Below, one piece after another: positions 1 to 64,000 of a DNA stretch of 64,000 nt. Position 1 is the first letter of the stretch; every line of letters starts with the position of its first letter. Location: contig NZ_RZYA01000003.1 of assembly GCF_004005495.1 (NCBI RefSeq), forward strand, positions 434,001-498,000, written 5' to 3'. The position numbers were made by a program, and so were the translations under genes. Origin of the DNA: Streptomyces antnestii (GTDB lineage: Bacteria > Actinomycetota > Actinomycetes > Streptomycetales > Streptomycetaceae). Below the pieces are notes generated by a model, which was given only the letters and a program-made list of their open reading frames with translations, was not told where the DNA came from and did not search any database.

Positions 1-429
1 GGGATCACGGCCAGCACGAAGCTGTACTCGCAGGAGTTCTACGGTCTCGTCGCCCGGGTCCTCGCCCCGGACGGGCGGCTCGCCGTGCACGCCGGGTCCC
101 TGTCGTCGCGGCCCCGGGTGTTCTGGACGGTCGAGACGACCCTGCGGGCGGCGGGCCTGGGCACGGTGCCGTACTGGGTGGGCACGGGTGCCCCGCCGGC
201 CCCGGGCGGGCGGGGGCACGGGGCGTGGGACCGGCTCACCGGCATCGCCGACGGGCCCGACCGGACGCTCGACGGGACACGGGCGCCGGGCGACTGGGGG
301 TTCCTGCTCGCCGGGCTGCGCCCGCCGCTCGCCGAGGTCGTGCCGTGGGAGCAGGAGCGAGCGGCGGAGCGGTCCCGTATGACGGGGCTCGCGCCCTCGA
401 CCCTCGTGCATCCGCGGTACGCCGACTGA
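1..429 (+). CDS. Spermidine synthase-like aminopropyltransferase, C-terminal part (5' end outside window)
   Basis: The frame is open from the first base, so the start lies upstream; 142 C-terminal residues are visible. The segment [10 protein letters not shown] followed by a strand reading [12 protein letters not shown] is typical of the spermidine/putrescine aminopropyltransferase family, where the YS.EFY segment lies in the Rossmann-fold domain after the substrate-binding Asp. In actinobacteria these proteins often carry an N-terminal membrane domain, which cannot be checked here. The end (HPRYAD) is followed about 60 bases later by the next gene on the same strand. Family assignment is fairly secure; true polyamine synthesis is an inference because the catalytic Asp residues are outside the window. 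Confidence 0.75.
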
Positions 430-488
430 CGGGGCGGGCCCGCCGAACACGGGACGTGTGGGGCCGGGCGTGGGTAGGCTCGGGCGGC

Positions 489-1352
489 ATGGAGCATGAG
501 GTGTTCGTTCCGGTCCCGGCGGAGTCGTTGCGCGGCGCCCTCGCGGCGCCCGAGTTGGTGGCCAGGGCGGTGCCGGGCCTTCAGCGGGAGGCCACCGGCG
601 ACGGCGGCCGCCTGAAGCTCCGCATCGGCGGCCACACCATCACCTACCGGGGCTCCCTGCGCGTCACCGAGACGGAGACCGGGGCGTTCGCGGTCGAGGG
701 CGACGGCACCGAGGCGCGGGGCACGGGGTCGGTGAAGTTCACGGTGACGGTACGGGTGGCCGCGGAGTCCGGCGGCTCGAAAGTCACCTTCACGGCGTCG
801 GGCAGCGGGGACGGCCGCGTGGCCGAACTCCCGGACGACGCCGTGGAGTCCGCGGTACGGCGTCTGCTGAGCCGGTTCGCGGAAGCGCTCGGCACGGTGG
901 CGGAGCCGGGGAGCGACGACGCGGGCGGCGCCTCCGCCGACGTCGCCGAAGAGGACGCCGAGGACGAGCGCGAGCGGGAGTACGAGGGCGAGTACGAGGC
1001 CGAGACCGACGACGAGACCGATGACGGGATCGATGACGGGATCGACGACGGCGGCTCGCTCTTCGAGACCGAGATCCCGCCGCCCTCCCTCGCCCCCTTC
1101 GCCGACCTGGAGCCGGAGCCGGGCCCCGGCCTCGACGGCGAGCCGCCCGCCGAGGCCGCCCACGCGCGCCGCACCATGATCGGCCGCAGCGCCGAGGAGG
1201 TCGACCACGCGCCGCCGCGCGGCCGGTACGCCCCGGTGCCCGCGCCCGAGACCACCTCGACGGCCGACACGCTGCGCTGGGCCGCCCCCGCCGCGGCCGT
1301 CGTGGTCGCCTCGGCGATCGTCGTCAGCCGGATCCTGCGGCGCAGGCGCTGA
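489..1352 (+). CDS. CoxG/SRPBCC-family protein with acidic linker and C-terminal membrane anchor
   Basis: 287 aa. Residues 1 to about 150 read like the SRPBCC/CoxG (carbon monoxide dehydrogenase subunit G) fold: starting MEHEVFVPVPAESL, then a LVARAVPGLQ helix and strands around GGHTITYRGSLRVTE. Residues 160-200 are extremely Asp/Glu rich, followed by a Pro-rich stretch, and the protein ends in one hydrophobic helix (about residues 262-281) and a basic RRRR tail, so it should be tail-anchored with the domain in the cytoplasm. The frame is open further upstream, but ATG 489 is where the family homology begins. No CO dehydrogenase genes are nearby, so a role in CO oxidation is not supported; the ligand is unknown. 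Confidence 0.8.
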   Translation: MEHEVFVPVPAESLRGALAAPELVARAVPGLQREATGDGGRLKLRIGGHTITYRGSLRVTETETGAFAVEGDGTEARGTGSVKFTVTVRVAAESGGSKVTFTASGSGDGRVAELPDDAVESAVRRLLSRFAEALGTVAEPGSDDAGGASADVAEEDAEDEREREYEGEYEAETDDETDDGIDDGIDDGGSLFETEIPPPSLAPFADLEPEPGPGLDGEPPAEAAHARRTMIGRSAEEVDHAPPRGRYAPVPAPETTSTADTLRWAAPAAAVVVASAIVVSRILRRRR

Positions 1353-1395
1353 GCGGAAGGTGCCACGGGCCCGGACCAAAAGTAGGGTCGGCCCC

Positions 1396-2184
1396 GTGAC
1401 TACCCAGGAAACGACGCTGACCGCGGGCGACGCGGAAGTGACCGTGCAGCCGGGCAACGGCTGCCGCGTGAGCAGCCTGCGGATCGGCGGCACCGAGCTG
1501 CTCCGGCAGGGCGCGAAGTACGGCTGCTTCCCGATGGTGCCGTGGTGCGGCCGCATCAGGGACGGCAGGTTCATGGACGGCGGACGGACGTACCAGATGC
1601 CGCTGAACTCGCCGCCGCACGCCATCCACGGCTTCGCCCGCGACGCCGAGTGGACGACCGCCCGCACGGGCGAGGACGAGGCCGTCTTCACGTACGACCT
1701 CGCCGAGCCCTGGCCCTGGACCGGGCGGGTCACCCAGCTCGTGCGCCTGACCGGGGACTCGCTCACGCTGACGCTCGGCATCGAGACGTACGGCGACTCG
1801 TTCCCCGCGCAGGCCGGCTGGCACCCGTGGTTCAACCGGACCCTCGACGGCAGCGACGCGCAGCTCGACTTCGCGCCCGCCTGGCAGGAGGAGCGCGGCG
1901 ACGACCACCTGCCCACCGGCAAGCGGATCGACCGCACGGACGGCCCCTGGGACGACTGCTTCGGCATGCCCGACGGCGTGGACGTCACCCTGACCTGGCC
2001 CGGACGCCTCGAGCTGAAGGTCGCGAGCCGTGAGCAGTGGGCCGTGGTCTACGACGAGCAGGAGGCCGCCGTGTGCGTGGAGCCGCAGACCGGCCCGCCG
2101 GACGGCCTGAACACGCTCCCGCGCCTCGTCACCCCGGTCGATCCCCTGGAGGCGTCGACCACCTGGACGTGGCGAGCCCTCTGA
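1396..2184 (+). CDS. Aldose 1-epimerase family protein
   Basis: 262 aa from GTG 1396. It resembles galactose mutarotase/aldose epimerase proteins: an N-terminal strand pair with GCRVSSLRIGGTELL, the conserved PMVPWCGRIRDGRF segment, the histidine-containing HAIHGFARD motif, QAGWHPWFNR, and VCVEPQTGPPDGLN near the C-terminus. These families interconvert alpha and beta anomers of free sugars in the cytoplasm. The open frame extends upstream to 1360, but GTG 1396 fits the family N-terminus (VTTQETTLTAGDAEV). Substrate specificity cannot be read from the sequence. It lies 43 bases after the CoxG-like gene and 23 bases before pyrE. Confidence 0.88.
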   Translation: MTTQETTLTAGDAEVTVQPGNGCRVSSLRIGGTELLRQGAKYGCFPMVPWCGRIRDGRFMDGGRTYQMPLNSPPHAIHGFARDAEWTTARTGEDEAVFTYDLAEPWPWTGRVTQLVRLTGDSLTLTLGIETYGDSFPAQAGWHPWFNRTLDGSDAQLDFAPAWQEERGDDHLPTGKRIDRTDGPWDDCFGMPDGVDVTLTWPGRLELKVASREQWAVVYDEQEAAVCVEPQTGPPDGLNTLPRLVTPVDPLEASTTWTWRAL

Positions 2185-2207
2185 GGGAGAGCCTTAAGCT
2201 CGTAGCC

Positions 2208-2759
2208 ATGACGAACGACGTGCGCGACGCGCTTCTCCAGCAGATCAAGGACAAGGCCGTGGTGCACGGCAAGGTCACGCTGTCCTCCGGTCTGGAGGCT
2301 GACTACTACATCGACCTGCGCCGCATCACCCTCGACGGTGAGGCCGCCCCGCTCGTGGGCCAGGTCCTCCTCGACCTGACCGCGGACCTCGACTTCGACG
2401 CCGTGGGCGGCCTGACGATGGGCGCCGACCCGGTCGCCGGCGCCATGCTGCACGCGGCCGCCGCCCGGGGCGAGCGCCTCGACGCGTTCGTGGTCCGCAA
2501 GGCCGCGAAGGCGCACGGCATGCAGCGCCAGGTCGAGGGCCCGGACATCAAGGGCCGCCGCGTCCTCGTCGTCGAGGACACCTCCACCACGGGCGGCTCC
2601 CCGCTCACCGCCGTCGAGGCCGTGCGCGCGGCGGGCGCCGAGGTCGTCGGTGTCGCGACGATCGTGGACCGCGCGACCGGCGCCGCCGAGAAGATCACCG
2701 AGGGTGCCGGGGTGCCGTACCTGTTCGCGTACGGCAAGGACGAGCTCGGCCTCGACTGA
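2208..2759 (+). CDS. pyrE: Orotate phosphoribosyltransferase
   Basis: 183 aa. Catalyses orotate plus PRPP to orotidine 5'-phosphate in pyrimidine synthesis. The type I phosphoribosyltransferase PRPP-binding loop is visible as RRVLVVEDTSTTGGS (about residues 117-131), and the N-terminal SSGLEADYYIDLRRI and FVVRKAAKAHGMQ segments are the usual substrate-binding pieces. Start ATG 2208 gives the normal family length; the longer open frame upstream overlaps the epimerase gene and is a shadow. It is not next to other pyr genes here. The next gene is fba, 125 bases downstream with a hairpin between. Confidence 0.95.
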   Translation: MTNDVRDALLQQIKDKAVVHGKVTLSSGLEADYYIDLRRITLDGEAAPLVGQVLLDLTADLDFDAVGGLTMGADPVAGAMLHAAAARGERLDAFVVRKAAKAHGMQRQVEGPDIKGRRVLVVEDTSTTGGSPLTAVEAVRAAGAEVVGVATIVDRATGAAEKITEGAGVPYLFAYGKDELGLD

Positions 2760-2794
2760 CGTCTCCGCACTGCGGTCCGGAACGTCTGGAAAGA

Positions 2795-2820
2795 TGGTGG
2801 CGACGATGACGTCGCCACCA
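2795..2820 (+). terminator. Strong hairpin between pyrE and fba
   Basis: Perfect 10-bp inverted repeat, arm TGGTGGCGAC at 2795-2804 and its complement at 2811-2820, with a 6-base loop, 36 bases after the pyrE stop. A second GC-rich dyad (AGGGCC/GGCCCC) follows at about 2820-2836. There is no T tract, as is usual in Streptomyces, so it may be a pyrE terminator or part of an fba leader; the sequence alone does not decide. Confidence 0.5.
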
Positions 2821-2884
2821 AGGGCCGCAGGCCCCTAGGTCAGGGTCTGACAGCACACACCCGCACATCCCAAGGAGCGGACAC

Positions 2885-3907
2885 ATGCCCATCGCAACCC
2901 CCGAGGTCTACGCCGAGATGCTGGACCGGGCGAAGGCCGGCAAGTTCGCCTACCCGGCCATCAACGTGACCTCCTCGCAGACTCTGAACGCTGCGCTGCG
3001 CGGCTTCGCGGAGGCCGAGAGCGACGGCATCATCCAGATCTCCACCGGTGGTGCGGAGTTCCTGGGCGGCCAGTACAACAAGGACATGGTGACCGGCGCG
3101 GTCGCCCTCGCCGAGTACGCGCACATCGTCGCCGCGAAGTACGACACCACGGTCGCGCTGCACACCGACCACTGCCCCAAGGGCAAGCTGGACGGCTACG
3201 TCCGCCCGCTCCTCGACATCTCCGCCGAGCGCGTCAAGGCCGGCCGCGACCCGCTGTTCCAGTCGCACATGTGGGACGGCTCCGCCGAGACCCTCGCGGA
3301 CAACCTCGCCATCGGCGAGGAGCTGCTCGCGAAGGCCGCCGCCGCGAGGATCATCCTCGAGGTCGAGATCACCCCGACCGGCGGCGAGGAGGACGGCGTC
3401 AGCCACGAGATCAACGACGAGCTGTACACCACGGTCGACGACGCGCTGCGCACCGCCGAGGCCCTGGGCCTGGGCGAGAAGGGCCGCTACCTGCTCGCCG
3501 CGTCCTTCGGCAACGTGCACGGCGTGTACAAGCCGGGCAACGTCGTCCTGCGTCCGGAGCTCCTCAAGGACCTCCAGGAGGGCGTCGGCGCCAAGTACGG
3601 CAAGAAGTCCCCGTTCGACTTCGTCTTCCACGGCGGCTCCGGCTCCACCGAGCAGGAGATCGCGACGGCCCTGGAGAACGGCGTCGTGAAGATGAACCTC
3701 GACACCGACACCCAGTACGCCTTCACGCGCCCGGTCGCGGACCACATGTTCCGCAACTACGACGGCGTCCTGAAGGTCGACGGCGAGGTCGGCACGAAGT
3801 CGCAGTACGACCCGCGCACCTGGGGCAAGGCCGCCGAGGCGGGCATGGCCAAGCGCGTCACCGAGGCCTGCGGGAACCTGCGCTCCACGGGCACGCGCCT
3901 GAAGTAG
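2885..3907 (+). CDS. fba: Class II fructose-bisphosphate aldolase
   Basis: 340 aa. Zinc-dependent cleavage of fructose 1,6-bisphosphate to DHAP and glyceraldehyde 3-phosphate in glycolysis, and the reverse in gluconeogenesis. Zinc/catalytic motifs are present: LHTDHCPKGK (about residue 101), LEVEITPTGGEEDG, SFGNVHGVYKPGN and HGGSGSTEQE with NLDTDTQYAFTR near the C-terminus. The start ATG is preceded by AAGGAG at 2871-2876. Length and all motifs match the type A class II family found as the main aldolase in Streptomyces. Followed by a strong terminator at 3930-3962. Confidence 0.97.
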   Translation: MPIATPEVYAEMLDRAKAGKFAYPAINVTSSQTLNAALRGFAEAESDGIIQISTGGAEFLGGQYNKDMVTGAVALAEYAHIVAAKYDTTVALHTDHCPKGKLDGYVRPLLDISAERVKAGRDPLFQSHMWDGSAETLADNLAIGEELLAKAAAARIILEVEITPTGGEEDGVSHEINDELYTTVDDALRTAEALGLGEKGRYLLAASFGNVHGVYKPGNVVLRPELLKDLQEGVGAKYGKKSPFDFVFHGGSGSTEQEIATALENGVVKMNLDTDTQYAFTRPVADHMFRNYDGVLKVDGEVGTKSQYDPRTWGKAAEAGMAKRVTEACGNLRSTGTRLK

Positions 3908-3929
3908 GCGTTCCCGGACGAACAGGACG

Positions 3930-3962
3930 AGGGCCCGGCCCCCTTCACGGGTGCCGGGCCCT
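3930..3962 (+). terminator. Rho-independent-like terminator after fba
   Basis: Inverted repeat AGGGCCCGGC / GCCGGGCCCT with a GC-rich loop, 22 bases after the fba stop codon. No U tract. Its last two bases are shared with the longer inverted repeat at 3961-4021. Confidence 0.7.
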
Positions 3963-4021
3963 AGGGCTTGTCCGGCGGGTCATGGCCGGGGTCGCGCCCT
4001 GATCCGCCGGACAAGCCCTAG
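3961..4021. repeat. Long inverted repeat with arms CTAGGGCTTGTCCGGCGG
   Basis: The 18-base arm at 3961-3978 is perfectly complementary to 4004-4021, and pairing continues four more positions (one G-T) into a 17-base loop. I recognise the GGGCTTGTCCGGCGG element as a motif that recurs between genes in many Streptomyces genomes. It lies between fba and the DUF3151 gene and could act as a bidirectional transcription barrier or be a repetitive intergenic element. Confidence 0.75.
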
Positions 4022-4060
4022 TCATGCCCGCACGGCAGGTCATGGCGCAGACTGGAACCC

Positions 4061-4474
4061 ATGAGCCTTCACGAGAACCTCCTCGGGGGACCGCCCCCGA
4101 CCATGCTTCCCGACGACCCCGAGCCGCGTGAGCTGCTCGCGAACGGCACGGCGACCGCCGACGTCGCGGCGAAGTACCCGAAGTCCTCCCTCGCCTGGGC
4201 GCGGCTCGCCGACGAGGCGTTCGAGCGTGGCAGCGTCGTCGAGTCGTACGCGTACGCCCGTACCGGCTACCACCGTGGTCTCGACGCGCTGCGCCGGGCC
4301 GGCTGGAAGGGCCACGGCCCGGTGCCGTGGGAGCACGAGCCGAACCGCGGCTTCCTGCGCGCCCTGCACGCCCTCGCGCGCGCCGCGGAGTCCATCGGTG
4401 AGCAGGACGAGTACGAGCGCTGCAGCCAGTTCCTCAAGGACTCCTCGCCCGCCGCGGCCCAGACCCTGGGCTAG
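4061..4474 (+). CDS. DUF3151 domain-containing protein
   Basis: 137 aa, matches the small conserved actinobacterial DUF3151 family over its length: N-terminal MSLHENLLGG...TMLPDDPEP, central YPKSSLAWARLADEAFE and YAYARTGYHRGLDALRRAGWKGHGPVPWEHEPNRGFLRALHALA, and a C-terminal helix. No membrane segment, signal peptide or catalytic motif is visible; the helical pattern is TPR-like. Family function is unknown. It has its own terminator downstream (4491-4524). Confidence 0.88.
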   Translation: MSLHENLLGGPPPTMLPDDPEPRELLANGTATADVAAKYPKSSLAWARLADEAFERGSVVESYAYARTGYHRGLDALRRAGWKGHGPVPWEHEPNRGFLRALHALARAAESIGEQDEYERCSQFLKDSSPAAAQTLG

Positions 4475-4490
4475 CTCTCCGCGCTTTGTG

Positions 4491-4524
4491 AGGCCCGCCC
4501 GTGGTGATGTGACCGGGCGGGCCT
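4491..4524 (+). terminator. Terminator between DUF3151 gene and tryptophan dioxygenase
   Basis: Perfect 11-bp stem AGGCCCGCCCG / CGGGCGGGCCT (4491-4501 with 4514-4524), 12-base loop, starting 17 bases after the DUF3151 stop codon, followed by a short T-containing stretch. It separates the DUF3151 gene from the kynurenine operon. Confidence 0.8.
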
Positions 4525-4631
4525 TGCCGTTTCGGGGCACCATTGCGGAGGATGCCGGTGGGGACCGGGGCCCCCGTGCCGGAATTCGGCAGGGGCGGAC
4601 CGCTACCCGGAGTACGTTCAAGGAGACAGCG

Positions 4632-5471
4632 ATGTCCCAGCAGGCTCACGAGACGAACGAGCCCGAGACGCCGTATCTCGACTTCCAGGGCACCACCCCC
4701 TACGAGGACTACGTCCAGGCCGATGTCCTCACCCACCTCCAGCACACCCGCTCCGACGACCCCGGAGAGATGGTCTTCCTGGTCACGACCCAGGTGATGG
4801 AGCTGTGGTTCACGGTGATCGTGCACGAGTGGGAGACCGCCGCGCGGTCCCTGCGCGCGGACGACGTGCCCACCGCGGTGGCCGCCCTGAAGCGGTCCGT
4901 GCGCGAACTCGACGCGCTGAACGCGTCGTGGCGCCCGCTCGCCCAGCTGACGCCCGCGCAGTTCAACTCCTACCGGTCCGCCCTCGGCGAGGGCTCCGGC
5001 TTCCAGTCGGCTATGTACCGCCGCATGGAGTTCCTGCTCGGCGAGAAGTCCTCCTCCATGCTGGTCCCGCACCGGGGCGCCCCGCGGGTGTACGCGGAGC
5101 TGGAGAAGGCCCTGGAGGAGCCGAGCCTGTACGACGAGGTGCTGCGGCTCCTCGCCCGCCGCGGGCACGCCGTCCCGCAGGCGGTCCTGGAGCGGGACGT
5201 GGCGCTCAGGTACGAGCCGTCCCCCGAGGTGGAGGCCGTGTGGACCGCGCTGTACGCCGGTGACGAGAGCGACGAGCTCGCCCGTCTCGGCGAGGCCCTG
5301 ACCGACGTCGCCGAGCTGGTGTGGCGCTGGCGCAACGACCATCTGGTGGCGACCCGCAGGGCCATGGGCGCCAAGACGGGCACGGGCGGCTCCGCGGGCG
5401 TGGCCTGGCTGGAGAAGCGCGTGCAGAAGAACGTGTTCCCCGAGCTGTGGACGGCGAGGTCCCATGTCTGA
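4632..5471 (+). CDS. kynA: Tryptophan 2,3-dioxygenase
   Basis: 279 aa. Heme enzyme opening the indole ring of L-tryptophan to give N-formylkynurenine, the first step of the kynurenine route. Family segments seen: PYLDFQGTTPYEDYVQADVLTHLQ, LVTTQVMELWFTVIVHEWE with the heme-region histidine, PAQFNSYRSALGEGSGFQSAMYR, and the C-terminal WRWRNDHLVATRRAMGAKTGTGGSAGVAWLEKRV. Start ATG 4632 follows AAGGAGA (4619-4625). It overlaps the kynureninase start by 8 bases, so the two are translationally coupled. A kynurenine-formamidase-like gene lies at 7433. Confidence 0.95.
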   Translation: MSQQAHETNEPETPYLDFQGTTPYEDYVQADVLTHLQHTRSDDPGEMVFLVTTQVMELWFTVIVHEWETAARSLRADDVPTAVAALKRSVRELDALNASWRPLAQLTPAQFNSYRSALGEGSGFQSAMYRRMEFLLGEKSSSMLVPHRGAPRVYAELEKALEEPSLYDEVLRLLARRGHAVPQAVLERDVALRYEPSPEVEAVWTALYAGDESDELARLGEALTDVAELVWRWRNDHLVATRRAMGAKTGTGGSAGVAWLEKRVQKNVFPELWTARSHV

Positions 5472-6654
5472 GCACCTCGCTGTGAAGGCCGGTGAGCTGG
5501 ACGCCGCCGACGACCTGGGCAAGCTGCGCGAACTCTTCGTCCTCGACGACGTCGTCTACCTGGACGGCAACTCGCTCGGCGCGCTCCCCGCGCACGTGCC
5601 GGGGCGCGTCGAGGACGTCGTGCGCCGGCAGTGGGGCGAGCTGCGCATCCGCTCCTGGACCGAGTCCGGCTGGTGGACGGCGCCCGAGCGGATCGGCGAC
5701 CGGATAGCGCCGCTGGTGGGCGCGGCGCCCGGCCAGATCGTGGTCGGCGACTCGACCAGCGTGAACGTGTTCAAGGCGCTGGTCGGCGCCGTGCGCCTGG
5801 CCGGTGAGGGACGCGACGAGATCCTCGTGGACGCGACGACGTTCCCCACCGACGGGTACATCGCCGAGTCCGCCGCCCGGATGACGGGGTGCACGCTGCG
5901 GCCCCTGACCCCGGCGGAGGTCCCGGGCGCGCTGAGCGACCGTACGGCCGCCGTCCTCCTCAACCACGTCGACTACCGCACGGGCCGTCTGCACGACCTG
6001 CCCGCCCTGACCGCCGCCGTGCGCGCGGCGGGCGCCGTGTCGGTGTGGGACCTGTGCCACAGCGCGGGCGCCCTGCCGGTCGGGCTCGACGCGCACGGGG
6101 TCGACCTCGCGGTCGGCTGCACGTACAAGTACCTGAACGGCGGCCCCGGTTCGCCCGCGTACCTGTATGTGCGATCCGGTCTGCAGAGCCGTTTCGACTC
6201 GCCGCTGCCCGGCTGGAACTCGCACGCGGAGCCCTTCGGGATGCGGCCGTCGTACGAGGCGGGGGACGGCGCGGTACGGGGCAGGGTCGGCACCCCCGAC
6301 ATCCTGTCCATGCTCGCCCTGGAGGCGTCGCTCGACGTCTGGGACGGGGTCCCGGTCGAGGCGGTGCGCGCCAAGTCGCTCGCCCTGACGGACTTCTTCC
6401 TGGAGTGCGTCGGGGCGTACGTGCCCGCGGGGCGCGTCGAGTCGGTGACGCCGGCGGCGCACGCCGAGCGCGGCAGCCAGGTCGCGCTGCGGTGCGACGA
6501 CGCGGGCGCGGTCATGGAGCGGCTGATCGCGGCGGGTGTGGTCGGTGACTTCCGCGCCCCGGACGTGCTGCGGTTCGGCTTCACGCCGCTGTACCTCGGG
6601 TTCGCCGAGGTGGAGCGGGCGGCGCGGGTCCTCGCGGATCAGCTGACGGTGTAG
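5464..6654 (+). CDS. kynU: Kynureninase
   Basis: 396 aa. PLP enzyme cleaving L-kynurenine to anthranilate and alanine. Visible features: DGNSLGALP near the N-terminus, DSTSVNVFKAL, LLNHVDYRTGRLHDL, the VWDLCHSAGALPV Asp/His segment, and TYKYLNGGPGSPAYLYV containing the Schiff-base lysine. The start overlaps kynA by 8 bases (ATGTCTGA). Its 3' end overlaps the convergent TetR gene by 16 bases. Together with kynA it converts tryptophan to anthranilate once formamide is removed. Confidence 0.96.
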   Translation: MSEHLAVKAGELDAADDLGKLRELFVLDDVVYLDGNSLGALPAHVPGRVEDVVRRQWGELRIRSWTESGWWTAPERIGDRIAPLVGAAPGQIVVGDSTSVNVFKALVGAVRLAGEGRDEILVDATTFPTDGYIAESAARMTGCTLRPLTPAEVPGALSDRTAAVLLNHVDYRTGRLHDLPALTAAVRAAGAVSVWDLCHSAGALPVGLDAHGVDLAVGCTYKYLNGGPGSPAYLYVRSGLQSRFDSPLPGWNSHAEPFGMRPSYEAGDGAVRGRVGTPDILSMLALEASLDVWDGVPVEAVRAKSLALTDFFLECVGAYVPAGRVESVTPAAHAERGSQVALRCDDAGAVMERLIAAGVVGDFRAPDVLRFGFTPLYLGFAEVERAARVLADQLTV

Positions 6655-7310
6655 ACGCCCGCTTCCGCCGCCGCCACGGCGGCGTCGGCGGCCCGGTCCG
6701 CGTCGGCCTCGGTCGGCGCGGACCCGGCCGTCAGGAGCTGGTAGTAGAGGGGCGCGGACACGGCGCGCACGACGGCGGCCGGGTCGGTGCCGAGCCTCAA
6801 CTCGCCGCGCCGGACGGCCTGTTCGACGCAGGGTGCCCACTCGTCGACCCGAACGTCGTAGAAGCGGCGCAGGGCCGAAGCGGTCCTCTCGTCGCCGGCC
6901 GCCGCCGCGATGACGGCACGGAACAGGGCGCCCTGGCGGGGGTCGGCCAGGGTCCGGCGCACCAGCCGGGCGTTGGCCCGCAGGTCACCGCGCAGGGTGC
7001 CGGTCTCCGTGCGCGGCAGCGACTGCTCGGCCATGTCGGCGAGCAGATCGGCGACGAGGCCCGTCACCGAGCCCCAGCGCCGGTACACCGTCGTCTTGCC
7101 GACCTCCGCGCGCCGGGCGACGTCCGCCAGGTCGAGGTGGGCGAAGCCCTGTTCGGCCAGTACGTCGCCGGCGGCGTCGAGGACGGCGGCGCGGACGCGG
7201 GCCGTGCGCCCGCCGGGGCGGACGGTGCCGGGTTCGGCCCGGCCGGGCTCTGCTTTGCCGGGCTCTGCTTTGCCGGGCCCTGCTTGGTCGGGCTCTGCTT
7301 GTTCGGGCAT
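6639..7310 (-). CDS. TetR family transcriptional regulator
   Basis: 223 aa. The N-terminal HTH (about residues 36-80) has the pattern RAAVLDAAGDVLAEQGFAHLDLADVARRAEVGKTTVYRRWGS, followed by a TetR C-terminal domain with a LFRAVIAAAAGD helix. The first 33 residues are a low-complexity Pro/Gly/Ala/Glu repeat encoded by a 15-bp tandem repeat (7230-7304), so the native start could be downstream, for example near the GTVRPGG segment. It is divergent from the formamidase-like hydrolase and convergent with kynU. Regulation of the neighbouring tryptophan catabolic genes or of itself is plausible but inferred from position only. Confidence 0.9.
   Translation of the reverse strand: MPEQAEPDQAGPGKAEPGKAEPGRAEPGTVRPGGRTARVRAAVLDAAGDVLAEQGFAHLDLADVARRAEVGKTTVYRRWGSVTGLVADLLADMAEQSLPRTETGTLRGDLRANARLVRRTLADPRQGALFRAVIAAAAGDERTASALRRFYDVRVDEWAPCVEQAVRRGELRLGTDPAAVVRAVSAPLYYQLLTAGSAPTEADADRAADAAVAAAEAGVYTVS
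7230..7304. repeat. 15-bp tandem repeat in the 5' end of the TetR gene
   Basis: Five units of 15 bp (GGGCTCTGCTTTGCC and variants: 7230, 7245, 7260, 7275, 7290). Units 2 and 3 are identical. On the coding strand each unit encodes a five-residue block such as KAEPG, giving the Pro/Glu-rich N-terminus of the regulator. Confidence 0.85.
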
Positions 7311-7321
7311 GCGCCCCAGAG

Positions 7322-7344
7322 TAACGGCACAGGGGAACCGTTTA
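7322..7344. promoter_or_regulatory. Possible TetR operator in the divergent tetR/hydrolase intergenic region
   Basis: Imperfect dyad TAACGG (7322-7327) / CCGTTTA (7338-7344) lies immediately upstream of the tetR start codon at 7310. A weak promoter-like TAGCGT at 7382-7387 precedes the hydrolase. TetR regulators often bind dyads in such divergent regions. Evidence is positional only. Confidence 0.35.
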
Positions 7345-7432
7345 CCCGGTCACGGTGTGTGTCCACCCACGTCACCGGCCTGGTAGCGTCCGCATACTCT
7401 TCAATGCCGCCGTGACGCTGAGAGGTCGGAGC

Positions 7433-8308
7433 ATGCCGGAAGACGCCGCCGCCGCCCGCGACGAGGCCGAGGAGGCGTCGGCCTTCTCGCACCCCGTGGT
7501 CCCGCCGGACGTCACTGCCGCGTACGGGGATCACCCGGACCAGGTCGTCGATTTCTACACCCCCCGCGACGGCGCGACCGCCGCCCCCCTCGTGGTGCTC
7601 CTGCACGGCGGCGCCTGGCGCGCCCCCTACGACCGGCAGCACGTCACGCCGTTCGCCGACTTCCTGGCGCGGCGCGGCTTCGCGGTCGCCAACGTCGAGT
7701 ACCGGCGCGGCAGTTCGATGCCCCACCAGGGCGGATCGGCTCCGGTGGCCGGGCGCTGGCCGGAGACGTTCGACGACGTCGCGGCCGCCCTCGACGCGCT
7801 CCCCGGCCTCGTGCGCGACGTCCTGCCGCAGGCCGACCCCCGGCGCACCGTCGTCGCGGGCCACTCGGCCGGCGGCCAGCTCGCCCTGTGGGCCGCCGCA
7901 CGGCATCTGCTGCCCGAGGACGCACCGTGGCGCACCGCCCGCCCCGCACCGCTGCGGGGCGTCGTCGCGCTCGCCCCGATCGCCGACTTCGCGGTGGCCC
8001 GTGACCTCGACGTGTGCTCCGGGGCGACCGCCCAGTTCCTGGGCGGCGAGGACGTGTTCGACGCACGCCTGCCGTACGCCGACCCGGCGCTGCTCCTGCC
8101 GACCGGCATCGCGACGACCCTCGTGCAGGGGCGCGCGGACACGACGGTGCCGTTCGCCGTCGCGGAGGCGTACGCGGACGCGGCGGCGAAGGCGGGCGAG
8201 GTCGTCGGCCTGACGCTCCTGGAGGACGTCGGCCACTTCCCGCTGATCGACCCGGCGGCGGACGCGTGCGCGGTGGTGGCGGAGGAGATCGCCCAACTCG
8301 CCTGGTGA
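7433..8308 (+). CDS. Alpha/beta hydrolase, kynurenine formamidase-like
   Basis: 291 aa. Serine hydrolase of the alpha/beta fold: oxyanion motif HGGAW (58-62), nucleophile elbow GHSAGG with Ser145, an Asp in LVQGRADTTVP and a His in GHFPLIDP. The HGGAW plus GHSAGGQLA pattern is that of arylformamidase/esterase families. Lying one gene away from kynA-kynU, it is a good candidate for the missing N-formylkynurenine formamidase step, but esterase activity is equally possible. Start ATG 7433 follows AGAGGTCGGA; the open frame upstream to 7355 overlaps the operator region. Confidence 0.82.
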   Translation: MPEDAAAARDEAEEASAFSHPVVPPDVTAAYGDHPDQVVDFYTPRDGATAAPLVVLLHGGAWRAPYDRQHVTPFADFLARRGFAVANVEYRRGSSMPHQGGSAPVAGRWPETFDDVAAALDALPGLVRDVLPQADPRRTVVAGHSAGGQLALWAAARHLLPEDAPWRTARPAPLRGVVALAPIADFAVARDLDVCSGATAQFLGGEDVFDARLPYADPALLLPTGIATTLVQGRADTTVPFAVAEAYADAAAKAGEVVGLTLLEDVGHFPLIDPAADACAVVAEEIAQLAW

Positions 8309-8482
8309 CGGCGTCTGGTGACAGCCCTGGTGGCGGCGCCTGTCGGTCCCTAGGGGTGGTGCCCTGTCATACCCGTAATACCTGAGGACTACGCGGCAGG
8401 TTGGCTCCCTGGTGTGATGCCGACTACGGCGTCCGCTCCCTAACTTCCCTTCCAGACAACGGGACTGGTGGGGGAGGGCTTC

Positions 8483-9473
8483 ATGGGGATGCGGCTGCGG
8501 GTACGGGCGTGGGTGCGGCTGCGGCCGCGGTTGCGGTTGTCGGCCAGGGTCCGGCGGACCCTGCTGGCCGTGGTCGTCGCGGGAGCGGTCGTCGTGCCGG
8601 TGTCGGCCGCCGCCCACCCGAGCATCCCCGCCCCGCCGCCCGCGGCCCTCGCCCCGCTCACCCCGGCCACGCTGCCCGCGGCCTACGCCGCGAACCGGGC
8701 GAACGCCGCGACGGCGGCACGGATGGCCGCCGTCCACGGGAACACGGGCCGCGCCCGCACGCTGCGCGGCATGGCCTCGGCCGGACGCCGGTTCCTCACC
8801 TTCGACGCACGCGGACCCGGCCGCACCGCCGAGGTGTTCGGCGACCTGGCGTCCGCGGACCGGATCGCCGTCCTGGTGCCCGGCTCGGACACCTCCCTCG
8901 ACGCGTACGGGCGCCTGCGCGCGGGCGCCCTCGCGCTCCACGGAAAGCTCGGCCCGCGCGCCGCCGTCATCGCCTGGCTCGGCTACGAGACGCCGGACAC
9001 GGTGAGCCCGGCGGCCCTGACCACGGGCCCGCGCGGACGACGCGGCCCCTGAACTGCGCGCATTCGTCAGGCAGTTGAGACATCTGCGGCCCGCAGCATC
9101 CGTCTCCCTTCTCTGCCACTCCTACGGTTCGGTCGTGTGCGCCCGAGCCGCGCGCGGCCTGGACGTCGCGGACATCGCCTTCTTCGGCAGCCCCGGCACG
9201 GGCGCCGCTTCCGTGGTCGCCCTTGGCACCCGGGCGCGGGTCTGGGCGGGGCGCGGCGCCCACGATTGGATCGCCGACGTGCCGCACACGAAGGCCGACC
9301 TGTTCGGCACGACCGTCGGCTTCGGTACCGACCCGGTCGCCCCCGCGTTCGGGGCGCGCCGGTTCGCGGCGGGCGGCGGCGGCCACAGCGACTACCTCGC
9401 ACCCGGATCCGTGTCCCTCGACAATCTCGCGCGGATCGCCCTCGGCGCGACCTCGGAGGTCACCCATGCCTGA
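8483..9473 (+). pseudogene. DUF1023-type alpha/beta hydrolase, split by a single-base frameshift
   Basis: Two adjacent frames make one recognisable protein. The first, from ATG 8483 (GGAGG at about 8473), has a signal-type N-terminus (residues about 10-45: basic stretch, LLAVVVAGAVVVPVSAAAHP) and DUF1023 segments FLTFDARGPGRTAEVFGDLASADRIAVLVPGSDTSLD and AVIAWLGYETPDTVSPAAL, and stops at 9052. The family continues in the +1-shifted frame with ASVSLLCHSYGSVVCARAA (nucleophile Ser in HSYGS) and the His-containing GGHSDY near the end at 9473. Removing one C from the CCC at 9028-9030 restores reading: TTGRADDAAPELRAFVRQLRHLRPA. Without correction the product lacks the catalytic Ser. It may be a real pseudogene or a sequencing error. 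Confidence 0.85.
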
Positions 9474-9570
9474 TCGGAGGTCACTCATGTCTGAGGAGGA
9501 GTCACCCATGCCTGTGGGGAAGTCACCCATGTCTGAGGGCAAGTCACCCATGCCTGTCGGGAAGTCACCC
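9455..9570. repeat. 21-bp tandem repeat containing SD-like sequence and ATG
   Basis: About 5.4 units of 21 bp (consensus like AAGTCACCCATGCCTGTGGGG). ATG codons fall at 9466, 9487, 9508, 9529 and 9550, exactly 21 bases apart and in one frame; the sixth copy has ACG. The first three copies have GGAGG or GGAG before the ATG, later copies weaker GGGGAAG or GGGCAAG. It overlaps the end of the DUF1023 gene and forms the start of the acyltransferase gene, encoding heptads such as MPVGKSP. Confidence 0.92.
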
Positions 9571-10788
9571 ACGCTCGACGTATCCGGACGGCGCCCCCAC
9601 GACCCGTCCCGCCGTGGCGCGCCGCCCCGGCGTGGGGGGTTCGGCCGGTTCGCCGGCCGGGTCGAGGCCGCGACGCCGCCCGGCCGGGACCGCGCCGTCG
9701 ACGCCCTGCGCGCCTTCGCGATCCTCGGAGTCGTCCTCGGCCACTGGCTCGTCACCGCGCTCGTCGCCGAGGACGGAGAGCTCCACGGCGCGAGCCCTCT
9801 CCAGCACCTGCCCCTGCTGGCTCCCGTCTCCTGGGCCTTCCAGACGCTGGCCGTGTTCTTCCTGGTGGGAGGGCACGTGGCGACCCGGAGTCACGCGGCG
9901 GCGCAGGAGCGGGGCGTGTCGTACGGGGCGTGGCTCCGGGCCAGACTCGTGCGCCTGTTCCGGCCGGTCGCCGCCGTACTGGTGCTGTGGACGGTGGCCG
10001 CCGGGTGCCTGCTCGTGTCGGGCACGGACTACGACACGGTGCACACCCTGACCAAGCTGGCGCTGTCCCCGCTGTGGTTCCTGCTGGTCTTCGCGGGCCT
10101 CACCGCCGCGACCCCGCTGGTGTCCCGGGTCAGCCCGCTGTGGCCGCTGGCCGTCGTCCTGCACGTGGACATCGTGCGGTTCGGACTCGGCGGGCCCGCC
10201 TGGCTCGGCTGGATCAACGTGGCGGCGGGCTGGCTCGTCCCGTACACCCTCGGCGCGGCCTGGACGCGCGGGGAGCTCACGCGGCGGTCCGGCTGGGTGC
10301 TGCTCGGGGGCGGCGCGGTGGCGACGGCGGGACTCGTGCTGTGGGCGGGCTATCCGGCGTCGATGGTCGGCGTGCCGGGCGCCCCGGTGTCGAACCTGAA
10401 CCCGCCGACGCTGGCGGCCGTCACGTTCGGGCTCGCCCAGTGCGGGCTTGCGCTGCTGGTGCGGGAGCCGCTCGGGCGGTGGCTGCGGCGGCCCGCGGCC
10501 TGGGCCGCCGTCGCGTTCGTGAACCTCTCCGCCATGACGATCTTCCTGTGGCACCAGACGGCGATGATGGCGGTCACCGCGCTCGGACTGCTCGCGGGCC
10601 GGCTGCCCGGGCTGCACACGGTGCCGGACGGCCCGGCGTGGATACTCGCCCGGCTGGCCTGGCTGCCGGTGTTCGCGCTGGGACTCGCGGTGTGCTGGGC
10701 GGCGTTCCGCGCCCACGAACAGGGCGGGCGGCGCGCGAGCCGGGGTGGCTCCCTGGTCGTGCGGGGCGAGGGAGGCGGCCGTGGCTGA
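9466..10788 (+). CDS. Acyltransferase 3 family membrane protein
   Basis: 440 aa if translation begins at ATG 9466, which overlaps the upstream stop by 8 bases and has GGAGG at spacing 6; four other in-frame ATGs follow at 21-base steps. The body fits the acyltransferase 3 (OafA/NodX-like) family: RDRAVDALRAFAILGVVLGHWLV with the conserved His, AVFFLVGGHVA, RLVRLFRP, then about ten hydrophobic helices and the AMTIFLWHQTAMM segment. These integral membrane enzymes move acyl groups onto sugars or other extracytoplasmic acceptors. The N-terminal 60 or so residues are repetitive, Pro/Arg rich and unlikely to be part of the catalytic domain. Substrate unknown. Confidence 0.85.
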   Translation: MPDRRSLMSEEESPMPVGKSPMSEGKSPMPVGKSPTLDVSGRRPHDPSRRGAPPRRGGFGRFAGRVEAATPPGRDRAVDALRAFAILGVVLGHWLVTALVAEDGELHGASPLQHLPLLAPVSWAFQTLAVFFLVGGHVATRSHAAAQERGVSYGAWLRARLVRLFRPVAAVLVLWTVAAGCLLVSGTDYDTVHTLTKLALSPLWFLLVFAGLTAATPLVSRVSPLWPLAVVLHVDIVRFGLGGPAWLGWINVAAGWLVPYTLGAAWTRGELTRRSGWVLLGGGAVATAGLVLWAGYPASMVGVPGAPVSNLNPPTLAAVTFGLAQCGLALLVREPLGRWLRRPAAWAAVAFVNLSAMTIFLWHQTAMMAVTALGLLAGRLPGLHTVPDGPAWILARLAWLPVFALGLAVCWAAFRAHEQGGRRASRGGSLVVRGEGGGRG

Positions 10789-10886
10789 GGGAGCGCGCAG
10801 GGAGCGTGTAGTACCTGCGACGGACGCCCGAGGACCCTCCTCGCGTGGGACGCGGGCGGCGTGGGTCGCCGCATACGGTTCCGTAC

Positions 10887-12287
10887 GTGACCGAGACCCG
10901 GGCCCAGACCCAGACCCAGACGACCACGACGGGGGCCAAGGCCCACAGTCCCGAGTTCCATCTCGCCGTCGGCGCCCTGCGCGGCCTGCGGCAGGACCTG
11001 TTCAAGGATCCCTTCGCCTACCGGCCGCTGCCGCCCATGTCCCTCGACGGGCCGCTGGTGAGCCGGATCCCCGGGCGGCTGCGGCGGCACGCCGCCTGGT
11101 TCCCGCACTCCGTGGTGGGGGCGGCGGCGGTGTTCACCGTGCTCCTGGCGTTCATGACGGGCGACACATCGGGCAACGAGATCTTCTTCGCGCTCTCCGG
11201 GCTCCTCCCGGCGGCCGCCGTGGCGATGACCCTGCTCAGGCCGGTCGGCGCCTGGTGGATATCGATCGGGTCGGCCCCGCTCGTCGGCCTGCTGGACCGT
11301 TTCGGGTACGAGGGGCCGTGGGGGCCCGCCGCGTTCTTCGGGCACATCGTCGTGATGACGGTGGTCGCCGTCAGGACCCGGCCCCGCACCGCCGCCTGGA
11401 TGTGGGCGGGCACGGCGGCCTACGGATTCCTGGTGTCGGTCGTGACGTCCGAGTACTACATGGGCGGGTCCGACACCCCGGAGATGCTGTTCTTCTCGGC
11501 GCTCGCGCTCCTCGTCACCACGGTGATGCACGTCAGGCGTGAGGCGCAGGCCGAGGTGAGCGTGCAGCGCCGGGTGACGGCCGTCGAGCGGGACCGGCGC
11601 ACGCTCCTGGAGGAGCGCACGAACATCGCCCGCGAGCTGCACGACGTGGTCGCGCACCACATGTCGGTCGTCGCGATCCAGGCGGAGGCCGCGCCGTACC
11701 GCGTGGAGAACCCGCCCCCGGAGCTGGAGCAGGCCTTCGTCACGATCCGGGAGAACGCGGTGGCCGCGCTCACCGAGCTGCGCCGCGTCCTCGGGGTCGT
11801 CCGCGCGGAGGACTACGAGGCACCCGACGCCCCGCAGCCGACGCTCGCCGACCTCGGCCGGCTCCTGGAGAACGTCCGGGAGGCCGGGCTCACGGTCGAG
11901 CAGGCGGTCACCGGCGCGGTCCGTGAACTCCCGCAGGGCGTCGAGCTGTCGGCGTACCGCATCGTGCAGGAGGCGCTGAGCAACGCGCTGCGGCACGCGC
12001 CCGGATCCACGGCGCGCGTCGAGGTGTCGTACGTCCTAGGCGGGCTCGGCCTGCGCGTCGTCAACGGCCCGCCGACCGGCCTCGTCAAGCCCTCGCCCGG
12101 GGCGGGCCACGGCATCACCGGCATGCGGGAGCGCATCGCGATGCTCAGCGGCGAGATGACGGCGGGCGCGACGGCGGACGGCGGCTACGAGGTGGCGGCG
12201 TTCGTCCCGGTGGCCGCGCCGCGGCCGTCCGAGGACCCCGCCCCGCACGCCACGGAGGGCACTGTGGGTACGGAGGGGCCCGCATGA
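10887..12287 (+). CDS. Sensor histidine kinase, NarL/DesK type
   Basis: 466 aa from GTG 10887. About five hydrophobic helices (residues 72-215) form the sensor membrane domain, then a coiled-coil linker and a HisKA_3 dimerisation domain with phospho-acceptor His252 in ARELHDVVAHHM. The C-terminal HATPase domain has ELSAYRIVQEALSNALRHAP (N box) and GHGITGMRERIAML (G box). It phosphorylates a NarL-type regulator, here clearly the next gene, which it overlaps by 4 bases. No recognisable Shine-Dalgarno sequence precedes the GTG. The N-terminus carries a Gln/Thr repeat from a six-base repeat. The signal sensed is unknown. Confidence 0.92.
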   Translation: MTETRAQTQTQTTTTGAKAHSPEFHLAVGALRGLRQDLFKDPFAYRPLPPMSLDGPLVSRIPGRLRRHAAWFPHSVVGAAAVFTVLLAFMTGDTSGNEIFFALSGLLPAAAVAMTLLRPVGAWWISIGSAPLVGLLDRFGYEGPWGPAAFFGHIVVMTVVAVRTRPRTAAWMWAGTAAYGFLVSVVTSEYYMGGSDTPEMLFFSALALLVTTVMHVRREAQAEVSVQRRVTAVERDRRTLLEERTNIARELHDVVAHHMSVVAIQAEAAPYRVENPPPELEQAFVTIRENAVAALTELRRVLGVVRAEDYEAPDAPQPTLADLGRLLENVREAGLTVEQAVTGAVRELPQGVELSAYRIVQEALSNALRHAPGSTARVEVSYVLGGLGLRVVNGPPTGLVKPSPGAGHGITGMRERIAMLSGEMTAGATADGGYEVAAFVPVAAPRPSEDPAPHATEGTVGTEGPA

Positions 12288-12952
12288 CGATCCGTGTGCT
12301 GATCGCCGACGACCAGATGATGGTCCGCGAGGGCTTCTCCGTCCTGCTGGGCGCGATGCCCGGCATCGAGGTCGCCGGCGAGGCGGTCAACGGCCGCGAG
12401 GCCGTCGACCGGGTCCGCGAACTCGCCCCCGACGTCGTCCTCATGGACATTCGCATGCCGGAGCTGAACGGCATCGAGGCGACCCGCGAGATCGTCGCCA
12501 CGGACAGCGCCGCCAAGGTGCTCGTCCTGACCACGTTCGACCTCGACGAGTACGTCTACCAGGCGCTCCGCGCGGGCGCGTCCGGCTTCCTGCTCAAGGA
12601 CGCCTCGGCGCGCCAACTGGCGGACGGCGTACGGGTGGTGGCCGCGGGCGAGGCCCTCCTCGCGCCCTCGGTCACGCGCCGCCTCATCACGGAGTTCTCC
12701 AAACTGTCCGAGTCTCCGAGGCCGCTCGCCGCGTCGAACCCGCACGCGTACGGCGAACTCACCGAGCGGGAGACGGAGGTTCTCGTCCTGATCGCCCAGG
12801 GCCTGTCGAACGCGGAGATCGCCGCCCGCCTCGTCGTGGCGGAATCCACCATCAAGACCCACGTCAGCCGGGTCCTGGTCAAACTCGGCCTGCGCGACCG
12901 CACTCAGGCAGCGGTCTTCGCCTACGAGGCCCGCCTGGTCACACCGGGGTGA
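12284..12952 (+). CDS. Two-component response regulator, NarL/LuxR family
   Basis: 222 aa. Receiver domain with acidic pocket Asp9/Asp10, phospho-acceptor Asp55 in VVLMDIRMPELNG and Lys in LLKDAS, then a LuxR HTH (about 150-215) with LTERETEVLVLIAQGLSNAEIAARLVVAESTIKTHVSRVLVKLGLRDR. ATGA overlap with the histidine kinase shows coupled translation. The convergent ABC exporter operon ends 69 bases away, so regulation of it is possible but not indicated by any site. Confidence 0.96.
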   Translation: MTIRVLIADDQMMVREGFSVLLGAMPGIEVAGEAVNGREAVDRVRELAPDVVLMDIRMPELNGIEATREIVATDSAAKVLVLTTFDLDEYVYQALRAGASGFLLKDASARQLADGVRVVAAGEALLAPSVTRRLITEFSKLSESPRPLAASNPHAYGELTERETEVLVLIAQGLSNAEIAARLVVAESTIKTHVSRVLVKLGLRDRTQAAVFAYEARLVTPG

Positions 12953-13021
12953 GGCGCGCCGCCGGTGATCGCTGACGCGTCCGTCGAACCCGGTCCGGAG
13001 CCGTCCGTCCCCCGCCCCCCG

Positions 13022-14632
13022 TCAGCTCGACAGATCCCGTCGCCGTAGTCCCGCCAGGCCCGCTGCGACCAGGGCCACCGCCACCGCCGTCAGGATCAGG
13101 AGCGGGGGCCAGGTCGTCTCGCCGCCCGGCAGCTTGGGGAGATGGCTGTAGGGGGAGAGGTTCATGACGGGCTGCGGGAGTTCGAGTGCCGGGCCGATCC
13201 AGCCGAGGAGCAGGGCGGCGCCCGCCACGGCCCAGGCCGCCACCGCCGCCCTGGGGAACACCCCGAAGAGCAGGACCGCCAGGCCGCCGATGACCCAGAT
13301 CGCCGGGAGTCGGCTGAGGCAGGCGCCCAGGACCGGGCCGAAGTCCTTGCCGTAGCCGATCCCGAGGCCGAGCCCGCCGAGCGTCATGATGAGGGCCGCT
13401 CCGCCGAACGCGACGACGAGATGGCCGCCGGCCCACCGCAGCCGGCCGACCGCGCCCGCGAGGACCGGCTCGGCGCGCTGCGAGGTCTCCTCGCCGCTCA
13501 GGCGCAGCACCGACGAGACGACGTAGAGCGCGGCGACCATCCCGAGCATGCCGGCCATCGTGGCGAGGAACGCGTCCGCGATGCCGGACCGGCCGCCCAT
13601 CCGTTCGATGATGTCGAGGGTCTTGGCGTTGCCGCCGACCAGGTCGGCCGCGCCCTGCGTCATCCCGCCGAACGCGATCCCCGCGACGAGGAAGCCGAGG
13701 CTCCACCCGAGCACGGTGCCCCGCTGGAGGCGCCACGCGAGCGCGCCCGCCGTGCCGAGGCGGCCGTGGGCGGGCCCGGGCCGGCTCGGCAGGAAGCTCA
13801 TCCCGAGGTCGCGCCGTCCGGCGAGCGCGTACGCGGCCACGCCCTGCGCGCCGGCCCCCGCCACGAACAGGAGCAGCACCCACCAGCGTTCGTCCGCGAA
13901 CGCCCGCGTGTTCTCCAGCCAGCCGAGCGGCGACAGCCAGGTCAGGGCGGACGAGCCGTCAGCCCTCCCCGAGTCACCGGCCGCGCGCAGCACGAATGCG
14001 AGTCCGAGCAGCGCCGACGTCAGCCCCTTGGCGAGCCGCGCGCTCTCCGTGAACTGGGCGACGATCGCCGCCATCGTCGCGAACACCATGCCGGTCCCGG
14101 CCGTCGCGAGCCCCAACGCCAGTGCTCCGCCGCCCCCTTGGGAGGCGAGCCCGCCCGCGATCAGCAGCCCTACGGCCGCGTTCGCGACGAGCGCCGCGAG
14201 CAGCGCGGCCGTCAGCGGCGCGCGCCGCCCCACCATCGCCGACGACACCAGCTCCTGCCGCCCGCTCTCCTCCTCGTCCCGGGTGTGCCGTACGACGACG
14301 AGCACGCTCATCACGGCGGCGAGCACGCCCGCGTAGACGCCGATGCGCCAGGCGACGAGTCCGCCGAGGGAGTCGGAGAACACCGGCCCGTACAGGGCCC
14401 GCATCGAGGTGTTCGTGGCTATCGACCGCGCGATGTCCGCCCGCTCGGCGGCCGTGCCGTACACGCTGCCGAGGGAGCCCGGCATCGACAGGACCATCAT
14501 GAGGATGACGGCGACCCAGACCGGGATCATGACCCGGTCGCGCCGGAGTGCGAGCCTCAACAAGGTGACGGTGCCCGCAAGTTGACGTGAGCGGGGGGTG
14601 AGGCGGGCGTCGGCGGCCACGGTGGCGGTCAT
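13022..14632 (-). CDS. ABC exporter permease, ABC-2 type
   Basis: 536 aa with about 12 hydrophobic segments, arranged as two similar halves of six helices. Starts [16 protein letters not shown] and includes the [17 protein letters not shown] and [18 protein letters not shown] segments that recur in the large Streptomyces exporter permeases which pair with BcrA/DrrA-like ATPases. Start ATG 14632 overlaps the ATPase stop by 4 bases (ATGA). Substrate unknown; families of this type export antibiotics, peptides or lipids. Confidence 0.88.
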
Positions 14633-15561
14633 CGCGGCATCGCCCCTTCGGCGGTCCGGTGGGCGGCGTCGTCCTGGTAGTGGCGCAGGAACAGTTCCTC
14701 CAGCGTCGGCGGCGTGCTCGCGAGCGACCGTACGCCGGACTCCGCGAGGGACCTGAGGACCGCGTCCAGCTTGTCGCTGTCGACCTGGAGCTTGACCCGC
14801 AGGCCCTGTACGTCGAGGTCGTGCACGCCGGGCAGATGCGCCAGCCCGTTGGGCGGCGCGGCCAGTTCGGCGGTGACGCTGGTGCGGGTCAGGTGCCGGA
14901 GTTCGCTGAGTGTGCCCGTCTCGACGGTCCGGCCCTTGCGGATGATGCTGACCCGGTCGCAGAGCGACTCGACCTCGCTGAGGATGTGCGAGGACAGCAG
15001 CACGGTCTGCCCGCGCTCCCGGGCGGCCTCCTTCACGTACTCCTGGAAGACCTCCTCCATCAGCGGGTCGAGGCCGGAGGTCGGCTCGTCGAGGATGAGC
15101 AGGTCGACGTCGGACGCGAACGCGGCGACGAGGGCCACCTTCTGCCGGTTGCCCTTGGAGTAGGTGCGGCCCTTCTTGGTCGGGTCGAGCTCGAACCGCT
15201 CGATCAGGTCCGCGCGGCGCGCCCTGTCGAGGCCCCCGCGCAGCCGCCCGTACAGGTCGATGACCTCGCCCCCGCTGAGGTTGCGCCACAGCGTGACGTC
15301 GCCGGGGACGTACGCGATGTGGCGGTGCAGGGCGACGGCGTCGGCCCACGGGTCGCCGCCGAGCAGCCGCACCGCGCCGGAGTCCGCCCGCAGCAGCCCG
15401 AGCAGGACGCGGATGGCCGTGGACTTGCCGGCGCCGTTCGGGCCGAGGAAGCCGTGTACCTCGCCGGTCTCGACGGCCAGGTCCAGCCCGTCCAGCGCGT
15501 GCGTCCTGCCGAACGACTTGTGCAGTGCGGATACGTCAATGGCGCGGTCGGCCTTCGTCAT
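14629..15561 (-). CDS. ABC transporter ATP-binding protein
   Basis: 310 aa. Walker [10 protein letters not shown] (about residues 40-48), Q-loop region, signature replaced by [16 protein letters not shown] as often in BcrA/DrrA-like exporters, Walker [15 protein letters not shown], and switch His in [13 protein letters not shown]-terminal accessory domain of about 90 residues follows. First gene of a two-gene exporter operon whose promoter is overlapped by the palindrome at 15582-15597. The product should energise the downstream membrane protein. Confidence 0.95.
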
Positions 15562-15568
15562 GCTTCGG

Positions 15569-15597
15569 AATGTACGCTGATTTCACAAAGTTGTGAA
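15569..15597 (-). promoter_or_regulatory. Exporter promoter overlapped by palindromic operator TTCACAA-AG-TTGTGAA
   Basis: On the minus strand TTCACA (15597-15592) and TACATT (15574-15569) form a -35/-10 pair with 17-base spacing, just upstream of the ATPase start. A perfect 7-bp inverted repeat with a 2-base spacer (15582-15597) covers the -35 element. The MarR/GbsR gene diverges from the same region, so the palindrome is the obvious operator for that regulator, controlling both directions. Confidence 0.7.
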
Positions 15598-15653
15598 GTT
15601 AAGGAAGTGTATAAACTCAAGGTGGTCCGTCACGCAGGGGAGATGATCGGCAG

Positions 15654-16157
15654 ATGCCCACCGAAGAGACACAGCGGGACCGCGAGCGGGACGACGACGT
15701 GGTGTCCCGGTTCGTCGAGCGCTTTGCCTCGCAGCTGGTCGAGGCCGGGATGCCCCGGATGCCCTCGCGGATCTTCGCCGCTCTGCTCGCCTCCGACTCG
15801 GGCGCTCTCACGTCCGCCGAACTCGGCGAGCGGCTCCAGGTCAGCCCGGCCGCCGTCTCCGGCGCCGTGCGCTACCTCACGCAGCAGCACATGGTCAGCC
15901 GCGAGCGCGAGCCCGGTTCGCGCCGTGATCTCTTCCGGGTGCACGGCAACCAGTGGTACGAGGCGCTCGCCAACCGCGACTCGGTGCTGAAGCGCTGGGA
16001 GGACGCCCTGCGCGACGGTGTCGCGAGCCTCGGCGAGTCGACACCGGCGGGCCGCCGGCTCGCCGAGACCCTGGCGTTCTTCGAGTTCGTCCAGGCCGAG
16101 CTGACCGGTCTCATGGAGCGCTGGCGCGTCCGCCGCGAGGAGCTCTTCGGCCACTGA
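15654..16157 (+). CDS. MarR/GbsR-family transcriptional regulator
   Basis: 167 aa. Winged HTH with ELGERLQVSPAAVSGAVRYLTQQHMVSREREPGSRRDLFRV (about residues 60-100), preceded by the GMPRMPSRIFAALLASDSG helix typical of GbsR-like regulators, and a helical C-terminal domain (ETLAFFEFVQAELTGLMERW). Divergent from the ABC exporter with a perfect palindrome between, which suggests autoregulation and ligand-responsive repression of the exporter. Ends 10 bases before the convergent stop of the next gene. Confidence 0.9.
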   Translation: MPTEETQRDRERDDDVVSRFVERFASQLVEAGMPRMPSRIFAALLASDSGALTSAELGERLQVSPAAVSGAVRYLTQQHMVSREREPGSRRDLFRVHGNQWYEALANRDSVLKRWEDALRDGVASLGESTPAGRRLAETLAFFEFVQAELTGLMERWRVRREELFGH

Positions 16158-16167
16158 GCCCCACGCC

Positions 16168-16992
16168 TCACCCCGGCAGCGTCAGCCCCCACGCCCCCGC
16201 CCGTACCGTCCATGTGCGGGTCCGGACGGGGCCGCCCACCACCGCGTCCGCGCGGTAGCGGAAGTCCGGGCCCGACACCGTCACCGTGTGCGCAAGGGCT
16301 CGCAGCGGTCCGGCGTCCGCGCCCACCGCGGACGGCCTGATCTCGATCCGGGCCCGGCCCGCCGCGTCCGGGACCACGCTCACGCCCTCCACCGGCCGGT
16401 CCAGGTCGACCAGGGTCACCCCGTCCGCCTCGACCCGCAGCCGCTGGGGCCCCGCGGCGGGCGCCGAGGGCCGGGCCGGCCGCGCGGCCAGCGTCCGTAC
16501 GAGGGACTGGCACGTCCGCAGCCAGTGGTGGGCGGGATCGGGGGCCGGCGTCGGCGACGGGTGCGCCACGGGCGGGATCCGCAGATCCCCGAGCACCACC
16601 CCGTCGGAGTCGTCGACGAGCAGATCGAGCCGCCGCTCGACGCCCTCCAGGGCCGCCCGCGCCGCCGCCACCGCCCCCAGGGGCACCCCGAGCGACCGGG
16701 ACAGCGACAGACTCGCCCCGACCGGCACGAGCGACAGAACGGATTCCGCCAGCTCGCGCTCCCGGTGAAGGAGCGCCACCGCCCGCAGCAGCGCCCGGTC
16801 GTCCCCGATCACCACCGGTCGGCGAGAACCCCGCCTGACCAGCGCCTTCGCGAATTCCTCGGGCCCGTCCGGCAGGCACACCTTCACCGTCGCACCGGCG
16901 CCGAGCACGTCCTTCGCGATGCGTACCGACTCGCCGTCCGCACGCCGGGCGACCGGATCGACGACCACCAGTAGCTGGTCAAAAGCCGCCAC
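16168..16992 (-). CDS. Diacylglycerol-kinase-like protein
   Basis: 274 aa from GTG 16992, encoding VAAFDQLLVVVDPVARRADGESVRIAKDVL at its start. The N-terminal strand LLVVVDP plus a VVIGDDRALLRAVALLH segment recalls the nucleotide-binding domain of the diacylglycerol kinase/NAD kinase superfamily, although the GGDGT motif is replaced by GDDRA, so kinase activity is doubtful. The C-terminal half (VEADGVTLVDLDRPVEGVSV) has the beta-sandwich pattern of the family. It is divergent from purA. The frame is open upstream to 17163 but this would run over the purA leader hairpin. Confidence 0.65.
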   Translation of the reverse strand: MAAFDQLLVVVDPVARRADGESVRIAKDVLGAGATVKVCLPDGPEEFAKALVRRGSRRPVVIGDDRALLRAVALLHRERELAESVLSLVPVGASLSLSRSLGVPLGAVAAARAALEGVERRLDLLVDDSDGVVLGDLRIPPVAHPSPTPAPDPAHHWLRTCQSLVRTLAARPARPSAPAAGPQRLRVEADGVTLVDLDRPVEGVSVVPDAAGRARIEIRPSAVGADAGPLRALAHTVTVSGPDFRYRADAVVGGPVRTRTWTVRAGAWGLTLPG

Positions 16993-17017
16993 CTCGGTCC
17001 TGCCTCGCTTCCTCGGG

Positions 17018-17062
17018 TAGCATCTTGGTGCAAGAGCCCCTTGCGCTATTGCGCCAGGGGCT
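17018..17062 (+). promoter_or_regulatory. purA leader: -10-like element and stable 5' UTR hairpin
   Basis: TAGCAT at 17018-17023 resembles a -10 element. Immediately downstream, AGCCCCTTGCGC (17035-17046) pairs with GCGCCAGGGGCT (17051-17062), 11 of 12 positions, around a TATT loop. The hairpin would sit at the very 5' end of the purA transcript, about 90 bases before the GTG start. It could act as a stabiliser, an attenuator, or a terminator of antisense transcription. No known riboswitch class is recognised. Confidence 0.55.
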
Positions 17063-17153
17063 TCGTCTATTCCGGGGCACACCAAGGCACACCCATACAG
17101 GCGGCTACGGCCCCTGACCTTGGTCTTGCCCCGCCCGGAAGGGGTGTACGCCT

Positions 17154-18437
17154 GTGCCCGCACTTGTGCTGCTCGGTGCTCAGTGGGGTGACGAAGGCAA
17201 GGGAAAGGCCACCGACCTGCTCGGTGGATCCGTGGACTACGTGGTGCGCTACCAGGGCGGCAACAACGCCGGCCACACGGTAGTGGTCGGCGACCAGAAG
17301 TACGCCCTCCACCTCCTCCCTTCCGGAATCCTCTCGCCGGAGTGTGTACCGGTCATCGGAAACGGCGTCGTCGTCGACCCGTCGGTCCTGCTCTCCGAGC
17401 TGAGTGGACTGAACGAGCGCGGCGTCGACACGTCCAAGCTGCTCCTCAGCGGCAACGCGCACATCATCACGCCGTACAACGTGACCGTCGACAAGGTGAC
17501 GGAACGCTTCCTCGGCAAGCGGAAGATCGGCACCACCGGGCGCGGCATCGGCCCGACCTACGCGGACAAGATCAACCGCGTCGGCATCCGCGTCCAGGAC
17601 CTCTACGACGAATCGATCCTCACCCAGAAGGTCGAAGCGGCACTCGAGGGCAAGAACCAGCTCCTCACCAAGGTCTTCAACCGGCGCGCCATCGAGGCGG
17701 AGCAGGTCGTCGAGGAGCTGCTCGGCTACGCGGACAAGATCAAGGGCTACGTCGCCGACACCACCCTGATCCTGAACAAGGCCCTCGACGACGACAAGGT
17801 CGTCCTCTTCGAGGGTGGCCAGGGCACGCTGCTCGACATCGACCACGGCACGTACCCCTTCGTGACGTCGTCGAACCCGACCGCGGGCGGCGCCTGCACG
17901 GGTGCGGGCGTCGGCCCGACGAAGATCAGCCGCGTCATCGGCATCCTCAAGGCGTACACGACCCGTGTCGGCGCCGGCCCGTTCCCGACGGAGCTGTTCG
18001 ACGAGGACGGCGAGGCGCTGCGCCGCATCGGTGGCGAGCGCGGTGTCACCACCGGCCGTGACCGGCGCTGCGGCTGGTTCGACGCGGTCATCGCCCGCTA
18101 CGCGACCCGCGTGAACGGCCTGACCGACTTCTTCCTCACCAAGCTGGACGTGCTCACCGGCTGGGAGCAGATCCCGGTCTGCGTCGCGTACGAGATCGAC
18201 GGCAAGCGCGTCGAGGAGCTCCCGTACTCCCAGTCCGACTTCCACCACGCGAAGCCGGTCTACGAGTACCTGCCGGGCTGGTCCGAGGACATCACCAAGG
18301 CCAAGACCTTCGCCGACCTGCCGAAGAACGCGCAGGCCTACGTGAAGGCCCTGGAGGAGATGTCGGGCGCCCCGATCTCCGCGATCGGCGTCGGCCCCGG
18401 CCGCACCGAGACCATCGAGATCAACTCGTTCCTGTAG
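17154..18437 (+). CDS. purA: Adenylosuccinate synthetase
   Basis: 427 aa, GTG start. Converts IMP, aspartate and GTP to adenylosuccinate. The P-loop-like [56 protein letters not shown], and the C-terminal [12 protein letters not shown] are all present. Length is normal for the family. Preceded by a 5' UTR hairpin and followed by a strong terminator (18501-18542). Confidence 0.98.
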
Positions 18438-18500
18438 GACTCCTCCGGGACTCCTCCAGGACTCGGCGTCTCACTGGCGTCCAGGACTCGGCGTCCCACT

Positions 18501-18542
18501 GGCGCCCCTGTCCGGCTCTCCACGGAGCCGGACAGGGGCGCC
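18501..18542. terminator. Bidirectional terminator after purA
   Basis: Perfect 18-bp inverted repeat GGCGCCCCTGTCCGGCTC (18501-18518) with its complement at 18525-18542 and a 6-base loop, between the convergent purA and substrate-binding-protein genes. A 25-bp direct repeat (AGGACTCGGCGTC..CACTGGCG) at about 18458-18507 leads into it. Confidence 0.85.
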
Positions 18543-18568
18543 TTCGCGTACGCGTACGTGCGCGGGCC

Positions 18569-20125
18569 TCAGCCGCGGCAGGCCGCGTAGCCGTCGGGAG
18601 ACGTGCAGGACAGGTGTCCGGCGCGGGCGATGACGCGGTCGGCGGCGCCCTGCGTGAGGAAGTCGAGGAAGCTGTCGGCCAGGGAGCCGTCCGCGGGGTC
18701 GCCGATCGTGTACGCGTACTCGACGGCGTGGAACGGGTAGCCCTTCGTGATGTTCTCGCCGGAGGGGCCGAGGCCGTTGAGGCGCAGGGTGTGCGAACCC
18801 TTGCGCGGGGTGCCCTCGGGCGGGGCCGCGTAGCCGATCGTGCCGTCGACGTGCGCGACCCGGTCGAGGAGGTCGCCCGTGTTGTGCTCCTCGCAGCGCA
18901 GGACCGGCGAGGCGGGCACCAGGTCCTTCGTCCGGCAGTCGCTCGACGAGGTCGGGAAGGCGTCGCGGCGGCCGAGGACCCGGGCCTCGAAGGCGCCGCG
19001 CGTGCCCGAGCTGCCGGTCCTGCGGACGGTACGGACGGGCAGGTCGGGGCCGCCCACGGCGCTCCAGTCGGTGATGTCGCCGCTGTAGAGCCGGCGGACC
19101 TGGCCGACGGTCAGGCCTCTCAGCGGCTTCCCGCCGACGGTCACGGCGTCGTTGACGATCAGTGCGAACGCCATCGCGGCGACCTTCTCGCTGCGCAGCT
19201 TGTGCTCGGGGTCGCTCTCGGTGGTCCGCCCGTCGGAGAAGGCGATGACGGCGGCGCCGGGGGTGCCGGGGGTGCCTTCGGTGTCGGATTCGAGGAGCTG
19301 GCGCACGCCCGTGCCGCTGGAGCTGGTCGCCACGTCGATCCTGGCGTCGTGGCAGTCCCGCGTGTACGCGGCCCGCAGCGCCTCCATCGCGGGCCGGAAC
19401 GCGGACGACCCGGTGAGGGTGAGCGACCCGGCGGCGCACCCCCGCGGCTGCGGCACCGGATTCGGCAGCGTGGCGAGGAGCAGCAGGATCGCCATGCCGG
19501 TGCCCAGGATCCCGACGGTCCAGCGGCCGAGGGGGCTGAACAGGGGCGGCTTGTCGTCGGGGTGGGGGCTCGGGCTGGGGTGGACGGTGCCGTCGCCGAG
19601 GCGCCCCTCGACACTGACGGTCGTGCCCGCGTCGCCGCCCCGGAGCATCACGAGGAGCTTGTAGTAGTCGCCGGTGTTGAGGGCGACGGGCGGCAGGAGC
19701 AGGGTGTTCTCGCCGGGGGTGTAGACGGGCCGCGCGTCGAGCCGTATCTGCCGGGCCGTGTTCGAGGTCAGGGCGGGCTGGACCGGGTACGCGTCGGTGA
19801 TGCGGCGCCCGGAGAACGTCACCGTCAGGCCCGGCGGCTGCGAGATGTAGTCGCCGTCGGTGATGGTGGCCGCGCCGTCGTTCTCGATCCGCAGGAGGAC
19901 CAGGGTGGTGTCCTCGGTGATGTTGCGGCGCGGGATCAGGCCGTCCGCGCCCGGCAGGTCCTCCGACAGGGCGCGGCTGAGCGGGATGTCCATCTGGATG
20001 CGGTGGCCGATCCGCTTGCTGTGCTGCTTGCGCCGCTCGACGTACCAGAGGGCGAGGGACGCGCCGATCGACAGGACCGTCGTGGCGATCGCGACGAGGT
20101 TCTGCGCGTCCTTGAGCCAGCCCAT
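18569..20125 (-). CDS. Membrane-anchored phosphate-binding-protein-like (PstS-type) protein
   Basis: 518 aa from ATG 20125 (MGWLKDAQNLVAIATTVLS). One hydrophobic helix at residues 6-27, a cytoplasmic or extracytoplasmic beta-rich domain (about 30-190), a second helix near 200-220 (WTVGILGTGMAILLLLATL), then a periplasmic-binding-protein domain starting SLTLTGSSAFRPAMEALRAAY with DVATSSSGTGVRQLLES, FALIVNDAVTVGGKPLRGLTVGQVRRLYSGDITDWSAVGG and SSGTRGAFE, the order seen in PstS-like proteins. No ABC permease is nearby, so it may be a receptor rather than a transporter component. It lies 151 bases downstream of a Ser/Thr kinase on the same strand. Confidence 0.8.
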   Translation of the reverse strand: MGWLKDAQNLVAIATTVLSIGASLALWYVERRKQHSKRIGHRIQMDIPLSRALSEDLPGADGLIPRRNITEDTTLVLLRIENDGAATITDGDYISQPPGLTVTFSGRRITDAYPVQPALTSNTARQIRLDARPVYTPGENTLLLPPVALNTGDYYKLLVMLRGGDAGTTVSVEGRLGDGTVHPSPSPHPDDKPPLFSPLGRWTVGILGTGMAILLLLATLPNPVPQPRGCAAGSLTLTGSSAFRPAMEALRAAYTRDCHDARIDVATSSSGTGVRQLLESDTEGTPGTPGAAVIAFSDGRTTESDPEHKLRSEKVAAMAFALIVNDAVTVGGKPLRGLTVGQVRRLYSGDITDWSAVGGPDLPVRTVRRTGSSGTRGAFEARVLGRRDAFPTSSSDCRTKDLVPASPVLRCEEHNTGDLLDRVAHVDGTIGYAAPPEGTPRKGSHTLRLNGLGPSGENITKGYPFHAVEYAYTIGDPADGSLADSFLDFLTQGAADRVIARAGHLSCTSPDGYAACRG

Positions 20126-20276
20126 GGTGTCTCTCCCCCCGGAACGTGATGGTGGGGTCACCGTAGGGGGCCTTCGGGACGCCGGGGCGGACGGCGGCCG
20201 AGGTGTCGACCGCTGTTCGCCACGTGTTCAGTCGGACCGGCGCGGGACGGGTCAACTCGCCTGTCGGCAAGGGGAT

Positions 20277-22178
20277 TTACCCCTTCGTGTACACCAGCTC
20301 GGTCCCGTCGCTCATCGTGCGGCGCAGTTCGCCCGAGGGCGTGATCACGGACGTGCTCGGCTTGCCCGGGCTGCAGGCGTCGGAGGGGCCGGTGACGACG
20401 TCGGTCCCGGCGATGCGCAGGGTGCCTCCGCTCGCCGACACCAGCGTGCCCTGGAAGACGCAGTGGTACGAGCCGCCGCCTTTGAGGGGCCCGTCCGCCG
20501 TCATCGACAGGACCGTGTCGCCGGGGCTGCCCTGCTGGATCTCCAGATGGCGCGTGTGGTGGCCCGAGGCGTTGTCGATCGTGGTGTCCCACGCGCCGAG
20601 GAACTCCGTCGGTATGTCCCCGCCGGCGGGCGGCTCGTCGGACCCGGGCGGCGTCGTGTCCGGGTTCTGCGAGGTCGGGTCGCCGGTGTTCGGGCCGGAC
20701 GTCGAGGCCGCGGGGGACGAGGGGTCCTTGGACTCCTGGCTCTGCGCCGCGGGTGTGCCGCCGTTCTTCATCAGCGCGTACACCGACCCGCCCGCGCCGA
20801 GCGCCACCACCAGGGCCACCACGATCAGCGCCGCCGTGGAGCGCCCGCTGCGCCGGGGCTCCGGCTGCGGCGTGCCGTTCGGGACGGCTCCCGGGCCGTA
20901 CGGCGGTGTGGCCCCGGGGCCGTAGGGCGGGGTCCCGCCCCAGGCGCCATGCTGCGGATACCCGTAGCCGGGGGCCGGGGGGTACGCGTTCGGATATCCG
21001 TACGCGGCCGGCGCGGGCGGGGCCGCCGGGGACGGGGCGGGGGTGGGGGCCGGCGGGCCCGAGGGGGAGATCACGGTGGGCAGATGGTTGACGGGGGCGG
21101 CGCCGGGTTTTCCGGGCGGCGGAGGCGTCGGCTCGTCACCGGTGGCGGCGGTTGCGGGGGCAGGGGCAGGGGCGGGGGTCTGCTTGACGAGGCTGGGCCC
21201 CGGCGCGGGCGGAACGGGCGGAGCGGGCGGCGCCGCGTTCGCCCCCGTCGGCCCGTCAGGGTCCTCGGTGTCCAGCAACTGCACCGCGTGCCGCCCCAGT
21301 TGGGCCACCAGCGCGCCCGGCAGCCACGGGTCGCGGGTGCGTCCGCCGTCGCCGAGCGTGTCCTCGGCGCCGGTCCGCTCCAGGAGCTGATCCAGGGTCG
21401 GACGGGCCGCCGGGTCCTTGCGCAGACAGTCACCCACGAGCTCCTGCAGCCCCTCGGGCAGCGCGGCGAGGTCGGGCTCCTCCTGGGCGATACGGAACAT
21501 CAGGGCGTGCACCCCGCTGTTGGCCGTACCGAACGGCAGCCCGCCCGTCGCCGCGTACGCGAGGACCGAGCCGAGGCAGAACACGTCGCAGGCCGGCGTG
21601 ATCCGGTCGCCGCGCACCTGCTCGGGGGCCATGAACCCGGGCGAGCCCACGAGGGCGCCCGTTCGCGTGAGGCCGCCGTCCGTCACCGTCTCAAGGGCGC
21701 GCGCGATGCCGAAGTCGATCACGCGGGGCCCGTCGATCGTCACCAGGACGTTCGACGGCTTCAGGTCGCGGTGGATGAGGCCCGCCGTGTGAATGTCCTT
21801 GAGCGCGTGGGTGAGGCCCGCCGCGAGGATGCGCACGGAGCGCTCGGGCAGCGCGCCGTGGTCGTGCGAGACGACCGTCTGGAGCGAGGGCCCGGCGACG
21901 TAACCCGTGGCCACCCAGGGGATGTCGGCCTCGGTGTCCGCGTCGAGGACGGGCGCGGTCCACGCCCCGCCGACCTGCCGCGCGGCCTGCACTTCGAGCC
22001 GGAACCGGTTCCTGAACTCGTCCTGCTCCGCGAGCTCCTGGCGCACCAGCTTGACCGCGACCGTGCGTCCGCGGTCCGAGCGCGCCAGATACACCTGGCC
22101 CATCCCGCCCGCCCCGAGCCGCGCCAGCAACCGGTACGCACCGATGCGCTGCGGATCTCCCGCCCCCAGCTTCTCCAT
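20277..22178 (-). CDS. Membrane serine/threonine protein kinase (PknB family) with novel extracellular domain
   Basis: 633 aa. Kinase domain residues 13-270: glycine loop LGAGGMGQVYLA, VAIK-type Lys43 in VAVKLV, catalytic loop HRDLKPSN (136-143), DFG 155-157, GSPGFMAPEQ. Then about 150 residues rich in Pro/Ala/Gly with PPYGPGA repeats, one transmembrane helix (AALIVVALVVALGAGGSVYALM, about 470-490), a Ser/Pro/Asp-rich linker and a C-terminal about 100-residue domain (FLGAWDTTIDNASGHHTRHLEIQQGSPGD...) that is not PASTA. Start ATG 22178 chosen because MEKLGAGDPQRIG begins the family; the frame is open to 22208. The outer domain looks like a sensor of an unknown ligand. Confidence 0.94.
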   Translation of the reverse strand: MEKLGAGDPQRIGAYRLLARLGAGGMGQVYLARSDRGRTVAVKLVRQELAEQDEFRNRFRLEVQAARQVGGAWTAPVLDADTEADIPWVATGYVAGPSLQTVVSHDHGALPERSVRILAAGLTHALKDIHTAGLIHRDLKPSNVLVTIDGPRVIDFGIARALETVTDGGLTRTGALVGSPGFMAPEQVRGDRITPACDVFCLGSVLAYAATGGLPFGTANSGVHALMFRIAQEEPDLAALPEGLQELVGDCLRKDPAARPTLDQLLERTGAEDTLGDGGRTRDPWLPGALVAQLGRHAVQLLDTEDPDGPTGANAAPPAPPVPPAPGPSLVKQTPAPAPAPATAATGDEPTPPPPGKPGAAPVNHLPTVISPSGPPAPTPAPSPAAPPAPAAYGYPNAYPPAPGYGYPQHGAWGGTPPYGPGATPPYGPGAVPNGTPQPEPRRSGRSTAALIVVALVVALGAGGSVYALMKNGGTPAAQSQESKDPSSPAASTSGPNTGDPTSQNPDTTPPGSDEPPAGGDIPTEFLGAWDTTIDNASGHHTRHLEIQQGSPGDTVLSMTADGPLKGGGSYHCVFQGTLVSASGGTLRIAGTDVVTGPSDACSPGKPSTSVITPSGELRRTMSDGTELVYTKG

Positions 22179-22255
22179 GTCGCGCCACCCTCCCCCATAT
22201 GTGACCAACAGACCGAGAATAGTGCGAGGTTGGGACAGTGGGGGCGAGCCGGTCT

Positions 22256-22813
22256 CTACGGTTCCGTAACAGGCTGGTCGTCAGGTCGGTCGGCAGGCTG
22301 GTCGTCAGGTCGGTCGCCAGAGTGGTCGGCAGAGGGGGCAGCAGGAGGGACAGCAGGTGGGACGACCGGCGGGACCGCCATCTCGTCCAGCACCGCCGAC
22401 AGCCGCTCCAGCACTCGTACCGTCTCGGCGAGGCCGTCCTCGCCGAGCGCCGCCGCGAGCTGTTCCGCGAGGGCCGCGTGGCCCGGGCCGATGAGGGCGG
22501 TCGCCGCCCGGCCCTTCTCCGTGGGGGTCAGGAGCTTGGCCCGGCGGTGGGCCGGGTTCGGCTCGTAACGGGCGAGGCCCTGGGCGGTGAGCAGGTCGGC
22601 GACGCGCTGCACGCTCTGGCGGGTGATGCCCATGACGCGCGCGATGCCGGCGACGGTCAGCGGCTCGCGCAGGACCGCGCCGAGCACCTGGTACCGGGCG
22701 GCGGTGAGCCCCGCGGGCCGCGCCAGATCCTCGGAGACGGACAGGAACTGGCCGTTGAGCCGGAAGACGCCGAGCGCCGTCCGGCTCAGCAGGTCCTGGT
22801 GCTCCCTGGTCAC
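22256..22813 (-). CDS. MarR family transcriptional regulator
   Basis: 185 aa, GTG start at 22813 overlapping the upstream stop (GTGA). MarR winged HTH: LTAARYQVLGAVLREPLTVAGIARVMGITRQSVQRVADLLTAQGLARYEPNPAHRRAKLLTPTEKG. The last about 30 residues are an Asp/Arg/Gln/Pro repeat (DRPDDQPA) encoded by a 24-bp tandem repeat and are unlike the family. Second gene of a two-gene operon with the DJ-1 protein, probably autoregulated through the palindromes at 23491-23524. Confidence 0.93.
   Translation of the reverse strand: MTREHQDLLSRTALGVFRLNGQFLSVSEDLARPAGLTAARYQVLGAVLREPLTVAGIARVMGITRQSVQRVADLLTAQGLARYEPNPAHRRAKLLTPTEKGRAATALIGPGHAALAEQLAAALGEDGLAETVRVLERLSAVLDEMAVPPVVPPAVPPAAPSADHSGDRPDDQPADRPDDQPVTEP
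22270..22317. repeat. 24-bp direct repeat in the 3' end of the marR gene
   Basis: Two adjacent 24-base copies beginning CAGGCTGGTCGTCAGGTCGG (22270-22293 and 22294-22317), differing only at the last base, with a decayed third copy after. Encodes the repeated RPDDQPAD block at the C-terminus of the regulator. Confidence 0.85.
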
Positions 22814-23448
22814 GCCCGCGCCGCCTGAAGGGTTGCGTACGCCGTCACGTCCGAGTCGTGGAACAGGCGGTACCAGGCGTCGAGGAGCTCGCCCTCGAAC
22901 ACCCCGAGCGCGCCCAGGACTTCGCGCGCGAACGCGACCGGCTCGGTCGGCCCGGCCGTGATCAGGCCGCGGTCCGTCACCGCGTCCGCGTCCACGTAGT
23001 GGTCGCCGCCCTTGTATCCGGTGGCGTCGAGGTACTGGGGGACGGCGCTCGTGTGGGCCCGGTCATCGAGCAGGCCCTCGCGGGCGAGTCCGGCGGTGGC
23101 CCCGCAGATCGCGGCGACCGGCACGCCCGCGTCGAGGAACGCGCGGGCCTTGCGGGCGAAGGGGGCGAGGTCGTTACCGCCCGCCGCGGCAGCGGCTGAT
23201 GTCTCAGTCCAGAGGTCGGCGCCGGTGAGGATCAGGAGCGAGCTGTCCTCGGGGCGCAGGTCGTCGAGGGCGAGGTCGGGCTGGATGCGCAGGCCGCCGA
23301 GGGTGGTGACGGGCCGGCCGGCGCGGGCCGCGACCGTGCGGACCGGGTAGCCGCCGCGGGCCAGGTGCGCCGTGGCGTGCCCCGTCTCCCAGTCGGCGAA
23401 GGTGTCGTAGACGGCGAGGTGTGCGGGCTTACGCGCGATGCTGGTCAT
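22810..23448 (-). CDS. DJ-1/PfpI family protein
   Basis: 212 aa. DJ-1/PfpI glutamine-amidotransferase-like fold: AHLAVYDTFADWE at the start, LLILTGADLW, the nucleophile Cys in PVAAICGATAGLAREGLLDDR, and LITAGPTEPVAFAREVL. Families of this type are chaperones, deglycases or proteases, and many Streptomyces members are annotated only as type 1 amidotransferases. ATG 23448 (MTSIARK) is chosen over the longer frame because the operator lies upstream. Operon with the overlapping marR gene suggests a stress- or ligand-induced function. Confidence 0.9.
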   Translation of the reverse strand: MTSIARKPAHLAVYDTFADWETGHATAHLARGGYPVRTVAARAGRPVTTLGGLRIQPDLALDDLRPEDSSLLILTGADLWTETSAAAAAGGNDLAPFARKARAFLDAGVPVAAICGATAGLAREGLLDDRAHTSAVPQYLDATGYKGGDHYVDADAVTDRGLITAGPTEPVAFAREVLGALGVFEGELLDAWYRLFHDSDVTAYATLQAARA

Positions 23449-23490
23449 GGTGGCCTCCGGTGTCGATGACAAGGCTCTGAGGCAAGGCTA

Positions 23491-23524
23491 TGACAACAAG
23501 CTGTCACTCCGACAGCATGCTGTC
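23491..23524. promoter_or_regulatory. Putative MarR operator, two adjacent dyads
   Basis: TGACA-N6-TGTCA (23491-23506) is followed by the perfect 14-bp palindrome GACAGCATGCTGTC (23511-23524). Both share the half-site TGACA or GACAG/CTGTC and lie 43-76 bases upstream of the DJ-1/marR operon start, where an autoregulated MarR protein would bind. The VTC-domain gene diverges from the same region. Confidence 0.65.
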
Positions 23525-23624
23525 AATCGTTCCTCGAAGCGACCTCACGGAAACTCGTTTCCGTCAGCCGGAACGATCCGTGGCGACCGTACGTACTACT
23601 GGCAACGCAACGCCCCACTTCACG

Positions 23625-23664
23625 ACTTCACGACGTACGACCTCACTTCACGACGTACGACCTC
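23625..23664. repeat. Perfect 20-bp tandem duplication upstream of the VTC-domain gene
   Basis: The 20-base unit ACTTCACGACGTACGACCTC occurs twice head to tail (23625-23644 and 23645-23664), ending 20 bases before the GTG start of the next gene, just upstream of its ribosome-binding site. Further CGACGTACGA-like pieces suggest local slippage. Confidence 0.85.
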
Positions 23665-23684
23665 CCCCCGACCGAGGAGACCGT

Positions 23685-24527
23685 GTGCCGAACAGGACGC
23701 CCGTCGCCGTCCGCGCCCTCGCGCGTGCCGCGCTCGCCGCCCGACCCGTCGGACTCGACGAGACCGACGCCCGGGCCCCACTGCTGCGCCATCACGGCCA
23801 CAGCTATCTCGTGCCCGTCGAGATCTTCCAGGACTTCGCCGCCCTGCTCACCGACCCCCGCAGGCCGGGCGGCGCCTACCGGTCCCTGTCCGTGGGCGGA
23901 CGCCGCTGGTTCGGCTACCGCTCGACGCACTACGACACCCCCGCGCTGCGCTCGTTCCACGACCACGCGCGGGCGCACGCGCCCCGCTTCGGCATCAGGG
24001 AGCGGCTCTACCAGGACAGCGGCAGGCGGCAGTTGGAGCTCAAGGTGCGCGGCGCCGGCGGCGGGACCGTCAAGCACCGCACGCGTCTGGCCGCGGGCGA
24101 CCACCCGCTCGACGACACCCGCCGCGCCTTCGTCTCCGGCGTGCTGCGCGGCACGTACGGCATCGGGGCACCGGGGGAGCTCGCCGCCCGGCTCGTCACG
24201 GAGTACCGGCGGGCGACCTTCGTCGCCGACGGGCAGCGGCTCACCTGTGACGCGGGGCTCGTGGTGCGCGACCCGGGGGAGGGGCGCGCGGTGCGGGCGG
24301 ACGGCGGGTCCGTCCTCGTGGAGACGAAGGCGTGCGCGCCGGGGCGGCCGACCGACGCCGACCGGCTGCTCGCGCGGTTCGGGGTGCCGCCCGTGGAGTT
24401 CGGCAAGTACTGCGGCGGTCTCGCCGCGCTGCGGCCCGATCTCGCGGGGGGACCGTGGCGGGAAGCGGTGCGGACGCTGTTCCCCGGGACGGTGCCTCCG
24501 TGCGAGGGCGACAGTGTGTCGGGTTAG
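23685..24527 (+). CDS. VTC-domain (polyphosphate polymerase-type) protein
   Basis: 280 aa from GTG 23685, with GAGGAGA just upstream. Matches the VTC/polyphosphate-polymerase tunnel fold: YLVPVEIFQDFAALL near the N-terminus, YRSTHYDTPALRSFHDH (the YFDT motif), RERLYQDSGRRQLELKVRG (basic and acidic tunnel residues), VKHRTRL, LVTEYRRATF, VLVETKA and EFGKYCGGLAAL. In yeast VTC this domain makes polyphosphate from ATP; bacterial homologues usually sit beside a DUF4956 membrane protein and CotH, neither of which is present here. Biochemical role here is inferred. The frame is open to 23490, but that region holds repeats and the operator. Confidence 0.85.
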   Translation: MPNRTPVAVRALARAALAARPVGLDETDARAPLLRHHGHSYLVPVEIFQDFAALLTDPRRPGGAYRSLSVGGRRWFGYRSTHYDTPALRSFHDHARAHAPRFGIRERLYQDSGRRQLELKVRGAGGGTVKHRTRLAAGDHPLDDTRRAFVSGVLRGTYGIGAPGELAARLVTEYRRATFVADGQRLTCDAGLVVRDPGEGRAVRADGGSVLVETKACAPGRPTDADRLLARFGVPPVEFGKYCGGLAALRPDLAGGPWREAVRTLFPGTVPPCEGDSVSG

Positions 24528-24590
24528 CGGCCGTCCCACAGACAGGACGCCGATGGTCCTTCCACCATGCGGACATTTACCCTCAGGCCC

Positions 24591-25946
24591 ATGACCCCTC
24601 AGCCGAATCCCCAGGTCGGCGCCGCCGTCAAGGCCGCGGACCGTGCGCACGTGTTCCACTCCTGGTCCGCACAGGAGCTCATCGACCCGCTCGCCGTCGC
24701 CGGCGCCGACGGCTCGTACTTCTGGGACTACGACGGCAACCGCTACCTGGACTTCACCAGTGGCCTCGTCTTCACGAACATCGGTTACCAGCACCCGAAG
24801 GTCGTCGCGGCGATCCAGGAGCAGGCCGCCTCCCTCACGACGTTCGCGCCCGCGTTCGCCGTCGAGGCCCGCTCCGAGGCCGCACGCCTCATCGCCGAGC
24901 GGACCCCCGGCGACCTGGACAAGATCTTCTTCACCAACGGCGGCGCCGAGGCGGTGGAGAACGCCACGCGCATGGCCCGGCTGCACACGGGCCGGCCCAA
25001 GGTGCTCTCCGCCTACCGCTCGTACCACGGCGCCACCTCCACCGCGATCAACCTGACCGGCGACCCGCGCCGCTGGCCGAGCGACCAGGGCGCGGCGGGC
25101 GTCGTCCACTTCTGGGCGCCGTTCCTCTACCGCAGCCCCTTCTACGCCGAGACCGAGCAGCAGGAGTGCGAGCGCGCCCTCCAGCACCTCGAGGACACCA
25201 TCGCCTTCGAGGGCCCGGCCACCATCGCCGCCGTCATCCTGGAGACCGTGCCCGGCACCGCCGGCATCATGACGCCGCCGCCCGGCTACCTCCAGGGCGT
25301 GCGCGAGCTGTGCGACCGGCACGGCATCGTCTTCATCCTCGACGAGGTCATGGCGGGCTTCGGCCGCACCGGCAAGTGGTTCGCCGCGGACCACTACGAC
25401 GTGGTGCCCGACCTGATGACCTTCGCCAAGGGTGTGAACTCGGGCTACGTCCCGCTCGGCGGCGTCGCCATCTCCGGCGCCATCGCGGACACGTTCGGCA
25501 AGCGCCCCTACCCGGGCGGCCTGACGTACTCCGGGCACCCGCTGGCCTGCGCCGCTGCCGTCGCGACGATCAACGTCATGGCGGAGGAGCGCGTCGTCGA
25601 GAACGCCGCCCACCTCGGCGAGACGCTGATCGGCCCGGCGCTGCGCGAGCTCGCCGAGCGGCACCCCTCGGTGGGCGAGGTCCGCGGCCTCGGCATGTTC
25701 TGGGCGCTCGAACTGGTCAAGAACAAGGAGACCCGCGAGCCGCTGACCCCGTACAACGCGGCGGGCGAGGCGAACGCGCCGATGGCCGCCTTCGGCGCCG
25801 CCGCCAAGAAGAACGGCCTGTGGCCCTTCATCAACATGAACCGCACGCACGTCGTCCCGCCGTGCAACATCACGGAGGCCGAGGCCAAGGAGGGGCTCGC
25901 CGCCCTCGACGAGGCCCTGACCGTGGCGGACGGCTACACCGCGTAA
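24591..25946 (+). CDS. Class III aminotransferase (aspartate aminotransferase family)
   Basis: 451 aa from ATG 24591. PLP fold I class III: DYDGNRYLDFTSGLVFTNIGYQHPKV, FTNGGAEAVENATRMAR (phosphate-binding), YRSYHGAT, ILDEVMAGFGRTGKWFA (Asp on pyridine N), TFAKGVNSGYVPLGGVAIS with the PLP lysine, and a C-terminal RTHVVPPCNIT segment. The ATG is preceded closely by TACCCT, which may be a -10 with a near-leaderless transcript; a second ATG in frame is at 24567. Substrate unknown; class III members use omega-amino donors such as beta-alanine, GABA or taurine. The GntR gene follows after 112 bases. Confidence 0.92.
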   Translation: MTPQPNPQVGAAVKAADRAHVFHSWSAQELIDPLAVAGADGSYFWDYDGNRYLDFTSGLVFTNIGYQHPKVVAAIQEQAASLTTFAPAFAVEARSEAARLIAERTPGDLDKIFFTNGGAEAVENATRMARLHTGRPKVLSAYRSYHGATSTAINLTGDPRRWPSDQGAAGVVHFWAPFLYRSPFYAETEQQECERALQHLEDTIAFEGPATIAAVILETVPGTAGIMTPPPGYLQGVRELCDRHGIVFILDEVMAGFGRTGKWFAADHYDVVPDLMTFAKGVNSGYVPLGGVAISGAIADTFGKRPYPGGLTYSGHPLACAAAVATINVMAEERVVENAAHLGETLIGPALRELAERHPSVGEVRGLGMFWALELVKNKETREPLTPYNAAGEANAPMAAFGAAAKKNGLWPFINMNRTHVVPPCNITEAEAKEGLAALDEALTVADGYTA

Positions 25947-25972
25947 CGAAAGGCGTACTCCGTGTCGCTCCC

Positions 25973-26042
25973 CGTAGTGCGTAGGCTGACCAGCTGACCA
26001 AGGATCAGGCTCATCAGCCTCACCAGCTGACGACGCACTACG
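25973..26042. promoter_or_regulatory. Large inverted repeat upstream of the GntR gene
   Basis: Outer arms CGTAGTGCGT (25973-25982) and ACGCACTACG (26033-26042) are perfectly complementary; inside lie further CAGCTGAC/GACCAGCTG and AGGCTGA/CAGCCT pieces. The whole 70-bp element ends 16 bases before the GTG start of the GntR gene. It is a good candidate operator, possibly shared by looping, or a cruciform-forming leader. Confidence 0.6.
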
Positions 26043-26058
26043 GGGGAGGGACACCCAA

Positions 26059-26745
26059 GTGCCCGGAACAGACGGCGGAGCTGCCGTCCAGCGCAGCACG
26101 CTGCGCCAGCAGATCGCCGACGCCCTGCGCGACGAGATCCTGTCGGGGCGGCTCGAACCGGGTCAGGAGTTCACGGTCAAGGAGATCGCCGAGCAGTACG
26201 GCGTCTCCGCGACCCCCGTCCGTGAGGCCCTGGTCGACCTCTCCGGGCAGGGACTCCTGGACTCCGCGCAGCACCGGGGTTTCCGGGTCCACGAGTACTC
26301 GCTCGCCGACTACCGGGGCATGATCGAGGCCCGCAGCCTCGTCACCGACGGCATCTTCCGCGGCCTCGTCGCGAACGCCGACGTGCACCACGCCACCCCC
26401 GCCGCCCTCGCCGGGGTCCGGCGCCGCGGCGAGGAGGCCGCCCGCGCCGCCTCGGCCGGCGACCTGAACGTGCTGATCGGCTACGACCTGCGGTTCTGGC
26501 GCGAGCTCAGCGCCCTGTTCGGCAACCCGTACCTCTCCGACTTCTTCCACCGCCTGCGTGTCCAGTCATGGATGTACGCGGTCTCGCACCTGCGCCGCGT
26601 GGACGACCTCAGAGGGCACCTCTGGTCCGGCCACTGCCTCCTCGTCGACGCCCTCGCGGACCGGGACGCCCGCGCCGCGCAGGACATCGTCACCGCGTAC
26701 AACGCGGACTCCCTGGCCCTGGTCGAACGGCTGGCCGCGCGGTGA
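26059..26745 (+). CDS. GntR family transcriptional regulator (FadR/FCD type)
   Basis: 228 aa, GTG start with GGGGGAGGG upstream. N-terminal winged HTH: LRQQIADALRDEILSGRLEPGQEFTVKEIAEQYGVSATPVREALVDLSGQGLLDSAQHRGFRV. The C-terminal FCD all-helical effector domain has metal/ligand-type histidines (VSHLRRVDDLRGHLWSGHCLLVDAL). It overlaps the next gene by 4 bases (GTGA), so it may regulate the glycosyltransferase/membrane fusion and itself via the upstream inverted repeat. Confidence 0.92.
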   Translation: MPGTDGGAAVQRSTLRQQIADALRDEILSGRLEPGQEFTVKEIAEQYGVSATPVREALVDLSGQGLLDSAQHRGFRVHEYSLADYRGMIEARSLVTDGIFRGLVANADVHHATPAALAGVRRRGEEAARAASAGDLNVLIGYDLRFWRELSALFGNPYLSDFFHRLRVQSWMYAVSHLRRVDDLRGHLWSGHCLLVDALADRDARAAQDIVTAYNADSLALVERLAAR

Positions 26746-29273
26746 CCACGGACCGCGCCGACCGCCCCGTCGCCCTGTCCACCGCCGTGGTGGACCTCAC
26801 CGTCGTCGTCCCCGCCTACAACGAGGAGCGCCGGCTCGGCCCCACCTTGGACGCCGTCACCGCCTATCTCAACGGAAACGATGCGGGCGCCGGGTACGAC
26901 GGAGACGCCAGGGACACCGGCGACGGTGGGAACCGGTGGGGCTCCTGGGAGATCGTCGTCGTCGACGACGGCTCCACCGACCGCACCCGCGAGATCGCCG
27001 AGCGGGCGGCCGCCGCCGCCCCCGAGGGCCCGGGCCGCACGCCCCGCGTCCGGCTCGTCGCGAGCCCCCGCAACCGGGGCAAGGGCCACGCCCTGCGCGC
27101 GGGCGTCCTCGCCTCCCGGGGCCGCCGCGTCCTGGTCACCGACGCCGACCTCGCCGCGCCCATCGAGGAACTGGAAGCCCTCGACAAGGCGCTCACCGAG
27201 GGGCACGCGGCGGCGATCGGCTCCCGCGCGACCCCCGGCGCGACGATCACCCGCCACCAGCACCGGCTGCGCGAACTCCTCGGCCGCACCGGCAACTTCC
27301 TGATACGCGCGGTCGCCGTCCCCGGCATCAGGGACACCCAGTGCGGCTTCAAGCTGTTCGACGGCGACCGGGCCCGCGCCGCGTTCGCCGCGTCACGCCT
27401 GGACGGCTGGGGCATCGACGTCGAGATCCTGATGCACTTCCGCCGCTCCGGCTGGCCGGTCGCCGAGGTGCCCGTGCGGTGGTCGCACCAGGCGGGCTCG
27501 AAGGTCCGCCCCTTCGACTACCTCCGCGTCCTCGCCGAACTCGTGACGCTCCGGGCGCGGGCGGTGCCGAAGGGCCACCTCCTCATGGCGGCCCTCTTCC
27601 TCCTCCTGTCCGTCGCCCTGTACTCGGGGCGCTGGGCGGCGCCGGCCCACCGCTACCTCCCGGACTCGCTCCGGGACCAGAACCAGTGGGAGTGGTTCTT
27701 CGCGGTGACGGCGGACAGCGTCCGCCACCTCCACAACCCGCTCTTCACGACGCTCCAGGGCTTCCCGGACGGCGTGAACCTGATGGCCAACACCGCGATG
27801 CTGGGCCTGTCCGTCCCGCTCGCCCCCGTGACCTGGCTCTTCGGCCCCGCCGTCGCCCTGAACGTGGCGATGACGGGCGGCCTGGCCGCCACCGCGTTCG
27901 CCTGGTACCGGCTGATCCTGAAACGGCTCGTACGGAGCCGGTGGGCCGCCGCGGCCGGCGCGCTCCTCGCCGCGTTCGCGCCCCCGATGGTCAGCCACGC
28001 GCACGCCCACCCGAACTTCGTCGTCCTGTTCATGATCCCGCTGATCATCGAGCGGGCGCTGCGGCTGTGCGAGGGCAGGCGCGTGGTGCACGACGGCGTC
28101 GTCCTCGGCCTCCTGACGACGTACCAGATCTTCCTCGGCGAGGAGCCGCTGCTGCTCGCCGCGCTCGGCATGGCGCTGTTCGCGCTCGCCTACGCGGTGG
28201 TGCGCAGGGACGTCGCGAAGGCGGCTTGGCGCCCGCTCCTGCGCGGCCTCGGGCTCGCGGCCGCGGTCGCGCTGCCGCTCGTCGCCTTCCCCCTGTACTG
28301 GCAGTTCCTCGGCCCGCAGAGCTACAAGAGCGTGCTGCACGGCGACAACGCGGGCAACAGCCCCCTCGCCCTCCTCTCCTTCGCCGAGCGCTCCCTCGCC
28401 GGCTCCCGCGAGAGCGCCGCCGCGCTCTCCCTCAACCCGACCGAGCAGAACGCCTTCTACGGCTGGCCGCTCGTCCTGCTCGCCTTCGCCATCGCCGTAC
28501 GGCTGTGGCGGAGCGCGGCCGTCAAGGCGCTCGCCTTCACGGCGGTCGCGGCGGCCTTCCTCTCCCTCGGCGCGACGTTCCGTGTCCCGCTCACCGGCGT
28601 CGTGCTGCCGGGCCCCTGGGCGCTGCTCGCGCACCGGCCGCTGTTCGAGTCGGTCATCGAGGGGCGGGTCGCGATGGTGTGCGCGCCCGCGCTCGGCATG
28701 CTGCTCGCCCTCGCGCTCGACCGGCTGACCACGGTGCGGGTCCCGTACCGGCTCGTCGGACTCGCGGCGGTCGCGGCGGCGCTCGTGCCGATCGTCCCGG
28801 CGCCGCTCAGGGCGGTCGAGCGGGCCGACGTCCCGGCGTTCGTCGCCGACGGCACCTGGAGGCGGTACGTCGGCCCCGGCGAGAGCCTGGTCCCCGTGCC
28901 GCTGCCCGACCCGGGCAACGCGGAGGCCCTGCACTGGCAGACCGAGGCCGGCCTCGGCTTCCACCTCCCCGGCGGCTACTTCAACGGCCCCTACGGCCCC
29001 GACCACGTCGGCATCTACGGCGCCTCCCCCCGCTGGACCTCCAACCTGCTGCGCGACATCCGCTACACGGGCCGCGCCCCCGAGATCACCGACGCGTGGC
29101 GCGCCCAGGCCCGCCGCGACTTCGCGTACTGGCACGCGGGCGTCCTCGTCCTCGCCCCGCAGCAGAACGACGCCCTGCTGCGCGCGACGGTCGACCAGCT
29201 GGTCGGGAAGCCCGGAACGTGGACCGGAGGCGTATGGATCTGGGATCTGAGCAGTCTGCAGGGTGGGAGCTGA
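26742..29273 (+). CDS. Fusion of GT2 dolichyl-phosphate glycosyltransferase-like domain and polytopic GT-C-like membrane domain
   Basis: 843 aa from GTG 26742. Residues 1-265: GT2 domain with LTVVVPAYNEERRL, IVVVDDGSTDRT, SPRNRGKGHALRAGVL, VLVTDADLAAP (DxD-like), IRDTQCGFKLFDGDRARAAF and WGIDVEILMHFRRSGW, as in dolichol/polyprenyl-phosphate glucose or mannose synthases. Residues about 275-690: around 10 hydrophobic helices with QNQWEWFFAVTADSVRHLHNPLFTT, resembling DUF-type GT-C glycosyltransferases. The C-terminus (700-843) is soluble, probably extracytoplasmic (GYFNGPYGPDHVGIYGASPRW). The architecture suggests one protein making a polyprenyl-phosphate sugar and using it outside the membrane. 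Acceptor unknown. Confidence 0.85.
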   Translation: MTTDRADRPVALSTAVVDLTVVVPAYNEERRLGPTLDAVTAYLNGNDAGAGYDGDARDTGDGGNRWGSWEIVVVDDGSTDRTREIAERAAAAAPEGPGRTPRVRLVASPRNRGKGHALRAGVLASRGRRVLVTDADLAAPIEELEALDKALTEGHAAAIGSRATPGATITRHQHRLRELLGRTGNFLIRAVAVPGIRDTQCGFKLFDGDRARAAFAASRLDGWGIDVEILMHFRRSGWPVAEVPVRWSHQAGSKVRPFDYLRVLAELVTLRARAVPKGHLLMAALFLLLSVALYSGRWAAPAHRYLPDSLRDQNQWEWFFAVTADSVRHLHNPLFTTLQGFPDGVNLMANTAMLGLSVPLAPVTWLFGPAVALNVAMTGGLAATAFAWYRLILKRLVRSRWAAAAGALLAAFAPPMVSHAHAHPNFVVLFMIPLIIERALRLCEGRRVVHDGVVLGLLTTYQIFLGEEPLLLAALGMALFALAYAVVRRDVAKAAWRPLLRGLGLAAAVALPLVAFPLYWQFLGPQSYKSVLHGDNAGNSPLALLSFAERSLAGSRESAAALSLNPTEQNAFYGWPLVLLAFAIAVRLWRSAAVKALAFTAVAAAFLSLGATFRVPLTGVVLPGPWALLAHRPLFESVIEGRVAMVCAPALGMLLALALDRLTTVRVPYRLVGLAAVAAALVPIVPAPLRAVERADVPAFVADGTWRRYVGPGESLVPVPLPDPGNAEALHWQTEAGLGFHLPGGYFNGPYGPDHVGIYGASPRWTSNLLRDIRYTGRAPEITDAWRAQARRDFAYWHAGVLVLAPQQNDALLRATVDQLVGKPGTWTGGVWIWDLSSLQGGS

Positions 29274-29354
29274 TCCGGCCCCCGCGCATTACGCTGCCTT
29301 TCCGCCTTTCAGTACGGTCCTTACCGTCCTTACCGTCCTTATGGAGGAGTCGCC

Positions 29355-30005
29355 TTGGCCTGTGACCTGTGGCTGGTCCCGCTCGTCGACGTGCTGTGCC
29401 ACAGCCCCGACAACCCCTTCGCCGAGGAACTCGCGCTCTACGACAAGGCGTTGCACGAGGCAGGACTGCCGCCGGTGCCGGTCTACTCGTACATGCCGGG
29501 CCTCTCCGGGGACGTGGCACCCGTCGCCGGCTTCGACTACGACGCGCTGCATTTCCTGCGCCGCGCCTACCTCCTCCAGATGTGCGGCCTCGCCGTCACG
29601 CCGGTCGACGAACTCGGCGGCGACTACGAACAGCTCCTGGAGATGTTCGAGACGACGGCCCAGCAGTCACACCTGGTCTGGCACTACGACCACGCGGGCG
29701 CGTACGTCCCCGTGGACTTCCCGAGCCCGCTGGCCGACGACGAACTCCTCGCCGGGGGCGGCCCGCTGGGCTCCTCCCACGCGCTCCTGCGGGAACTGGA
29801 GTACGTGGCCCGGTCGATCGGCATAGACCCGGCCAACCCCCCGGCGCCCCCGGTCCCGCCGGCGGGCCCCACGTCCCTCGAGGAGCCGGCGGCCCCGGCC
29901 CCCCTCGACAACAGCCCCTTCGCCCGCGAACGCCACGTCTGGCTGGGCCTGCACGCAGCAGCCACCAGAAGCCTGGCGCAGGGCTCGATGATCATCTTCA
30001 GCTGA
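29355..30005 (+). CDS. Conserved Streptomyces-type protein of unknown function
   Basis: 216 aa from TTG 29355, with GGAGG at 29343 at good spacing; no ATG or GTG exists in this frame nearby. Soluble, no signal peptide. N-terminus reads ACDLWLVPLVDVLCHSPDNPFAEELALYDKALHEAGLPPVPVYSYMPGL, with an LLEMFETTAQQSHLVWHYDHAGAYVPVDFPSPL core and a Pro-rich linker (about 160-185) before an FARERHVWLGLHAAATRSL end. I do not recognise a named domain. Three short TCCTTACCG repeats precede it (29319-29341). Confidence 0.75.
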   Translation: MACDLWLVPLVDVLCHSPDNPFAEELALYDKALHEAGLPPVPVYSYMPGLSGDVAPVAGFDYDALHFLRRAYLLQMCGLAVTPVDELGGDYEQLLEMFETTAQQSHLVWHYDHAGAYVPVDFPSPLADDELLAGGGPLGSSHALLRELEYVARSIGIDPANPPAPPVPPAGPTSLEEPAAPAPLDNSPFARERHVWLGLHAAATRSLAQGSMIIFS

Positions 30006-30040
30006 ACCACGGGGGGTGACGGGGATCGCTGGGAAGTCAC

Positions 30041-30090
30041 GCGCCCCTTAAGGGGCGCGGGGAACTGCGCGACCAGCCCCAACGCACGGA
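30041..30090. repeat. Intergenic Streptomyces-type repeat with GCGCCCCTTAAGGGGCGC palindrome
   Basis: The perfect 18-bp palindrome GCGCCCCTTAAGGGGCGC (30041-30058) is followed by CGGGGAACTGCGCGACCAGCCCC, a sequence I recognise as recurring between Streptomyces genes after terminator-like stems. It lies between convergent genes and probably terminates the upstream gene. Immediately after are C9 and A8 homopolymers (30111-30127). Confidence 0.7.
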
Positions 30091-30119
30091 CAGCCGAGCA
30101 CCGGCACCCGCCCCCCCCC

Positions 30120-30146
30120 AAAAAAAACCGAAGCCTCAACGAGGCT
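30120..30146 (-). terminator. Rho-independent terminator overlapping the stop of the SLATT gene
   Basis: On the minus strand AGCCTC-GTT-GAGGCT (30146-30132) is followed by CGG and eight T residues (30127-30120), one of few classical T-tract terminators in the window. The stop codon of the minus-strand gene (30138-30136) lies inside the hairpin. Confidence 0.75.
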
Positions 30147-30900
30147 CAGGAGGCCGCTGCCGCGGCATATTCGGCCGGGCGCCGGGCGGCAGCGGAAACC
30201 GCCCGCCAGGCGTAGGTTCCACCACCCGCGTACCCGGCGTCACAGACGACTGCATCACCAGTGGCGCCGGCCCCGACCGGAACTCCACCATCCAGTCCGC
30301 CGTCTCCGCCCGCACCAGCTCCGTCACGTCGTCCGTGAACCGCCGCAGCACCGAAAGGCACCGCTCCGCGGCCTCACTGGCCGTGCCCTCCGCCGGTCCG
30401 AGCACCTCCCGCACGCTCTCCGACGCCCAGTCGAACTGGAGCCCCTGGAGCCGTCGCTGCACCGCCTGGGCCGTGGCCACGTCCCTTATCCAGCCCGAGG
30501 TCAGCCCGAAGTACCGGTCGCAGGCCACGCACGCCACCGAGAGCAGCAGCGCCAGATATCCCCAGGGCGCCACCCCGCCGAGCGCCCCCGTCGCGTCGAG
30601 CAGCGGCAGCGCCGCCCCCGAGACGGCGCCGACGGCCGCGCCGCCCCGCAGCGCCCGCGCGGCCCGCCGCTTCCACACCCGGTCGGCGAGGTACCAGGAC
30701 GCCGTGTCGAGCGCCCCGCGCTCCACCCACCGGTAGAGCTCGTCGAGCCGCTCCGCGGGCTCACCCCAGTCACCGACCGGAAACGTCCGCCCGGCCAGAT
30801 CGCCCGGCCGCACCGCCTCACCCGTGCCGTCCCGCCACTCGCCGCGCGCGCCCCGCTCCTCCTGAGGCGGTCCCTCGGGCTGCATCTCCGGCTGACTCAC
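30136..30900 (-). CDS. SLATT-domain membrane protein
   Basis: 254 aa from GTG 30900. Two adjacent hydrophobic helices (about residues 85-130: AVGAVSGAALPLLDATGAL, WGYLALLLSVACVACDRYFG) preceded by LYRWVERGALDTASWYLADRVWKRRAARALRG and followed by an amphipathic helix QAVQRRLQGLQFDW. This is the SLATT pattern (two TM helices with a helical cytoplasmic part), a family linked to nucleotide-sensing pore-forming effectors. The C-terminus is Pro/Arg rich. No nucleotidyl cyclase is next to it, so no defence function can be claimed. Confidence 0.75.
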   Translation of the reverse strand: MSQPEMQPEGPPQEERGARGEWRDGTGEAVRPGDLAGRTFPVGDWGEPAERLDELYRWVERGALDTASWYLADRVWKRRAARALRGGAAVGAVSGAALPLLDATGALGGVAPWGYLALLLSVACVACDRYFGLTSGWIRDVATAQAVQRRLQGLQFDWASESVREVLGPAEGTASEAAERCLSVLRRFTDDVTELVRAETADWMVEFRSGPAPLVMQSSVTPGTRVVEPTPGGRFPLPPGARPNMPRQRPPEPR

Positions 30901-31194
30901 CCGGCACTCCCTACGACTGGTCCTGGTCAAGGATGGGGCTCACGTGCAGAGCATCTTCTTACCGCCCAATGGGTGGCCAAGGTCCCGTTTTCGCGGTATT
31001 TCCGCCTGGAAGTGGGTCTTGATCAGGTATAGGAAAGCAGCCCGTCTCACTCGAAAGAGTGCAGTGAAAGGTGCCGGAGCGAGCGCACCCTTGACCACGT
31101 AGGCTCGTTCCAGGGCGGAGACCCCGCCCGCGGCCGCAGGTCGAAACAGCAGGTCGCAGCAGCAGGTCGAAACAGGACGCAACAGGAGCTGATC
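30901..31194. other. Intergenic region upstream of ybaB
   Basis: 294 bases between divergent SLATT and ybaB genes, less GC-rich than its surroundings near 30950-31060 (for example TCTTCTTACCG, GCGGTATTTCCGCC, CAGGTATAGGAAAG). It holds the promoters for both genes; TTGACC at about 31092 may be a -35. A CAGGTCGNNNCAGCAGGTCG direct repeat precedes the ybaB start. No RNA gene is secure here. Confidence 0.4.
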
Positions 31195-31536
31195 GTGATT
31201 CCCGGTGGTGGCCAGCCCAATATGCAGCAGCTGCTCCAGCAGGCCCAGAAGATGCAGCAGGACCTCGCGAAGGCTCAGGAAGAGCTGGCGAGGACCGAGG
31301 TCGAGGGCCAGTCCGGCGGCGGTCTGGTCAAGGCGACGGTGACCGGCTCCGGCGAGCTGCGCGGCCTCGTCATCGACCCGAAGGCGGTCGACCCTGACGA
31401 CACGGAGACCCTCGCCGACCTCGTCGTCGCGGCCGTCCAGGCGGCGAACGAGAACGCGCAGGCGCTCCAGCAGCAGAAGCTCGGCCCGCTGGCCCAGGGC
31501 CTGGGCGGCGGAGGCATCCCGGGACTTCCCTTCTAA
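31195..31536 (+). CDS. ybaB: YbaB/EbfC nucleoid-associated protein
   Basis: 113 aa, GTG start. The conserved core is [53 protein letters not shown], with a Gly-rich C-terminus. Small dimeric DNA-binding protein, classically encoded with recR (and dnaX in many bacteria). RecR follows after 85 bases, matching that gene pair; dnaX is not upstream here. Binding is nonspecific to DNA with a role in nucleoid organisation. Confidence 0.94.
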
Positions 31537-31621
31537 GGAAGCCCCACCGCAACTAACGTACGTACTACTCAGCGGCTGGCATGCTCAGCGGCACAGCACC
31601 GACAGCAGTGGAAGGCACTCC

Positions 31622-32221
31622 GTGTACGAAGGCGTGGTCCAGGACCTCATCGACGAACTGGGCAGGCTGCCCGGCGTCGGTCCCAAGAGCGCGCAGCGGA
31701 TCGCCTTCCACATCCTCCAGGCGGAGCCGACGGACGTCCGGCGCCTCGCACAGGCCCTGATGGAGGTCAAGGCGAAGGTCCGCTTCTGCGCGACCTGCGG
31801 CAATGTGGCGCAGGAGGAGCTGTGCAACATCTGCCGCGACCCGCGCCGCGACCTGACCGTCATCTGTGTCGTCGAGGAGCCCAAGGACGTCGTCGCGATC
31901 GAGCGGACCCGTGAGTTCCGGGGCAAGTACCACGTGCTCGGCGGGGCGATCAGCCCCATCGAGGGCGTCGGCCCGGACGACCTGCGGATAAGGGAACTCC
32001 TCGCCCGCCTCGCCGACGGCACGGTCACCGAGCTGATCCTGGCCACCGACCCGAACCTGGAGGGCGAGGCCACGGCGACGTACCTCGCCCGCATGATCAA
32101 GCCGATGGGCCTCAAGGTCACCCGCCTGGCCAGCGGGCTCCCGGTGGGGGGCGACCTGGAATACGCGGACGAGGTCACGCTCGGCCGCGCCTTCGAGGGG
32201 AGACGACTCCTAGATGTCTGA
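31622..32221 (+). CDS. recR: Recombination protein RecR
   Basis: 199 aa, GTG start. Works with RecF/RecO in RecA loading on gapped DNA. N-terminal helix-hairpin-helix [24 protein letters not shown], zinc finger [16 protein letters not shown], then Toprim domain [19 protein letters not shown] and ...[48 protein letters not shown]. The stop overlaps the following gene's ATG by 8 bases. Confidence 0.97.
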
Positions 32222-32873
32222 CGCCACACTCAACGCCGTCAAGGACGATCCGGACGACTTCGCGGTCCAGATCTCGGACCAGATCGAGTCCTTCCTCGTC
32301 GCGGTCGCCGAGGTCGCGAAGGGCGACGAGCCCGACTCGGCCGTCCCCTTCCTGCTCCTCGAGGTCTCCCAGCTGCTCCTCGCCGGCGGCCGGCTCGGAG
32401 CGCACGAGGACATCGTCCCCGACGAGCGGTACGAGCCCGATCTCGGCCCCGAGCCGGACGTCGACGAGCTGCGCCAGAAGCTCGCCGCGATGCTGGAGCC
32501 GATCGACGTCTACTCCGAGGTCTTCGACCCGTACGAGCCCCGCAAGGCGCCGGTCGCCTGCCGTATCTCGGACGACCTCGCCGACGTCATGGCGGACCTG
32601 CGGCACGGCATGGCCCACTACCGCGCGGGCCGCACCACCGAGGCCCTGTGGTGGTGGCAGTTCTCCTACTTCTCGAACTGGGGCTCCACGGCCTCCGGCG
32701 CCCTGCGCGCCCTCCAGTCCCTCGTCGCGCACGTCCGGCTGAACCAGCCCCTGGACGACCTGGACGGCCTCGACACCGACGAGGACCTCGCCGAGGACGC
32801 CCTCGCGGAGGCGGCGGGCAAGGTCATGGCCGAGGAGATCGCCGGCCCGCTGGGCCTGCGCAGCGCCAGATGA
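32214..32873 (+). CDS. DUF5063 domain-containing protein
   Basis: 219 aa. Conserved actinobacterial protein found directly after recR. Acidic and helical: [58 protein letters not shown], followed by [52 protein letters not shown]. No catalytic motif. Overlap with recR (8 bases) implies coupled expression, and a role tied to recombination or nucleoid is possible but unproven. Confidence 0.88.
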
Positions 32874-33168
32874 CCGCGGCGCCACGTCACCGCAGCGGGC
32901 GCCACATGACCTGGTGAGATGAGTCCGGCCGTGGGTACTCGCGGGTGAGGCGAAGCGGCCGGTGAAGTGACCCACCCCACTTTTCCGGTTGCCCGGCCGG
33001 GGTGCGGGCATGCGCCTGTCCGAGCGGCCGGAGCGTGACGCCCCACCGGGTCCCTACGATCAGGTGGTCACTTCTTGAGCGGGACATCTCAGGATGTGGT
33101 ATTCCCCGGGCGGATTTCGGCCGCTCGTTAGACTGAGCCGACCGAGACAAACTGAGCGAGGAGCGCAC
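32874..33168. other. Intergenic leader upstream of aspartokinase
   Basis: 295 bases. A -10-like TAGACT at 33129-33134 precedes the GTG by about 35 bases, and GAGGAG at 33158 is a likely ribosome-binding site. No attenuator, leader peptide or lysine riboswitch structure is evident. Nothing else is seen. Confidence 0.4.
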
Positions 33169-34440
33169 GTGGGCCTTGTCGTGCAGAAGTACGGAGGCTC
33201 CTCCGTAGCCGATGCCGAAGGCATCAAGCGGGTCGCCAAGCGAATCGTCGACGCCAAGAAGAACGGCAACCAGGTGGTTGTCGTGGTGTCCGCGATGGGT
33301 GACACGACGGATGAGTTGATCGATCTCGCCGGGCAGGTATCCCCGATCCCTGCCGGGCGCGAATTCGACATGCTGCTGACCGCCGGAGAGCGCATCTCCA
33401 TGGCCCTGCTGGCCATGGCGATCAAAAACCTGGGCCACGAGGCCCAGTCGTTCACGGGCAGCCAGGCCGGCGTCATCACCGACTCGGTCCACAACAAAGC
33501 CCGGATCATCGATGTGACCCCGGGCCGTATCAGGACGGCGCTCGACGAGGGCAACATCGCCATCGTCGCCGGGTTCCAGGGCGTCAGCCAGGACAAGAAG
33601 GACATCACCACGCTCGGCCGTGGCGGGTCCGACACAACTGCCGTGGCGCTCGCCGCGGCGCTCGACGCCGAGGTGTGCGAGATCTACACCGACGTCGACG
33701 GTGTGTTCACCGCCGACCCGCGCGTCGTGAAGAAGGCGCGGAAGATCGACTGGATCTCCTTCGAGGACATGCTGGAGCTCGCCAGCTCCGGCTCCAAGGT
33801 GCTCCTCCACCGCTGTGTGGAGTACGCGCGCCGCTACAACATCCCGATCCACGTCCGCTCGTCCTTCTCGGGACTGCAGGGCACCTGGGTCAGCAACGAA
33901 CCGCAAGGGGACCAGAAGGTGGAGCAGGCCATCATCTCCGGTGTCGCTCACGACACCTCCGAGGCGAAGATCACCGTCGTCGGTGTCCCGGACAAGCCCG
34001 GAGAGGCCGCGAACATCTTCCGGGCCATCGCGGACTCCCAGATCAACATCGACATGATCGTCCAGAACGTGTCCGCGGCCTCGACGGGCCTCACGGACAT
34101 CTCCTTCACCCTCCCCAAGACCGAGGGCCGCAAGGCCATCGACGCCCTGGAGAGGACGAAGGCGGCCGTCGGCTTCGAGTCGCTGCGTTACGACGACCAG
34201 ATCGCCAAGATCTCCCTCGTGGGCGCGGGCATGAAGACGAACCCGGGCGTCACCGCCGGGTTCTTCGAGGCGCTCAGCGACGCGGGCGTCAACATCGAGC
34301 TCATCTCGACCTCCGAGATCCGCATCTCGGTCGTCACGCGCGCCGACGATGTGAACGAGGCCGTGCGCGCCGTCCACACCGCCTTCGGCCTCGACTCGGA
34401 CTCCGACGAGGCCGTGGTCTACGGAGGCACCGGCCGCTGA
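33169..34440 (+). CDS. lysC: Aspartokinase (alpha form, with internal start for beta form)
   Basis: 423 aa from GTG 33169. Phosphorylates aspartate at the entry to lysine, threonine, methionine and diaminopimelate synthesis. N-terminal kinase domain: [90 protein letters not shown]-terminal regulatory ACT domains: [34 protein letters not shown] and [42 protein letters not shown]. It overlaps asd by one base (TGATG), forming the two-gene operon seen across actinobacteria. The open frame to 33094 lacks family similarity. Confidence 0.97.
33919..34440 (+). CDS. lysC: Aspartokinase beta subunit from internal GTG start
   Basis: An in-frame GTG at 33919, preceded by AAGGGGA (33905-33911) at suitable spacing, would give a 173-aa protein starting [28 protein letters not shown] and containing both ACT domains. 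Alpha2beta2 aspartokinases of Corynebacterium make their beta subunit from an internal start at this same place in the protein. The site's sequence and position support the same arrangement here; expression is not shown. Confidence 0.6.
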
Positions 34441-35504
34441 TGGCTCAGACCGACAGGCCGACGCTCGCGGTCGTGGGAGCGACCGGGGCCGTCGGCACGG
34501 TCATGCTCCAGATCCTTTCGCAGCACGCGGACATCTGGGGCGAGATCCGACTCGTCGCCTCCCCGCGCTCGGCCGGCCGCAAGCTGACCGTGCGCGGGGA
34601 GGAGGTCGAGGTCATGGCCCTCTGCGAGGAGGCCTTCGACGGCGTCGACGTCGCGATGTTCGACGTACCCGACGACGTCTCCGCGCAGTGGGCGCCCGTC
34701 GCCGCCGCCAAGGGCGTCGTCGTCGTGGACAACTCGGCCGCCTTCCGGATGGACCCGGACGTGCCGCTCGTCGTGCCCGAGGTCAACCCGCACGCCGCGC
34801 GCGTGCGGCCGCGCGGCATCGTCGCCAACCCGAACTGCACGACCCTGTCGATGATCGTCGCCATCGGCGCCCTGCACGCCGAGTTCGGCCTGCGCGAGCT
34901 GGTCGTCTCCAGCTACCAGGCCGTCAGCGGCGCCGGCCGCGCCGGCATCGACACCCTCCGCCAGCAGATGTCGCTCGTGGCCGGTACGGAGCTCGGGACG
35001 AGCCCCGGCGACGTACGGCGTGCCGTCGGCGACAACACCGGCCCCTTCGCCGAGCCGGTCGCCCTGAACGTCGTGCCGTGGGCCGGCTCCCTGCGCGAGG
35101 ACGGCTGGTCCTCCGAGGAGATGAAGGTACGGGACGAGTCCCGCAAGATCCTCGGCCTGCCGGATCTCAAGGTCGCGGTGACCTGCGTACGGGTCCCCGT
35201 CGTCACCACGCACTCCCTGACCGTCCACGCCCGCTTCCAGAGCGAGGTCACCGTGGACAAGGCGCGCGAGATCCTCGCGACCGCGCCCGGCGTCGTCCTC
35301 TTCGACAACCCGGCCGCCGGGGAGTTCCCCACCCCCGCCGACGTGGTGGGCACCGACCCGACCTGGGTCGGCCGCGTCCGCCGCTCGCTCGACGACCCCG
35401 CCGGGCTCGAACTCTTCGTGTGCGGGGACAACCTGCGCAAGGGCGCCGCGCTCAACACCGCGCAGATCGCGGAGCTGGTGGCGGGCGAACTCACCGGAGC
35501 GTGA
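34440..35504 (+). CDS. asd: Aspartate-semialdehyde dehydrogenase
   Basis: 354 aa, ATG overlapping the lysC stop by one base. Reduces aspartyl phosphate to aspartate semialdehyde. NADP-binding [18 protein letters not shown] at the N-terminus, [36 protein letters not shown], catalytic Cys in [28 protein letters not shown] and the His-containing [14 protein letters not shown]. Operon with aspartokinase, supplying diaminopimelate and the aspartate-family amino acids. Confidence 0.96.
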
Positions 35505-35904
35505 GGCCTGGTGAGTTCTGCCTCCTGCCCGGTGAGTCCTCCTGCCTGGTGAGTTCCGCCTCTTCGCCGTCCGGAAGCCGGACTCGGTAGCCCTCTGAGC
35601 GGTGCGCTTTATAGGATCTGTGCGAGTCCTGTGAGGGTGGCCGCGAGTGGTCTTAACCACTTGTCCCGAGCCCTTGCGGCGCCCGAAGATTCGTCGAAGA
35701 CGCCTCCCCGTTCTGTGCAACCGGACACAGGGCGGGGCGCGTCTTTGCGATCGCCTTTCGGGGGCGTAGGGCGCCGGGAAACTGGGGCATAGGGGAAGAG
35801 CGGGTACGCATGAGGGCACTTGACGCAGCGTCGTGGTTGTTGCCTGCCGGAAACGGGACGCCTGTCGCGTACAACCCTGACGGGGGGAAGCGTGTCCAAC
35901 AGGC
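35505..35904. other. Intergenic region between asd and the ECF sigma gene
   Basis: 400 bases without a convincing gene. Just after asd, GGTGAGTTCTGCCTCCTGCC-like units repeat three times (about 35509-35575). A small dyad AGTGGT-CTTA-ACCACT lies at 35646-35661, and a long imperfect hairpin at 35697-35745. The rest should hold the promoter of the sigma factor operon. Short open frames (for example one ending at 36065) overlap it but have no support. Confidence 0.55.
35697..35745 (+). terminator. Imperfect long hairpin downstream of asd
   Basis: Arms AAGACGC..CCCCG..CTGTG and CACAG..CGGGG..GCGTCTT pair in three blocks (7, 5 and 5 bp) separated by two-base internal loops, with an 8-base apical loop. 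It could end lysC-asd transcription 190 bases after the stop, or be a structured leader element of the sigma factor transcript. Confidence 0.45.
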
Positions 35905-36570
35905 GTGGCAGAGGTACTCGAATTCACAGCGGTACAGGCGAGGGGCGCAGCTCTTCGCCCGCCCCGGCGTCCCCGGAAGTCCGGTTCGTCCGGCGGCATG
36001 CCGGTGATCGCCCCGATGCCAACAGCGCGGCAAGCCCGCATACCGGCTCAGCGCGAAGGCGCTGAGGACGTGGCGGCCGGCACCACGGTCGACCACCTCA
36101 CCGAGACCTACCGCGCCCACTACCGGTCGCTCCTCGGTCTCGCCGCCCTGCTCCTGGACGACACGGCCTCCTGCGAGGACGTCGTGCAGGAGGCGTTCAT
36201 CAGGGTCCACTCCGCGCGCAAGAGAGTGCGGGACCCGGAGAAGACGCTCGCGTATCTGCGTCAGACGGTCGTGAACCTCTCGCGCTCCGCCCTGCGCCGC
36301 CGCATCCTCGGCCTGAAGCTTCTGACGAAGCCGATGCCCGACATGGCGAGCGCGGAGGAGGGCGCGTACGACCTGCTGGAGCGTGACGCCCTGAAGAAGG
36401 CGTTGCGCGGGCTCCAGCGCCGCCAGCGCGAGGTCCTCGTCCTGCGCTACTTCGCGGACATGACGGAGGCGCAGGTCGCGGAGGCGCTCGGCATCTCTCT
36501 GGGCTCCGTGAAGGCGTACGGGTCCCGGGGCATAGCGGCGCTCCGCGTCGCCATGGAGGCGCCGGCATGA
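35905..36570 (+). CDS. ECF-family RNA polymerase sigma factor (sigma-70 family)
   Basis: 221 aa from GTG 35905; the start is uncertain because ATG 35998 and ATG 36016 are also in frame and the first about 60 residues are basic and low complexity (RPPRRPRKSGSSGG). Region 2: LTETYRAHYRSLLGLAALLLDDTASCEDVVQEAFIRVHSARKRVRDPEKTLAYLRQTVVNLSRSALRRR. Region 4: ALRGLQRRQREVLVLRYFADMTEAQVAEALGISLGSVKAYGSRGIAALR. Directs RNA polymerase to a dedicated promoter set. Overlaps the membrane protein that follows by 4 bases (ATGA), as sigma/anti-sigma pairs do. Confidence 0.9.
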   Translation: MAEVLEFTAVQARGAALRPPRRPRKSGSSGGMPVIAPMPTARQARIPAQREGAEDVAAGTTVDHLTETYRAHYRSLLGLAALLLDDTASCEDVVQEAFIRVHSARKRVRDPEKTLAYLRQTVVNLSRSALRRRILGLKLLTKPMPDMASAEEGAYDLLERDALKKALRGLQRRQREVLVLRYFADMTEAQVAEALGISLGSVKAYGSRGIAALRVAMEAPA

Positions 36571-37712
36571 GCAGCGACAACCAGCGGAACGAGCGGGATG
36601 AGCAGGTCAGGCACGTGGGATCCGGGGACGACACTGTGAATCACGGCCCTGGCCACGGCCCCGGTCACGACGGAGACCTTTCGGGCGGTCAGGGATCTCC
36701 CGACCCGCTGGACTCCCTCGGCGGTGACGAGCTGGCGCTGCGGCGCCTGCTGCACGAGGCCGTGGAGGAGATCGAGCCGAAGAGCGGGACGCTGGAGCAT
36801 CTGCGCCGCGCGGTGCCCGTGCGGCGGGCCCGTAAGCGGCAGGCCGTCGTCGGGATGGCGGCCGCGGCCCTGTTCTGCGGTATGGCCATTCCCGCCCTCG
36901 TCCATGTGACGGGCTCCAGCGACTCGAACGACCGGCCGTCCATCGCGGGCAACAGCGAGGCGTCGCACGGCGGTACGGGTTCCGGCAAGGGGCCCGACGG
37001 CGGTCAGAGCAGCACGGGCAGCCCGTCCGGCAAGTCGAAGTCCAAGGGCAAGGGCGGCAAGAAGGGCAAGCCCGCCGACAAGGGCAAGGGTGCGGGCGGC
37101 GGTGCCACCGGCGGCCCCGACCCCGCGAGCACGGCGGCCGCGAGCTCCCCGGTCTGCGGCCCGGCGGACCTGGGCAACGCGTCGCCGAACGTGGGCGTGG
37201 CCGACGCCGACGGCAAGGTTTACGGCTCGTTCCGCGTCACGAACGTCTCCCAGGGCAACTGCACGGTGGACGCCCCCGGCGCCGTCTCCGTGGTCGCCCA
37301 GGGCGCGGCCGAGGCGGCCAAGGTCAACGTCGTCGACCACACGGCGGGTGACGCCGCGACCGCTCTCCCCGACCCGGCGACCGAGCCGAGCCAGCTGATA
37401 CTCGAACCGGGCATGTCGTACGAGGTCCGCTTCGCGTGGGTGCCGTCGGCCAGCTGTCCCGCCACGGGCGGACCGGGCGATCCGTCGCCCTCGCCGAGCC
37501 CGTCGGGCGCCGGCGACGGCTCGGGCGGCACGACGGGCACGACCACGGAACAGGGCGGCATGTCGACGCAGCTGGCCGGCGAGGGCACCACGGCCGACGG
37601 AAGCGTCCTGGTCTCCTACGCGGCGGAACCGGACACCCCGTCCTCCAGCACCACCATCTCCAACGCGTGCCAGGGAACGGTCTACCGAACGGGAATCCTC
37701 CCGGCGTCATAG
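36567..37712 (+). CDS. Membrane protein coupled to ECF sigma factor, possible anti-sigma factor
   Basis: 381 aa. The N-terminal about 95 residues are cytoplasmic and include ELALRRLLHEAVEEIEPKSGTLEHLRRAVPVRRARKRQ; a single transmembrane helix follows (AVVGMAAAALFCGMAIPALVHV). The outer part is a Gly/Ser/Lys-rich linker (GKSKSKGKGGKKGKPADKGKG), then a folded domain with two Cys (VCGPADLGNASPNVGV...NCTVDAPGAVSVV) resembling DUF4232-like extracellular domains, ending in SNACQGTVYRTG. No zinc-binding HxxxCxxC anti-sigma motif is present. Position and ATGA overlap suggest regulation of the sigma factor, or that it is a sigma target; not established. Confidence 0.78.
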   Translation: MSSDNQRNERDEQVRHVGSGDDTVNHGPGHGPGHDGDLSGGQGSPDPLDSLGGDELALRRLLHEAVEEIEPKSGTLEHLRRAVPVRRARKRQAVVGMAAAALFCGMAIPALVHVTGSSDSNDRPSIAGNSEASHGGTGSGKGPDGGQSSTGSPSGKSKSKGKGGKKGKPADKGKGAGGGATGGPDPASTAAASSPVCGPADLGNASPNVGVADADGKVYGSFRVTNVSQGNCTVDAPGAVSVVAQGAAEAAKVNVVDHTAGDAATALPDPATEPSQLILEPGMSYEVRFAWVPSASCPATGGPGDPSPSPSPSGAGDGSGGTTGTTTEQGGMSTQLAGEGTTADGSVLVSYAAEPDTPSSSTTISNACQGTVYRTGILPAS

Positions 37713-37715
37713 GGG

Positions 37716-38567
37716 CTAACCCCGGGGTGACGCCTCGGGGCTGGGCTCCGGCGCCTGCTCCTGCTCCTGCGTGGTCTCGGTGGGGGAGTCCGTGAGGCCC
37801 AGCATGGCGTCGCGGGTGAACTCCGCCTCGCGGCGCAGCAGGCGGAACCACATGAAGACCACGAAGCCGGCGAAGACGAACCACTCGCCGGTGTAGCCGA
37901 GGTTCTGGAACGCCTTCAGGTCGAGCCCGCTGCCCTGCGGCGCCGTCGCCGGTACGGCCGTCATCCCCGCGTCCGCCGTGTCGAGCGTGATCCACGCGTC
38001 GTAGACGTCGTACGGGACGAGGTTCACCAGGGACGCCGCGCTGATCGCGCCGAGCTGCCCGGTGGGCAGTCCCCCGGCCGCGGACGCCCCGTTGGAGCCG
38101 GGGCTCTCGGACGCCTGGAGCGCGCCGGTCACCGTGACTTCGCCCTTGGGTGCGGCGGGAGCCTTCGCCGCGCTCGCCGCGCCGGGCATCCATCCGCGTA
38201 CGACGGGCAGCGCCTTGCCGTCGCCACCGCCCGGACCGGCGGAGCCGTCCGTGCGGAGCAGCGTCACCACGTAGAAGCCGGTCCTGCCGTCGAGTTCACG
38301 GCCGGGGACGAGGAGCTGCCTGCCGTAGTGCCCGGTCGCGGTGGCCCGCTTACCGGACGTCTTCTGGTCCACGGGCAGCAGCGAGTCGAGCGGCCGGGGC
38401 GCGGCCTTCTCGTTCGCCGTCGACTGCGCGGAGGCGTCCTTGTGGCCCTGCACCCGGTCCTCGAAGCGGCCGAGCTGCCAGGAGCCCATGAAGACGCAGA
38501 AGGGGATGGCGAGCACGACGAACACGTTGATCCCCCACCACCGGGGGGTCAGGAGGAACCGGTACAC
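37716..38567 (-). CDS. SURF1 family cytochrome c oxidase assembly protein
   Basis: 283 aa from GTG 38567 (VYRFLLTPRWWGINVFVVLAIPFCVFMGSWQLGRFEDRV), the usual SURF1 N-terminal helix with the GxWQLxR motif. Two transmembrane helices, one near residues 12-32 and one near 235-255 (EWFVFAGFVVFMWFRLLRRE), flank an extracytoplasmic beta domain (GHYGRQLLVPGRELDGRTGFYVVTLLRTDG, VVRGWMP). SURF1 helps insert heme a into aa3-type oxidases. An alternative GTG is at 38576; neither has an ideally spaced Shine-Dalgarno. The C-terminal tail is rich in Glu/Pro/Gln. Confidence 0.9.
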   Translation of the reverse strand: MYRFLLTPRWWGINVFVVLAIPFCVFMGSWQLGRFEDRVQGHKDASAQSTANEKAAPRPLDSLLPVDQKTSGKRATATGHYGRQLLVPGRELDGRTGFYVVTLLRTDGSAGPGGGDGKALPVVRGWMPGAASAAKAPAAPKGEVTVTGALQASESPGSNGASAAGGLPTGQLGAISAASLVNLVPYDVYDAWITLDTADAGMTAVPATAPQGSGLDLKAFQNLGYTGEWFVFAGFVVFMWFRLLRREAEFTRDAMLGLTDSPTETTQEQEQAPEPSPEASPRG

Positions 38568-38667
38568 CCTCCCCACGGTACGGCGCTCGCACGGGGACCC
38601 GGGCCGCGGGGTGGCCCGGCCACCCCGCGAACGGCCACCCCGCGATCCCCGCCCCCGGCGAGAGCCG

Positions 38668-40482
38668 TCAGCTCAGATGCCGCGCCGCGAAGTCCAGCTC
38701 CAGGCGCACCTGCTTGATCCGCTCCTCCACGACCAGCGAACCGTGCCCCGCGTCGTACCGGTACACCTCGTGCGTGGCGCCGCGCGCGGCGAGCCGGTCC
38801 ACGTAGTTGTCGATCTGACGGATCGGGCACCGCGGGTCGTTGACCCCCGCCGAGATGTAGACCGGGGCCTTCACGTCGTCAACGTACGTCAGCGGGGACG
38901 ACGCCGTGAAACGGTCGGGGACCTCCTCGGGCGTGCCGCCGAACAGCGTGCGGTCCAGCGCCTTCAGGGCCTCCATCTCGTCGTGGTACGCCGTCACGTA
39001 GTCCGCGACGGGCACCGCCGCGAGGCCCACCGCCCACACGTCGGGCTGGGTGCCGACGCCGAGGAGCGTGAGGTATCCGCCCCACGAGCCGCCCGCGAGG
39101 ACGAGCCGGTCCGGGTCGGCGAGCCCGGACGACACGGCCCACTCGCGGACCGCCGAGACGTCCTCCAGCTCGATGAGGCCGACGCGGTGCTTGAGCGCGT
39201 CCGTCCACTCGCGCCCGTATCCGGTCGAGCCCCGGTAGTTGACCCGGACCACCGCGTACCCGTGGTCCACCCAGGCGGCGGGTCCCGCCGCGAAGGAGTC
39301 GCTGTCGTGCCAGGTCGGCCCGCCGTGCACCTCGAACACCGTGGGCAGCGGCCCGGTCGCCCCCGCCGGCTTCTGTACGAGGGCGTGGATGCGGCCGCCG
39401 GGACCCTCCACCCACACGTCCTCCACGGGCACGGACACCGGCGCCTTCGTCCCCGGCGGATCGAGGACGACCCCGCCGGACGTGGAGCGGACGACGGACG
39501 GCTCGGCGGCCGACGACCACAGGTACTCGACACTCCCGTCGGGCCGCGGCGTCGCCCCCGACACCGAGCCCGGCGGCGTCTCGACCCGGGTCAGCACGCC
39601 CGAGCCGAACTCGTACCGCCACAGGTCGCTGCGGGCCTCGAAGCTGTGCGCGACCAGGAGGGCGGAACCGTCCGGATACCACTCGGCCGAGACGTCACCC
39701 GGCAGGTCGAGGGCGAGGTCGGTCTCCGCGCCGGACGCCACGTCCCACACCATCGGCTCCCAGCGCCCGCGCCGCTGATGCCCGACCAGGAGCCGGGTGT
39801 CCCCGTCGACCGGGGCGAAGCCGAGAACCTCCAGACCCAGCTCACGCGTGCCGCCCTCGGTGTCGTCGAGCTCGGCGACAGCGGTCCCGTCGGGCCGCAC
39901 CACACGCAGCGCCGCGTGCATGGCGTCACCGTGCTCCGTGTGCTCGACGGCGATGAGGGTGCCGTCGTGCGAGAGGTCACCGACGCCGGCCGACTCGCGG
40001 TGCCGGTAGATCTCCTGGGGTGCGCCGCCGTCCCGGACGACATGGATGGTCGTGCCGTCCTCGTCCGTGGAGCGGCCCACGACCGCCGTCGAGCCGTCTC
40101 TGCCGAGGGCGAGACCGGCCGGGTACGAGGGCTCCAGCCCCGCCACCGCGGGGACGTCCTCGCCCCCGCCGAAGGGCTGGCGCAGCCACACCCCGAACTC
40201 GTCCCCGTCCTTGTCGCTGAACCACCAGATCCACTCGCCGTCGGGGGACAGGACACCGTCCGTCGTCCCGTTCGGCCGGTCCGTCGCTCTGCGCTGCTCG
40301 CCCGTCGCGCGGTCCCACGCGTACAGCTCGTACGTCCCCGTCGCGTTCGACACGAAAAGGGAGCGGTCCGGCGCGTCCTCCGCCCAGTCGGGCAGGGACA
40401 CCCGCGGCGCACGGAAGCGCTTCTCCCAGTCCGGCATGGATCCGCCGCCCGCCCCCCGAGGGGTCCCGTTGCTCTCAGTCAT
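38668..40482 (-). CDS. S9 family prolyl oligopeptidase-type serine peptidase
   Basis: 604 aa from ATG 40482. N-terminal beta-propeller (about residues 20-340) with repeated blade sequences such as DGEWIWWFSDKDGDEFG, then a C-terminal alpha/beta hydrolase domain with nucleophile Ser466 in GGSWGGYLT, Asp549 in GVNDPRC and His580 in DAGHGS. No signal peptide, so cytoplasmic. Members cleave oligopeptides or acyl-amino acids; substrate unknown. The frame is open upstream to 40662 only as noncoding sequence. Confidence 0.93.
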   Translation of the reverse strand: MTESNGTPRGAGGGSMPDWEKRFRAPRVSLPDWAEDAPDRSLFVSNATGTYELYAWDRATGEQRRATDRPNGTTDGVLSPDGEWIWWFSDKDGDEFGVWLRQPFGGGEDVPAVAGLEPSYPAGLALGRDGSTAVVGRSTDEDGTTIHVVRDGGAPQEIYRHRESAGVGDLSHDGTLIAVEHTEHGDAMHAALRVVRPDGTAVAELDDTEGGTRELGLEVLGFAPVDGDTRLLVGHQRRGRWEPMVWDVASGAETDLALDLPGDVSAEWYPDGSALLVAHSFEARSDLWRYEFGSGVLTRVETPPGSVSGATPRPDGSVEYLWSSAAEPSVVRSTSGGVVLDPPGTKAPVSVPVEDVWVEGPGGRIHALVQKPAGATGPLPTVFEVHGGPTWHDSDSFAAGPAAWVDHGYAVVRVNYRGSTGYGREWTDALKHRVGLIELEDVSAVREWAVSSGLADPDRLVLAGGSWGGYLTLLGVGTQPDVWAVGLAAVPVADYVTAYHDEMEALKALDRTLFGGTPEEVPDRFTASSPLTYVDDVKAPVYISAGVNDPRCPIRQIDNYVDRLAARGATHEVYRYDAGHGSLVVEERIKQVRLELDFAARHLS

Positions 40483-40565
40483 GGCCCCATAGTGCCCTCC
40501 CCCGGTGACAACCCGCCGACGAGATTCCCCAGCCTGTGGATAACTCTCGCGGGGGCTGCCAGGAG

Positions 40566-41513
40566 TCAGCGCGGGATCTGGGCCTCGCCCTGGGCGACCT
40601 CGACGTCCGTGTGCAGGTCGTAGGCCGCCTCCGCCAGCGTGCCGGCCGTCAGCGCCGCGCACACCAGGAGCGCGACGACCGGCGCGCGGCGCAGCGCCCG
40701 GCGCGGGCGGCCCGTCGTGGCGCCGGTGGACAGCAAAGCGGTGACGCGCCGCGGCACCGGTCCCGCCGTGGCGGCGAGCGCCGTGCGGGGCCGTGCCACC
40801 GCACCCGGCGTGCCCGCCGCGGCGAGCGCGGCCCGGCCGATCGCGCGCGCGGTGAGCGCCCGGTCGCCCGTAGCGGTGGCGGCGGACTCGTCCGCCCAGC
40901 GCTCCAGGGCGTAGGCGAGCGGTTCGCGCAGGCCACGCAGCATCGGGTGGAGGGTGACGGCCAGCTCGGCCGCCGAGAGGAACAGATGGTGGCGGCCCCT
41001 GAGGTGCGCCCGCTCATGGGCGAAGAGCACCTCGCGCTCCCGCGCGTCCAGGGCCCGCAGCATGCCCGTCGTCACGACGATCCTGCCGGGACGTCCCGGC
41101 AGGGCATACGCGTACGGGAGCTCGTCGGGGCGTACGGAGAGCTCGTCGGCGGCGTCGGGGGACCCGGCGTGGGCCGCCCGCATCTCGCGCCGCTGCCGCA
41201 GCCCCGTACGGACAAGGGTCACCGCGCCGGCCGCAAGGGCGAGCACGGCGAGGATCGACGCGGGCAGGAGGGCCGGGGAGTCGTCGCCGAGGAGCGGCGG
41301 CGAGAGGTGCGCGAAGGCGGCCACGAGCGGCAGCCGCAGCGCGCCGGCCGACGCGAGAAGGACGAGCGCGGCCGTGCTGGACGTGGCGAGGCCGATGGAG
41401 AAGCCCGCCAGCGTCCAGGCCGCGGCGCGGGGCGGCAGCCAGGCCGCGGCCCGCCGCGCGGCAGGCACGGCGAGCAGGGGCATGAGCAGCGGAACCCAGA
41501 CGGCGTAGATCAT
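40566..41513 (-). CDS. M56 family membrane metallopeptidase (BlaR1/HtpX-like)
   Basis: 315 aa with about four transmembrane helices (residues 3-20, 32-55, 85-102, near 280-298) around a cytoplasmic-face zinc protease: HERAH at 166-170, second metal-ligand region WADESA at 206-211. The C-terminal half lacks a penicillin-binding sensor domain as found in BlaR1, so the trigger is unknown. ATGA overlap with the BlaI-type regulator gene upstream (41510-41513) makes a classic signal-protease/repressor pair. Confidence 0.92.
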   Translation of the reverse strand: MIYAVWVPLLMPLLAVPAARRAAAWLPPRAAAWTLAGFSIGLATSSTAALVLLASAGALRLPLVAAFAHLSPPLLGDDSPALLPASILAVLALAAGAVTLVRTGLRQRREMRAAHAGSPDAADELSVRPDELPYAYALPGRPGRIVVTTGMLRALDAREREVLFAHERAHLRGRHHLFLSAAELAVTLHPMLRGLREPLAYALERWADESAATATGDRALTARAIGRAALAAAGTPGAVARPRTALAATAGPVPRRVTALLSTGATTGRPRRALRRAPVVALLVCAALTAGTLAEAAYDLHTDVEVAQGEAQIPR

Positions 41514-41917
41514 CGGCCGACACCTCCGCTGTCACCGGTGGCGTCCAGGCCACCGGTGCCGCCGTCGAGCAGTGCGCGCAGCATCAGCTCGTCCTCGGAG
41601 CTCAGCTCGGAGACGAAACGGGCCAGGACCGTGCCGCGGTCCTCGTCCTTGTCGAGCTCGGCGTGCATCCGGCGGGCCGTGAGCCCGTGGGAGTCCTGCG
41701 CGGGCCGGTACGCGTAGCCGCGCCCTGCGCGGTCGCGGGTGACCGTCCCCTTGGCGTAGAGCCGGGTCAGGATCGTGGTCACGGTGGTGCGGGCCAGGTC
41801 GTCGGCGAGCGATCGCTGCACCTCACCGGGGGTGAGCGGCGCGTCGGACGCCCACAGCGCCGCGAGGACGCTCGCCTCGAGCTCGCCCGCGGGACGCCGT
41901 TCCTGATCCTCGGCCAT
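41510..41917 (-). CDS. BlaI/MecI/CopY-family repressor
   Basis: 135 aa. Winged HTH with LEASVLAALWASDAPLTPGEVQRSLADDLARTTVTTILTRLYAKGTVTRDRAGRGYAYRPA, followed by a helical dimerisation/cleavage region with EDRGTVLARFVSELSSEDELMLRALL. Expected to repress its own operon until cut by the M56 protease encoded next. Two dyads (41942-41976) upstream of the start are the likely operators. Target genes beyond the operon are unknown; DedA diverges from this region. Confidence 0.93.
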   Translation of the reverse strand: MAEDQERRPAGELEASVLAALWASDAPLTPGEVQRSLADDLARTTVTTILTRLYAKGTVTRDRAGRGYAYRPAQDSHGLTARRMHAELDKDEDRGTVLARFVSELSSEDELMLRALLDGGTGGLDATGDSGGVGR

Positions 41918-41941
41918 GGGAACGATCCTCCGCTCTTCGTC

Positions 41942-41976
41942 GTCTACAGTTGCGTAGACCGTCTACATGACTGTAG
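41942..41976. promoter_or_regulatory. Two BlaI-type operator dyads
   Basis: GTCTAC-N6-GTAGAC (41942-41959) and CTACA-TGAC-TGTAG (41963-41976) are perfect inverted repeats containing the TACA/TGTA half-sites known for BlaI/MecI operators. They lie 25-59 bases upstream of the repressor start and about 90 bases before the divergent DedA gene, so they could control both. Confidence 0.7.
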
Positions 41977-42063
41977 TCACTCGGTCGGGTGCGTCCATCG
42001 GTAGCCGCCCCTCGCCCGTCCCGTCCTGCCCATTATGAGATGACAGAGAGAGGAGCGGCCCCC

Positions 42064-42741
42064 ATGGCCGTAGACCCCCTCGCCGCCGCCCAAGCGGTGA
42101 ACGTGCTGGACGCGGGTTCGCTCCTGTCCGCCTTCGGTGCCCTGGGCGTGGCCGTCGTCCTCTTCGCGGAGACCGGCCTGCTCGTCGGTTTCTTCCTGCC
42201 GGGCGACTCGCTGCTCTTCACGGCGGGCCTGCTCTGCGTGGGCGGCTCGCACGGGCCCGTCCACCTGTCGCTGCCGCAGGTCCTGGCCGCCGCCGTCGTG
42301 GGCGCGCTGGCCGGAGCGCAGACCGGGTACTGGATCGGCCGCCGCGGCGGCCGCGCACTCCTCGCCCGCAGCAGATCCAAGAAGCTGCACGAGGGCGCGG
42401 CCCGCGCCGAGGAGCTCCTGGAGAAGTACGGACACGCCAGGGCGATCGTCCTGGCCCGCTTCGTCCCCGTCGTCCGTACGGTGCTCAACCCGCTGGCCGG
42501 AGCGCTCGACGTGCCCGCCAGGGTCTTCACGGTGTGGCAGGTCATCGGCGGCGCCGTCTGGACGGTCGGCCTCGTCCTCGCGGGCTACGCGCTCGGCTCC
42601 TCCGTTCCGAACGTCGACCGGTACCTCCTGCCGATCGTCGCCCTCGTCGTCATCGTCTCCCTGATCCCGCTGGCCCTGGAGGTGTGGCGTTCCCGCGCCC
42701 GGGCCCGTGACCGCCGCACAGCAGAGGAACACTCGTCGTGA
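42064..42741 (+). CDS. DedA family membrane protein
   Basis: 225 aa from ATG 42064 (GAGAGGAGCGG upstream). DedA/SNARE-associated fold: AVVLFAETGLLVGFFLPGDSLLFTAGLL, GALAGAQTGYWIGRRGG, and the conserved ARFVPVVRTVLNPLAGALDVP (FxRxxPxxR) motif, then further helices. DedA proteins include undecaprenyl-phosphate and phospholipid flippases. It overlaps a PAP2 phosphatase gene by 4 bases, and a second PAP2 follows, which points to undecaprenyl-phosphate recycling or polyprenyl-lipid turnover. Confidence 0.92.
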   Translation: MAVDPLAAAQAVNVLDAGSLLSAFGALGVAVVLFAETGLLVGFFLPGDSLLFTAGLLCVGGSHGPVHLSLPQVLAAAVVGALAGAQTGYWIGRRGGRALLARSRSKKLHEGAARAEELLEKYGHARAIVLARFVPVVRTVLNPLAGALDVPARVFTVWQVIGGAVWTVGLVLAGYALGSSVPNVDRYLLPIVALVVIVSLIPLALEVWRSRARARDRRTAEEHSS

Positions 42742-43346
42742 CCCAGCCCCTCGCCTTCAGCGGCGCGTCCGTGGACGGCAGCCTCTACACCTGGGTCACC
42801 GACCTCGCCTCCCGCACCCCGCACCTGGTGAACAACGTGGTGTCCCTGTGGTCGGACCTCGGGCTCGGCCTGTTCGCCGTCCTGATGCTCGTGGCGTGGT
42901 GGCGCGCGAGAGGTGAGGGCGGCGTCCGCATGGCCCGGGTCCTCGCGTCCCCCGTCATCGTCGTCCTCGCCTACGGGGTGAACTCGGTCCTCAAGTCGCT
43001 CATCGACGAACAGCGCCCGTGCCAGACCCTCCACACGGTCACCGTGGAGGCGTGCCCGGCGCTCGGCGACTGGTCGTTCCCCAGCAACCACGCGGTGATC
43101 GCCGCCGCGGCCGCCGTCGCCCTGATGCTCGCCGACCGGCGCATCGGCCTGATCGCGGTCCCGGCGGCGGTGCTCATGGCCGCCTCCCGGGTGTGGATCG
43201 GGGCGCACTACCCGCACGACGTGGCGGTCGGCCTCGCGGTCGGCGCCGTCCTGGCCCTGCTGCTCTCCCAGGTGGCGACCCGGGCCACACCCCTCGTGGA
43301 CCGGCTGAGCACGTCGCGCCTGCGGCCGCTGGTATCGACGCAATGA
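42738..43346 (+). CDS. PAP2 family phosphatase
   Basis: 202 aa, GTG start overlapping dedA (GTGA). Integral membrane with about six helices and complete PAP2 signature: KSLIDEQRP (K-x6-RP), FPSNHAV (PSxH), RVWIGAHYPHDVAVG (SR-x5-H-x3-D-like). Consistent with undecaprenyl-diphosphate or lipid-phosphate phosphatase activity on the outer face. Overlaps the next PAP2 gene by 4 bases. Confidence 0.92.
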   Translation: MTQPLAFSGASVDGSLYTWVTDLASRTPHLVNNVVSLWSDLGLGLFAVLMLVAWWRARGEGGVRMARVLASPVIVVLAYGVNSVLKSLIDEQRPCQTLHTVTVEACPALGDWSFPSNHAVIAAAAAVALMLADRRIGLIAVPAAVLMAASRVWIGAHYPHDVAVGLAVGAVLALLLSQVATRATPLVDRLSTSRLRPLVSTQ

Positions 43347-44149
43347 CGTGGCGGGGGCGGCAGTGGTGGCCGGGGGCTGTGACAGCCGGCTCCGGTTCGC
43401 GCGGGGGCGCGTGGCGTGAGCGGCGCGGCTCCCTGCTCGTCGCCGCCCTCTGCGCGCTGCTCTTCGTGGCGCTGACCACGGTGGTCCTCGTACGGCACGG
43501 GCAGCCGTTGCCCGGCGACGCGGCGAGCCACGACTGGGCGCGCCGGCACCGGCCTCCCGTCGCCCTGGCCCTCGGCCGTGCCGTGACCGCCACCGGCACC
43601 GGCGTCTGGCCCTACCTCCTGGCGGCCCTCGCCGGAGCGTTCGCCGGCCGCGCGGCGCACCGATGGCTGAGAGGAGCCCTCCTCGCCCTCGCCGTCCTGG
43701 TCGCCGGCCAGCTGATCCGCACGGGCCTGATGGAACTCATCGACCGGGCCCGCCCGCTCCGCCACGACTGGGCGACGCACGCGTCCGGCTACTCGTTCCC
43801 CTCCGGTCACGCGACGACGTCGGCGATCGTGGCCGGGCTGCTGTGCTGGGCGGCGCGCCGGGCGGTGACGCGCGCGGTCGTCCTGTGCTGGGCGGTCGCC
43901 GTGGGCCTGACCAGGATCGAACTCGGCGTGCACTGGCCGACCGATGTCGCCGCGGGCTGGCTGCTGGCGGCCACATGGCTCCTGACGTTGCACGCGCTCT
44001 CACCGCACCCCATCGCCCCCGCATCCCCCGGGGACCCTGACGCTCCCGAATCCCCTGACGCCCCCGAATCCCCCCGGGACCCTGACGCTCCCGAGGGCCC
44101 CGCTCCCGACGTCCCGCGTCCGCCTACGCCCCGTCGAATACGTCGATGA
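43343..44149 (+). CDS. PAP2 family phosphatase with altered motif 1
   Basis: 268 aa from ATG 43343 (ATGA overlap). Several transmembrane helices; motif 2 FPSGHATT and motif 3 RIELGVHWPTDVAAG are present, but motif 1 reads MELIDRARP, with Met in place of the conserved Lys of K-x6-RP. The C-terminal about 45 residues are a Pro/Asp/Glu/Ser tail (repeats of DAPESP) encoded by a degenerate GC repeat (44021-44105). It may still act as a lipid phosphatase or may be a degenerate partner of the preceding PAP2. Confidence 0.85.
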   Translation: MTWRGRQWWPGAVTAGSGSRGGAWRERRGSLLVAALCALLFVALTTVVLVRHGQPLPGDAASHDWARRHRPPVALALGRAVTATGTGVWPYLLAALAGAFAGRAAHRWLRGALLALAVLVAGQLIRTGLMELIDRARPLRHDWATHASGYSFPSGHATTSAIVAGLLCWAARRAVTRAVVLCWAVAVGLTRIELGVHWPTDVAAGWLLAATWLLTLHALSPHPIAPASPGDPDAPESPDAPESPRDPDAPEGPAPDVPRPPTPRRIRR

Positions 44150-44164
44150 CGCCGCCGCCCCCGC

Positions 44165-45376
44165 GTGCCACTCGACGACAGACAGGTCCCGCGTCAGGTG
44201 AACCCGAACTCCCCTTCCCCGTCCCCCGAGGCTGGTTCGTCCCCCTCCGGCCCCGATGACCAACCCCCACACCCCGCCCCGACGCCCTCCCACTTACCCC
44301 TCGGCCCGCGCGTGCTCGGGCTGGTGCGGAAGCGGCTCACCTGGTGCATGGTCGCCGCCTACGTCGCCGCCGTACTGGTCCCCGGCCCGGGCCGCTGGGC
44401 CCGTACGGCCGGATGGGCCGCCCTGACGTTCCAGCACGGACACGGACAAGCGCACGGCCCCGGCACCGGTCCCACCCTCCCGTCGCTCCTCCTCGCCTAC
44501 GTGCTGTTCACCGCGGCCCTCCAGGTACCCGCCCGCGAACTGCCCACGCTGCTGCGCCGCCCCGTGCCCCTGCTCGTCGGCACGGCCGCGGCCGTGGGCG
44601 TCCCCGTCGCGCTGCTGTTCCTGCTCTCCCGCGCGTTCGCGTGGCTGCCCGACTCGGACGGTGGCAGCGGCCTGCTCACGGGCCTCGCGCTGATCGGCGC
44701 CATGCCCGTGGCCGGCGGCGCGACGGTGTGGGGCGGCAGAGCGGGCGGCAACCAGACACTCGTCGTCGGCCTGGTCCTGTCGTCGACGATCCTCAGCCCG
44801 CTCACGATCCCGCTGACCCTGCTGTCCGCCGCGGCCGTCACCCGCGGCGGCTACTCCACGGCCCTCGGCCACCTTGCCGGAACGGGCGGCGGCCTCTTCG
44901 CAGTAGCGGGCGTCGTCGCCCCCTGCCTCGGCGGCCTCGCGGTACGCGGCCTGCTGCCCCGCCGGATGCTGGCCGGTGACCTGGCCTGGCCGAAGGTCGC
45001 CGCGCTCGCCGCCGCACTGCTCCTGACGTACACGAACGCCACCGGCGGGCTCGGTGACATGGTGAGCCACCCCGATCCCCTGCTGTTCGTCGCCGCGGCG
45101 GGCGCGGCCGCCCTCATGTGCGGGGCGAGCTTCGGGCTCGGCTGGTGCCTGGCGCGCGCCCTGCGGAGCAACCGTCGCGACGCCATCGCGATCACCCTGG
45201 CGACCGGCATGAACAACAGCAGCGCGTCCGCCGTCCTGGCCACCGACCGGCTCGCGGACCACCCGCACGTCCTGCTGCCGGTCCTGGCCTACAGCGTGCT
45301 CCAGAAGGTCCTGGCCGGCCTGGTCGACACCGCGTTCACCAGATCACCGAGAGCCCAACAGAGCGGCGCCCCGTGA
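44165..45376 (+). CDS. Bile-acid:sodium symporter-like (BASS/SBF family) transporter
   Basis: 403 aa, about ten transmembrane helices. The N-terminal 45 residues are Pro/Ser rich with no signal; the hydrophobic part starts at LGLVRKRLTWCMVAAYVAAVLVPGPG. Typical BASS segments: PSLLLAYVLFTAALQVPARELPTLLRRP, LTGLALIGAMPVAGGATVWGGRAGGN, and the crossover helix region RRDAIAITLATGMNNSSASAVLATDRL. Solutes could be organic anions. GTG 44165 used; GTG 44198 (VNPNSPSP) is an alternative. Monocistronic, followed by the marR locus. Confidence 0.8.
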   Translation: MPLDDRQVPRQVNPNSPSPSPEAGSSPSGPDDQPPHPAPTPSHLPLGPRVLGLVRKRLTWCMVAAYVAAVLVPGPGRWARTAGWAALTFQHGHGQAHGPGTGPTLPSLLLAYVLFTAALQVPARELPTLLRRPVPLLVGTAAAVGVPVALLFLLSRAFAWLPDSDGGSGLLTGLALIGAMPVAGGATVWGGRAGGNQTLVVGLVLSSTILSPLTIPLTLLSAAAVTRGGYSTALGHLAGTGGGLFAVAGVVAPCLGGLAVRGLLPRRMLAGDLAWPKVAALAAALLLTYTNATGGLGDMVSHPDPLLFVAAAGAAALMCGASFGLGWCLARALRSNRRDAIAITLATGMNNSSASAVLATDRLADHPHVLLPVLAYSVLQKVLAGLVDTAFTRSPRAQQSGAP

Positions 45377-45397
45377 AAAGGTGCCGTCCTCGCCCCA

Positions 45398-45418
45398 GTA
45401 ATTCGCGTCACGAATTAC
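45398..45418. promoter_or_regulatory. Palindrome GTAATTCG-CGTCA-CGAATTAC upstream of marR
   Basis: Perfect 8-bp arms with a 5-base spacer, 60 bases before the marR start at 45478. Its half-site TTCG/CGAA and spacing match the second palindrome at 45938-45958 after the gene, so both are probably sites for the same regulator, most simply the MarR protein between them. Confidence 0.8.
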
Positions 45419-45477
45419 ACAACTTCACGGATTCGGAGGGCGGTTACGGAAACCCTCTGCTGCCGTATTCTGACCGA

Positions 45478-45948
45478 ATGGCAATGGACGGCGGGGAGAA
45501 GACGGGGGTCGTCACCGCACTGGTGCGCTCCTCCTTCCTGGTCAACGCGGCGTACGCGGAGGCGGGCCGGGAGTGCGGACTGACCCCGCAGCAGGGGCAG
45601 TTGCTCTGCGCGCTGATGCCGCAGCCGTACGGCATGAGTGAACTCGGCGCGCTGCTCGGCCTCGCCAGGTCGAGCCTCACGGGCCTGGTGGACCGGACCA
45701 TGCGGCGCGGCCTGGTGCGCCGCGAGCCGGATCCCCGGGACGGGCGCGCGGTCCGGGTCGCGCTGACCGACGAGGGCGCCGCGCTCGCCGAGGACTTCCG
45801 CGCCGCGACGTGCCGCCGGATCGAGGAGCTGTCCGCCGGACTCGGTGCCGCCGAGCGCGCGACCCTCGCCGAACTTCTCGGCCGGCTGCTCCAGGAGAAT
45901 GCCGGTCGTGACAATGCCGGTCGCGCCGCGAACCGCAATAGTTCGTGA
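45478..45948 (+). CDS. MarR family transcriptional regulator
   Basis: 156 aa from ATG 45478. Winged HTH: YGMSELGALLGLARSSLTGLVDRTMRRGLVRREPDPRDGRAVRVALTDEGAAL, with flanking helices for dimerisation. It is flanked by two near-identical palindromes: one upstream (autoregulation) and one overlapping its stop codon and running toward the chaplin gene 46077. This suggests it controls both itself and expression of the chaplin. The effector is unknown; the N-terminus contains a Cys-poor GVVTALVRSSFLVNAAYAE helix. A second in-frame ATG lies at 45484. Confidence 0.93.
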   Translation: MAMDGGEKTGVVTALVRSSFLVNAAYAEAGRECGLTPQQGQLLCALMPQPYGMSELGALLGLARSSLTGLVDRTMRRGLVRREPDPRDGRAVRVALTDEGAALAEDFRAATCRRIEELSAGLGAAERATLAELLGRLLQENAGRDNAGRAANRNSS

Positions 45949-45958
45949 TGCGAACTAT
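45938..45958. promoter_or_regulatory. Palindrome ATAGTTCG-TGATG-CGAACTAT downstream of marR
   Basis: Perfect 8-bp arms with 5-base spacer; the marR stop codon lies in the spacer. It is immediately upstream of the sigma-BldN-like chaplin promoter (45993-46020), 35 bases from its -35. Same half-site architecture as 45398-45418. Confidence 0.8.
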
Positions 45959-45992
45959 AAATAAAAATCCGTCGGACGGGGATCGTTAAGGC

Positions 45993-46020
45993 CGTTACCT
46001 GAAGCTGGCGAATCCGTTGA
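45993..46020 (+). promoter_or_regulatory. Sigma-BldN-like promoter of the first chaplin
   Basis: CGTTAC (45993-45998), 16 bases, then CGTTGA (46015-46020). The published sigma-BldN consensus is CGTAAC-N16-CGTTGA, so only one base differs and spacing is exact. Predicted start point near 46027, about 50 bases before the ATG at 46077. Chaplin genes are known sigma-BldN targets. Confidence 0.75.
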
Positions 46021-46076
46021 ACCGGTATGCGGACGCGACCTCGCGGCCGTATCTGTCCAGTCATAAGGAGAACGTG

Positions 46077-46361
46077 ATGTCTCGCATCGCGAAGGCCGCC
46101 GCTGTCGCGCTCGGCACCGGCGCCGTGGTGATCAGCGGTGCCGGCCTGGCCATGGCCGACGCCGGCGCCCAGGGTGAGGCCGTCGGTTCGCCCGGTGTCA
46201 TCTCGGGCAACACGGCCCAGGTCCCGATCCACATCCCGATCAACGTCTGCGGCAACACCGTGAACGTCATCGGCCTGCTGAACCCGGCCGTCGGCAACAG
46301 CTGCGCCAACGAGGACGACCACGAGGGCGGCTACGGCGGCGACCACGGCTACGGCGGCTGA
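46077..46361 (+). CDS. Short chaplin with Gly/His/Tyr-rich tail
   Basis: 94 aa from ATG 46077, with AAGGAG at 46065-46070. Signal peptide of about 28 residues (KAAAVALGTGAVVISGAGLAMA/DA), then one chaplin domain: GVISGNTAQVPIHIPINVCGNTVNVIGLLNPAVGNSC with the two conserved Cys. Chaplins are hydrophobic amyloid proteins that coat aerial hyphae. Unlike typical short chaplins it continues past the second Cys with ANEDDHEGGYGGDHGYGG, an acidic/Gly/Tyr/His tail. Expressed from a sigma-BldN-like promoter and possibly repressed by the neighbouring MarR. Confidence 0.93.
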   Translation: MSRIAKAAAVALGTGAVVISGAGLAMADAGAQGEAVGSPGVISGNTAQVPIHIPINVCGNTVNVIGLLNPAVGNSCANEDDHEGGYGGDHGYGG

Positions 46362-46372
46362 CCGACCTGACA

Positions 46373-46405
46373 AAGGCCCCCGGCGCACCGGCGCGGGGGC
46401 CTTTT
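46373..46405 (+). terminator. Rho-independent terminator after chaplin
   Basis: AAGGCCCCC (46373-46381) pairs with GGGGGCCTT (46395-46403), with GGCGCACCGGCGC loop region and a TTTT tail. Lies 12 bases after the chaplin stop and between convergent chaplin and melC2. Confidence 0.85.
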
Positions 46406-46453
46406 CCATGAGCTCAAGTACCGCAATCCGCCCGATAGTTCAGGCGTCGTGTC

Positions 46454-47311
46454 CTACGCGTAGCGGTACAGATTCCCGTGCTTGATGAGGGAGCTCGGCT
46501 TCACGTCCCACGGTGGCATCGGCTCGTCCCCCGCCACCACCCGCTCCGTCCCCGCCGCCTTCGTGGCCGGCAGAAAAGCGGCCGACTGCGGGTGCTGCCG
46601 CTGCCAGCGGGACCAGAGCAGGTCGATGAAGGAATGGTGGAGCCAGAAGACCGGGTCGTTCACGGACGCGGCGCCGAGCATGTGCCCCCCGATCCACCGG
46701 TGCACCCGGTTGTGGTTACGGAACCTGCCGTTGCCCACCCCCGAGGTCCAGCCCTCGACCTTATTGCGGAAGCCGCGCGAGGACGTCGAGTTCCACGGGG
46801 TGGAGTCGTACAGCGAGTCCCGCATCGCCCACGCCAGTTCGTCCTTGGTGGGCAGCTCGATGGGGTCACGCGGGCGGCCGAACTCACGGGTCAGGAACTC
46901 GCCCTCCGTCACCCCCACCTTGATGGTCCAGTGGCCGCCCCCGTACGCGAACGGCCCCGTCATCACGCGCCGGTCGGAGCGGCGGCCGTTCCCGCCGAGG
47001 AACCCCTCGCCCCACAGCGAGGAGTGCGGGGAGCGGTCCACCGTCCAGTCCCAGTAAGGGACGGAGACCCCGGGGTCGATCCGCTGCAGCGCCCGTTCGA
47101 ACTCGAGCAGGAACCGGCGGTGCCAGGGCATGAACGTCGGTGCCATGTGCGCCACGGGATGCCCGCCGCTCCCGTCACCCACGTAGAACTCCACGTGCAT
47201 CCGCACGAAGTCGTCGTACTGTCCCTTGCGCTTGAGCGCGAGCACCGCGGACACGAACCGCCTCTTCTGTGCCGCGGTGAGCGCGCTCTGGTTCTGCCGC
47301 GTGTAGACCAC
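46454..47311 (-). CDS. melC2: Tyrosinase
   Basis: 285 aa. Type 3 copper oxidase making melanin from tyrosine. CuA histidines His39 (RMHVEFY), His55 and His64 (AHMAPTFMPWHRRFLLEFE); CuB motifs HNRVHRWIGGHM and NDPVFWLHHSFIDLLW near residues 190-220. Starts MVYTRQNQSALTAAQKRRFVSAV. No secretion signal of its own, so export depends on the MelC1 partner encoded 37 bases upstream. Length is slightly longer than classical MelC2 but all ligands are intact. Confidence 0.95.
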   Translation of the reverse strand: MVYTRQNQSALTAAQKRRFVSAVLALKRKGQYDDFVRMHVEFYVGDGSGGHPVAHMAPTFMPWHRRFLLEFERALQRIDPGVSVPYWDWTVDRSPHSSLWGEGFLGGNGRRSDRRVMTGPFAYGGGHWTIKVGVTEGEFLTREFGRPRDPIELPTKDELAWAMRDSLYDSTPWNSTSSRGFRNKVEGWTSGVGNGRFRNHNRVHRWIGGHMLGAASVNDPVFWLHHSFIDLLWSRWQRQHPQSAAFLPATKAAGTERVVAGDEPMPPWDVKPSSLIKHGNLYRYA

Positions 47312-47348
47312 GCCGTCCCCCTCCTTCTCCTTTGTCTCTCGGTGATGC

Positions 47349-47783
47349 TCAGAGCGCGTGGCGACGCAGTATCTGGTCGCCGAGCTCGTCCACGGCCCCC
47401 CTGGCCGCGGCCAGGGGGGTGGGGAACGACTGGTAGTGGTCGACCATGGTCAGATAGCTGCCGTCGGCGCGGCTCATCAGATGCAGCGGCCGGCCATCGA
47501 CCGTGACGTCCCAGAGTGCGGCGCCGTGAGCGGTGTGCGTGCGCATCGGGGCGTCGGCCCGCGTCCCACGGATGTGGCGGCCGCGGTAGGTCTCCTCGAA
47601 GTCCCCGCCGGCCGCGTCCTTCATGTCGTCGCGCGGCTCGCGGAAGGCCCGGCCGACGAGTGCGGCGGCCGGCACCACGGCGGCGGCCAGCGCGACGCCG
47701 ACCACCCGCCGCACCACGGTCCTGCGGCTGACGACCCCACGGCCGGCGGGGCCGACTCCCGCGGGCGACGTCTGGACGTCCAC
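47349..47783 (-). CDS. melC1: Tyrosinase cofactor/chaperone MelC1
   Basis: 144 aa from GTG 47783 (AAGGAGA upstream at good spacing). Tat-type signal: RRTVVRRVVGVALAAAVVPAAALV. Mature part has the MelC1 YRGRHIRG motif and DGRPLHLMSRADGSYLTMVDHYQSFPTPLAAARGAVDELG. MelC1 delivers copper to apotyrosinase and carries it out through the Tat pathway. Operon melC1-melC2. A short repeat of CATGACGAC-like 12-13-mers lies upstream (47821-47859). Confidence 0.94.
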   Translation of the reverse strand: MDVQTSPAGVGPAGRGVVSRRTVVRRVVGVALAAAVVPAAALVGRAFREPRDDMKDAAGGDFEETYRGRHIRGTRADAPMRTHTAHGAALWDVTVDGRPLHLMSRADGSYLTMVDHYQSFPTPLAAARGAVDELGDQILRRHAL

Positions 47784-47865
47784 TGGCGTCTCCTTCTGCA
47801 ACCTCTGGGCCTGCGGGCTCACATGACGACGGGCATGACGACTGGCGTGACTACGGGCGCGTCCG

Positions 47866-48372
47866 TCACGCGAGGTCGAGGACCGCCCCGGGCGCCGTCT
47901 GCAGGAGCGGCGTGCCGAGCGCGGCGTCCGGCAGCGTCAGGTCCGGCATTCCGAGCCGGTCGGCCCGCGGGCCGGTCAGCGGCGGGTTCACCGACGCTCC
48001 GGGGGTGGCCGTGTGCACGTCGGACCCCGGCGTCGACAGGCCCACGTGATCGATCTTGTGGTCCCCCGTCGCCTCGGACAGCGGCGCGAAGATCCGGGTC
48101 GCGGGCAGCTCACTGCTGAGCGGAACCGCAGGAAGGAGCGGCTCGGGCAGCATCCTCCCGGTGACGAACCGCGGGACGTCAGGCCTGCCGGGCACCGGGA
48201 TCGGCACCCCGGTCGACAACTCGGGCGCCTTCACATGCAGCGCGCTCTCCACACCGTTCAGCGGAACGGCTACGGGAGCCTGCTCACCCGCGGCGGCGGG
48301 AGCGGCCCCCGCGCCCGCGGCGGCGAGGCAGCCGGCGAGTACTGCGAGTGTCCCTCGGGCAGTTGACTTCAT
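47866..48372 (-). CDS. Small secreted protein of unknown function
   Basis: 168 aa. Signal peptide: MKSTARGTLAVLAGCLAAAGAGAAPAAAGEQ, with cleavage after AAAG/E or nearby. The mature part is Pro/Leu/Thr rich without Cys, with VPLNGVESALHVKAPELSTGVPIPVPGRPDVPRFVTGRMLPEPLLPAVPLSSELPATRIF. No domain recognised. It lies beside melC1 and in a locus with two chaplins, so a surface role is plausible but unproven. Confidence 0.75.
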   Translation of the reverse strand: MKSTARGTLAVLAGCLAAAGAGAAPAAAGEQAPVAVPLNGVESALHVKAPELSTGVPIPVPGRPDVPRFVTGRMLPEPLLPAVPLSSELPATRIFAPLSEATGDHKIDHVGLSTPGSDVHTATPGASVNPPLTGPRADRLGMPDLTLPDAALGTPLLQTAPGAVLDLA

Positions 48373-48485
48373 GTTCGGACACGGATCCTTTCGGGCTTCG
48401 CGGTACTTGTCACCGCAAAAGGAGTAACGAGCCGACGGCCGACATCAGTTCAAACTTCCCTCAACCGGCGCAATCAGCTGATATG

Positions 48486-49160
48486 TCAGCTAATCCAGAA
48501 GTCCCACCAACGCGTCAGGATCAGCATCCCGATGATCCCGACGTGCACGACCGGTAGCACCCATGTGAACTCGCCGAAGAAGGAACGGAGCCAGGACGGT
48601 GCGGGCAGGAATCCCTTGCGCACGTTGAACGACGTCACGTACCAGAACATGACGATCGTGGCGACCCACGCGAGGCAGCACCACAGGCACAGCGAGTTGA
48701 TCCGGTACAGCGACTGGAACTGGAGCCACGTGCAGAATCCGACGCCGAACAGCGTGCCCGCGTTGAACGTCAGCCAGTGCCAGCGCGGGAAGCGGGCCCG
48801 GCCCAGCAGGCTCATCCCCACGCAGATCACGACCGCGTAGGCCGCGAGCCCCAGCATCGGATTGGGGAACCCGAAGGCCGAGGCCTGCGCGCTCTTCATG
48901 ATGTTCCCGCAGGACACCACCGGGTTCAGGCTGCAGCCCGGCGTGAAGTTCGGGTCCTCCAGGAGCTTGAACTTGTCGATCGTGATGACCCATGCCGCGA
49001 GCAGACCCGCCGCACCGGTGATCACCAGAAGCAGCGCGAGACCGAGGGGAGCACCTTCGGGCGCGGCCTCCGGGGCGTCAACAGGCTGACGAGCACGGTG
49101 AGTCGGACCCGACTGCCGCGGCATCCCGGCCGGGCCCGCCTCGGTCCTCGTGGTTCCCAT
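48486..49160 (-). CDS. Vitamin K epoxide reductase (VKOR)-family membrane protein
   Basis: 224 aa with about five hydrophobic helices. VKOR residues are present: loop cysteines PGCSLNPVVSCGNIM and the CxxC active site in NSLCLWCCLAWVA. The N-terminal 40 residues are Pro/Gly/Ala rich. Bacterial VKORs oxidise a DsbA-like partner to make disulfides in exported proteins. No DsbA is adjacent, but two disulfide-containing chaplins and secreted proteins are in the same locus. Starts MGTTRTEAGPAGM. Confidence 0.9.
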   Translation of the reverse strand: MGTTRTEAGPAGMPRQSGPTHRARQPVDAPEAAPEGAPLGLALLLVITGAAGLLAAWVITIDKFKLLEDPNFTPGCSLNPVVSCGNIMKSAQASAFGFPNPMLGLAAYAVVICVGMSLLGRARFPRWHWLTFNAGTLFGVGFCTWLQFQSLYRINSLCLWCCLAWVATIVMFWYVTSFNVRKGFLPAPSWLRSFFGEFTWVLPVVHVGIIGMLILTRWWDFWIS

Positions 49161-49178
49161 CGGGCGGCTCCTTACCTG

Positions 49179-49679
49179 TCAGGCGCGCAGCTGGCGTACG
49201 GGGAGCAGGCAGTGCGCCGCGCCGGTCAGTGTCGCCTCGTCCATCGCGAACGAGACGAGGTCCGTCTCGGCGACCGGGGTGCCGGGCACTGCCGTCGCCC
49301 AGGGACGGGTGGTGAACACGAAGTAGGCGTAACCCCGTTCGGCCGCCGCGGCGAGCCACTCGGGGGGTGCGACGCACTGGGCGTTGAGGTACGGCATGCT
49401 GACGACGGCCTGGCCGGCCACGACGAGCAGCGAGACGGGGAAGCTCGGCATGCGCTGGGCGTCCACGACGTCGCCGACGGGCAGGCCGTTGTTCTCCAGC
49501 AGGGCTCGCACGGCTTCGGTCGCCCCCTCGCGTCCGCCCGCACCGTCCCCGAGTGAGTAGGCGAGCAGGAAGGGGATGTCCTTTGCCTCGTCCGGGTGTT
49601 GGCCGCTCCATGCGATGACGGCGAGGGTGCCCAGGTCGGAGGCGCGGAATTCGCGAGCAGTCGGCGTTGAAGTCACCAC
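49179..49679 (-). CDS. DUF5949 family protein
   Basis: 166 aa from GTG 49679; a second GTG at 49676 is equally possible. Contains LAVIAWSGQHPDEAKDIPFLLAYSLGDGAGG, FPVSLLVVAGQAVVSMPYLNAQCVAPPEW and GYAYFVFTTRPWA, consistent with the small soluble DUF5949 family of actinobacteria. No signal peptide. Function unknown. Ends 18 bases before the VKOR gene on the same strand, so the two may be co-transcribed. Confidence 0.75.
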   Translation of the reverse strand: MVTSTPTAREFRASDLGTLAVIAWSGQHPDEAKDIPFLLAYSLGDGAGGREGATEAVRALLENNGLPVGDVVDAQRMPSFPVSLLVVAGQAVVSMPYLNAQCVAPPEWLAAAAERGYAYFVFTTRPWATAVPGTPVAETDLVSFAMDEATLTGAAHCLLPVRQLRA

Positions 49680-49847
49680 GGCAGACTAGCCACGCCCGCC
49701 GGGCGCCCCGCCGACCTTTCACCCGCTTGGGGGAACGCCGCCCACTCGAACGTGAAAACGGGGCTGGCCGGACAGGCCGAGAGGCCGGTCCGGATCCGCT
49801 CGACGCGGTGGGGACCAGCCTCTTTGTCGGCCGGGGGCCGGGGACCG

Positions 49848-50132
49848 CTACTTGCCGAGGGGGAGGCCGCCGAGGAGTCCGGCCGGGGCGCCGGCACCGT
49901 CGTTGTTCAGGTTGTCCGCGGTCTTCTGCACTGTGTTGAGGGCCGAACCGCCCTTCCCGGTGTCGAGCATGTCGGTGCGCAGCGGCTGGGCGTCGCGGAC
50001 CGACTGGCTGCCGAGGGTGCCGAGGGTGCCGGTGAGGCTCGTCGGCGTGAGGTCGGAGGCGAAAGCGGGTGCGGCGACACCGGCGATGACCATGGATCCG
50101 GCGACGACGGCGGCGGCCTTCAGGGGCTTCAT
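49848..50132 (-). CDS. Small secreted protein of unknown function
   Basis: 94 aa from ATG 50132 (an adjacent ATG at 50135; AGGAAGG upstream). Signal peptide KPLKAAAVVAGSMVIAGVAAPAFASDL, then SLTGTLGTLGSQSVRDAQPLRTDMLDTGKGGSALNTVQKTADNLNNDG, a mature peptide of about 67 residues with no Cys. No chaplin or rodlin domain. A dyad (50188-50205) lies upstream. Role unknown; it sits within the chaplin locus. Confidence 0.75.
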   Translation of the reverse strand: MKPLKAAAVVAGSMVIAGVAAPAFASDLTPTSLTGTLGTLGSQSVRDAQPLRTDMLDTGKGGSALNTVQKTADNLNNDGAGAPAGLLGGLPLGK

Positions 50133-50187
50133 CATGTTCCTTCCTCGGGGTGACGATCTGTCACCAGCGACGCACGATTCAACGAGC

Positions 50188-50205
50188 GTTTCCGGCAACG
50201 GAAAC
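50188..50205. promoter_or_regulatory. Dyad upstream of secreted protein gene
   Basis: GTTTCCG-GCAA-CGGAAAC (50188-50205), perfect 7-bp arms, about 55 bases upstream of ATG 50132. TCAACG (50179-50184), complementary to a BldN-type -10 CGTTGA on the coding strand, precedes it but no matching -35 is found, so promoter assignment is weak. Confidence 0.35.
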
Positions 50206-50328
50206 TCTGCGGTCAGAGGATTTGCCGAACCCACTCGAAGGAAGGCCCGTGGAGTTCTCATATGAGATTTAGGAAGAGGTGAATTGTCGGCGCAGGCCCT
50301 CGAACAGGGGCGGGCCGGACACGAAAAG

Positions 50329-50361
50329 CCCGTCGCGCCGGCGGAGGGCCGGCGCGACGGG
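50329..50361 (-). terminator. Terminator downstream of the secreted protein gene at 50400
   Basis: Perfect 14-bp stem CCCGTCGCGCCGGC / GCCGGCGCGACGGG with a 5-base loop; on the minus strand it is followed by CTTTTCG, giving a T-tract. Confidence 0.8.
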
Positions 50362-50399
50362 TGGGCGGGGGCGCCCGCTTCGCCGCGGGCGCTCCCCCG

Positions 50400-51083
50400 T
50401 CAGGAGGGCAGGGCCGGCGTCTGGGGCAGCGCCGGGGTCTGCGGAACTGCGGCGCTGGACGGGAGGGGGAGGCCGGTCGACGGGAGGGTGGGCAGCTTGG
50501 GCAGACCGGGCAGGGTCGGCGCGGGCAGGCCGCCGCCGAGCAGGGTGGCGGCGAGCAGGTTGACCAGGCCGGTCACGACGCCCGTGGCCGCCGTGGCCAC
50601 GCCCGCCACGTCACCCGCCGTGGACGCCTTGAGCAGGGCGTCGACCGCGGTCTGAAGCGCGGTCAGCGCGTCGCCCTTGACGTCCGTCGGGGCGGCCTTG
50701 GAGTCGTCGGGGGTGGCCGTCTTGGGGGTCGTGGGGGTGGCCGGGACCGAGGGGGTGGCGGGGGCCGCGGCCTTGGCGGCGTCGATGGCCGCCTTGATCG
50801 CGTCGGCGTGCTTCTGTGCGGCGTCGGCGGAGAGCTTTCCGTCGTCGGCCTTGAGGACTGCGGTGAGCAGGTCCGTGACGGGGGTGACGACGGAGCTCAT
50901 GCCGCCGAGCGCGGAGACCTGGCCCAGCAGCGCATCCGCTCCGGGAACCGGTGCGCGCAGGGCCTCGGTGCTGCTGACGCGTCCCGGGTCGCTGTCGGTG
51001 GCGAACGCGGGGGCGGTGGTGCCGAGGAGGATCGTCGCGCAGAGAGCGGTGGTAGCTATGCGCCGTACGGGCTGAGAAGGCAT
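50400..51083 (-). CDS. Secreted Ala/Pro-rich protein of unknown function
   Basis: 227 aa from ATG 51083 (MPSQPVRRIATTALCATILLGTTAPAFATDSD), a clear signal peptide. The mature part has GADALLGQVSALGGMSSVVTPVTDLLTAVLKADDGKLSADAAQKHADAIKAAIDAAKAAAP, a helical region, then Pro/Thr-rich spacer and LGGGLPAPTLPGLPKLPTLPSTGLPLPSS-type tail. No Cys in the mature protein. Family is seen beside chaplin genes in Streptomyces as far as I recall; no function is known. Confidence 0.72.
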   Translation of the reverse strand: MPSQPVRRIATTALCATILLGTTAPAFATDSDPGRVSSTEALRAPVPGADALLGQVSALGGMSSVVTPVTDLLTAVLKADDGKLSADAAQKHADAIKAAIDAAKAAAPATPSVPATPTTPKTATPDDSKAAPTDVKGDALTALQTAVDALLKASTAGDVAGVATAATGVVTGLVNLLAATLLGGGLPAPTLPGLPKLPTLPSTGLPLPSSAAVPQTPALPQTPALPS

Positions 51084-51279
51084 GTGTGTGCTCTTTCGGT
51101 GGTGTGTGTCCGAACTTGTGACCACCGTCGGATGGTTGAACGCACCGCGCAACCGAGCGGCGACACGCCGTGCGCGACCACCCTCGCCACTCGGCGTGTC
51201 GTGCCAGGTCATGTGCCCTTTCGGGGCGCGGGCGTTCGGCCTCGCGTCGTTCCCCGTACGGCGCAACGAACGCAAGAAC

Positions 51280-51301
51280 GGCCGCCCCCGGAGGAGCGGC
51301 C
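51280..51301 (-). terminator. Hairpin after the second chaplin
   Basis: GGCCGCTCC / GGGGCGGCC on the coding strand with a 4-base loop (one G-T pair), 24 bases beyond the chaplin stop, followed by a weak T-containing tail. Confidence 0.55.
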
Positions 51302-51324
51302 GCGGAAGGTCCCGGGGGACCGGA

Positions 51325-51564
51325 CTACTTGTTCACGCAGTGGTTGCCGAACGTCGGGTTCAGCAGACCGATGACGGTGACCGTGTTGCCGCAGACGTTC
51401 ACGGGAACGTGGACCGGAACCTGGACGACGTTGCCCGAGATGATGCCAGGGCTGCCGGCGGCGCCACCCTTCGCGCCGCTGTCGGCGGCGGCGACACCGG
51501 CGGTGCCGGCCAGGGCGGCGGCGGCAACGGTGGAAAAGACAATGGCCTTCGCGGTACGCGACAT
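51325..51564 (-). CDS. Short chaplin
   Basis: 79 aa. Signal peptide (KAIVFSTVAAAALAGTAGVAAA/DS) and one chaplin domain GIISGNVVQVPVHVPVNVCGNTVTVIGLLNPTFGNHCVNK with the two Cys, ending immediately after the second Cys as usual for short chaplins. Self-assembles into amyloid fibres on the aerial surface. A sigma-BldN-type promoter is predicted at 51622-51650. The GGAG Shine-Dalgarno is 9 bases upstream. Confidence 0.95.
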   Translation of the reverse strand: MSRTAKAIVFSTVAAAALAGTAGVAAADSGAKGGAAGSPGIISGNVVQVPVHVPVNVCGNTVTVIGLLNPTFGNHCVNK

Positions 51565-51863
51565 GGGGAAGTGCTCCTGGGTCGGTTGGTACGTCTCCGG
51601 GGCAGGTGCCCGGCTCGTGGATCAACGCGCGTTCCCCGTGCGGGGTTGCGCCCCCGATCGGGTGACGGGGCGGCGCGGACTTAACCGATTTCACCATTCC
51701 GACACACGCAGGTCGGGTTTCACAGACAAATGCCCATCCGTCGGTACAGTGACTCACCTCCCAGGTCGGCGGAGCGGACCGTACAAGTGACTCCATTGAA
51801 ATGTGACTTTCGCATTTTCATTCTGTGATTCAGAACCTCTTTGTCCCTGAAAGGGAATCGGTC
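51565..51863. other. Divergent intergenic region, chaplin and DUF3344 gene
   Basis: 299 bases. It contains the minus-strand BldN-like promoter (51622-51650). The part near 51790-51850 is unusually A/T rich for this genome (GTGATTCAGAACCTCTTTGTC, CATTTTCATTC) and must hold the promoter of the EPS-linked DUF3344 gene; no specific element is assigned. No further gene is supported. Confidence 0.45.
51622..51650 (-). promoter_or_regulatory. Sigma-BldN-like promoter of second chaplin
   Basis: Minus strand: CGCAAC (51650-51645), 17 bases, then CGTTGA (51627-51622). One mismatch to the CGTAAC -35 and spacing of 17 instead of 16. Predicted start near 51615, about 50 bases from ATG 51564, close to the arrangement at the first chaplin. 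Confidence 0.6.
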
Positions 51864-52958
51864 ATGCGTCATCCTCTGGGCTCACTCCTGCGTCGTCCGG
51901 CGGTGGGCGCTGTTTCTCTCGCCGCGCTGTTCGCGACCTGTGGAGCCGCAGCGGCGCCGCCGTCCCCTGAGGCGGAGAGCATCGCCTTCACCCAGCGGTA
52001 CCGGGTGCTGCAGCACGGTGGCGTGGTCCGGGCCGCCAACTCGGCGCTCACCTGCCGGGCCGGCGGATCGGCGAAGACCTCGTGCCCGGCGGCCCGTTCG
52101 GGCGGGGCGGCGGCCAACGGTGACTTCGACATGACGTACACGGACGTCGACCGGGACCCGCGCACGGACAACTCCAGCAGCGCGGAGGTCCGCCTGCCGG
52201 CCGGGGCGAAGGTCACGTACGCCCGGCTCTACTGGGGCGGGAACCTGCGTGCGGGGGAGCGGAAGCCCGCCGGGGACAGCAGACGGGTGCTCTTCCAGGA
52301 GCCCGGCGGGAGCCACCGGGAAGTCCTCGCCGACTCCCTCGTAGGGCACCGCGTCGCGGGCGGCGCCGACGCCTACCAGGCGTCCGCCGACGTCACCCGC
52401 CTCGTCCGCGCCTCCGGCGGCGGTTCGTACACCGTCGCGCAGATCGACGTGGCCAAGGGGCGTTCGGCGGCCGGGGCCTGCGGCGGCTGGACGCTCGTCG
52501 CCGCGTACGAGAAGCGGGCGGAGCCGCTGCGGCGCATCGCGCTGTGGGACGGGTTCGAGTCCTTCTCGGAGGGGCACCGCGGCCACACCGTCCGGCTCGG
52601 CGGGATGCCCGTCGCCGCCGGGGCGACCGGACGCGTCGGCATGGTCGCCTACAACGGCGACCGCGGTGTCACGGGTGACTCCCTGAGCGTCTCCTCGGGA
52701 CGCCGGGCCCGGCCCGTGGCCCTGCGGAACACGGCCAACCCGGCCGACGACGTGCTCAATTCGAGCATCAGTGAACCGGGACGCGCGCAGCCGCGAAGGG
52801 TCCCCGCGTACGCCAACACCCTCGGCTACGACTCGGACGTCTTCACGCTCGGGCGGGGCACCAGGCAGCGGGGGCCGGGACTCGACCTCCGCATGATCTC
52901 GCGGCGGGACACGGCCTGGATCGGCGTGCTCTTCGCGGCAGTCGACGCCGGGCCCTAG
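51864..52958 (+). CDS. Secreted DUF3344-type protein
   Basis: 364 aa from ATG 51864 (AAAGGGA upstream). Signal sequence: RHPLGSLLRRPAVGAVSLAALFATCGAAAAPPSP. Mature part reads FTQRYRVLQHGGVVRAANSALTCRAGG, then DVDRDPRTDNSSSAEVRLPAGAKVTYARLYWGGNL, ACGGWTLVAAYEKRAEPLRRIALWDGF, and LGYDSDVFTLGRG, the DUF3344 pattern of secreted, beta-rich proteins, some linked to surface attachment. It precedes the EPS operon, with a 35-base gap forming a hairpin. Might act on or bind the exopolysaccharide. Confidence 0.82.
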   Translation: MRHPLGSLLRRPAVGAVSLAALFATCGAAAAPPSPEAESIAFTQRYRVLQHGGVVRAANSALTCRAGGSAKTSCPAARSGGAAANGDFDMTYTDVDRDPRTDNSSSAEVRLPAGAKVTYARLYWGGNLRAGERKPAGDSRRVLFQEPGGSHREVLADSLVGHRVAGGADAYQASADVTRLVRASGGGSYTVAQIDVAKGRSAAGACGGWTLVAAYEKRAEPLRRIALWDGFESFSEGHRGHTVRLGGMPVAAGATGRVGMVAYNGDRGVTGDSLSVSSGRRARPVALRNTANPADDVLNSSISEPGRAQPRRVPAYANTLGYDSDVFTLGRGTRQRGPGLDLRMISRRDTAWIGVLFAAVDAGP

Positions 52959-52993
52959 CGCGTTTCCCGCCACCATGACCAAGGGAAACGCGC
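52958..52993 (+). promoter_or_regulatory. Hairpin sequestering the Shine-Dalgarno of the first EPS glycosyltransferase
   Basis: GCGCGTTTCCC (52958-52968) is perfectly complementary to GGGAAACGCGC (52983-52993). The 3' arm contains the only SD-like sequence (AAGGGA, 52981-52986) before ATG 52994, and the 5' arm begins in the stop codon of the upstream gene. Translating ribosomes reaching that stop would open the hairpin, so translation would be coupled to the DUF3344 gene; it could equally be a transcription terminator/attenuator. Confidence 0.65.
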
Positions 52994-54127
52994 ATGCACC
53001 TGACAGCGACACCCCCTGGACCGCGAGTCCTCCACGTCACCCAGCCCGTCGACGGCGGAGTGGCCCGCGTCGTCCGTGACCTGACCCGGGCCCAGCTCGG
53101 CGCCGGCATGCGGATCAGCGTGGCCTGCCCGCCCGACGGACCGCTGGCCGGGTCGCTGCGCAGCATCGGCTGCGACGTCCTGCCCTGGCAGGCGACCCGC
53201 TCGCCCGGGCCCGGCATCGCGCGCGAAGTACGCGGGCTCGCCCGGCTGGTGGACCAGGTGAAGCCGACCGTCGTCCACGCGCACAGCGCGAAGGCCGGAC
53301 TCGCCGCCCGCCTTGCGGTGCGCGGCCGGGTCCCCACCGTGTTCCAGCCGCACGCGTGGTCCTTCGAGGCCGTCGACGGTCCCACCGCCCGGCTCGCCCT
53401 GGAGTGGGAGCGCCGTGGCGCGCGCTGGGCCTCCCGCGTCGTCTGCGTCAGCGAGGCGGAACGGGCGACGGGGGAGCGCGCCGGGATCACCGCCCGCTGG
53501 GACGTCATCCCCAACGGGGTGGACCTCACCCGCTTCGCCCCCGCCACCGAACCGCGCACGGCCACCACCGACCCGCTCGTGGTCTGCGTCGGACGCATCT
53601 GCCGTCAGAAGGGCCAGGACGTCCTGGTGCGCGCCTGGCCCCTCGTGCAGGAGCGCTTCCCGAGGGCGCGGCTCGTGCTCGTCGGGGACGGGCCCGACGC
53701 GGCGGCGCTGCGCCGGCAGGCCACCGCCGCCGTGCGGTTCGTGGGTGCGGACGACCCCGTCCCCTGGTACCGGCAGGCCGACCTCGTGGTGCTGCCGTCC
53801 CGCTGGGAGGGCATGGCGCTGTCGCCCCTGGAGGCGATGGCCTGCGGGCGGCCCGCCGTCGTCACCGACGTGGACGGCGCCCGCGAGAGCATGCCCGCCG
53901 ACCTCGCGCCCCACTGCCTCGTACCCCCGGACGACCCCGCCGCGCTCGCCCGTGCCCTGACCGGTCTGCTGCGCGACCCCCACCGGCTCGGAGCACTCGG
54001 TGAGCTGGCATTGCGGCACGCGCGCACCCACCACGACGTGCGGCGCACCGCCGACGCGGTCGCAGACGTGTACCGCGAACTACTGGGCGCGGAGCCCATC
54101 GAGCGCAGGGAGCCCATCAACACGTGA
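52994..54127 (+). CDS. GT4 family glycosyltransferase (EPS cluster)
   Basis: 377 aa. GT-B retaining fold: RVLHVTQPVDGGVARVVRDLTRAQL at the N-terminus, AHSAKAGLAARLA, FQPHAWSFE, DVIPNGVDLTRF, VCVGRICRQKGQDVLVRAWPLV, and the C-terminal EGMALSPLEAMACGRPAVVTDVDG motif (E-x7-E donor-binding Glu). Transfers a sugar to a lipid-linked precursor on the cytoplasmic side. First gene of the tightly overlapping EPS operon (GTGA overlap with next). Sugar specificity unknown. Confidence 0.93.
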   Translation: MHLTATPPGPRVLHVTQPVDGGVARVVRDLTRAQLGAGMRISVACPPDGPLAGSLRSIGCDVLPWQATRSPGPGIAREVRGLARLVDQVKPTVVHAHSAKAGLAARLAVRGRVPTVFQPHAWSFEAVDGPTARLALEWERRGARWASRVVCVSEAERATGERAGITARWDVIPNGVDLTRFAPATEPRTATTDPLVVCVGRICRQKGQDVLVRAWPLVQERFPRARLVLVGDGPDAAALRRQATAAVRFVGADDPVPWYRQADLVVLPSRWEGMALSPLEAMACGRPAVVTDVDGARESMPADLAPHCLVPPDDPAALARALTGLLRDPHRLGALGELALRHARTHHDVRRTADAVADVYRELLGAEPIERREPINT

Positions 54128-55635
54128 GTGCGGAACGTACCGTTGCCTCCCCCGCGGGGCAGCCTCGCGCGACTGCCCCGAGCACCCTCCTCGCCTCGGT
54201 CGTCCCGCCACGTGCCGAGGCGGCCTGCCGGCCGGCCCCGGTGGGCGGACGCCCGGCCGCGCGGCACCCGTCCCCCACGTCGCTCCTCGCGGCGGACGGC
54301 ACGGCGGCGGTGCTCGGCACTCTGGGGATCGCGCCGGTCGAGGGCCACCCCCTGCTCGTGATCGCGCTGGTCGCCGCGCTCATGGTGGCGAACGCGCGCG
54401 CGGGGCTCTACCGCGGTGACGCGCCGCGCCTGCTGTTCGACGACCTGCCCGCGATCGCCGGGCGCATCGTGGCGGTCTGGTGCGTGACGGCGGCCGGGCT
54501 CGCCGCGTTCCCCGGGTTCGGCCCGCTGCCGGCCGCCGCGCTCGCCGCCGGGACCGCCCTGCACTGCCTCCTCGCGGGCGCCGGCCGCGGCCTCGTCTAC
54601 TGGCGGCGCCGGGAGGCCGCGGCGCGCCGCCCCTGCCCGACCCTCCTCGTCGGCCCCGAGACCGTCGCCCGGCAGGTCGCCGCCGCCCTCCTGCGCCACC
54701 CGCGCTCGGGTGTCCGCCCGGTCGGGATCCTGGCGGACAAGGAGCACGAACGGCCGCCCGATCACGACGGGCCCGAGCTGCCCGTCCTCTCCACGGCCGA
54801 CGACCTGCGCCGCGCGGTCATCCAGAACGGGGTGCGGCGGGCGCTCCTCCTCGAAGGCGCGACGGGCACCGCCTCCCCCGAGCGGGCCGCCTGCCTGTCG
54901 GTCCTCGCCGAACACGACTGCTCCGTATGGGAGTTCGACCCGCACCAGACGCCGAACGCGGCAGCCCCCTATCTGGCAGCCCCCTATCCGGCCGCCCCGC
55001 ACCAGGCCCGTCACCTCGCCGGATTCCGGTACCGGCCGTGGCCGCCCGCGCGGCGGCGCGGCAGTGCCGGCAAGCGCGCCCTCGACCTCGTCGTCTCCGG
55101 CGCCCTGCTCGTCCTGACCAGCCCCGTCCTGCTGGTGTGCGCCGTGTGGCTGCGCGTCACCGAGGGGCCCGGCGTCGTGTTCCGGCAGGAGCGCGTCGGG
55201 AAGGGCGGGAAGCCGTTCACGCTGCTGAAGTTCCGCACGCACCGCCCGAGCGACGCGATGGAGTCCGCCACGCGGTGGAGCGTCGCGGACGAGCGGCGGA
55301 TGCCGTGGTTCTGCCGGTTCCTGCGCCGCACATCGCTGGACGAGCTGCTCCAGCTGTGGAACGTGTTCCGCGGCGACATGAGCCTCGTCGGCCCGCGCCC
55401 CGAACGCCCGTACTTCGTCATGCAGTTCAGCCAGACCTATCCCGGATACGCCGAGCGCCACCGCATGCCGACCGGCATCACCGGCCTCGCCCAGATCCAC
55501 GGCCTGCGCGGCGACACCTCCATCGAGGACCGCTGCCGCTTCGACAACGCGTACATCGACAGCTGGTCGCTGTGGCAGGACGTCAGCATCCTGGTCCGCA
55601 CGGCGGCCGCGCTCGTACGTTCCACGGGGAGTTGA
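54124..55635 (+). CDS. Polyprenyl-phosphate glycosyl-1-phosphate transferase (EPS initiating enzyme)
   Basis: 503 aa from GTG 54124. N-terminal membrane helices (about residues 70-150), a soluble CoA-binding-like domain (ALLRHPRSGVRPVGILADKEH), then the catalytic bacterial sugar transferase domain: KRALDLVVSGALLVLTSPVLLVCAVWLRV, FRQERVGKGGKPFTLLKFRT, RRTSLDELLQLWNVFRGDMSLVGPRPERPYF. WbaP/WcaJ-type enzymes start a repeat unit by moving sugar-1-phosphate to undecaprenyl phosphate. The ATG/GTG overlaps the GT4 stop by 4 bases. Confidence 0.94.
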   Translation: MSAERTVASPAGQPRATAPSTLLASVVPPRAEAACRPAPVGGRPAARHPSPTSLLAADGTAAVLGTLGIAPVEGHPLLVIALVAALMVANARAGLYRGDAPRLLFDDLPAIAGRIVAVWCVTAAGLAAFPGFGPLPAAALAAGTALHCLLAGAGRGLVYWRRREAAARRPCPTLLVGPETVARQVAAALLRHPRSGVRPVGILADKEHERPPDHDGPELPVLSTADDLRRAVIQNGVRRALLLEGATGTASPERAACLSVLAEHDCSVWEFDPHQTPNAAAPYLAAPYPAAPHQARHLAGFRYRPWPPARRRGSAGKRALDLVVSGALLVLTSPVLLVCAVWLRVTEGPGVVFRQERVGKGGKPFTLLKFRTHRPSDAMESATRWSVADERRMPWFCRFLRRTSLDELLQLWNVFRGDMSLVGPRPERPYFVMQFSQTYPGYAERHRMPTGITGLAQIHGLRGDTSIEDRCRFDNAYIDSWSLWQDVSILVRTAAALVRSTGS

Positions 55636-55640
55636 CCCGC

Positions 55641-57254
55641 GTGACCGCCTCTTCCGCGGACGCCGGTCCGCGTACGGCTCCGGGACCCGCCGGTGTGCGG
55701 CCCGCCCCCGCGGCCGCGCTCGTCGCCGCCGCCGGCCGGTACGCGCCCGTGCTCCCGGTCGTCCTGATGGTCGCCGTGCTCGGGCTGCCCCTGGCGCCCG
55801 GCACCGCGGGCTCCGGGGGAGCCGGCCTGTCCGACGCCGTCTCCGCCCTCGTCGTCGCCGTGTGCGTGGCCGTCACGCTGCGGCGCGCCGAGCGCCCCCT
55901 GACCCGTACCGCCGCCCTCGTCCTCGGGCTGCCCGTCGTCGGGATCGCCCTCGCCGCGGCCGGCGCGGACTCGCCGTCGACGGCGGCCGTCGGCATGGTC
56001 CGGTACTGCCAGATCTTCGTCCTCGTCCCCGTGTCCGTCCTGGTCCTGGTCCGTGACCGCCGCGACTTCCGGTTTCTGGCCTGGTCGTTCGTGGGGCTCG
56101 CCCTGTGGCAGGGCGTCATCGGCGTCCAGCAGTACCTCACCGGGACCGGCGCCTCGTACATGGGCGAGGACATCCGCGCCGTCGGCACCTTCGGGCCCAC
56201 GGACGTGATGGGGATGGCGACGGTGGTGTCGTACGGGCTCGTGGCCGCCGTCGGCCTGGCCCTCGGCGCCCGCACCGCGGCCCGGCGCACCCCCGCCCTG
56301 CTGTGCGCGCTCGCGCTGCTCCTGCCGCTGGCCCTGTCCTTCAGCCGCGGCGCGTGGATCGCGACCGTCGTCGCCTGCGGCGCGCAGGTGCTGCTCGCCG
56401 GGCTGCGGCGCGCCGTCCGCCTGTTCGCCGTGGCCGCCGCGACCGCCGTGGTCCTGGTGGGCGGCCTCGGCGTCGGTACGGCGCTGCTCCAGGAGCGGAT
56501 GACCAGCATCACGCAGGTCACCGACGCCCCCGACCAGTCCGTCACGGACCGGTACACGATGTGGGCCGCGGCCGTCGGCATGTGGAGCGAGCACCCGGTG
56601 ACGGGCGTCGGCCTCAAGGGGTTCCCCGCGTACCGCGACAGCCACGCCTCGCTCGCGCTGTCCTCCGGCAGTGACACCGGGGGCGCGGGCGCCGCGTTCG
56701 CGCGGCAGCCACTGCTGTCCCCGCACAACATGTACCTGCTCATCCTCAGCGAGCAGGGCCTGATCGGCCTCCTTGGCCTCGCGGGCAGCTGGCTCGCGCT
56801 GCTACTGCTCGCCCTGCGCCGCCTCGGGCGCGGCGCGGGCGAGCGGTCTGTTGGGGGCGAGCGGTCTGGTGCGGGCGGCCCGCCCGGTGCTGGTGGGCCG
56901 TCCGGGGCGGGCGAGCGGTCCGGTGGGGTCGGGCGAGCCGGTGCCGGCGAGCGGTCTCGCGCGGGCGGGCGATCCGGCGCGGGCGGGCGATCCGGTGCGC
57001 GACACGGTTCCGGCGTGTGCGAGCGGTCTGGTGCGGGCGGGCGGCCCGGTGCTGGTGGGCGGTCCAGTGCAGGCGGGCGGTCCGGTGCGGAGTGCGGGCT
57101 CGTCGCGTGCGGGCTGCTCGGCTGGCAGCTCGTGGACTTCGTGTACGCCGACATCGGCGGTCCCTCGACCGTGCTGACCGGCCTCGTCATCGGGCTCGCC
57201 GCCTGGTGGGGCCTGGCGCCGCAGGCGCCCCCGAAGGAGGCGGCGGCGCCGTGA
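55641..57254 (+). CDS. O-antigen ligase/polymerase (Wzy)-like membrane protein
   Basis: 537 aa from GTG 55641. About 11 hydrophobic helices; conserved O-antigen ligase features include LALSFSRGAWIATVVACG and the large loop WSEHPVTGVGLKGFPAYRDSHASLAL...LSPHNMYLLILSEQGLIGLLGL (His in PHNMYL). Residues 400-485 are an about 86-residue Gly/Ser/Arg/Ala repeat (GERSGAGGRP) encoded by a degenerate minisatellite at 56838-57095, inserted between two membrane helices. It should polymerise or ligate lipid-linked repeat units outside the membrane. The GTGA overlap leads into the flippase gene. Confidence 0.88.
   Translation: MTASSADAGPRTAPGPAGVRPAPAAALVAAAGRYAPVLPVVLMVAVLGLPLAPGTAGSGGAGLSDAVSALVVAVCVAVTLRRAERPLTRTAALVLGLPVVGIALAAAGADSPSTAAVGMVRYCQIFVLVPVSVLVLVRDRRDFRFLAWSFVGLALWQGVIGVQQYLTGTGASYMGEDIRAVGTFGPTDVMGMATVVSYGLVAAVGLALGARTAARRTPALLCALALLLPLALSFSRGAWIATVVACGAQVLLAGLRRAVRLFAVAAATAVVLVGGLGVGTALLQERMTSITQVTDAPDQSVTDRYTMWAAAVGMWSEHPVTGVGLKGFPAYRDSHASLALSSGSDTGGAGAAFARQPLLSPHNMYLLILSEQGLIGLLGLAGSWLALLLLALRRLGRGAGERSVGGERSGAGGPPGAGGPSGAGERSGGVGRAGAGERSRAGGRSGAGGRSGARHGSGVCERSGAGGRPGAGGRSSAGGRSGAECGLVACGLLGWQLVDFVYADIGGPSTVLTGLVIGLAAWWGLAPQAPPKEAAAP
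56838..57095. repeat. Degenerate minisatellite inside the Wzy-like gene
   Basis: About 258 bases built from degenerate copies of GGCGAGCGGTCTGGTGCG and GCGGGCGGTCCGGTGCG (15-18-bp periods). It keeps frame and encodes Gly/Ser/Arg/Ala-rich sequence; one Cys-containing copy (GSGVCERS) is present. Length is likely to vary between strains. Confidence 0.85.
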
Positions 57255-58921
57255 CCACTCCCACCGCGGACAGCGACACCCGCCCGGCCGCCGGCGGTCT
57301 GCCCGTCCAGGCCGCCGCGGCGCGGCGCCCGCCGAAGTCCGCCACGGGTCCGAGCGGCCGCCTCGCGAGGGCGGCGATGCTCACGGCGGTCCTGTCGGCC
57401 GCCGGTTCGGTCCTCGGCCTCGCCCGCGACCAGTCCCTCGCCCACCTGTTCGGCGCCGGTACGGAGACGGACGCCTTCCTGGTCGCCTGGACGGTCCCGG
57501 AGTTCGCGTCCACGCTCCTCATCGAGGACGGCCTCGCGTTCGTCCTCGTGCCCGCGTTCAGCGCGGCCATCGCCCGCCGCGCGCGCTCCGGCGGCCGGGA
57601 TCCCGTACGGGCCCTCGTCTCGTCGTCGCTGCCCCGCTTCGGCCTCGCGTTCCTGGTGGCGGCGGTGCTGTTCATCGCCGGTGCGCCCGCGCTCGTCCAC
57701 GTCCTGGCGCCGGGCCTGCCCGACCAGCGGCTCGCCGCCGACTGCACCCGGCTGACCGCGACCTGCGTCCTGACGTTCGGCCTGACCGGCTACTGCAGCG
57801 CGGCGCTGCGGGCCCACGGCTGCTACGTGCCGCCCGCCGCGATCTACGTCGCCTACAACACCGGCGTCATCGCCACGATGCTCGCGGGCGGGACGCGCTG
57901 GGGTGTGCGGTCCGCGGCGATGGGGGTGGCCGTCGGCGGCTGTCTGATGGTGGCGGTCCAGCTGCCCGCGTTCCACCGGAGGCTGAGCGGTGGGAAGGCG
58001 GACACGGTCCGCGCGCCCGGCAAGGCGCCGGACGAGGCGGCGCTCAACGGCCGGGCCGTGCACCTCGGGCTCATCGCCGCCGTCCTGACGTTCGCCCTGT
58101 GCAGGCAGTCGCAGGTGTTCATCGAGCGCTTCCTCGCCTCCCCGCTCGCCGCCGGCTCCATCTCGCACCTGAACTACGCCCAGAAGGTCGCCCAGCTGCC
58201 GATGGTGCTGTCGCTGATGCTGTGCACCGTCACGTTCCCGGTGGTGGCGCAGGCCGTGGCGCGCGGTGACCTCGCGGCGGCCCGCGCCCGCGTGGAGCGC
58301 GACCTCGGCCTCGCCGCCTGCGTCGTCCTCGCCGGCGCCGCCGCGGTCTTCGCCTGCGCCCCGCAGATCGTCCATGTGCTGTTCCAGCGCGGCGCGTTCA
58401 CCGCCGCCGACACCGCCGCCACGGCCTCCGTCATGCGCGTGTACGCCCTCGGCCTCCTCGGCCACTCCATGGTGGGCGCCCTGGTCCGCTCCTACTTCTC
58501 GGCGGGCCGCCCCACCTGGTACCCGGTGGGCGCGATGGCCGTGGGCACGGCCGCCACCGCGGGCGCGGGTGCGTGGGCCGTCGGCCCCTGGGGCGTACGG
58601 GGCATCGCCGGCGCCAACGCCTTCGGGATCACGCTCACCGCCGTACTCCTGCTCGCCGCGATGAACCGGCGCGGGGTCCCCGTCGACGTCACCAAGGTCG
58701 TGGCCGGACTGGTCAAACCGCTGCTCGCCGCCGTGGGCGCGACCGTGGCGGGCCTGCTGGCCGCGGCCTCCTGCACCTCGCCGCTCGCGGCGGGCACGGC
58801 CGGATGTCTCGCCGTCCTCGCCGTGTTCTGCGTGCTGCTGTGGGCGCTGCGGGCCGACTGCCTGGCGTCCCTCGTTCCCGTTGTCCGCCCCGCGAACAGA
58901 AAGCCCCGGCATGCCCGTTGA
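57251..58921 (+). CDS. MurJ/Wzx-like lipid-linked oligosaccharide flippase
   Basis: 556 aa from GTG 57251. About 14 transmembrane helices; MurJ/MVF superfamily segments: AAMLTAVLSAAGSVLGLARDQSLAHLFGAGTETDAFLVAWTVPEF, VLVPAFSAAIARR, FIERFLASPLAAGSISHLNYAQKVAQLPMVLSLMLCTVTFPVVAQ. Expected to flip the undecaprenyl-linked EPS repeat unit. It is unlikely to be the essential MurJ because it lies in the EPS operon. The last 11 bases overlap the deacetylase gene. Confidence 0.9.
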   Translation: MTTPTADSDTRPAAGGLPVQAAAARRPPKSATGPSGRLARAAMLTAVLSAAGSVLGLARDQSLAHLFGAGTETDAFLVAWTVPEFASTLLIEDGLAFVLVPAFSAAIARRARSGGRDPVRALVSSSLPRFGLAFLVAAVLFIAGAPALVHVLAPGLPDQRLAADCTRLTATCVLTFGLTGYCSAALRAHGCYVPPAAIYVAYNTGVIATMLAGGTRWGVRSAAMGVAVGGCLMVAVQLPAFHRRLSGGKADTVRAPGKAPDEAALNGRAVHLGLIAAVLTFALCRQSQVFIERFLASPLAAGSISHLNYAQKVAQLPMVLSLMLCTVTFPVVAQAVARGDLAAARARVERDLGLAACVVLAGAAAVFACAPQIVHVLFQRGAFTAADTAATASVMRVYALGLLGHSMVGALVRSYFSAGRPTWYPVGAMAVGTAATAGAGAWAVGPWGVRGIAGANAFGITLTAVLLLAAMNRRGVPVDVTKVVAGLVKPLLAAVGATVAGLLAAASCTSPLAAGTAGCLAVLAVFCVLLWALRADCLASLVPVVRPANRKPRHAR

Positions 58922-59720
58922 CACACGACGCAGCGCGCCGCGAGCCGCCGCGACCACCATGCAGTGGCTCCCCGACCGCACCCGGCGACTGCTCCCGGAC
59001 CCGCCGCTGTGGGTGGCGATGTACCACTCCGTGGACGACTGCCGCGACGACCCGTACCGCGTCACCGTCTCCCCCGAACGCCTCCAGGAACAGCTCCGAC
59101 GGCTGCGCCGGCGCGGGCTGCGCGGGGTGAGCATGACGGAGCTCCTCAAGGCCCGCGCCCAGGGCACCGACCGCGGCCTCGTCGGGCTCACCTTCGACGA
59201 CGGCTACGGCGACTTCGTCGACAACGCCCTGCCGCTCCTGCGCCACTACGACTGCGGCGCCACCCTGTTCGTCCTGCCCGGCCGCCTCGACGGCGTCAAC
59301 GCATGGGACCCGCTCGGCCCGCGCAAGCCGCTCCTGTCGGAACGCGGCATCAGGACGGCGGCGGCCGCGGGCATCGAGATCGGCTCCCACGGCCTCACCC
59401 ACGTCGACCTCACCCGCGCCGACGCCCCCGTCCTGCGCGCGGAGACCGAGGACAGCCGAAGGCGCCTCGAAGAGCTGACCGGCGGCGAGGTCACCGGCTT
59501 CTGCTACCCCTACGGCACCGTCGACCGCCGCGTCATGGACGCCGTCCGCCGGGCCGGGTACCGCTACGCCTGCGCCATCTCGCCGGGCAACCTCACCGGC
59601 GACCTCGCGCTGCCCCGCGTCCACATCGGCCAGGAGGACGCGCCCTGGCGCCTGGAACTGAAGCTGCGCCTGCACCGCCTGCGCCGCCGCTCGCGCACCG
59701 CGCCGGAGGCCCGTACATGA
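58911..59720 (+). CDS. Polysaccharide deacetylase (NodB-type)
   Basis: 269 aa from ATG 58911. Motifs: TFDDGYGDF (catalytic Asp and metal Asp), SHGLTH (metal His pair), FCYPYGTVDRR and a YACAISPG end. No clear signal peptide, so action is cytoplasmic or on lipid-linked intermediate at the membrane. It would remove N-acetyl groups from an amino sugar or O-acetyl groups; this implies a hexosamine in the polymer. Overlaps the next glycosyltransferase by 4 bases (ATGA). Confidence 0.92.
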   Translation: MPVDTRRSAPRAAATTMQWLPDRTRRLLPDPPLWVAMYHSVDDCRDDPYRVTVSPERLQEQLRRLRRRGLRGVSMTELLKARAQGTDRGLVGLTFDDGYGDFVDNALPLLRHYDCGATLFVLPGRLDGVNAWDPLGPRKPLLSERGIRTAAAAGIEIGSHGLTHVDLTRADAPVLRAETEDSRRRLEELTGGEVTGFCYPYGTVDRRVMDAVRRAGYRYACAISPGNLTGDLALPRVHIGQEDAPWRLELKLRLHRLRRRSRTAPEART

Positions 59721-60913
59721 CGGCCATGAGGACGCTGCACGTCATCACCGGCCTGGGGACGGGCGGCGCCGAGCAGCAGCTGCGGCTCCTGCTCCGCCAT
59801 CTGCCCGTCCACAGCGACGTGGTGACCCTGACCAACCCGGGCGCCGTCGCGCGCGGCCTGACCGCCGACGGGGTCCGCGTCACCCACCTCGGCATGACCG
59901 GCAACCGCGACCTCGGAGCCCTGCCCCGGCTCACCCGCCTGGTGCGCGAGGGGCGCTACGACGTCGTGCACACCCACCTGTACCGCGCCTGCGTCTACGG
60001 CCGGTTCGCCGCGCGCCTCGCCGGTGTCCGCGCCGTCGTCGCCACCGAGCACTCGCTGGGGGAGAGCCAGATGGAGGGGCGCCCGCTGTCCGCCGGTGTC
60101 CGCGCCCTCTATCTGGCGGGCGAGCGGATGGGACGCGCCACCCTGGCGGTCTCCCCGTCGGTGGCCGAGCGCCTCGCCCGGTGGGGCGTGCCCCGGCACC
60201 GCGTCCACGTCGTCCCCAACGGCATCGACGTGGACCGCTTCGCCCACGACCCGGAGCGCCGCGCCGCGACCCGCCACGTGCTGGGCCTGCACCGGGACGA
60301 CTTCGTCATCGGGGGAGTCGGCCGCCTGGTGCCCGGCAAGCGGTTCGACGTCGTCGTCCGAGCCCTGGCCCAACTGCCGGACTACGTAAGGCTGTTGCTC
60401 GTCGGTGGCGGGCCCGAGGAGGAGCGGCTGCGCGGGCTCGCCCGGGAACTCGGCGTCACGCGCCGGGTCGTGTTCGCCGGGGAACGCCCCTACGCCTCGC
60501 CGTCGGGCCGCGCCGGAGACCCGGATCTGCCGGCCCTCATGAGCGCGATGGACCTGCTCGCCTCCCCGTCCGCCGACGAGGCGTTCGGCCTCGCCGTCGT
60601 GGAGGCACTCGCCGCCGGCCTCCCCGTTCTCTACGTCACCTGCCCCGCCGTCGACGACCTGCCGCCGCACCTGGAGACGGCGGCCGTCCGCGTCCCCGGC
60701 GACCCGGAGTCGTTCGCACGGGAGGCACTGCGGATCGTGGCGGCCCGCCCGTCCGGCCGTGCCCCGTCACCGGCCGCACGGCACTACAGCATCGCCCGCT
60801 CCGCCGAACAGCACCTGCGGCTGTACGAGGCTGCGATGGACGGCGCGCGTTCGACTGCCCGAGACCCCGACTGTCCGATCCGACTGTCCGAGACCCCGAG
60901 AGTTCGAGAGTGA
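59717..60913 (+). CDS. GT4 family glycosyltransferase (EPS cluster)
   Basis: 398 aa. MRTLHVITGLGTGGAEQQLRLLLRHL start, VVHTHLYRACVYGRFAARLAG, TEHSLGE, HVVPNGIDVDRF, IGGVGRLVPGKRFDVVVRAL, then SADEAFGLAVVEALAAGLPVL (donor-site Glu). The C-terminal end has tandem short repeats (60862-60910) coding for RLSETPRVRE-like residues. Four bases separate its stop from the next gene. Confidence 0.93.
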   Translation: MTAMRTLHVITGLGTGGAEQQLRLLLRHLPVHSDVVTLTNPGAVARGLTADGVRVTHLGMTGNRDLGALPRLTRLVREGRYDVVHTHLYRACVYGRFAARLAGVRAVVATEHSLGESQMEGRPLSAGVRALYLAGERMGRATLAVSPSVAERLARWGVPRHRVHVVPNGIDVDRFAHDPERRAATRHVLGLHRDDFVIGGVGRLVPGKRFDVVVRALAQLPDYVRLLLVGGGPEEERLRGLARELGVTRRVVFAGERPYASPSGRAGDPDLPALMSAMDLLASPSADEAFGLAVVEALAAGLPVLYVTCPAVDDLPPHLETAAVRVPGDPESFAREALRIVAARPSGRAPSPAARHYSIARSAEQHLRLYEAAMDGARSTARDPDCPIRLSETPRVRE

Positions 60914-60917
60914 GTGA

Positions 60918-61526
60918 ATGATGACCGTGAAGCGCCTCCCGCTGTGGTCGCTGATCCTGGCCGGCGTCCTCCTGGGCGGCCTCGCCGGCGGCCTGTACGG
61001 CGTACTGAAGCCACCGCAGTACTCCGCCACCAGCTATGTGATCGCGGTGCCCGACGAGAAGTCCGACCCGCAGACCGCGCTCGGCTTCGCCCAGGCGTAC
61101 GGCCGCGTCGCCACCCAGATCGCGGTGCTCGGCGACGCCCAGGTGTGGGCGGGCGTCCCCGTGAAGGTCCTCCAGGACAGTGTGACGGCGCAGACCTCGC
61201 CGGACGCGCCGATGATCGCCGTCTCGGCCACGTCCGCACGTCCGGGCGAAGCCGCCGACATGGCCAACGCCGTGGCGAGGGCACTCACCGTCGACGCCGG
61301 CCACACGCAGGACAGCACCCAGGTGAAACTCCTGCAGTTCTCGCGCGCCGTGAAGCCCACCGGGCCGTCGTCGCTGTCCCCCGTGGTCACCGCCCTCGTG
61401 GGCGCCAGCGCGGGCGGCCTCCTCGGCGGGCTCGTGATCCTGGTGCGGCCCCGGCGGGAGCGTACGGGCACGACCGCGACCGTCCCCGGGCCCGCTGTCG
61501 CCGCGGACCTGCACGGGAGCGTCTGA
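60918..61526 (+). CDS. Wzz/YveK-type chain-length or polysaccharide export regulator
   Basis: 202 aa from ATG 60918. Two transmembrane helices (LPLWSLILAGVLLGGLAGGLYGVL, near residues 7-30; VVTALVGASAGGLLGGLVILV near 160-180) flank an extracytoplasmic domain containing YSATSYVIAVPDEK and SVTAQTSPDAPMIAVSATSARPGEAADMANAVA, the Wzz pattern. It lacks a fused or adjacent tyrosine kinase. The stop overlaps the next start (TGATG). Confidence 0.85.
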   Translation: MMTVKRLPLWSLILAGVLLGGLAGGLYGVLKPPQYSATSYVIAVPDEKSDPQTALGFAQAYGRVATQIAVLGDAQVWAGVPVKVLQDSVTAQTSPDAPMIAVSATSARPGEAADMANAVARALTVDAGHTQDSTQVKLLQFSRAVKPTGPSSLSPVVTALVGASAGGLLGGLVILVRPRRERTGTTATVPGPAVAADLHGSV

Positions 61527-62656
61527 TGCGGGCGGGGGGAGGCGGCCTGTCGGTCGAGGTGTGCACCGACGGCGGGCGCTTCGGCGCCCTGGGCGCGGAC
61601 TGGGACGCGCTGTACCGCAGGTCGCGGACGGCCACCCCGTTCCAGAGCCACGCCTGGCTGCACTCGTGGTGGCTCTCGTACGGGACGCGGGGCGGCCTGC
61701 GCGTGGTCCTGGTCCGCGACGGCGGGCGGCTCGTCGCCGCGGCCCCGCTGATGCGGCGGTGGCGGCCCGTACCCGCCCTGGTGCCGCTGGGCGGCGGCAT
61801 CTCCGACTTCTGCGACGTCCTCGTGGACGACGGCACCGGCGAGCCCGGCGACCTGTCGCGCCGGGCGGCCCGCGCCCTCCAGGACGCACTGTGGCGGCTC
61901 GCCCTCACCCACGTCATCGACTTCCGCGAGGTGCGCCCGGGAGGCGCCGTCGAGCGGCTGTACGACCGGTGGCCGGGACCGAGGCGCCGCCTCGACGACT
62001 CGCTCTGCCTGGAACTGCCGCCCGTACCGATGGACGACATCGTGAGCCGGCTGCCGCGCGCCCGCGCCCAGCGCGCCCGCGCCAAGATGCGCAAGCTGGA
62101 CGCCCTCGGGATCGAGCGCCGCGTCGTCCCGCGGGACGAGGTCGACGACTCGGTACGCCGCCTCGTGGAGCTGCACCGACTCCAGTGGGAGGGCCGCAAG
62201 GTGACGGCGGAACACCTCCGCCCCCGCTTCTCCGAACATCTCACCCGCTCCGTCGCGCTCATGGCGAGATCGGGCGACGCGGTCGTGACGGAGTTCCGGA
62301 TCGACGAGACGGTCCTCGCCGCCGACCTGACCTTCCTGTCCCCGCGCCTCGCCGGCGGATACCTGTACGGCGCCCACCCCGGCCTGCGCGAACGCAAGGC
62401 CGACGTGGCCACGATGCTGCTCCGCTCGTGCAGCGAGCACGTCCAGGACCGCGCGTCCGGCTCCCTGAGTCTGCTGCGCGGCGACGAGCCGTACAAGCAC
62501 CACTGGCGCCCGGACAGCGTCGTCAACCAGCGCTTCGTCCTGGCCCGGACGGCCACGGCGCCGGGGATCGCCCTCGCGGTCGGCGACGTGACCGCCCGGC
62601 ACCTCGCCAAGAAGGCGCTGCTCGCGTGGAAGGCCCGGGGCGGCGGCACGTCGTGA
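61526..62656 (+). CDS. GNAT-fold/FemAB-like N-acyltransferase (BioF2-like)
   Basis: 376 aa from ATG 61526. Similar to CelD/BcsL-type and FemAB-like acetyltransferases found in polysaccharide clusters: TPFQSHAWLHSWWLSYG, VLVRDGGRLVAAAPLMRRW, RHRLQWEGRKV-like segment (LHRLQWEGRKVTAEHL), GGYLYGAHPGLRERKADVATMLLRSC and LSLLRGDEPYKHHWRPD. Likely adds an acyl group to a sugar or amino sugar of the EPS. Last gene of the forward operon. Confidence 0.85.
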   Translation: MRAGGGGLSVEVCTDGGRFGALGADWDALYRRSRTATPFQSHAWLHSWWLSYGTRGGLRVVLVRDGGRLVAAAPLMRRWRPVPALVPLGGGISDFCDVLVDDGTGEPGDLSRRAARALQDALWRLALTHVIDFREVRPGGAVERLYDRWPGPRRRLDDSLCLELPPVPMDDIVSRLPRARAQRARAKMRKLDALGIERRVVPRDEVDDSVRRLVELHRLQWEGRKVTAEHLRPRFSEHLTRSVALMARSGDAVVTEFRIDETVLAADLTFLSPRLAGGYLYGAHPGLRERKADVATMLLRSCSEHVQDRASGSLSLLRGDEPYKHHWRPDSVVNQRFVLARTATAPGIALAVGDVTARHLAKKALLAWKARGGGTS

Positions 62657-62684
62657 CGACCGTGCCGCCACAGGGCCCGGCGGC

Positions 62685-64000
62685 TCAGGAGCGCCGCGAC
62701 CACCAGTCGAAGCGCAGGCACAGCTTCCCGCCGAGCCAGTACTCCACCCAGTCGCCGAGGTCGAGGGGCGCGCAGTTGGGCGGCGGGGTGACCGGCGGGG
62801 TCACGGGCGTCGTCGGCTCGGTCGGCTCGGTGGGCTCGGTGGGCGTAGGAACCGGCGGCACCGAGGGCTCCAGGCGCCCGGAGAGCATCGACCGGTACAC
62901 CTGCGAGGCCTTGGGGTTGTCGTCGCACTGCCACACACCGTGCGGGCAGTAGTCGGTGATCGTGTTGTAGAGCGGCTTGTGCTCGTCGATCCAGTCGAGC
63001 ATGCGCCGCACGTACTCCGGGTTGTCGCCGTTGCGGAACAGGCCCCACTCCGGATACGAGATGGCCTTGTCGTGCGCCTTGGCGAAGTCGACCTGCTGCT
63101 GGAGCCCGTACGGCTCGGAGACCTGCCGGGCGAACGACTCGCCCTCGGGCTGGTCGTAGGAGTCCATGCCGATGACGTCGACGACTTCGTCGCCCGGATA
63201 ACACTTGGTCCAGGGGACGGCGTCCAGGCCCCGGCTGGGCGTGAAGTCGAAGCGGAACTTCTGCCCGGGCACCGACCGCATCACGGTCACGATCCGCTTC
63301 CAGTACGCCTTCCAGGCCTCCGGGTCGGGCGCGCACCGGTGCGTGTACGTCGTCCCGTTCATCTCCCAGCCCGGCACGATCACGGTGTCCGGGATCTTCA
63401 GGTCGACCAGGCGCCGGGCGAGGGCTCGGAAGTGCTCGTCGAAGTCGCCGGCGGCGCCCTGCCGCAGCAGCGAGCCGACCTCCGCGTCGTCGACGTGCTC
63501 CTCGTTGTGGTCCAGCATCGGGACGTTGAGCACGAAGAGCCGGTCGTCGCGCTCGCGCCGCCACTTGGCCCAGGCGTCCAGGAATCCGGGTGCGCCCTCG
63601 ATGTTGCTCCACCGGTCGCCCGGCAGGTATGTGTGCCCGACGCGCAGCTCGGAACCGCCGAGCCACTTGCTGAGCCGAGCCATCCGCTGCACCCCGCTCG
63701 GCCCGTAGTCCAGATAGGCGCCGAACGCGGGGAACGCGGAGCCGCCGGGCTGGGGGTCGGTCTGGGGATCGGCCGGAGGGTCGGCTTGAGGGTCGGTCTG
63801 AGGGCTCGTCATCCCGCCGGTGGGGGTGGGCGTCGGGGTGAGTGCGGGCGTGGGCGTGGTGGGCGTCGGGCGCGGAGTGAACGCCGGCGTGGGCACGGCG
63901 GGTGTGGCCGGCGGCTGCGCCACCCCGGGTGCGGGCGACGCGGATTCCGCCGGTGGCGTGTCACCGGGTGAGGCGGCCCCGGCCGTCCCGGCGCCGACGG
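62685..64000 (-). CDS. GH26-type glycoside hydrolase (5' end outside window)
   Basis: 437 residues visible; the frame remains open through base 64000, so the N-terminus, probably with a signal peptide, is outside. The visible N-terminus is Pro/Thr-rich (PTPTPTG) and then GAYLDYGPSGVQRMARLSKWLGGSEL, IVPGWEMNG (probable acid/base Glu), VIGMDSYDQP, ISYPEWGLFRNG (probable nucleophile Glu), ending in a Thr/Pro/Glu linker and a C-terminal domain with CAPLDLGDWVEYWLGGKLCLRF. GH26 includes beta-mannanases and 1,3-xylanases. It converges with the EPS operon and may trim or degrade that polymer; 29 bases separate their stops. Confidence 0.82.
   Translation of the reverse strand, partial: VGAGTAGAASPGDTPPAESASPAPGVAQPPATPAVPTPAFTPRPTPTTPTPALTPTPTPTGGMTSPQTDPQADPPADPQTDPQPGGSAFPAFGAYLDYGPSGVQRMARLSKWLGGSELRVGHTYLPGDRWSNIEGAPGFLDAWAKWRRERDDRLFVLNVPMLDHNEEHVDDAEVGSLLRQGAAGDFDEHFRALARRLVDLKIPDTVIVPGWEMNGTTYTHRCAPDPEAWKAYWKRIVTVMRSVPGQKFRFDFTPSRGLDAVPWTKCYPGDEVVDVIGMDSYDQPEGESFARQVSEPYGLQQQVDFAKAHDKAISYPEWGLFRNGDNPEYVRRMLDWIDEHKPLYNTITDYCPHGVWQCDDNPKASQVYRSMLSGRLEPSVPPVPTPTEPTEPTEPTTPVTPPVTPPPNCAPLDLGDWVEYWLGGKLCLRFDWWSRRS

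Follow-up and report, generated by a model that had tools for sequence, protein, structure and literature searches.

What does the run of nine plus-strand genes at positions 51864–62656 of the Streptomyces antnestii DNA analysed here (a window of 64,000 nucleotides) produce, and where does the product act? The genes form a single compact run, in which neighbours overlapped by 1–11 bases or were separated by gaps of at most 35 bases, and are followed by a convergent GH26 gene. The ten proteins were scanned with Pfam and NCBIfam profiles and the scores were compared with the cut-offs of the models. All the gene families named in the initial annotation were recovered, in this order:

51864–52958, plus strand: secreted DUF3344 protein (PF11824, E 6e-5, below the Pfam cut-off; hydrophobic N-terminus)
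52994–54127, plus strand: GT4 glycosyltransferase a (PF13692, E 2.8e-37)
54124–55635, plus strand: initiating polyprenyl-phosphate sugar-phosphate transferase, a phosphoglycosyltransferase (PF02397 Bac_transf, E 1.7e-58; TIGR03025, 310.8 bits, above the cut-off of 295.6)
55641–57254, plus strand: Wzy-like polymerase (PF04932 Wzy_C, E 9.1e-19; multiple hydrophobic segments)
57251–58921, plus strand: MurJ/MVF-family flippase paralogue, with a putative Wzx role (PF03023, E 1.1e-58, 199.3 bits against a cut-off of 27.4)
58911–59720, plus strand: CE4 polysaccharide/oligosaccharide deacetylase without signal peptide (PF01522 Polysacc_deac_1, E 6.1e-28, 97.7 bits against a cut-off of 23.1)
59717–60913, plus strand: GT4 glycosyltransferase b (PF13439, E 1.7e-26)
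60918–61526, plus strand: short Wzz-like chain-length protein (PF02706, E 2.1e-4, 21.9 bits, below the cut-off of 25.5; TIGR01006, 23.4 bits, far below cut-off; hydropathy)
61526–62656, plus strand: GNAT-type (Acetyltransf_6) N-acyltransferase (PF13480, E 9.1e-24, 84.7 bits against a cut-off of 22)
62685–64000 in the window, minus strand: secreted GH26-fold glycoside hydrolase, 480 aa (PF02156, E 1e-6, 28.8 bits against a cut-off of 20.2)

The PF04932 score of the polymerase (68.2 bits against a cut-off of 31.7) places it in the Wzy_C family, as a probable Wzy-type polymerase. The deacetylase carries the motifs TFDDG, SHxxxH and YPYG. Hydropathy placed a hydrophobic segment near each end of the Wzz-like protein, which has no kinase. 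The acyltransferase gene was missing from the loci of some relatives, and a search for relatives of its product with solved structures gave none at E <= 0.1. The DUF3344 gene, for which an alternative start exists at 51825, is accessory: it is confined to some Streptomyces and present in about half of the close relatives. No relative of its product was found by sequence in the PDB, and its predicted structure (pLDDT 43) was too poor for use and was set aside. To describe the run as Gram-negative-style, as had been done, is misleading, because the operon showed neither a tyrosine kinase nor an outer-membrane export gene, and an actinomycete, Actinoplanes, has Wzx/Wzy clusters of its own (PMC13390465).

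The previous reading of the run as a Wzx/Wzy assembly line held for its lipid-linked, Wzx/Wzy-type character and gave way for the flippase, which is not a classical PST-type Wzx. The only flippase gene that the Pfam and NCBIfam models revealed in the operon was of the MurJ/MVF type, and no PST-family protein was found there. The canonical MurJ of the same genome was located at C43:207179-208603 (contig coordinates) with 404.9 bits, against about 200 for the operon flippase, and the two proteins share 22% identity. The operon protein is thus distinct from the genome's canonical MurJ, the essential lipid II flippase, and is a dedicated paralogue. By inference it would work like Wzx; since it is MurJ-like, its substrate assignment stays putative.

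The GH26 gene expected after the run was present, on the opposite strand and with its start codon at position 64127, 127 bases beyond the window end. WEMNG and PEWG, the GH26 catalytic motifs, were invariant in the 35 sequences compared, and the predicted model matched CtLic26 (2cip/2bv9) with a Z score of 21.8. The (beta/alpha)8 fold and the two catalytic glutamates within conserved motifs place the protein in GH26. The model was nearest to lichenase and mixed-linkage xylanase (Z 19–22), with mannanases at Z 17–19; sequence identities in these comparisons were 14–18%. The mannose content suggested for the polymer, and with it a mannanase reading of the enzyme, finds no support in this fold comparison. 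More distant GH26 relatives sat among polysaccharide genes in three of the seven loci read.

The unit is widely conserved in Streptomyces and related filamentous bacteria. A Wzy orthologue was found in 41 of the 61 sampled Streptomyces congeners and in six of the 17 genera of Streptomycetaceae; outside this family it occurred only in Streptosporangiaceae-type genera (Planomonospora, Nonomuraea, Actinomadura). Each of the 61 long loci retrieved with GH26 alone had the five core genes, as did each of 34 further long loci from Streptomycetaceae, and the Wzz-like gene occurred in 95/95 of the long loci examined. GH26 was present in 40 of the 41 Wzy-positive congeners, compared with 3 of the 20 Wzy-negative ones. 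The initial annotation had proposed a search for the same gene order elsewhere; the order recurred in many genomes, which excludes a chance arrangement.

We propose, with a probability of about 0.7, that the operon encodes a Wzx/Wzy-type pathway for a cell-surface or extracellular heteropolysaccharide, conserved in mycelial actinomycetes, the order of the reactions being deduced from the protein families. The initiating transferase would place a sugar-1-phosphate on undecaprenyl phosphate, and the two GT4 enzymes would lengthen the lipid-linked sugar. The CE4 enzyme, probably cytosolic, would take off an N-acetyl group, and the GNAT enzyme, where present, would re-acylate the freed amine. The MurJ-type flippase would then move the lipid-linked unit to the outer side, where Wzy would join units into a polymer whose chain length the Wzz-like protein would set. 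The secreted GH26 enzyme would cut the polymer, whether to release it, to trim it or to turn it over. Since GT4 enzymes act with retention, Wzy may be the source of the beta bond that GH26 requires. The product is best read as a heteropolysaccharide containing an amino sugar that has lost its N-acetyl group and has perhaps been re-acylated, the polymer probably being trimmed by GH26; an amino sugar had been predicted before, and the pair of deacetylase and N-acyltransferase makes it plausible.

The operon lies between a chaplin gene on one side and, just past the window end on the other, a rodlin and an LCP gene:

46143–46310, plus strand: second chaplin domain, in the ORF 46017–46361, upstream of tyrosinase genes (PF03777, E 1e-27; C43:480143-480310)
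51325–51564, minus strand: short chaplin, 79 aa, divergent from the operon (PF03777, E 8.3e-29, 99.7 bits against a cut-off of 21)
C43:499020-499397: rodlin (NF041022, 89.9 bits against 75)
About 1.4 kb beyond the GH26 start: LCP gene (TIGR00350, 145 bits against 62)

A chaplin or rodlin gene stood within 15 kb of the operon in at least 29 of the 41 Wzy-positive congeners. Chaplins alone did so in at least 25 of the 41 versus about 1.3 expected, a comparison that overstates significance because the sampled genomes share ancestry. In the Streptomycetaceae genus g124, both genes were beside the operon in 5/5 loci. The part that chaplins and rodlins play in development is textbook knowledge. Given the position of the Streptomyces locus among their genes, the product would most likely act at the surface of aerial hyphae and spores. 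This place among hydrophobic-coat genes suggests a role in building or anchoring the aerial-hypha or spore coat; taken on its own, an aerial-surface role deduced from position stands somewhat below an even chance. It is rather doubtful that the glycan forms a layer that serves chaplin and rodlin amyloids as surface or matrix for their assembly on Streptomyces aerial hyphae and spores, with GH26 remodelling it during development; it would then be a polysaccharide dedicated to the rodlet layer, with its genes inside the chaplin/rodlin region. A shared sigma-BldN-like promoter was also considered and dropped: the motif matched once near the chaplin (51649, minus strand) and was uninformative, as only 3% of the chaplin upstream regions that served as positive control contained it. 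The conservation across genera, the chaplin, rodlin and LCP flanks and the MurJ paralogy are points absent from the initial annotation.

The same pathway may instead make a general vegetative exopolysaccharide or capsule, acting in adhesion, pellet cohesion or desiccation, the chaplin/rodlin neighbourhood being inherited synteny only. This is a serious possibility, a little short of even odds. In 15 loci from four other Streptomycetaceae genera, and in Nonomuraea/Planomonospora-type loci, the core had no chaplin gene close by; chaplins therefore cannot be a general requirement for what the polymer does. Chaplins were present in all 61 Streptomyces, 20 of which had no Wzy, and rodlins showed no association with Wzy (28/41 positive and 16/20 negative congeners). 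However, the linkage survives differing arrangements, the chaplin and rodlin genes lying upstream in L042, L048 and g124 and downstream in L036, L038 and L043, and in the Actinomadura locus L134 a chaplin of a different type, with three repeats, lies about 5 kb from GH26 together with sortase genes.

The LCP transferase encoded close by may join the polymer to peptidoglycan, which would make it a secondary cell-wall glycopolymer rather than a free exopolysaccharide. An LCP gene was also near the operon in L155, L185, L189 and L190; those relatives are few, so the attachment step is held more weakly, and a secreted hydrolase suits release or trimming equally well. We regard a wall polymer as rather unlikely. 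Improbable is a locus that glycosylates a secreted protein (e.g., DUF3344 or chaplins), the flippase moving a single oligosaccharide and the Wzy_C protein acting as a glycan ligase without any polymer: the Wzy_C family spans O-antigen ligases and polymerases, and its best NCBIfam match was to a model for putative O-glycosylation ligases, well short of the cut-off (55 against 188), but the constant Wzz-like gene fits polymerisation, and DUF3344 and chaplins are missing from many loci.

The heteropolysaccharide pathway that we favour had been noted as unlike any recognised characterised pathway, and this stands: literature searches on the cluster and on six S. coelicolor tags within SCO2706–2715, the interval between chpF (SCO2705) and chpA (SCO2716) where the counterpart operon may lie, gave nothing relevant. 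Both GT4 enzymes, the polymerase and the deacetylase weakly matched models of the XrtA/PEP-CTERM exopolysaccharide systems; membership was rejected, as every match was far below the equivalog cut-off and NCBIfam gave no exosortase among the ten proteins scanned. The Caulobacter holdfast (Hfs) pathway is not known to include a GH26 enzyme. This route to an adhesin polysaccharide resembles the operon in its gene families, with a deacetylase, HfsH, and a GNAT-type acyltransferase, HfsK, for which shared amine substrates have been proposed; it differs in being Gram-negative and in the binding of c-di-GMP by HfsK (PMC5362036). An actinomycete, Actinoplanes missouriensis, has the Wzx/Wzy clusters wps-1, wps-3 and imp, active in spore-bearing structures. 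Like the present locus, wps-1 contains a GH26 protein and wps-3 has deacetylase, GT4 and acyltransferase-type genes, whereas wps-1 uses GT2/GT26 enzymes and sulfotransferases, the Wzx proteins are described as polysaccharide biosynthesis and transport domain proteins, and, by the published descriptions, no single cluster has the order found here (PMC13390465). Those authors state that they knew of no earlier characterised Wzx/Wzy cluster with a GH26 enzyme (PMC13390465); an operon of this kind is present in 41 of the 61 sampled Streptomyces genomes. MatAB (PNAG) and CslA/GlxA (a cellulose-like glucan) likewise provide Streptomyces surface glycans in adhesion, by synthase-type routes in contrast to the lipid-linked assembly proposed here. 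Chaplin fimbriae reportedly require anchoring by a glycan (de Jong et al. 2009, cited in the review PMC8166509), and the CslA glycan is reported there to anchor them. Conserved machinery for polysaccharide assembly, encoded among the chaplin and rodlin genes, would supply a partner that has been missing.

The ten genes from DUF3344 to GH26 formed a single unit in the window (G000:C43:434001-498000, contig C43 of the 8.93 Mb S. antnestii assembly G000). Nine of them were consecutive on the plus strand, each overlapping the next by 1-11 bases or separated from it by no more than 35. All the genes named in the initial annotation were present, the flippase proving to be MurJ-like. The unit and its flanks were organized as follows:

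46143-46310: second chaplin domain (PF03777)
46454-47822: MelC1/MelC2 tyrosinase genes, between the two chaplin genes
51325-51564, minus strand: chaplin, 79 aa (PF03777, E 8.3e-29), directly before the operon
51864-62656, plus strand, genes 1-9 in order: DUF3344 protein (match below the Pfam cut-off); GT4 glycosyltransferase GT4a; initiating transferase; Wzy_C polymerase-type protein (Wzy); MurJ/MVF-family protein; CE4 deacetylase; second GT4 enzyme, GT4b; Wzz-like protein, 202 residues (match below the Pfam cut-off); GNAT-type (Acetyltransf_6) protein
62685-64127, convergent to the other nine: gene 10, GH26, 480 aa, start outside the window
Past GH26, outside the window: rodlin (NF041022, above cut-off) and LCP glycopolymer transferase (TIGR00350)

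The same unit was sought in other genomes and was found in Streptomyces and several other genera. A Wzy orthologue was present in 41 of 61 genomes sampled evenly across the genus and in 73 of 101 Streptomycetaceae genomes (6 of 17 genera); among 297 genomes of the class it occurred only in the genus and one other family. A GH26 scan of named genomes also located the unit in Planomonospora, Planobispora, Nonomuraea, Thermoactinospora and Actinomadura. The five genes for Wzy, flippase, deacetylase, GT4b and Wzz were present in all 61 long loci retrieved via GH26 alone, and in the 34 other long loci read (34/34). The GNAT gene was optional, being missing from Planomonospora, Planobispora and some Streptomyces, and the DUF3344 gene was limited to some Streptomyces. 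GT4a was the first core gene in Streptomycetaceae and adjoined GH26 in the other group. GH26 was present in 40 of the 41 Wzy-positive Streptomyces versus 3 of the 20 Wzy-negative ones, two of these three being incomplete assemblies. The cluster L051, from a genome 93% complete (G010), showed no match to Wzy, flippase or Wzz and a partial GNAT match, reflecting either decay or sequencing error.

The genome has a separate canonical MurJ scoring 404.9 bits, compared to 200 bits for the cluster MVF protein (22% identical to it), which makes the cluster flippase a MurJ paralogue. The deacetylase carried the CE4 motifs and, since it had no hydrophobic N-terminus, probably acts in the cytosol. The predicted GH26 model (pLDDT 74.8) matched GH26 structures, with lichenase CtLic26 (Z 21.8) and mixed-linkage xylanase AlXyn26A (20.1) ahead of a beta-1,3-xylanase (19.0) and mannanases (17-19); the model points to no particular substrate and does not imply the mannose suggested earlier for the polymer. 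The motifs WEMNG and PEWG, containing the two presumed catalytic glutamates, were invariant across 35 sequences. The C-terminus (approximately 62685-62760, minus strand) had a proline-rich linker terminating in a short two-cysteine motif, CxPLDLGDWVExWLGGKLC, kept in most Streptomyces copies and possibly a binding or anchoring module. Elsewhere in the actinobacteria, distant GH26 relatives (28-36% identical) belonged to unrelated polysaccharide clusters. Their neighbours were GT4, Wzy_C and acyltransferase genes at locus L110, a polysaccharide flippase at L111, and genes for an initiating transferase, a nucleotidyltransferase, an epimerase and a GT2 enzyme at L113. No polysaccharide genes were seen among the few neighbours scanned at the remaining loci read. 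L110, L111 and L113 suggest that GH26 recurs as an accessory gene in exopolysaccharide clusters of actinobacteria.

The set of genes, their order and conservation, the fold and the motifs are established by the data; for the mechanism, we propose a scheme based on the protein families. An undecaprenyl-linked unit of approximately three sugars would be built, deacetylated and, in most lineages, re-acylated. The MVF protein would flip it, Wzy would polymerise it under the control of the Wzz-like protein, and GH26 would cut the polymer.

A chaplin gene lay within 15 kb of Wzy in at least 25 of the 41 Wzy-positive Streptomyces, against approximately 1.3 expected under random placement, a comparison that is descriptive only because the genomes share ancestry. 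Chaplin or rodlin was found within this distance in at least 29 of the 41. Their placement varied between loci: upstream, downstream or on both sides. Actinomadura showed chaplin-repeat genes 4-6 kb from GH26. PF03777 confirmed one of them at locus L134 (E 6.8e-25); it encodes a protein with three chaplin repeats and adjoins a sortase gene (L134 4514-5551 and 3860-4450), with GH26 approximately 5 kb away. No chaplin was found near the unit in four other Streptomycetaceae genera (15 loci) or in any Nonomuraea/Planomonospora-type locus examined, and rodlin presence was not associated with Wzy (28 of 41 Wzy-positive versus 16 of 20 Wzy-negative Streptomyces). The pathway therefore either predates its association with chaplins or does not depend on it; a role at the aerial surface is our hypothesis. 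In the window, three small secreted proteins adjoined the chaplin (47866-48372, 49848-50261 and 50400-51275, all minus strand); they matched no confident Pfam family, and their homologues kept this position in several other Streptomyces.

The chaplin-MelC1/MelC2-chaplin order resembles the presumed order chpG-melC-chpF of S. coelicolor. The Streptomyces locus L038 showed MelC2, a chaplin, ten genes, a chaplin and two rodlins. In S. coelicolor, chpG is sco2699, chpF sco2705, chpA SCO2716 and chpD SCO2717 (PMC5650626). By this numbering chpF and chpA are ten genes apart, and ten is also the gene count of the unit. From numbering and gene order, we infer that SCO2706-2715 correspond to it; none of the papers searched contained the six locus tags that were looked up.

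The unit would work like a Wzx/Wzy pathway but lacks a PST-type Wzx, so "variant" is the best name. It shares GH26 with Actinoplanes wps-1, whose authors stated that they knew of no characterised Wzx/Wzy cluster with a GH26 enzyme (PMC13390465). Its deacetylase/GNAT pair recalls the HfsH/HfsK pair of the Caulobacter holdfast (PMC5362036).
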